This document shows, one piece after another, positions 1 through 23,482 of a stretch of 23,482 bases of DNA (its first letter is position 1; each line of letters starts with the position of its first letter). A program made the position numbers and the translations under genes. The notes below the pieces were generated by a model, which worked only from the letters and a program-made list of their open reading frames with translations, was not told the DNA's origin and did no database searches. This DNA is from a virus: IMG/VR virus record IMGVR_UViG_3300025127_000287, positions 1 through 23,482 of that record. The stretch is one strand, 5' to 3'.

Positions 1-2487
1 CATACCATTACTTACCCAAAATGACGCTTTTGACCAGTCCCAGTTAGCACCAGTAGCATCTGGACTTCCATATGAAGAATCATAATATCCGTTGGTATTG
101 AGTTTAGCCCGTACTCCTCCAATACTGTTATAATTACTTGCCTGTCCAGTTTTGGTATTGCTACCATTTCCATCTAAACTTCCAAACTTATATGAATCAG
201 CTTGTTGACTGTATAATTGAGTAGATGATGTTCCCGAAGTATCTGATTTAGGACCAGAAGGGCCAGGGCCAGCACCTGCCCAAGTCATTAAGGTACCATT
301 TCCTGTGTAAATAATTCTCTCCCTTACATTATATTGAGAACCTGTAGGTAAATTAGTATCATTTGCAACGTCAATTTCATGCCAAACAGGGTTACCATTC
401 ACTCTGTCCTCTGTTTCATCACAATATGCATATAATGGTGTTTTATATACATGTAATGCATCATAATCTGGAGATTTAAAACCACAGGCTATCCAAACTC
501 CTGGCCCCTTTTTTACACTTCCAACATATACTTCACCTGCCACATATGTTATATTATGAACTGCCTTCAAGTAATCTGTACCAGTGCCACTTATCTGTGG
601 TATAATTGATGGAGCGAAATCACCTGGAGAGTACCCTTGCATAATAGCAAATGAATCACTCCAAGTTTGTCCAGAATTATCTGAGAACAAAATTTTATTA
701 TCACCACCTGCCATAATTTTACTACCACCATCATTTGAAGTTAAACAATTAATTTGGTTAGCACCTGCTGCAGTGTCTGTGACACCCCAACAATTAACCC
801 ATCCCTCAAATGCTATGAGACCAGCTCCAGTTCCCACATTTCCTTCTGTAGCTCTATTTGTACGACCAAGGTTATTAGCTATGACAAAATATCCATCGCT
901 ATAACATACTGATGTTATAAATTGGTATTCAGAATTAGATGGTACAACTGCAGCACCTCCTATAACTCTACCAGCAGTATCTCTCTCAACAAATTTTGTA
1001 TCCCATTCATCAAAATCATTACCGAATGAACTTACATTATTACGATATAAGCATATATCACCATCAGGTTCTAGTGAACCAGCAGATGGTTCTCTTTCAC
1101 GTTCATATCCACCCATCAACCACAATGCATTATCAGGATCAGTATTTCCATTAGTAGCCCAATCAAAAACTATTGGTGGAAAATAATCAGTATCGAATTG
1201 TGATGAAGTATCATCAAATTCACTCCAAGTAAGACCATTATCCCTTGTAATCATTGCGGCCATATTTCTACGAGTTGTATACATATGAGACCATCCAGTA
1301 TTTGCATCAGAGTTATCCATCCCGTCACTCATTAAAAATCCCTCACCAAATGCAATCCATTCACCAGCAACATTGTGATTGGGTATTAAACATCTAACAC
1401 CTGGTGAATACATGGTATCTTTGTTTATCCACCAATGGTTTGGTATTCCATAACCTGTCGTTCTTACATAACTCTCCCTGAAAGGATCTGATGAAGCAGA
1501 AATATTTGGTATACCTTCTGTGTCTGTAAATGCAGCATCATCTGGTTTCATTATAAAAGTTGATGCACCATTATCAATTTCATAAACTCTTAGACTTGCC
1601 AAATTAAAATACTCACAGTTTTGTCCAACATGGATAATTCCAGTACTAGAAGAAGGGCCTCTTTTTGCCTGAAATTGAATGTAAACATTGCTTTCATCAG
1701 GGTAAAGAGTTTTTGACGGGTGATAAATACCAGATAGTTCAAAGGTTTGTTCGCCTTTAGGCAGACTATCACTGAGAGAGGCATTAGATTCATGCGGTAA
1801 ATTATATTCGGTTCCACCACCATTCCAAGTGCTACCAAATGTTCTTTCAAATGTACCATCCATTCTACTCATAGTAATTATAAACTGTGGCACTCCAGTA
1901 TTTGAAGTAGAAGAAGAGAGATAACGTCTTGCAACACTATATCTTTTAATACCAGTAGTAGAATATTCAATATCCCCTATCTTATATGAATATCCATCAT
2001 TGCCTGTAAATTCATCACCATAAACAAATTCAGCATAAACTGAGTTAGGTGGAACTGATCTCTCTGCATCACTATATCTTACACTACCATTCCATATTAT
2101 TTTCCTAGCAGTCACTGTTCCACCACCTGATGATACATTATACCATTCAGCATATTTATCAGCTACTGTACGATCTATTTGTTCAAATATGTAACCAGTT
2201 GGATTATCGCCATTATATGTAAAAACAAAATAACCGTATGCTAATATAGTACCACTTGACACTCTACCCGCAATTTGAGCATAAAATATACTATCTGGTT
2301 TCGTGCGTCTCATTTGGACAGCTGTCACCTGAAGGTAATCAGTTCTAGATTCATTAGACACACTTCCTGTGGCGGTTCTTATTTGTAATACTTTTGCTGG
2401 ATTTACTTGCCACTTTCTGGTTGGTGGAGTCCCACCAGGAGGATCTGATAAATTATATTGAACTATATCATTATAATTAATAGGCAT
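1..2487 (-). CDS. Partial tail fibre / receptor-binding protein with Asp-box (BNR) repeats, 3' end outside window
   Basis: I translated this frame by hand from the ATG at 2487. It stays open for 829 codons to base 1, so the C-terminus is missing. The start overlaps the stop of the upstream fibre gene as TAATG, with a good Shine-Dalgarno (GAGGTGG, 2495-2501) seven bases away. Two clear Asp-box motifs are present: TRDNGLTW at residues 414-421 and SDNSGQTW at 602-609, with a weaker SNDGG near 584-588. Asp boxes (SxDxGxTW) mark blades of sialidase-type beta-propellers, a fold often used for glycan binding or cleavage. The surrounding sequence is rich in Gly, Tyr, Trp and Asp, with alternating short strands. 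No signal peptide or membrane segment is seen. Its place at the end of the fibre block suggests a distal adhesin that contacts host surface sugar. That role is inference; I did not identify sialidase catalytic residues. Confidence 0.85.
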   Translation of the reverse strand, partial: MPINYNDIVQYNLSDPPGGTPPTRKWQVNPAKVLQIRTATGSVSNESRTDYLQVTAVQMRRTKPDSIFYAQIAGRVSSGTILAYGYFVFTYNGDNPTGYIFEQIDRTVADKYAEWYNVSSGGGTVTARKIIWNGSVRYSDAERSVPPNSVYAEFVYGDEFTGNDGYSYKIGDIEYSTTGIKRYSVARRYLSSSTSNTGVPQFIITMSRMDGTFERTFGSTWNGGGTEYNLPHESNASLSDSLPKGEQTFELSGIYHPSKTLYPDESNVYIQFQAKRGPSSSTGIIHVGQNCEYFNLASLRVYEIDNGASTFIMKPDDAAFTDTEGIPNISASSDPFRESYVRTTGYGIPNHWWINKDTMYSPGVRCLIPNHNVAGEWIAFGEGFLMSDGMDNSDANTGWSHMYTTRRNMAAMITRDNGLTWSEFDDTSSQFDTDYFPPIVFDWATNGNTDPDNALWLMGGYEREREPSAGSLEPDGDICLYRNNVSSFGNDFDEWDTKFVERDTAGRVIGGAAVVPSNSEYQFITSVCYSDGYFVIANNLGRTNRATEGNVGTGAGLIAFEGWVNCWGVTDTAAGANQINCLTSNDGGSKIMAGGDNKILFSDNSGQTWSDSFAIMQGYSPGDFAPSIIPQISGTGTDYLKAVHNITYVAGEVYVGSVKKGPGVWIACGFKSPDYDALHVYKTPLYAYCDETEDRVNGNPVWHEIDVANDTNLPTGSQYNVRERIIYTGNGTLMTWAGAGPGPSGPKSDTSGTSSTQLYSQQADSYKFGSLDGNGSNTKTGQASNYNSIGGVRAKLNTNGYYDSSYGSPDATGANWDWSKASFWVSNGM

Positions 2488-5400
2488 TAATGTTCCACCT
2501 CTTTAAGCATCATAGCATACTTTTTACCAGTTCGATTATTTATCATATAAACATTATCCTCACCTTCTTGTAAAGTCCAGTCACCCCAAGTTCCATCCAC
2601 ATCATTACCACCTGTGTCTTTTTTAGATTCATTTGAAAGTTGAAGGTCATTTACATAAATGTTGTTCCATCTTGCTGTCGTTGATCCTAAATCAATTGTA
2701 CCACTTGGTAGAATATTGTGATTGAAAACAAAATTTGTTCCATCAGAAAAACTTATTGTTGCATCTGGATCTAGTTTATTACTATTGAAGAAATATAGTT
2801 CATCTCCAACATAAGTATGCTTACCATTTATTACAGAATCAGTCCATGCCAAAACATCAAATCTTTTTGATGAAGATGATAAAGGCAATCCAGCAGAGTA
2901 ACCAGTAGCCATTGATAGTGTAATTTTACCACTATTATTTTGAGTTACCTCAATTTCATCTGTAGTTCCTGCTATTTCAATATCTTGATTTACTGGTGAA
3001 GATCCTATAGTTGATAATCTTAGTTTTACTGCACCATCATCATCAACAGCATTATAATTATATTCGGTATTGGTATTTGTAGAACTAAATGTAATCTCAT
3101 TCGTGGTAGAATTTGAAGTGATCGTCATACCACCACTCTGTTTAAAAGTCAATTGTTCAGTCGTAGAGTTTGATGTTACACTATTATCATCTGGTGTATT
3201 AATTGTTTTGTATGCATTAGTAACTGTATCACTACCTTGATCAGCACTAATCGTAAATCCACCAGTAAAGTCAGAGGCACTACCAGTTTTAGTAATTTTG
3301 ATGTTACTTCCTGCAGTTACCGTAACAGTATCGGTAGTTGGTTCAGAGGATATTAAATTTATAGTTCCTGTACCACTTCCAAAACTAGTACCTTGAGTTC
3401 CACCACCCTCAAGATCATATGTTGTTCCAGTTTGGTCAGAAGCATTAATAGTTAATGAACCATCATTATCTCTAGTTACGGTGCAGTAACTTCCACCATT
3501 TATTTGAATAGAATCTGCTTCAGTGTAAGTACTTCCAGTACCACCATTTGATTGGAGTGAAATTTTAGGATCAGCATCAGTTCCACCTGTTTGAGCACAC
3601 TCAAGTTTATATAAATTATTAGATGTGGTATCCGTGGAAGATACAGTAAGAGTTCCTGTACCCTGAGAAAGTGTAATATTAGAACCAGCAATCAATCGTA
3701 TATCATCATCACTTCCAGTGGATGGATTTAATCTTAATACTGCATCATTACCAGTTCCAGATCCAGTATTGGATCCATGATCTACTAATTCAAAATCATA
3801 GGTGGTGCTATCAAGATTTGTACCACTATAATATAATCCAGTTCCAAGACCTGCATGAGTTAATTTACCATTAGTATCATCCCATATTACAAGTTTATCA
3901 GCACCAGCATCATCAGCAGAAAGACTATTTGAACTTATATCGAAAACATCAGTAACACTGGCATCAAGAGACAATGTAGCTACAGTATTAGCAATGTCTC
4001 CCTTAAATGTTCCATAAAATTCTTTTGCATATACCTGATTCCATCGGTTACTTGCACTTTCTCCTATATTATATGTTTCATGAGCACTAGGATATAGATT
4101 ACTTGCTATATCAGCATTAAATGTTACGGTATCACTAGCATCTTCACCTAATGTTACATTTCCATCTACAACTAAAGTTCCACCAACATCTAAATTAATA
4201 CCAACAAATAAACTCTTGGCAATAGCAGCACCACCATCTATTGTGACTGATCCACCAGTGGTTGAATTAGTAGCATCAGTTGTATCATTAAATGTAGCAA
4301 CACCATTTACATCAAGATTATTGTTAACAGTTGATATACCAGATACATATAATTGCCCAGTAAGATTTGCACCAGTCCTTTGTATTTTTAACCATTCGGT
4401 AAATGCACCATTTTTATTATTACTAGCATAATCTCCAAACTGAATATATTCTGTTCCATTATCATCGGATGTGGAAATTCTTAAATAACCAGCATTACCA
4501 TCACCTTTCCATTCAATATGTGCATCATCATTTGTAGCAGTTCCTGGCCCAAATTTAATACCACCATCAGTCTTAGGTAACTTTAATGTTCCCGTTGAAG
4601 AATCAATCTCAAAATTAGTAGAGGTATAAATGACTTCACCAGTCGCAGTAGTATTATTACTATCAACAAAAGTTAAATAACCCGAACTTAGAGCATCATT
4701 CTTTGTGGTTTCTACATTATCAGCAACACCTTGTATATCACCAATAAGATTACCATAGATAGTGCCCCATGAGGTGGTAGCTGAACCTATATTTTGAGAA
4801 TTACTTCCTGGTATTAAATTTCCACCTGTATCAATGAGAAGTTTTTCTGAAGAACCTTGCCATAAACTTAATCTTTCTGATCTAACAAGAATATCTTTTG
4901 ATGCATTATTTGCACTATTACGACAGTCAATTGCAACACCGTTATAACTAGCATCAAAATCACCAGCATCTCTAACTTTTAAATATTCATCATCACTACT
5001 AGGTTTTACATTAAGAGTTCCTATTCCTGAAGAGGGTTCAGATCCAACGGATACTTGTCCACTTGAGTTGATGCGAAGTTTTTCAGTTGCTGATAATGCA
5101 CCATCATTAGTTGTTTTGAAAACGATACGTCCTGGCTTATCATTTGTTCCGTGATCTAAGTCCGCAACAAATTCAATTGCAGAAGATTCTTGTTGTGTTC
5201 CGTTACTATCATTTCCAGTTACTCTTAATGCACCAAGAACTTGATTTACTGAAACTGATGTATCATTTCTATGTAAGACTAAATTTGGACCAGCACCCGT
5301 CTTTCCATTAACCTGAAGCATTGTGTTGGTATCAAATACAGTTGTTGTATTAATACCAACTTCTCCACTTGATTTAATAGTTACTTTTGCCTCGTCATTA

Positions 5401-8400
5401 GTTAATAGTAATAAATCATGATTAGATACGGCACCAACTCTTATTGTTCCATCAGCATCAGATGCACCTAGAATGGCTTGATAAGTTGGTGATGCATATG
5501 TTCCTTGAGTTTTTACACGTAATGCTGCACCACCAGTTGCATGATGATTTCTGATATCTACGTAATTTACACCACCTGCAACATCTTTGTTAATATCGAG
5601 AACACATTGAGGATCATCGGTTCCGATACCAAGTCTATCGTTCGGTTCATCCCAATATAAAGTACTAGCAGCAGTTAAAACATCAGAATTATTGAAGAAA
5701 ACTTGTCCCGTTTCTCCAGGAACAATATAACTTCCCTCTAAATTATTAGCTTTAAGACTTCCAACTGCTAATATAGTATTATTATCCAAAAGTGCATTTG
5801 CTCCAGTTGGATTATCAGTTCCGATACCGACATGGCCATCTGATGTGATGCGAAGTGCTTCTTTTGGTGTACCACCACTAGTAACAGTTTTAAATAATAA
5901 ATCGTGTTTTGTATTCCCTACTGTAGGACCATTTGCTTCTATTGATGCGTATTGTCCATCAGATAAATCAGAACCAGTTGCTATAAATTGAATACCGACA
6001 CTTGAGTCACCATTTGTTCTATTTTGTAGTAATATTGGATATTGTTCTCCACCTGCTGTTTGAGTTATGTGTAACTTTTGTTTTGGATCAGATTCATTTA
6101 TACCAATTTCACCAGATGCAACAATATCAGTTACATCTAACTGATTATAAACAGTAACACCGACTCCAGATGTTTTTAATTTTGTATTTCCTGAATAGTT
6201 AAGTAAAACTGAACCATTTTCAGCAGCTTGAAGATAATATTCACTCATACCACTATTAGATAGTATAAGTGAATCTCCAGCTAAAAATAAACTCCCACCT
6301 GTTGGTAGATGATCTATTTTTGAGTGTGTACCATCAAAAAATATTTCTAAATCATCATCACTACCAAAAAGTATTCTTTTATTATCAGGAAGAAATACAC
6401 TTTTTCCAAATCCAACCGTACCACCGATTGATACCTTATCTACGAATGTGGCAGTTTCAGAAACATTCAGAACGTCAAGATCTGTTATACCATCTACATC
6501 TATATTGGAAGAGAATGTAGCAGTCTCGGCAACATTAAGAACATCTAAATCTGTTGTACCATCTACGTCTAAATTTTGATTTGCATTTATATTTCCATCG
6601 AATGTGGCAGTTTCAGAAACATTCAGAACGTCAAGATCTGTTATACCATCTACATCTAAATTAGACTTAGCTTCAATGTTACCAGTGAATGTAGAGACAC
6701 CAGATACAATAATACTACCAACACCAACATTAGCTTGAGCATCTATATTTCCTCTAAATGTAGAGCCTTTATCTACAATAAGTGTGTTAAATCTACCCTC
6801 ATCTAAAAATATATCATCTAGAACAAATAAATCTCCACCAACATATAAATCTCCACCAACGGTTGTTATTCCACCAGCAGCAGAAAGAGTAACTGCAACA
6901 CCAACTGATGTACCCGTGACTGATAATGCACCACCAACATTTACATTTTTACCAATATTTGCATTTTTAGCAACACCTAATCCACCATCACTAATTAATG
7001 CTCCATCTAAACTATTGGTGGAATCTGTATTATCATTAACCTCTACTTTATCATCAATACGAACCAAAGTACTAGCAGATGATAAAATTAAACCAGCACT
7101 TAATGTTTTTATTTCATTATTATTAGATCCTCCAATTTCAATATTTGCGATAGTACCAACACCCGAAGCAGCTAAATTTGTAGCAGTTATTAATCCAGTT
7201 ACATTCAATCCATCTGTAGTATTATATGATATATTATTACTAGTTTGAAGTTCTCCACCTGTTGAAGTAAAGACAACACGATCTCCTACTAAATCTTCAA
7301 TCTTTGCACTTGATGCATTTATACCATTATTAGCATCTATAACACCATTAAATGTGGAAAGACCAGATACAGTTAAAGTATTTGCACCTAATCCACCCTC
7401 GGTTACAGTTGTTAATCCAACAAAACTAGTAATACCTGTAAATATAGAATTACCTTCAACATCCAATAGACTTGATGGTTGAGTGCTACCAATACCTAAA
7501 CGGTTGTTAGTGGGATCCCATACAACTGCAATGCTCATCGCACCAGTTCCAGAATTATAATTTGAAGCTCCCCCTAAAATTCCACCTGTTTTATGGTATT
7601 GAAGAACAGTTACTGTTGCAGCAGCACCAGATACAATTTGATTTGGTCTTAACCATTCAACACCATACTCACCTTTTGTGAGAATATTTGCCTCTGCACC
7701 AAAATTACCAGTATAATCAATAATAGTACCTGCATCAACTAAATGTAGGTCACCATCTAATTTTATATTACCTTTAACATCTAAATTTTGTGTTGGATTT
7801 GTGGTTCCAATTCCAACTAATGAAGTACTTCCAGCACTAACAAGACGAAATACACTTCCACCAGCACCAACATTAAAAGTAGCACCTGATCCTACTATTG
7901 GAGCTATATGAATTCCAGTGGTTACACTAACAATACCAGTGTTATAATTGAATGTAAAATCAGATGATCCTGAAAAATCAGTAACACCCAGTCCTGATAC
8001 ATCTTTGGAAAATAATATTTCTTTATCATTAGTTGTAGGTCTAACTGTTATTGTAGCAATATTACCAGGACTTCCACCCTCAACAGATTCTTCTGCAATT
8101 GCGGTTACAATATTTCCTACAAAATTAAGTTGACTAATACTATCAGCAGTACCTACAATTACTCCTTCTTCAAATACACTAATAGAACCTGGTATTACTC
8201 CTCCACCTACGGGAATCCAATATCTATTTCCAGTGGTATCTCCATGAATTGTTATGGATTGATACCTTGTTCCAGCTGGAATACCAGCACTACTTCCACC
8301 ATTAACAATTCCTAAAGTTGCAGGATTACCTAAATTAGGTTCTGCATCACCCAATTCAAGATATGTATTCCTATAAGAAGATAACTTATCTTGAGGATTA

Positions 8401-8432
8401 ACCTTTACTTTACCACTAAGATACTTAGGCAT
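2487..8432 (-). CDS. Giant tail fibre-like structural protein (1981 aa)
   Basis: This is a very long virion protein of the type found in marine T4-like phages. From about residue 150 it is a string of Gly/Thr/Asn/Asp-rich beta-strand modules. Several carry the G-I-G-T-x-x-P...L-D-V motif common in phage fibres, near residues 206, 310, 770, 861 and 931. Around residues 580-680 there are three tandem copies of a DVDGxTDLDVLNVxETATF segment. A module near 680-760 (ILFGSDDDLEIFFDG) is also present in the 1137-residue protein. The last 70 residues contain SxxARWNxIYV, WGDWTLQEGEDNVYMINN and a TGKKY motif, resembling a conserved fibre C-terminus. The start overlaps the end of the preceding gene by 8 bases and the stop overlaps the next start by one base. 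It probably forms a trimeric fibre or a baseplate-periphery component. No catalytic domain was recognised. The length is several times that of an average tail protein, and homologous recombination between its repeats is plausible. Confidence 0.85.
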   Translation of the reverse strand: MPKYLSGKVKVNPQDKLSSYRNTYLELGDAEPNLGNPATLGIVNGGSSAGIPAGTRYQSITIHGDTTGNRYWIPVGGGVIPGSISVFEEGVIVGTADSISQLNFVGNIVTAIAEESVEGGSPGNIATITVRPTTNDKEILFSKDVSGLGVTDFSGSSDFTFNYNTGIVSVTTGIHIAPIVGSGATFNVGAGGSVFRLVSAGSTSLVGIGTTNPTQNLDVKGNIKLDGDLHLVDAGTIIDYTGNFGAEANILTKGEYGVEWLRPNQIVSGAAATVTVLQYHKTGGILGGASNYNSGTGAMSIAVVWDPTNNRLGIGSTQPSSLLDVEGNSIFTGITSFVGLTTVTEGGLGANTLTVSGLSTFNGVIDANNGINASSAKIEDLVGDRVVFTSTGGELQTSNNISYNTTDGLNVTGLITATNLAASGVGTIANIEIGGSNNNEIKTLSAGLILSSASTLVRIDDKVEVNDNTDSTNSLDGALISDGGLGVAKNANIGKNVNVGGALSVTGTSVGVAVTLSAAGGITTVGGDLYVGGDLFVLDDIFLDEGRFNTLIVDKGSTFRGNIDAQANVGVGSIIVSGVSTFTGNIEAKSNLDVDGITDLDVLNVSETATFDGNINANQNLDVDGTTDLDVLNVAETATFSSNIDVDGITDLDVLNVSETATFVDKVSIGGTVGFGKSVFLPDNKRILFGSDDDLEIFFDGTHSKIDHLPTGGSLFLAGDSLILSNSGMSEYYLQAAENGSVLLNYSGNTKLKTSGVGVTVYNQLDVTDIVASGEIGINESDPKQKLHITQTAGGEQYPILLQNRTNGDSSVGIQFIATGSDLSDGQYASIEANGPTVGNTKHDLLFKTVTSGGTPKEALRITSDGHVGIGTDNPTGANALLDNNTILAVGSLKANNLEGSYIVPGETGQVFFNNSDVLTAASTLYWDEPNDRLGIGTDDPQCVLDINKDVAGGVNYVDIRNHHATGGAALRVKTQGTYASPTYQAILGASDADGTIRVGAVSNHDLLLLTNDEAKVTIKSSGEVGINTTTVFDTNTMLQVNGKTGAGPNLVLHRNDTSVSVNQVLGALRVTGNDSNGTQQESSAIEFVADLDHGTNDKPGRIVFKTTNDGALSATEKLRINSSGQVSVGSEPSSGIGTLNVKPSSDDEYLKVRDAGDFDASYNGVAIDCRNSANNASKDILVRSERLSLWQGSSEKLLIDTGGNLIPGSNSQNIGSATTSWGTIYGNLIGDIQGVADNVETTKNDALSSGYLTFVDSNNTTATGEVIYTSTNFEIDSSTGTLKLPKTDGGIKFGPGTATNDDAHIEWKGDGNAGYLRISTSDDNGTEYIQFGDYASNNKNGAFTEWLKIQRTGANLTGQLYVSGISTVNNNLDVNGVATFNDTTDATNSTTGGSVTIDGGAAIAKSLFVGINLDVGGTLVVDGNVTLGEDASDTVTFNADIASNLYPSAHETYNIGESASNRWNQVYAKEFYGTFKGDIANTVATLSLDASVTDVFDISSNSLSADDAGADKLVIWDDTNGKLTHAGLGTGLYYSGTNLDSTTYDFELVDHGSNTGSGTGNDAVLRLNPSTGSDDDIRLIAGSNITLSQGTGTLTVSSTDTTSNNLYKLECAQTGGTDADPKISLQSNGGTGSTYTEADSIQINGGSYCTVTRDNDGSLTINASDQTGTTYDLEGGGTQGTSFGSGTGTINLISSEPTTDTVTVTAGSNIKITKTGSASDFTGGFTISADQGSDTVTNAYKTINTPDDNSVTSNSTTEQLTFKQSGGMTITSNSTTNEITFSSTNTNTEYNYNAVDDDGAVKLRLSTIGSSPVNQDIEIAGTTDEIEVTQNNSGKITLSMATGYSAGLPLSSSSKRFDVLAWTDSVINGKHTYVGDELYFFNSNKLDPDATISFSDGTNFVFNHNILPSGTIDLGSTTARWNNIYVNDLQLSNESKKDTGGNDVDGTWGDWTLQEGEDNVYMINNRTGKKYAMMLKEVEH
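6443..6658 (-). repeat. Three ~60-bp direct repeats inside the 1981-aa fibre gene
   Basis: A 60-base segment at 6443-6502 recurs identically at 6599-6658. A diverged third copy lies between them at about 6513-6571. All three are in frame and encode DVDGxTDLDVLNVxETATF. Exact identity between the outer copies with a diverged copy in the middle suggests recent duplication or gene conversion within the fibre. Confidence 0.9.
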
Positions 8433-10716
8433 TACTATTCTCTAGAATACTTGCAATAAATTCCATTTGAAGTGGTGCAACCAATCCACCAGATGATGAT
8501 ACTCCAACATATGCTGAAAATGTATTATAATCAGCTCTGGTAATTGCGGTGGTTCCACTTCCACTCAATGTTCCATCATATAAAGGATCAGTAGCTCTTG
8601 GATATGTATGTTCTGTTTGATTCAAATCTTGAGTACATGTAAACACCAAAGAATTTTGTGCTATGGTAATTTTATCAGTTGATCTTCTCATACCAGCTGT
8701 TGCCGATTGTAATGTATGTGTATATGCACCACCACCTTTAATCACAGCCCTTGTAACAGAATTATCAACTGCCGATACAAAAGTGTGTTTATTTGTATTG
8801 GTAGAAGGAATTTTACTTAAAACTTGAACTTGAAACGTATTTGTCGTTGTATTACCAATTCCTAACCATGTATCACTAGCAAAATCTGTTATTCTTGGAT
8901 ATGTTTTTTCTGATTTAATTCCTATTTCACCACAATAATCACAACTAAATGTTAAAGAATTATCTGCAATTTTAATGGCATCTCCATTATATAATCCATG
9001 ATCAGGAATTGTTACAGTCATGATACCAACAACTGGATCATAAATTGCATCGGTAATTGTTAAACCTGTTTGAGGTACAAAAGTATGAATTCCTGATGTT
9101 ATATCTTGTGCAGTGCCAACACCTAAAGTGATTGTAGTCTCAGAAACTGCAGTAATTGGAACTGCAGTATCATATGCTGGATCATTATCAGCAGCACCGC
9201 CATATCCAGTTAATCTTGGATACGTATGAACTCCTGCATGATTATCTTTTGAACATGTAAATTCAAGAGATTGATTTGCTAATTTTACATATTCTTTTAC
9301 CTTTTTTAGACCACCAGGTGTAGATTTTACAAAAGTATGTATAGATGTATTTGAAATCGCACCTTGACCAATAACATCTAACTTAAACGTGTTATCATCA
9401 ATACGGGTAATTCCTGTAAATATACCACTAATAGGATCTGATGGTGTTGGAAACTTTCTTTCTACAGTGCCACCACCAGAAGGATAAGTAAATGTTAAAG
9501 AATTATCATCAATCTTAACTAAATCTCCAGTAGAAAATCCATGAGCAGAAATTGTGCACGTAAGAATACCTGCAGTTGATATTGGACTGTATAATGCATC
9601 TACTATAGTATTACTTGTAGGGCCTTCAAATTTATCAGCATCTGATCCAATGATAAATGTTGAAAATCCAACTAAAGGATCATATATTACATCAGTTGGA
9701 TTACTATAAAATATTGGTGATTTACCAACATCAATTTCAAATGTATTATTTGTAGTATTTCCAACCGATACCCATGTAGCTCTTATTGGATCTGATGATC
9801 GTGGATATCTTTTTACTCTATCATTACCGTCCATACTACATGTAAATGATAAAGAGTAATCATCAAACTTAACCAAGTCTCCTGTGGCATATTTGTGCCC
9901 ACTTAAAGTGATTGTCATAATACCAACATTTCCATCATATACCGCATTAGTTGGTGTAAATGGTCCACCATCAGAACCATCTGGTTGAACTATATTAGTG
10001 CAATCAGCTGTAAATGTAACAATACCAGTGACAGGATCATAATCTGCATCAGATGGTTTATATTTCTGTGATGTACCGACTAATGTAATAGCATCTTTTT
10101 CGGCACGAACAAAAGTATGAACTGCAGGTCTATAAAAATGATTAATTTCATTAGAACCACCAACATTAGTGGAAAATTCTAATGTATTAATAACATTCTC
10201 TACAATATAAGATTTATTAGGATCTGGAAAAATAGTGGTGGTAAGACCATAAGACCTATCACTTTTACAATTAAATGCAATTCCTCCAATTGTTATTTGA
10301 TCACCCACGGAAAATCCATGAGGGCCTAATGTAGAAATTGTTGTAATTCCAGTTGGTTCTTCATATAATACATTAGTGACTGTTGCCAGTCCAGATTGAG
10401 TTCCTGTAATGAATAAACTATCAACAACTAATGGTGTTTTTTCTAACACCAATCTACCATCAATCACAATTAAAGCATCATTAGGTGGAATTTCTACATC
10501 TTTTAAAACTCTAATATCTCTAGTATTACCCGTACTTCTTGATTTTCTTCTTTGAAAAAATGTTACAGTGGGAAATGATTGACCAATTCCAACATTAGCA
10601 ACTTGAGCATATAGCACCAATGCAGAAGTTCCTGTGGGAACTTCATACACTTTTTGCTCTCCTGGTGAAACAGGAACAGCAAGTGATATAAATTTATTGA
10701 CTGGTGCTATTGCCAT
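8425..10716 (-). CDS. Repeat-built virion structural protein (763 aa), probable baseplate/fibre component
   Basis: The N-terminal ~105 residues form a separate, probably beta-sandwich domain. The rest consists of about six divergent repeats of 60-100 residues, at roughly 113-205, 256-335, 372-465, 476-548, 555-650 and 682-741. The repeat pattern is xYDPxxGIMTxTIxxHGxxxGDxVKIxDNSLTFxC, then a TYPR-x-(T/S)DP segment, then NTFxxxV and HTFV. Each full unit reads like a beta-domain with a conserved HG turn, a DNSLTF strand and a Cys. Known marine myoviruses carry similar repeat proteins among their virion structural proteins, but a precise function is not known to me. The start lies one base after the stop of the 1137-aa gene (TAA-T-ATG), and the last 8 bases overlap the 1981-aa gene. 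This close packing implies co-translation with both neighbouring fibre-type genes. No enzymatic motif is visible. Confidence 0.85.
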   Translation of the reverse strand: MAIAPVNKFISLAVPVSPGEQKVYEVPTGTSALVLYAQVANVGIGQSFPTVTFFQRRKSRSTGNTRDIRVLKDVEIPPNDALIVIDGRLVLEKTPLVVDSLFITGTQSGLATVTNVLYEEPTGITTISTLGPHGFSVGDQITIGGIAFNCKSDRSYGLTTTIFPDPNKSYIVENVINTLEFSTNVGGSNEINHFYRPAVHTFVRAEKDAITLVGTSQKYKPSDADYDPVTGIVTFTADCTNIVQPDGSDGGPFTPTNAVYDGNVGIMTITLSGHKYATGDLVKFDDYSLSFTCSMDGNDRVKRYPRSSDPIRATWVSVGNTTNNTFEIDVGKSPIFYSNPTDVIYDPLVGFSTFIIGSDADKFEGPTSNTIVDALYSPISTAGILTCTISAHGFSTGDLVKIDDNSLTFTYPSGGGTVERKFPTPSDPISGIFTGITRIDDNTFKLDVIGQGAISNTSIHTFVKSTPGGLKKVKEYVKLANQSLEFTCSKDNHAGVHTYPRLTGYGGAADNDPAYDTAVPITAVSETTITLGVGTAQDITSGIHTFVPQTGLTITDAIYDPVVGIMTVTIPDHGLYNGDAIKIADNSLTFSCDYCGEIGIKSEKTYPRITDFASDTWLGIGNTTTNTFQVQVLSKIPSTNTNKHTFVSAVDNSVTRAVIKGGGAYTHTLQSATAGMRRSTDKITIAQNSLVFTCTQDLNQTEHTYPRATDPLYDGTLSGSGTTAITRADYNTFSAYVGVSSSGGLVAPLQMEFIASILENSNA

Positions 10717-10717
10717 A

Positions 10718-13700
10718 TTATCTCAATGCTAATATTAAGGGTGTTATTTGTGCCTGAAGTGCTCTGTTAAAATCTCTTCCTCGAATTGTTGATGTGGTTT
10801 GATCAATTGTTAAACCATCACCAATACGGAAGTTACCTTTTTGATCTGTACTTGTGAAAGGCACTTGACCACCATTAATTGCAACAATTTCATTTTCAGG
10901 AACAGGTACTCCTCCTTGGAAGGGGTTTGCTCTATTTATGTCTGTACCAGCACCAACATACTCAAAGGAATGAGAACTAGTGATAATTCTACTAAGTCTT
11001 ACAAATTCAGTTTTTGTTGCTCCAGAAACTGGGTAGGGTATAAATTCATTAAACGTTACATCACATAATCCAGTTGTAGGATCTGGTTCCGTCGAACTTT
11101 CAACAGTAAATAATATTGGATCCATATCAGCGATTGCTGTTGCGGAACCACCACCAGAAATATCAACATTTATTGCTTGATTTGGAAGAAAATTTCTACC
11201 ACTGTTAATAACATCAATTGAAGTAATTGTTCCTGCAGCACTCACATTTGGAGAAAATTCAGGAAGAATTACCTCTGGCCCTAATGGAGTATTGACAGTA
11301 ACAATAGGAGGTGCTCCTGCACTATATTCCCCATTTACTCCCCCATTAGTAACAGTAATACTTCTAACTAATTGAAGAGGTTGTGTAACTATACCAGAAA
11401 CAGTTGTATCATCAAAATCCGCTAAATTAATATGGAAATAAACACCCTGACCATCAAATGGTTTTCTAAAATTATTTTCATCATCAACAACACCATTTAT
11501 ACTCACCACATCTAATTCTGCAGGAATATCCTCTAATGTAAATCCTGAAAATTCTACACGACCAAAACCATCAGCAACCAAACCAAAAGCACCGAATGAT
11601 GAATTAGAGTTTGTTAAATCACATTGGCCACCACCCACAGCAGATATACCAACTTCAGATGCAATTGTAAATATAGAAACTAATTGAGCATATGCATTAT
11701 TAGAAACAGAAACACCAATACCTGCTTCATTATATTGTGTGAATGAATCACACACCATAGATTTTAAATCTTGACCTAAATTATTTGTTCCTGTAAAATC
11801 AGCTTCAGCATAATCACCATTAATCTTCATACCAATACTACTTGTCATAAAATTAGTACAGTTACGAATATATGGAGATCTCCATCTACCAGCAGCACCT
11901 TCATTCGCAGGACCAAGAGCTATGTATCCAGTCACTGCCTGAAAGTCTACCCCACCAGCAATTCCTGATTCTGTTGGGGGAAATGCAACAGCACCACAAT
12001 TAGAATGATCATATGAAACTCCACTCTGACCATCATTAATTGGGCCTGAAAAGTTGACATTTTGTATTAGACAACCTCTTCTAACATGAAAAACATCTTT
12101 ATTTCTATTTTCAGGAACTATGGTTACAAGTCTTAAGTCTTCGCCAGAAACTGAAACATCAGTTCTTAATCCAATTGGATTATTCTCAACATAAGTACCA
12201 GAACGAATAATAATAGTATCCCCTTCCTGTGCTACTGCTGCAGCTGCACCAATTGTCCTTTTTGCATCACCTTCAAGTAATCCACTATTAGTATCAATAC
12301 CATCAACTGAAACCCAAATAGCATTTTCTGTTTCAACACCAGAAGGTCTCCATGATACACCAGAACCAACAGATGCCAAACGATAATCCGTTTTAGCAAT
12401 ACCTACACCAGTATTGTTATTACTATCTCTTAAGAAAGACTTTAAAAATAAAGTCTTGGCAATTCCCACATCATCTTTAAATGTGGCAATTCCCACAACT
12501 GTAGAAACACCTAGAACTTCTAAATCATCTTTTATTTCCAAACTTCCTACAACAGAAGCCCCAATCCCTGTAGTTCTGAACTTAAGTACATTATCAAAAT
12601 ATAATGCAACATCTGAATTAGGACTAGCTACAACAGCATTTTTACTGTTAGATAAAATACTTACGTTGGCTGAACCAGTGGTATATATTAATAAATTTTT
12701 ATTATCACTTAATATTCTTGAAGTATTATCTGAAGATTGATGGAATATTTCTAAATCCCCATCACCACCAAAAAGTGCTTTTTTATCATCAAGTAAAAAT
12801 AAATCACCACCTATTCTTAGATTTTTTACAATACCAACACCACCATCAATCTGAACTGAAGCAGATGTAGTGCTTGATGCATCAGTTACATCATTAAATG
12901 TTACTAGTCCATCAACATCAAGTGTACTGTTTAAAGTTGTACCACCATCAACATCTAATCCTGCATTTAAGGTTGTATTACCATCAACATCAAGTGTACT
13001 GTTTAAAGTTGTACCACCATCAACATCAAGTGTATTGTTTAAAGTTGTACCACCATCCACATCAAGTGTACTGTTTAAAGTTGTAGCACCATCAACATCT
13101 AATCCTGAATTTAAGGTTGTATTACCATCAACATCTAAGGTGCTATCAAACTCAACACCAAGAGTTGCATGAACAGTTCCCGATATGTCTAAATCAGTTG
13201 ATGGACTACTATTTTTAATACCAACCTTAGTCATCCTGTAGATTGAAGACGTATTAGTAGAATCAACATGACCCCATAAATCAAAAGTAGTAACCGTTGC
13301 TAAACCACTACCTCCAGGTGTAGAAGTATCAGCTGCTGTAGGAATAAGTGTATCGACTCCCAAACCAAAACTATTTTTCTGGTTAAAGTTTATTGTTGTG
13401 AATGATTGTGCAGCACCTGCGGATGGAATATCTATCCCTTCATCTTGAATAAAAATACCCTCTTTAAACTCTGGTGTAAGTGGCACCCATCTTATTCCAT
13501 TTTCATCTCGTCTCATCCAATAATTATTAACACCTGGAGAACCTGATGAATCGTAAATATTTCTAGATACTCTTATACTTCCATCAAAATCTGCTTTTAA
13601 TTGACCATGTTCTGTATTATTAATACCAAAATCACCAGGACTTTCAGTTCCAACACCCAATGTACCAACACCTGTAACCACAAAGGAATTAGTACCAGAA

Positions 13701-14131
13701 TTTATCTGAAATCTTTGTGTTGGATTTGTAGTTGCAATGCCAACAAATCCTTCAGGATTTATAATTAATCTTTCTACATTATTGGTGTTTATAGCAAAAG
13801 TATTTTCAAAAGGAAAACCAAATTTAGTATCTAATACCTTTCTACCAGTTTTAGGATTTATTGGTTCTTCACCTTCAGTAAAATCATTGTTGTGATAAAT
13901 CCAATCTTCTATATGTACTTCATCACTAAAAGTTGCTATGCCAGAAAAAGAAGAACCTGCTGAAACGGTAAGATCCTTTATTAATATCTTTTCAAAAAAT
14001 GACTCATATACATCTAATTTTCTAATAGTTAAATCATCATTACTAAAATCATAATCCAGTGATCCCGTAATATAAACGTTCTCAAATATGGAATTACCTG
14101 ATTGATTAGAGTCAGCGTTAACGTTAGCCAT
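10718..14131 (-). CDS. Large baseplate/fibre protein with 12-residue repeats and beta-helix domain (1137 aa)
   Basis: Visible regions, in order, are as follows. Residues 1-330 are beta-rich modules including GIATTNPTQRFQI at 131-143 and a Trp-rich stretch (NYWMRRDENGIRWVP) near 203. Residues 330-413 are seven perfect 12-residue units of the form STLDVDGxTTLN. Residues about 415-530 are IDGG-x-GI and ALFGGDGDLEIF modules shared with the 1981-aa fibre. Residues about 604-880 start IWVSVDGIDTNSG and continue GDTIIIRSGTYVEN, a pattern of right-handed beta-helices (pectin-lyase-like). Residues 1055-1137 end with NPFQGG, FTSTDQKGNFRIGDGL and a Leu-rich tail. I infer a trimeric baseplate-periphery or tail-fibre protein, perhaps a gp10-like adaptor, but no T4 orthologue is certain. 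The start is two bases past the previous stop and no Shine-Dalgarno is evident, so coupled translation is likely. Confidence 0.85.
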   Translation of the reverse strand: MANVNADSNQSGNSIFENVYITGSLDYDFSNDDLTIRKLDVYESFFEKILIKDLTVSAGSSFSGIATFSDEVHIEDWIYHNNDFTEGEEPINPKTGRKVLDTKFGFPFENTFAINTNNVERLIINPEGFVGIATTNPTQRFQINSGTNSFVVTGVGTLGVGTESPGDFGINNTEHGQLKADFDGSIRVSRNIYDSSGSPGVNNYWMRRDENGIRWVPLTPEFKEGIFIQDEGIDIPSAGAAQSFTTINFNQKNSFGLGVDTLIPTAADTSTPGGSGLATVTTFDLWGHVDSTNTSSIYRMTKVGIKNSSPSTDLDISGTVHATLGVEFDSTLDVDGNTTLNSGLDVDGATTLNSTLDVDGGTTLNNTLDVDGGTTLNSTLDVDGNTTLNAGLDVDGGTTLNSTLDVDGLVTFNDVTDASSTTSASVQIDGGVGIVKNLRIGGDLFLLDDKKALFGGDGDLEIFHQSSDNTSRILSDNKNLLIYTTGSANVSILSNSKNAVVASPNSDVALYFDNVLKFRTTGIGASVVGSLEIKDDLEVLGVSTVVGIATFKDDVGIAKTLFLKSFLRDSNNNTGVGIAKTDYRLASVGSGVSWRPSGVETENAIWVSVDGIDTNSGLLEGDAKRTIGAAAAVAQEGDTIIIRSGTYVENNPIGLRTDVSVSGEDLRLVTIVPENRNKDVFHVRRGCLIQNVNFSGPINDGQSGVSYDHSNCGAVAFPPTESGIAGGVDFQAVTGYIALGPANEGAAGRWRSPYIRNCTNFMTSSIGMKINGDYAEADFTGTNNLGQDLKSMVCDSFTQYNEAGIGVSVSNNAYAQLVSIFTIASEVGISAVGGGQCDLTNSNSSFGAFGLVADGFGRVEFSGFTLEDIPAELDVVSINGVVDDENNFRKPFDGQGVYFHINLADFDDTTVSGIVTQPLQLVRSITVTNGGVNGEYSAGAPPIVTVNTPLGPEVILPEFSPNVSAAGTITSIDVINSGRNFLPNQAINVDISGGGSATAIADMDPILFTVESSTEPDPTTGLCDVTFNEFIPYPVSGATKTEFVRLSRIITSSHSFEYVGAGTDINRANPFQGGVPVPENEIVAINGGQVPFTSTDQKGNFRIGDGLTIDQTTSTIRGRDFNRALQAQITPLILALR
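12893..13144 (-). repeat. Seven in-frame 36-bp tandem repeats
   Basis: The stretch is exactly 7 x 36 bases and encodes seven 12-residue units (S/N/A)(T/G)LDVDGxTTLN inside the 1137-aa protein. Several copies are almost identical at DNA level. Copy number could change by slippage or recombination without breaking the frame, lengthening or shortening a fibre shaft. Confidence 0.95.
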
Positions 14132-14133
14132 TA

Positions 14134-14667
14134 TTATCTACTAAAAAATTTATCTGCGACTGATTGACCAACAAAACCACCAGGCCCAAAAGAAATTGCG
14201 GAACCCCAACTCAATTTTAAATGATTTGGTAAATTGCCTTTTTTACCATCAACTTGTATTCTGGTTGCATTTAATGTAATTTCTTTAGTTCCATGAGAAA
14301 ATTGATCACCTATCTGAATTTTATTTGCTTTAAGTATAATTTTATCTGCTTCTAATATAAGTTCATCACTTGCCTTAATACCAATTCCAGCCATGGTAGA
14401 GTTTACTTGAATATCTCCTCCATGTGATATTACATTTAAACTTGTTCCAAAATTTTTACTTTTTACTCCAGCATTAAGTAATATATCTCCTTCAGATTCT
14501 ATTCTAGTGGTATTAGACTCATGGTGAGCTAATACAAATCTACATCCGTCGTCATTAGTACCTTTAATAGCAAAAGCCTCTGGGCCAAAATCACTATTAT
14601 TGGGATTATCGGTCTCCAAATATAACTTTTGGCCAATTACTTCCTGTCTTCTAGCGTCTTCATTCAT
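14134..14667 (-). CDS. Small beta-helical spike-like protein (177 aa)
   Basis: Residues about 58-141 show short repeated strands with alternating hydrophobics: EGDILLNAG, GGDIQVNS, DELILEADKIILKANKIQIGD and KEITLNATRIQVDG. This is the periodicity of a triple-stranded beta-helix such as the C-terminal part of T4 gp5. The protein lies three genes downstream of the gp27-like and two downstream of the OB-fold gp5-like gene, fitting a central spike made as a separate polypeptide. The C-terminus, SFGPGGFVGQSVADKFFSR, is Gly/Phe-rich. No PAAR or lysozyme motif is present. A ten-codon reading frame precedes the start, and the stop is two bases before the next ATG. The spike role is inferred from repeat pattern and position. 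It could also be a small baseplate protein of unrelated function. Confidence 0.75.
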   Translation of the reverse strand: MNEDARRQEVIGQKLYLETDNPNNSDFGPEAFAIKGTNDDGCRFVLAHHESNTTRIESEGDILLNAGVKSKNFGTSLNVISHGGDIQVNSTMAGIGIKASDELILEADKIILKANKIQIGDQFSHGTKEITLNATRIQVDGKKGNLPNHLKLSWGSAISFGPGGFVGQSVADKFFSR

Positions 14668-14669
14668 AA

Positions 14670-14702
14670 TTAACTCACATAATCTCTAAGTTGATTAAAC
14701 AT
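14670..14702 (-). CDS. Possible ten-codon leader ORF between the 695-aa and 177-aa genes
   Basis: The stop of the 695-aa gene overlaps an ATG (TAATG at 14700-14704) that opens a ten-codon frame, MFNQLRDYVS. Its TAA stop lies two bases before the ATG of the 177-aa gene. It would let terminating ribosomes step to the next gene, whose own Shine-Dalgarno is weak. It may be only a chance frame; no other evidence for expression is visible. Confidence 0.3.
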   Translation of the reverse strand: MFNQLRDYVS

Positions 14703-16789
14703 TAGTATCCTCCTCCGTATCCACTCCCACTTGATCCCGAAGACCCGCTATCACTAGAAGTGTTATCAGAAACAGAAGTGTTACTCTGTCCAGTCGTTTG
14801 CTGACTTGTGTTGTTAGTTGTGTTAGTTTGAGTAGTGCTACTTGTAGTAGTCTGGGTTGTGGTGCTGGAAACATTTGTCTGTGGGGATGAAGATACTGTC
14901 ATTGTAGACGCAACACTAACTGCTGTTCCAAAACTTTGTTCTGGAGTATCATATATTATTTCATGAGGTAAGGTTGTGTGTACGACACCAACCATCTTTA
15001 CACCAGTTGTTGGATGGAAATGGAATGGGCCATAATATGAAACACCATTTACATAACCGACTAACTCTTTCTTACCACTAATACAATCTATAACTTGAAC
15101 AACTTCACCTTGAGGTCTTGTTTTAGACATTATTGGTCTTAAGATAGCACCAACTCCAGTATCACTGTTAATATTTAGATTAGGTAAATCGTCATAAGGA
15201 ATATCATTAATCATTTTACCTCCTACAATTCTACCATCAATTATGTTCAAATTAAAATTTTCTAAAGTATCATTTTCGGTATATCCTTCACCTTGATTTT
15301 CAATAATAACTTTACTTATGAATAAAGGTACCTCATCATCTTCTACGGGATAATTTTCACCAGAAGTGAGTATTGTTATACTAGAGAGTTGTCCATATGT
15401 AGGAGATTGTGGATTAGAGTCTATGTGTGCTCTAGCATATGCTCCAAACCCCTGATTACAATTATCATTAAACTTTACTATTGGATCTTCCGTGTATCCA
15501 CTTCCAGGATCAGTTATTTCAACACCAACAATACTTGCAGTTCTTTTTACTGCAGCAAATATATCTTCAGTATCTAATCTGTTAATAAATTTTCCAAAAA
15601 TGATTTTGCCAGCTGCACCCACACCTTCACCACCAAATATATCAACAGTTGGAGCTCCACATTTAAAAGGATTTCCAGTATTACAAGGACTTAAAGATGT
15701 TGTATTTGACGAAGAACCTCCAAAAATATCCCAAGAACCATATTTTTCTTCAAAAGGAGTTTTAATTTTATTTGATGCATTAGAAAGAGTATTTAAACTA
15801 TTACCATCAAAAACATTTTTAAAATTTGATTTAAGATCACCGACTCCCTTAACCATTTGGTTACCTTTACCAATTATGGTTTTATCAGTGGAAGAACAAT
15901 TTTGTTTGTCATCACAACTAAGGAAAGCATCTACTCTTTTAAAAACATCTACACCACCAAGCACAAATTCCTGTATATCAAAGTCTATTCCAAACTTTCC
16001 TGTAAGAGGTGTTAAAAGTGGAGTTATGGCATCATCTATGGTATTTGCGATGTCATGAGTAACAGCACCCATCATTTGTTCCACAGCACATGCAGGAACA
16101 TTAGTTGCATTTTTCATTGCTGATGTGAGTAAATCACTTAAAGTACCAGTCAAGGCATCCATTATTTTTGGGCCTACACAATTGACTCCATCTAATAATG
16201 AACTAATGGAGGGCAGAAGACCCTCTTGCTCTGTTTTAATTAACTCAATAGCTTTACTATAAGGTATCAATCCCAGATCTGCTTGTGTTTGATAAGATGT
16301 TGCTATTCCATCAAATCCAGAACTCATCAATCCTGCCATTTTATCATTTAAAGAACCAGTTATTTTATTAACATAACCATTCATACCACGACTCATTACC
16401 TTAGACATTTGTTTAATCTCATTAGGTAAATTTAGTGATGAACTTCCAGGAGCATTAATTTTACTAAAAAAATTCTTCAAATTAGCTTCCATTTGATCAA
16501 ATGTGCTATCTTTACATGCATTTGGGGAAACAATATGAAATCCAGTGGTAATGCTATCAGGCACTGGTTTCGTTCTATGAGTTTTAATTAAATTAAATCT
16601 TTTTATTTGTTCTTCTGAAGAAAGTAAATCATTATCTATTGGTGAAACATCTTTAAAAACTTCTGGATATGTATTTTTATATTTTCTTATAGCATTTTGT
16701 ATTTTTTCGGAGGGAGGATTTGCTTCTATTAAATTTTTAATAGTGTTAATAGTTGTTTGATCTAAAATTTCTGGTGCTGGTGTAGTCAT
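14702..16789 (-). CDS. Virion structural protein of unknown role near the baseplate hub (695 aa)
   Basis: I do not recognise a T4 orthologue. Residues 1-350 are largely helical and polar, with scattered cysteines (about 92, 204, 234, 292, 298). Residues 420-515 hold three related beta segments with GSGYTEDP, GENYPVED and GEGYTEND turns, also seen as SGRNFLPN in the 1137-aa protein. Residues 585-614 contain YYGPFHFHP and MVGVVHTTLPHEIIYDT, a His-rich block that looks conserved. The last ~65 residues are Ser/Thr/Gln/Asn low complexity ending in GSGYGGGY, resembling a flexible linker. The start has the strongest Shine-Dalgarno in the window (GGAGGA, 16797-16802, seven bases upstream) and a possible late promoter just before it. 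Lying between the OB-fold hub protein and the spike-like protein, it could occupy the place of the gp5 middle region or be a hub-associated factor. Confidence 0.8.
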   Translation of the reverse strand: MTTPAPEILDQTTINTIKNLIEANPPSEKIQNAIRKYKNTYPEVFKDVSPIDNDLLSSEEQIKRFNLIKTHRTKPVPDSITTGFHIVSPNACKDSTFDQMEANLKNFFSKINAPGSSSLNLPNEIKQMSKVMSRGMNGYVNKITGSLNDKMAGLMSSGFDGIATSYQTQADLGLIPYSKAIELIKTEQEGLLPSISSLLDGVNCVGPKIMDALTGTLSDLLTSAMKNATNVPACAVEQMMGAVTHDIANTIDDAITPLLTPLTGKFGIDFDIQEFVLGGVDVFKRVDAFLSCDDKQNCSSTDKTIIGKGNQMVKGVGDLKSNFKNVFDGNSLNTLSNASNKIKTPFEEKYGSWDIFGGSSSNTTSLSPCNTGNPFKCGAPTVDIFGGEGVGAAGKIIFGKFINRLDTEDIFAAVKRTASIVGVEITDPGSGYTEDPIVKFNDNCNQGFGAYARAHIDSNPQSPTYGQLSSITILTSGENYPVEDDEVPLFISKVIIENQGEGYTENDTLENFNLNIIDGRIVGGKMINDIPYDDLPNLNINSDTGVGAILRPIMSKTRPQGEVVQVIDCISGKKELVGYVNGVSYYGPFHFHPTTGVKMVGVVHTTLPHEIIYDTPEQSFGTAVSVASTMTVSSSPQTNVSSTTTQTTTSSTTQTNTTNNTSQQTTGQSNTSVSDNTSSDSGSSGSSGSGYGGGY

Positions 16790-16796
16790 AATTATT

Positions 16797-16818
16797 TCCT
16801 CCGTATTTGATATTTATT
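16797..16818 (-). promoter_or_regulatory. Strong Shine-Dalgarno and possible late promoter for the 695-aa gene
   Basis: On the minus strand the order is AATAAATA (16811-16818), one base from T4 late consensus TATAAATA, then GGAGGA (16797-16802), then seven bases to the ATG at 16789. The Shine-Dalgarno is clear. The promoter is tentative because it overlaps the previous gene's double stop codons. Confidence 0.5.
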
Positions 16819-17533
16819 AGAACATAGTAAATTCTTCATCAGTAGCAGCTTCAGCAAATTCATCTCTTGTACCTTCTAATGATCTTTCTTCAGCAAGTGC
16901 TTGATCAATATCTGCTTGCATATCATCATCTGCTGATGATATCGTAGTTGGTGGGGGAGGAATTACACCAACTTTGTTTTCATTAGGATTTAATCCCTGT
17001 TGAGCCATCTGTTCTATGGGTGGTTGTCTTTTATTATTTGATGATGATACAGCTCTAGGAGAATTTAACCCAATATTTTCATTTGTTTCTTCATTTTGAT
17101 TAGCAATAGCATTAAGTAAATTACCTTTCTTAGTTGATCCAACAAATCCAGTTTTTGAATCAAATCTACCTTTACCATATCTAATACCCGAAGATCTACC
17201 TAAAACATTCAATATTATAGGATTTTGTTTTCGATCACCATCTAAAAATTTACCAAGAACAACATCACCTTGAGATAGTGCTGGATCTTTTTTTCTACCT
17301 GCTGCACCACTTCCATCAGAGACACCAAGAGCAACCAGAGCAAAAACTATTTCTTCATCTTTTATTGAACTATCTAAAGGATGATATCCCATGATTGCGA
17401 CTCTAAATCTATATCCAAAACCAGAATTACCATCAATTTGATTTTTTTGAGATTCATAAGGTAAAATAATACCAATCCATTCATGAGTTGCAAGTCCATA
17501 AAAGTCATGATCTGATACAGAATTATACAACAT
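16817..17533 (-). CDS. gp5-like baseplate hub OB-fold protein (238 aa), no lysozyme domain
   Basis: Residues about 15-113 look like the N-terminal OB fold of T4 gp5 and related hub proteins: EWIGIILP, then YRFRVAIMGYHP, an EEIVFALVAL strand, GVSDGSGAAGR, QGDVVLGKFLDGD and NPIILNVLG. T4 gp5 continues with a lysozyme domain and a C-terminal beta-helix. Here the rest is a short GFVGSTKKGN segment, a Pro/Asn/Gln-rich linker (about 160-200) and an acidic helical tail (about 200-238). No lysozyme domain is visible. The ATG overlaps the stop of the gp27-like gene as TAATG and is preceded by GGAGGT at 17542-17547, eight bases away. It should bind the gp27-like ring and carry the spike. The gp5 assignment rests on the short OB segment and the neighbour order. 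Confidence 0.7.
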   Translation of the reverse strand: MLYNSVSDHDFYGLATHEWIGIILPYESQKNQIDGNSGFGYRFRVAIMGYHPLDSSIKDEEIVFALVALGVSDGSGAAGRKKDPALSQGDVVLGKFLDGDRKQNPIILNVLGRSSGIRYGKGRFDSKTGFVGSTKKGNLLNAIANQNEETNENIGLNSPRAVSSSNNKRQPPIEQMAQQGLNPNENKVGVIPPPPTTISSADDDMQADIDQALAEERSLEGTRDEFAEAATDEEFTMF

Positions 17534-18930
17534 TATCTTCTACCTCCACGTCTAGTTCTACTTTTATTACTAAATTTAGTTGATGCATTAGATTTAGATG
17601 AATTTTTAGAAGCATGCAATCCATAGGAATCACGTACTAAAGTTAACGAAGTTACAGATTTTTCTGATTCAAAATAATGGCATAAAGATGAAATAATATA
17701 AACACCACTTTGTTTTTGATCTGGCCCTTGTTCTTTTTTATCAGTGATATCTTCAATTTCAAGACGTAAAGTATTACCTGCTTCCAGATCAGTATTACAA
17801 GGAATTGTTATAGAGTGTTTTTGTGAAAAAAGCATATTATATCTAGTGGTTCCAGCAGCATAGTATAACTCAGGACTATTATTAGGATTTATACTTTCAG
17901 ATTCACCCCCGATATTTAATACTGCAGTTTGTACTCTATGAAATTTATTTCCTTGTTCAAAATTTTCAGACAATATTTTAGGAATTTCTGGTTTTTTTCC
18001 TAGCGTAGAAAATTTTGGATCTTTATATAATCTTCCATCATCAACAGTAACATCAATTTCTGTAAACTTGTAAGTTTGGGGATTGAAAAATATAGTTTTA
18101 TTTGCATATACACCAGATCTAATTTGAGACATTAAATTCTGATCCTTTATTACTTGTAAAGATGCTATCTTATAATCATTACTTTCATCCCTAGTTTGTG
18201 ATGTTGATTGAACTTTACCATCATAATGATATGTTTTGTCATATGGATCATTATTAATAATTGAATCAACAGAAACATAATTGAAACCACTTTTTGTTTC
18301 ATAAGCAAAATAACCAGGATTTGAAGTATTTTCTGGTACTGATTGTTTTGCAAGCATAAGAATTAAATCAAAAGGCCTTTTTGTCATTCCAGCAAAGGAG
18401 TATGGATTACTACAATCATCAATATTAATTCTATCTTTATCTAATTTAAATTCATTTTTAAGAATTTTTTCTATAGAATTTGTAATTTTACCTGTGTAAT
18501 GTTTAGTAAGTCTTTTTGTATTATTTAATAATCCTATTCTAGATATAAATCTTATTTGAATAATTTCTGAAGTTGATTTCTTATCTATAATTTGAACTTC
18601 ATTAACATATAATCTTTTAAATGGATCTTTTTTAGATGAAAAATCCAATCCCTCTCCTATAGGATCCTCAATTTTTATCAAGAGTTCACAACCTACTTCC
18701 AATGGAAGTGAAGTATGTAAAGATCCAAGTCTCTCTTGCGTATCATCTTTAGACTTAGTAACTGCACTTGTGCTTACGATTGTAACTATTCCTGTTATAA
18801 ATGGTGATAATACATTTTCATAATAGTAAAAATTAGCAATTCTAAATTGACCCTGTGCAAAATCTACTTCATTTTTACCATCAGCAGATATGATTTTAAA
18901 TATACTATATTTTGATGATTGCACTGACAT
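17533..18930 (-). CDS. gp27-like baseplate hub protein (465 aa)
   Basis: This is probably the trimeric hub ring joining the tail tube to the spike. The N-terminus (SKYSIFKIISADGKNEVDF) starts a beta-barrel region. Residues about 85-135 (CELLIKIEDP, KRLYVNEVQIIDKK, IIQIRFISRIGLLNN) match the strand pattern of gp27/gpD hub proteins. The C-terminal part contains IPCNTDLEAGNTLRLEIED, SGVYIISSLCHYF and SVTSLTLVRDSYG. T4 gp27 ends its fold in the same way, with a PGxxI turn, FYVDEVIHEL and a SVTHLYM-type strand. The final 25 residues are a basic Ser/Arg/Lys tail (KSRTRRGGRR). T4 gp27 is about 390 residues, so this one is longer. The start overlaps the upstream stop as TAATG with GAGGA at 18938-18942. 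The next gene, the OB-fold gp5-like protein, is the expected partner. Confidence 0.75.
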   Translation of the reverse strand: MSVQSSKYSIFKIISADGKNEVDFAQGQFRIANFYYYENVLSPFITGIVTIVSTSAVTKSKDDTQERLGSLHTSLPLEVGCELLIKIEDPIGEGLDFSSKKDPFKRLYVNEVQIIDKKSTSEIIQIRFISRIGLLNNTKRLTKHYTGKITNSIEKILKNEFKLDKDRINIDDCSNPYSFAGMTKRPFDLILMLAKQSVPENTSNPGYFAYETKSGFNYVSVDSIINNDPYDKTYHYDGKVQSTSQTRDESNDYKIASLQVIKDQNLMSQIRSGVYANKTIFFNPQTYKFTEIDVTVDDGRLYKDPKFSTLGKKPEIPKILSENFEQGNKFHRVQTAVLNIGGESESINPNNSPELYYAAGTTRYNMLFSQKHSITIPCNTDLEAGNTLRLEIEDITDKKEQGPDQKQSGVYIISSLCHYFESEKSVTSLTLVRDSYGLHASKNSSKSNASTKFSNKSRTRRGGRR

Positions 18931-19937
18931 TATGGCATCCTCATATCTGATCCAACAGATGCTGATGGTTCAACTGAATTTATGGTATTAGATCCTCCAT
19001 TAGATTTATTTGTTGGAATTATTTTTTCAACTTCGATAGGAATTATTACAGTATTAGTTTTATCATCAAGGTTTCCTACTAAATTTTTAGAATTTTTATT
19101 TTTAATTTTTGATATCACTTTTTTTGAATTATCATCATTAAAAATAGATGACGACATATTTGTCTTATGAATAATCTTATTAATTTTATTATCATTTACT
19201 ATATCACCAATCTGTGAATTTATATTCATTTTTGGTTTAGTCTCTGATTGGGGTTTTGATTTATCCTCAAACATGGATAAGTCTCCACTGGAGGGTTTTC
19301 CTCCTCCCAGTGCACCAATTTCATTTATACGAGTACCTGGTAGAATTTCTGGATTAGCAGCACGAATTTCATCTGTGGAAAGAGGTTTTGGTTTTAATTC
19401 TGTTGTCGATTCCTGAATATTATCTTCTGAATTATCAGTATTGATAGTATCTATTTCTTCTTCCAAAACAGTAGAATTATCATATAAAAGATCGGTGTTT
19501 TCCTCTGCTTTTTTACGATTAAATAATCCAGATATCCATCCACCAAATTTAAACAAAGATTTACCAATAAAACTTATAACTTTCCAAGCAGTTTCAATCA
19601 AAGGTTTTACAAATTCATAAGCAGATTTTAATTTTTCTATGACTATGGGTAGATTTTTAACCAACATTCCCATTAAAAGATAACCAAAGAAATTTAATAT
19701 TTTATCTTTTATACTCATAACAGTAGTTGATATATTGGATAGAATACTTTTTAATGGGCCTTTTTTTGGTTTCTTTTCTATATTTGTTTCAGCTGCATCT
19801 CTCTCTGCTTTTAATCTTAATTTACGTGATAGAGATGTTTTTTTAGAATTTAATTTTTCTAATGTTTTGGTATTTTTATTCAACACACTTCTAATATTAA
19901 CAGCAGTAATTTTTAGTTTTGCAGATGTGATGGCCAT
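18930..19937 (-). CDS. Second tape-measure/hub-like protein, paralogous to its upstream neighbour (335 aa)
   Basis: Residues 9-20 (KITAVNIRSVLN) align without gaps to KLNVTNVKSIFN at residues 14-25 of the preceding protein. Residues 75-100 (SIKDKILNFFGYLLMGMLVK and following) align to SILDKVIGFFGTLATGFLAD there. A Lys-rich region separates the motifs (about 21-65). The stretch 78-130 is strongly hydrophobic with amphipathic helices. After residue 140 the protein becomes acidic, then Asn/Ser/Lys-rich and probably disordered. It looks like a shortened copy of the upstream gene, joined to it by a TAATG overlap and followed by the gp27-like hub with another TAATG. This position suggests a tape-measure or tube-lumen/hub-plug role. 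T4 gp28 and gp29 occupy a comparable functional slot, but I cannot claim orthology. Confidence 0.7.
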   Translation of the reverse strand: MAITSAKLKITAVNIRSVLNKNTKTLEKLNSKKTSLSRKLRLKAERDAAETNIEKKPKKGPLKSILSNISTTVMSIKDKILNFFGYLLMGMLVKNLPIVIEKLKSAYEFVKPLIETAWKVISFIGKSLFKFGGWISGLFNRKKAEENTDLLYDNSTVLEEEIDTINTDNSEDNIQESTTELKPKPLSTDEIRAANPEILPGTRINEIGALGGGKPSSGDLSMFEDKSKPQSETKPKMNINSQIGDIVNDNKINKIIHKTNMSSSIFNDDNSKKVISKIKNKNSKNLVGNLDDKTNTVIIPIEVEKIIPTNKSNGGSNTINSVEPSASVGSDMRMP

Positions 19938-21319
19938 TAATCATATACCCCCAAAAGATCTTTTGTAAGAGGTATATAAGAATTTGAAACATCTTCTGCC
20001 CCAACAAAAGGTATGGAATTTTCACTATCACCACCCACATTTGAATTAGCAGTACCCTGATTATTAACCATATCAGAAACTTTTATAGTATCCATTATTG
20101 TTACATTATTTCTTGTAGATTGTTGAAGATTTTGTGATCTAACATTTCCAGAAAAATCCATATTGGTAGTGGTATTGACCAAATCATTATAAGTATTGGC
20201 AATTGTTCCCAGTGTACCTTTAGTTCTTTCTTCAGAAGGAGATATTACATCTCTTGCAATATCTGCTGCAGCAATAGTATAACCAATAGGGCCAGGAATA
20301 GCACTACCCAATGAAAGTGCAGCACCAGTAAAGTCACCTTTAGAAGCACGATAAACAGCCATTCCTAAATCAATCGCATTTCCAATAATTGGGAACATAC
20401 CCAAAGCTTTAAATCCACCTTTTTTTGCTACTTTTGTAGCAATTTTTTGAGTTGTTTTTTGAGTTACTTTAGGAGCAACTTTAGTACTAATATTAAGAAC
20501 TTTACCAACTTTTCCTAATGCTTTAGGGCCAAATCTTAGCAACGTTCTTGCTATTCTAAGAGCATTCTTAACAATGACTAAACTACTTTTAAGAAATCTG
20601 ATAACTTGCCTAACTTTTTTAACAAGTTTAACGGCAATAACACCACCAACAAGAACTCCAAGACCAATTAAAATTTTCTTTCCATGATCTTGTAAAAATT
20701 CAAAAAATCCTGTTACTTTATCTTTATTTTCTGACAACCATGTTAATGCCTTATCCGCTAAAAATCCTGTTGCTAAAGTGCCAAAAAATCCTATAACTTT
20801 ATCAAGAATACTTCTTGCAGGAGCGGTAACAGAACTAAATGCTGTTCCTACTTTATTGGTTATCTTATTAACTGATTCTAATCCTGCCTCTATTCCACCT
20901 CTTTTTTTAGTTTCTGCTCCTTCTCTTAAAGCATCTATTTCATTCTTTTTTTGTGTTATTCTATTTCCAAAATCTAATGATAGTGCATTACCAATATCTT
21001 GAAGAATAGAATTAATTTCTTCCAAAGGACCACCACCAAATGGATTTTGTTGGGTTTTAATAATCCTTTTGAGTATCGTTATTTTCTTTTCATTCGCAGC
21101 AACCCTTTTTTCCAAAGGATCATAATCATTTAATTCAAATAATTTTTCAGTATCAAGAGAACGACCTTTGGGAACAATGGCACCACCTTTGGGGACAATA
21201 GATCCTGACCCACGACGAGTTATAGCACCCCCCTTACCACCACCGTTAAAAATACTTTTTACGTTAGTTACATTTAACTTAATGTTTGATGGTACTATCT
21301 CAGGAGTAATTGCTGCCAC
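19937..21319 (-). CDS. Tape-measure-like protein (460 aa), GTG start
   Basis: The gene follows the frameshifted assembly protein and precedes the hub, the usual tape-measure position. It has a motif-bearing N-terminus (NIKLNVTNVKSIFN, residues 12-25), a Gly-rich linker (26-53), predicted coiled coil (about 67-150), a conserved hydrophobic helix region (170-195), a transmembrane-like segment (ILIGLGVLVGGVIAVKLV, about 216-233) and a basic helix (234-262). A second Gly/Ala-rich hydrophobic block covers about 308-355, and a polar tail follows. Hydrophobic segments like these are common in tape measures that enter the host inner membrane. The start is GTG at 21319: no suitable ATG exists before residue 308, and no Shine-Dalgarno is visible. 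The first 20 bases overlap the end of the -1 frame extension of the upstream gene. At 460 residues it is shorter than T4 gp29 (about 590), so length control may involve its paralogue too. Confidence 0.65.
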   Translation of the reverse strand: MAAITPEIVPSNIKLNVTNVKSIFNGGGKGGAITRRGSGSIVPKGGAIVPKGRSLDTEKLFELNDYDPLEKRVAANEKKITILKRIIKTQQNPFGGGPLEEINSILQDIGNALSLDFGNRITQKKNEIDALREGAETKKRGGIEAGLESVNKITNKVGTAFSSVTAPARSILDKVIGFFGTLATGFLADKALTWLSENKDKVTGFFEFLQDHGKKILIGLGVLVGGVIAVKLVKKVRQVIRFLKSSLVIVKNALRIARTLLRFGPKALGKVGKVLNISTKVAPKVTQKTTQKIATKVAKKGGFKALGMFPIIGNAIDLGMAVYRASKGDFTGAALSLGSAIPGPIGYTIAAADIARDVISPSEERTKGTLGTIANTYNDLVNTTTNMDFSGNVRSQNLQQSTRNNVTIMDTIKVSDMVNNQGTANSNVGGDSENSIPFVGAEDVSNSYIPLTKDLLGVYD

Positions 21320-22210
21320 TTTGCTGTTGTTTTAAATTTTCTTCTTCGATGTATTGTTGGAGAAGTGAAACATATATTTCTCTCTCCCACGGTATCATGT
21401 TTTCAAGCTCTGTTAAGCTATATTTATGGTGCTGTATGAGGGCAAAATTAGTACGATAATAATTTTCCAAACTCTCATGTGCCAGAGCTAACTGAAAAAA
21501 GATGCTAATCCCTCAATTACAACCTCACTTTCAACTTTAGTCTCTGGATTTGTTACTTTGACTTTATGGGATAATTTAGGCATTGTTTCAAAAAAAGTTT
21601 CAACTTCTTTAAATTGTTTAGAGTTCATTGATTCAACAAATTCTTTCAATTCTTTTTTTGTACATTCAGCAGCAGACCAAGATTCTTCACTATTATATAC
21701 TTGATTAATACAAGACATAATTACATGTAAAGATTGATCCACTTGATTTTTAGTATCACTAAGATCAAAATTAGTTTCGATAAATTGATTTAATGATGGA
21801 TAATTCATCTGAATGGATAAATCATTGTCTAATTTAATAATATTAGAATGATTAGGATCCTTTTGAATTTTTATTGAATCAATATCAATTTCCATTTCCA
21901 CTGTAGTTTTCCCATCATCTGGACATGTTACATTAACTTCTACAGTTTCACCAACAGATTTTCCACGAACATTTAAAAACAAATATTCAATATCAAATGT
22001 TGCCATCTTATCGACCTTAATACCTCTAGTCAAAATACAGTCAGCTAAAACTGTTTTTATTGCATTGGTAATCTGTTTTTGATCTTCAGATTCCAATGCC
22101 ATAATTAAGATTTTTTCTTCTTTAACTAAAAATGGTCTATATTTAACTTTTTTATTAGTAGATGGTAATACCAACTCATATGTTGGTGTAGAAATTTTCG
22201 GTAATGGCAT
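21300..22210 (-). CDS. Predicted -1 frameshift fusion of the gp26/gp51-family assembly protein (about 303 aa)
   Basis: If ribosomes slip at 21494-21500, the product reads the first 239 residues of the zero-frame protein and continues for 64 codons in the -1 frame to TGA at 21300-21302. The extension begins QLALAHESLENYYRTNFALI and contains YSLTELENMIPWEREIYVSL. This resembles, from memory, the C-terminus of the T4 gp26/gp51-type protein (NYSLNSIMQMIPAER-like), which makes the frame biologically meaningful. The -1 frame has no good ATG start of its own near its beginning, because the only Met lies in ENMIP well inside it. Position between the tube gene and the tape-measure-like gene mirrors the lambda G/GT tail chaperone pair, where the extended form binds the tape measure. 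An alternative is a simple mutation or sequencing frameshift that split one longer gene. Confidence 0.7.
21470..21500 (-). promoter_or_regulatory. Programmed -1 frameshift site: slippery T-TTT-TTC plus short stem-loop
   Basis: In zero frame the codons are TCT TTT TTC AGT TAG. The heptamer T TTT TTC (21500 down to 21494) fits X-XXY-YYZ, so P-site and A-site tRNAs can both re-pair in the -1 frame. The zero-frame stop TAG is one codon later. Starting four bases after the heptamer, a six-pair stem with one G-T pair (21484-21489 with 21470-21475, loop of eight) can form. The stem is weak, so its stimulatory role is uncertain. Confidence 0.6.
21488..22210 (-). CDS. Baseplate hub assembly protein of the T4 gp26/gp51 family, zero-frame product (240 aa)
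   Basis: The protein starts PLPKISTPTYELVLPSTNKK and continues KVKYRPFLVKEEKILIMALE, then ITNAIKTVLADCIL, YLFLNVRGKSVGETVEVNVTCPDDG and an MEIDIDSIKI strand pair. This is the T4_baseplate family architecture: an N-terminal YRPFxVKEEKxLLMA segment, an IxxL helix, then a zinc-finger-like beta hairpin. In the T4-type hairpin there are two CPxC-like positions; here one Cys remains (CPDDG), so metal binding is probably lost. The second half is helical (LNQFIETNFDL, SLHVIMSCINQVYN, FVESMNSKQFKEVETFFETM). T4 gp26 and gp51 help assemble the hub and are not major virion parts. I cannot decide between gp26 and gp51 by memory alone. A T4-like late promoter lies 24 bases before the ATG. Confidence 0.8.
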   Translation of the reverse strand: MPLPKISTPTYELVLPSTNKKVKYRPFLVKEEKILIMALESEDQKQITNAIKTVLADCILTRGIKVDKMATFDIEYLFLNVRGKSVGETVEVNVTCPDDGKTTVEMEIDIDSIKIQKDPNHSNIIKLDNDLSIQMNYPSLNQFIETNFDLSDTKNQVDQSLHVIMSCINQVYNSEESWSAAECTKKELKEFVESMNSKQFKEVETFFETMPKLSHKVKVTNPETKVESEVVIEGLASFFS

Positions 22211-22234
22211 AATGTTTTCACACTTCAGTAAGTT

Positions 22235-22242
22235 TATTTATA
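22235..22242 (-). promoter_or_regulatory. T4-type late promoter TATAAATA upstream of the gp26/gp51-family gene
   Basis: The minus strand reads GCTATAAATAAACT, an exact match to the T4 late promoter core TATAAATA. It lies in the short gap between the tube gene and the gp26/gp51-family gene, 24 bases before the ATG at 22210. Such promoters are read by host RNA polymerase carrying the phage sigma-like gp55. It would drive the long leftward tail operon. Confidence 0.7.
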
Positions 22243-22251
22243 GCAGTTTAT

Positions 22252-22854
22252 TTAGATAAGATTATAACGATCATATGCAAATTGAACATTTACTTTTAAA
22301 AGATCTGCACCACCATATTGAACAGGTATTGATATCATTGCTTTAGGAAATGCATTTATAAAACTATATTTGATAGATTTACCAAGATTTTTTTCAAACT
22401 TAGATATTGTTAAACTTCCACATTTATATCCAATTTTTCTATCAGTATTCATAGGATAATTAAATCTCCTGTAATAATTTACATCATCATCTCTTCTAAA
22501 CTCACTATTATCATCACCTGAAATATAGTCCATCCATCCTTCAAAAAATTTCAAAACATTATAATTATCATCAATGTAAAAAGAAAAATCACTATCAATG
22601 TAAATTCTTGTATGAGCAAATTGTTGATTTACTCCATGAAAATTATCTTTAACTTCTGATGTAGCAAACGAACTAGTTGGAAGTGTGGCTTCTGCACACA
22701 TTATACCAATATCACCACCAGATGCATAGTTATTTGGAATATTATAATATCTACCCAAATATCCTTTTAAATCAGCAGTTATTCCTGAAATATTAACTTG
22801 ATATTGATTATTCAAAGATACCTTACTAATATCCATTTTAGTAAGTGCTGTCAT
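22252..22854 (-). CDS. gp19-family tail tube-fold protein (200 aa)
   Basis: The sequence follows the tail-tube (T4 gp19) pattern. It has an N-terminal region with YQVNISGI, a central CAEATLPTSSF (compare CKATALP in T4 gp19), then FHGVNQQFAHTRIYIDSDFSFYIDDNY with FFEGWMDYI, and a C-terminal YSFINAFPKAMISIPVQYGG ending LKVNVQFAYDRYNL. This is the L-x-x-x-P / beta-hairpin / final F-x-V-x-x-A-Y-D-x-Y strand of tube proteins. It may be the main tube subunit, or a tube initiator or cap in the baseplate (the role of gp54 or gp48 in T4), since it lies next to hub-assembly genes. I chose the ATG at 22854 (MTALTKMDIS). The frame is open up to 22938, but that longer start would overlap the divergent gp4 gene and read Asn-rich AT-rich DNA. 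No clear Shine-Dalgarno precedes either start. Confidence 0.75.
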   Translation of the reverse strand: MTALTKMDISKVSLNNQYQVNISGITADLKGYLGRYYNIPNNYASGGDIGIMCAEATLPTSSFATSEVKDNFHGVNQQFAHTRIYIDSDFSFYIDDNYNVLKFFEGWMDYISGDDNSEFRRDDDVNYYRRFNYPMNTDRKIGYKCGSLTISKFEKNLGKSIKYSFINAFPKAMISIPVQYGGADLLKVNVQFAYDRYNLI

Positions 22855-22881
22855 TTTATAATTTGAAATAAGTCCTGACAC

Positions 22882-22889
22882 TCTAAATA
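22882..22889 (+). promoter_or_regulatory. Possible rightward late promoter for gp4
   Basis: TCTAAATA differs from the T4 late core TATAAATA by one base and lies 25 bases before the gp4 ATG. The location in the only divergent intergenic region of the window supports it. The sequence match alone is weak in AT-rich DNA. Confidence 0.4.
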
Positions 22890-22897
22890 TACTTATA
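22890..22897 (-). promoter_or_regulatory. Possible leftward late promoter for the tube gene
   Basis: The minus strand reads TATAAGTA, one base from TATAAATA, 35 bases before the chosen tube start at 22854. It abuts the rightward candidate, so the two would form a compact back-to-back late promoter pair. Confidence 0.4.
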
Positions 22898-22914
22898 TTA
22901 TTATTTCTATTTAG

Positions 22915-23355
22915 ATGTCTTATAAGGGTCGTTATCAACCAAACAATCCCCTAAAATATAAAGGTAACTTTAGAAACATCATCTATCGTTCATTATGGGA
23001 ATTGAAATTTATGAAATATTGTGATAGTAATCAAAATATTTTAGAATGGGGAAGTGAAGAAGTCTTTTTACCATATCGTTCTCCATTAGATAATAAAATT
23101 CATAGATATTTTCCAGACTTTTATATTAAAGTTAAAGAAAATACAGGAAAGATTAAAAAATATATTATTGAAGTAAAACCCAAAAAACAATGTATTGAAC
23201 CCAAACCACAAAAAAAGAAAACAAAAGGTTATATTTACGAAGTTCGTGAATATGTAAAAAATCAGGCAAAATGGAAGGCAGCAAAAAATTATTGTCTTGA
23301 TAGAGGATTGGAATTTAAAATATTAACCGAAGACGAACTAGGTATCACCAGATGA
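22915..23355 (+). CDS. gp4: gp4 head-completion nuclease (146 aa)
   Basis: This matches the T4 gp4 (gp50) head-completion protein from the first residues: MSYKGRYQPNNPLKYKG, then YRSLWELKFMKYCD, ILEWGSEEV, LPYRSPLDNKIHRYFPDFYI and a YIIEVKPKKQ segment. The pieces E29, P67-D68 and E86-V-K88 form a PD-(D/E)xK nuclease signature, and the C-terminus (QAKWKAAKNYCLDRGLEFKI) is the usual family tail. Length is close to the roughly 150 residues of T4 gp4. The protein acts on packaged heads before tail joining, probably trimming DNA ends. It is transcribed away from all the tail genes in the window. Its stop overlaps the next start as ATGA. The assignment is firm; the nuclease activity is inferred from the motif. 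Confidence 0.93.
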   Translation: MSYKGRYQPNNPLKYKGNFRNIIYRSLWELKFMKYCDSNQNILEWGSEEVFLPYRSPLDNKIHRYFPDFYIKVKENTGKIKKYIIEVKPKKQCIEPKPQKKKTKGYIYEVREYVKNQAKWKAAKNYCLDRGLEFKILTEDELGITR

Positions 23356-23482
23356 CATATAGTTATCCAACAGAAGATAAACATAACAGAATACGTTCTG
23401 TGGTTAATGGTATCAGAGGGACAGAAGATCCTGATGATTTAATGTTGGAAATGATGGAAGCTCTTAATAAAACGGTAACACC
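23352..23482 (+). CDS. N-terminal fragment of an unknown gene following gp4
   Basis: An ATG overlapping the gp4 stop (ATGA at 23352-23355) opens a frame that runs to the end of the window, 43 complete codons. It begins MTYSYPTEDKHNRIRSVVNG and continues with an acidic segment containing TEDPDDLMLEMMEAL. It does not look like the start of T4 gp53, which follows gp4 in T4. The overlap implies co-translation with gp4. The fragment is too short to assign. Confidence 0.6.
   Translation, partial: MTYSYPTEDKHNRIRSVVNGIRGTEDPDDLMLEMMEALNKTVT

Follow-up and report, generated by a model that had tools for sequence, protein, structure and literature searches.

Related host-recognition systems

In pelagimyophages and cyanomyophages, a host recognition cluster that is hypervariable and includes tail fibers has been described between VrlC and gp14 (PMC7029224). 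In the cyanophage P-SSM2, a run of fiber-type and other genes lies between two flanking fiber genes. At the protein level, the receptor-binding protein Gp45 of phi11 is reported to contain a five-bladed propeller in which a sugar could be held (PMC4901313), and the Asp-box beta-propeller family, in which the boxes lie between strands 3 and 4, includes the GH33 sialidases and Vps10 (PMC2716378). BNR/Asp-box genes have been mentioned in the phage OVC8 (PMC4802629) and in the Nostoc cyanophages A-1 and N-1 (PMC4916379), so that such a gene has precedents in phages and even among cyanophages.

We analyzed a 23,482-base stretch of viral DNA (IMG/VR record IMGVR_UViG_3300025127_000287, positions 1 to 23,482), hereafter the window. 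In a megablast search, 52 phage records gave matches; by name they divide into Synechococcus (40), Cyanophage (8), Marine virus (2) and Prochlorococcus (2), and the best match was Marine virus AG-345-L05, a single-cell-derived record filed under Kyanoviridae. The source is best explained as a marine T4-like myovirus with cyanophages such as P-SSM2 among its relatives. These phage names and the P-SSM2 order of the fiber genes make a picocyanobacterial host likely, with SAR11 as a possible alternative.

An open-ended gene behind three fiber genes

Compared by tblastn, the fiber genes of the window occur in the same order as those of P-SSM2 (PSSM2_021 to PSSM2_033 compared), as follows.

2487..8432, minus strand: upstream long tail-fiber protein, 1981 aa; N-terminus matches PSSM2_023 (51% over 132); mosaic, with a diverged middle
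8425..10716, minus strand: tail-fiber/structural protein, counterpart of PSSM2_022 (47% over 338 columns)
10718..14131, minus strand: tail-fiber protein, counterpart of PSSM2_021 (51%)

The gene studied here directly follows these three genes, in agreement with the first-pass annotation, which had placed it at the end of the fiber block. Elsewhere in the window, as in the related contig G001, the P-SSM2 hub gene PSSM2_019 corresponds to two separate genes: one at 16817-17533 (minus strand, 238 aa) matches its N-terminus (40% over 118), and one at 14702-16789 (minus strand, 695 aa) matches its later part (28% over 484).

The gene itself starts with an ATG at 2487 and runs on the minus strand through 829 stop-free codons to window base 1, where it is open, so that the uninterrupted frame described earlier at the window edge was confirmed on the minus strand. 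Two complete homologues were reached through a search with the upstream fiber gene rather than with the window gene: L004 (IMGVR_UViG_3300020468_000095, 2002-4764, 920 aa, 77% identical to the window protein) and L003 (IMGVR_UViG_3300030108_005600, 16045-19068, 1007 aa, 55% identical). Both follow the same fiber gene as the window gene does, and in all three cases the start codon and the stop codon of that fiber gene share one base. Since both homologues terminate in GGRIAFIDIPE, the window copy lacks about 80 (as judged from L004) to about 165 (from L003) residues. The parts of the gene are as follows.

1..2487, minus strand: open-ended gene for a candidate host-recognition protein, 829 codons; about 80-165 C-terminal residues missing relative to the two homologues
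2368..2487, minus strand: residues 1-40, N-terminal stretch, proposed as attachment part and recombination edge; DNA 99% identical to L003 and 68% to L004
1558..2487, minus strand: residues 1-310, N-terminal part, proposed beta-sandwich from a low-confidence strand prediction
1..1455, minus strand: residues 345-829, C-terminal part with Asp-boxes, incomplete; proposed irregular beta-propeller
1225..1248, minus strand: Asp-box 1, TRDNGLTW, residues 414-421; fits the Asp-box consensus
661..684, minus strand: Asp-box 2, SDNSGQTW, residues 602-609; fits the Asp-box consensus

Near its C-terminus, the L003 homologue contains an extra 70-85 or so residues (alignment columns 930-1015) that are absent from L004; this stretch has GSGYSVG-like wording and by eye resembles part of the 695-aa hub-region protein of the window.

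Using the pattern (S/T)-X-(D/N)-X-G-X-(T/S)-(W/F/Y), taken from a survey of Asp-boxes (PMC2716378), we found three matches in the window protein. The third, TGNDGYSY at residue 161, has no counterpart in either homologue. The other two, already named as Asp-boxes by the first-pass annotation, occur at the same alignment columns in both homologues and thus in all three members; they lie 188 residues apart within one region of about 500 residues. At least two matches arose in 39 of 20,000 composition shuffles of the window protein (0.035% of 20,000 with a pattern allowing only W at the last position), and the consensus was absent from the 12 other window proteins (6,865 aa). A single Asp-box is unremarkable because about 5% of shuffles contain one or more.

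A small orphan family

A profile built from the three members matched 3 of the 22 records examined, namely that of the window and the two contigs that supplied the homologues. No phage match came from the window protein and gene (tblastn and distant blastn) or from the L004 homologue (tblastn), and PDB sequences likewise gave none for the window protein. The full-length protein had no match in Pfam at E 1, in PHROG at 0.1 or in NCBIfam at 1. Among viral contigs, one stretch fitted the search pattern of the window protein and none was confirmed; alignment-based scans, including those with a small neighboring protein, recovered the same two contigs and nothing further. In the genome_contigs scan, 40 stretches matched the pattern and none was confirmed. 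Distant relatives may escape such scans, which depend on exact short patterns.

In contrast to L003 and L004, P-SSM2 yielded no homologue of the open-ended gene by tblastn with either the window protein or the L004 homologue, and the fetched P-SSM2 stretch contained no frame of at least 150 codons with two Asp-boxes. Among the titles and opening abstract lines listed for the literature on cyanophage tail fibers, propellers, Asp-boxes and hypervariable islands, none describes this family. The three proteins form a small orphan family that is new, and the gene is of an ordinary, expected kind.

An exchangeable slot between two fiber genes

The slot occupied by this family is flanked by the same two fiber genes in G001, G002, P-SSM2 and AG-345-L05, and its content differs among them. 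In both homologue contigs, the homologue is followed by a protein of 192-194 aa, a second small protein, a 216-aa 2OG-Fe(II) oxygenase and then a fiber that starts MPLNKLDNFIKN. The second small protein has 289 aa in L004, and its gene in the other contig is interrupted where bases are unknown; in G001 (L035, around 16650-16690), unknown bases and a repeated stretch lie in this gene, where an assembly join is probable. The downstream fiber of L004 matches those of G001 (L035, 98%), the record L005 (65%), AG-345-L05 (50%) and P-SSM2 (PSSM2_033, 49%).

What precedes this downstream fiber varies: a collagen-repeat protein together with 2OG oxygenases in AG-345-L05, a Collar-domain protein and oxygenases in L005 (the upstream fiber of which is only weakly related), and genes annotated as collar, fiber and hypothetical in P-SSM2. 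The collagen-repeat gene of AG-345-L05 (L002) is located at 25009-26580 (Pfam Collagen, E 7.6e-54). Two further records, L011 and L012, nearly the same in sequence there, have a weakly related fiber followed by an oxygenase (scanned in the L011 copy), and neither matched the downstream fiber of L004. Genes for 2OG-Fe(II) oxygenases thus recur beside the variable slot; the P-SSM2 gene there is annotated as piuC. Their locations are as follows.

L004 6274-6924; L035 17074-17724; L011 10962-11567: 2OG-Fe(II) oxygenase genes
L002 22675-23271 and 23711-24367; L005 15635-16282 and 16248-16814: 2OG-Fe(II) oxygenase genes

The family is therefore encoded among tail-fiber genes, and the slot that it occupies can hold different contents. 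This slot resembles the host recognition cluster between VrlC and gp14 (PMC7029224) in being a variable block with tail fibers among conserved structural genes, and the two may or may not share a location. Residues 1-310 also resemble, weakly, the small stand-alone proteins encoded beside the homologues: z exceeded 3 in 4 of 9 pairwise comparisons, with 0.3 to 2.4 in the others, and a profile comparison gave P 0.01 and a probability of 4%, which is suggestive.

Divergence and mosaicism of the gene

The expectation that close relatives would show hypervariability was borne out. Compared with G001 by tblastn, the window protein was 48% identical and the adjacent fiber 64%, whereas the 11 other window proteins were 89-100% identical. 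The gene is also mosaic. Informative sites favored L003 over L004 by 37:0 in nucleotides 1-120, were mixed in nucleotides 121-870 (48:100), and favored L004 in nucleotides 871-2487 (42:408; Fisher p 9e-34 against the first 120). At the other end, L003 and L004 are 95-97% identical across their last 210 aligned nucleotides. We read this pattern as exchange of the gene by recombination between conserved edges, because unequal rates by themselves would not make one relative replace the other as the nearest.

Divergence and mosaicism thus exceed those of the neighboring structural genes, with the adjacent fiber mosaic too. In this long fiber gene (2487-8432), stretches of 88-98% and of 48-70% DNA identity lie side by side; identity to L003 is 48-70% at its nucleotides 1663-3582 and about 4951-5391, which are flanked by stretches of 85-100%.

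Fold of the C-terminal part

The first-pass annotation had proposed a sialidase-type propeller. AlphaFold models had mean pLDDT values of 29.9 (single sequence) and 31.5 (L004 homologue, three sequences), too low for a fold search. The Pfam BNR model (PF02012) matched the C-terminal segment of the window protein with E 0.0043 and 17.3 bits, the L003 homologue with 14.1 bits (E 0.049) and the L004 homologue with 8 bits (E 4.9), so that none of the three members reached the curated cut-off of 27. In PDB profile searches, the whole and C-terminal alignments had no match up to E 10, and the N-terminal alignment had two chance-like matches (E 0.62 and 0.88).

For each of the three members, the C-terminal part gave an internal-repeat score that did not stand out: 15, 92 and 74 of 100 shuffles, respectively, reached it. 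For Asp-box proteins, blade conservation is given as very low except in the boxes, and repeated boxes as most prominent in propellers (PMC2716378); because blades are scarcely conserved beyond the boxes, the negative repeat test is weak evidence and not decisive. We also divided the C-terminal part into seven blades by eye. In this division, 4 of 21 pairs lay above the 95th percentile of column-shuffled controls (Mann-Whitney p 0.013, with non-independent pairs) and the best control (23.0) exceeded the best observed pair (21.0); given this weak excess, the division was not relied on as support for a propeller.

Based on the two conserved copies of the consensus, which link the protein to the Asp-box beta-propeller family, the C-terminal part is probably an Asp-box propeller. 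It differs from that family in its BNR match below the cut-off and its lack of a FRIP-like motif, and the fold is a prediction. Of the earlier proposal, the propeller is plausible, with the conserved boxes and the BNR match below the cut-off in its favor and the missing repeat signal against it. The sialidase assignment fared differently. The FRIP motif is the usual marker of GH33 sialidases, and no FRIP-like motif was present in any of the three members, on which ground GH33-type membership was rejected; the start of the C-terminal part reads RCLIP in all three. The members scanned had no glycoside hydrolase family match. The three members share ten Arg, 16 Tyr, 7 Glu and 18 Asp at fixed positions of the C-terminal part, which supplies candidates for a sialidase site with its Arg triad, Tyr/Glu nucleophile and Asp acid/base; with ten invariant Arg, an Arg triad is possible.

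The sugar contact that had been deduced from the Asp-boxes does not follow from them. The survey argues that these boxes do not themselves bind carbohydrate and are located opposite the active face (PMC2716378), which makes the step from box to sugar invalid. That the ligand may be a sugar is suggested instead by the fact that phage receptors are often sugars.

Proposed function and alternative explanations

Its place beside the fibers, its variability and its exchange together point to host recognition. We therefore favor, with somewhat more confidence than doubt, the reading that the frame covers the gene of a tail-fiber-associated, recombining host-recognition (receptor-binding) protein with a C-terminal Asp-box propeller, from its start to between four-fifths and nine-tenths of its length. 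In this model, the conserved first 40 or so residues would dock the protein on the fiber or baseplate complex encoded just upstream, the beta-rich N-terminal part would serve as a spacer, and the C-terminal part of about 500 residues would fold as an irregular Asp-box beta-propeller. Variable loops on its top face may bind a molecule of the host-cell surface, probably a polysaccharide. Recombination at the conserved edges could then swap the C-terminal part between phages and change host recognition. The suggestion of a probable glycan-binding adhesin is thus supported in part, by the place of the gene and its hypervariability, and falls in its Asp-box basis for glycan contact. The likeness to phi11 Gp45, which belongs to a different phage type, is one of proposed function only and is not accompanied by a PDB profile match (PMC4901313).

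Host recognition could also be performed by a protein without a propeller, the Asp-boxes being isolated hairpins in a beta-sandwich or other beta domains. The negative repeat test would agree with this, as would the presence of single Asp-boxes in other folds, including jelly-roll and Ig-like ones (PMC2716378). However, the two boxes lie 188 residues apart in a single region of about 500 residues, and the prominence of repeats in propellers, together with the very low blade conservation reported there, deprives the repeat test of decisive force; we consider this explanation unlikely. A virion-borne glycosidase or depolymerase, in which the Asp-box propeller would hold an active site and trim the surface polysaccharide of the host, appears rather improbable. 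Asp-box propellers are mostly glycosidase enzymes according to the same source, and the invariant Arg, Tyr, Glu and Asp of the C-terminal part leave room for catalytic residues, but the FRIP-like motif is missing from all three members and no glycoside hydrolase family was matched among those scanned.

The indirect nature of all evidence on function leaves some room for a structural accessory or other non-receptor gene, such as a decoration or connector protein, with variability resulting from hitch-hiking or relaxed constraint. The adjacent fiber gene is mosaic as well, and hypervariable regions were reportedly not preferentially mutated during host adaptation of S-TIM4 (PMC6224464), which counts against the host-recognition reading. 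Both Asp-boxes and long blocks are nevertheless retained across copies that are 55-77% identical, and collar, collagen and fiber-type genes occupy the slot in relatives. We regard an accessory role as very unlikely.

Returning to the recombining host-recognition protein, a wider arrangement can be put forward only tentatively. The gene may belong to a receptor cassette of the plug-in type in P-SSM2-like ocean phages, in which the N-terminal dock of about 40 residues and the conserved C-terminal end would frame a swapped Asp-box propeller head, and small stand-alone proteins of the N-terminal-domain type encoded alongside would be optional parts of the recognition tip.

For most T4-like phages that infect marine picocyanobacteria, neither the receptors nor the receptor-binding proteins are known. 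This study adds a protein family that has no match above the curated cut-off or below E 0.001 in Pfam, PHROGs or NCBIfam. As a compact candidate with a clear pattern of exchange, it offers a specific protein for binding tests.
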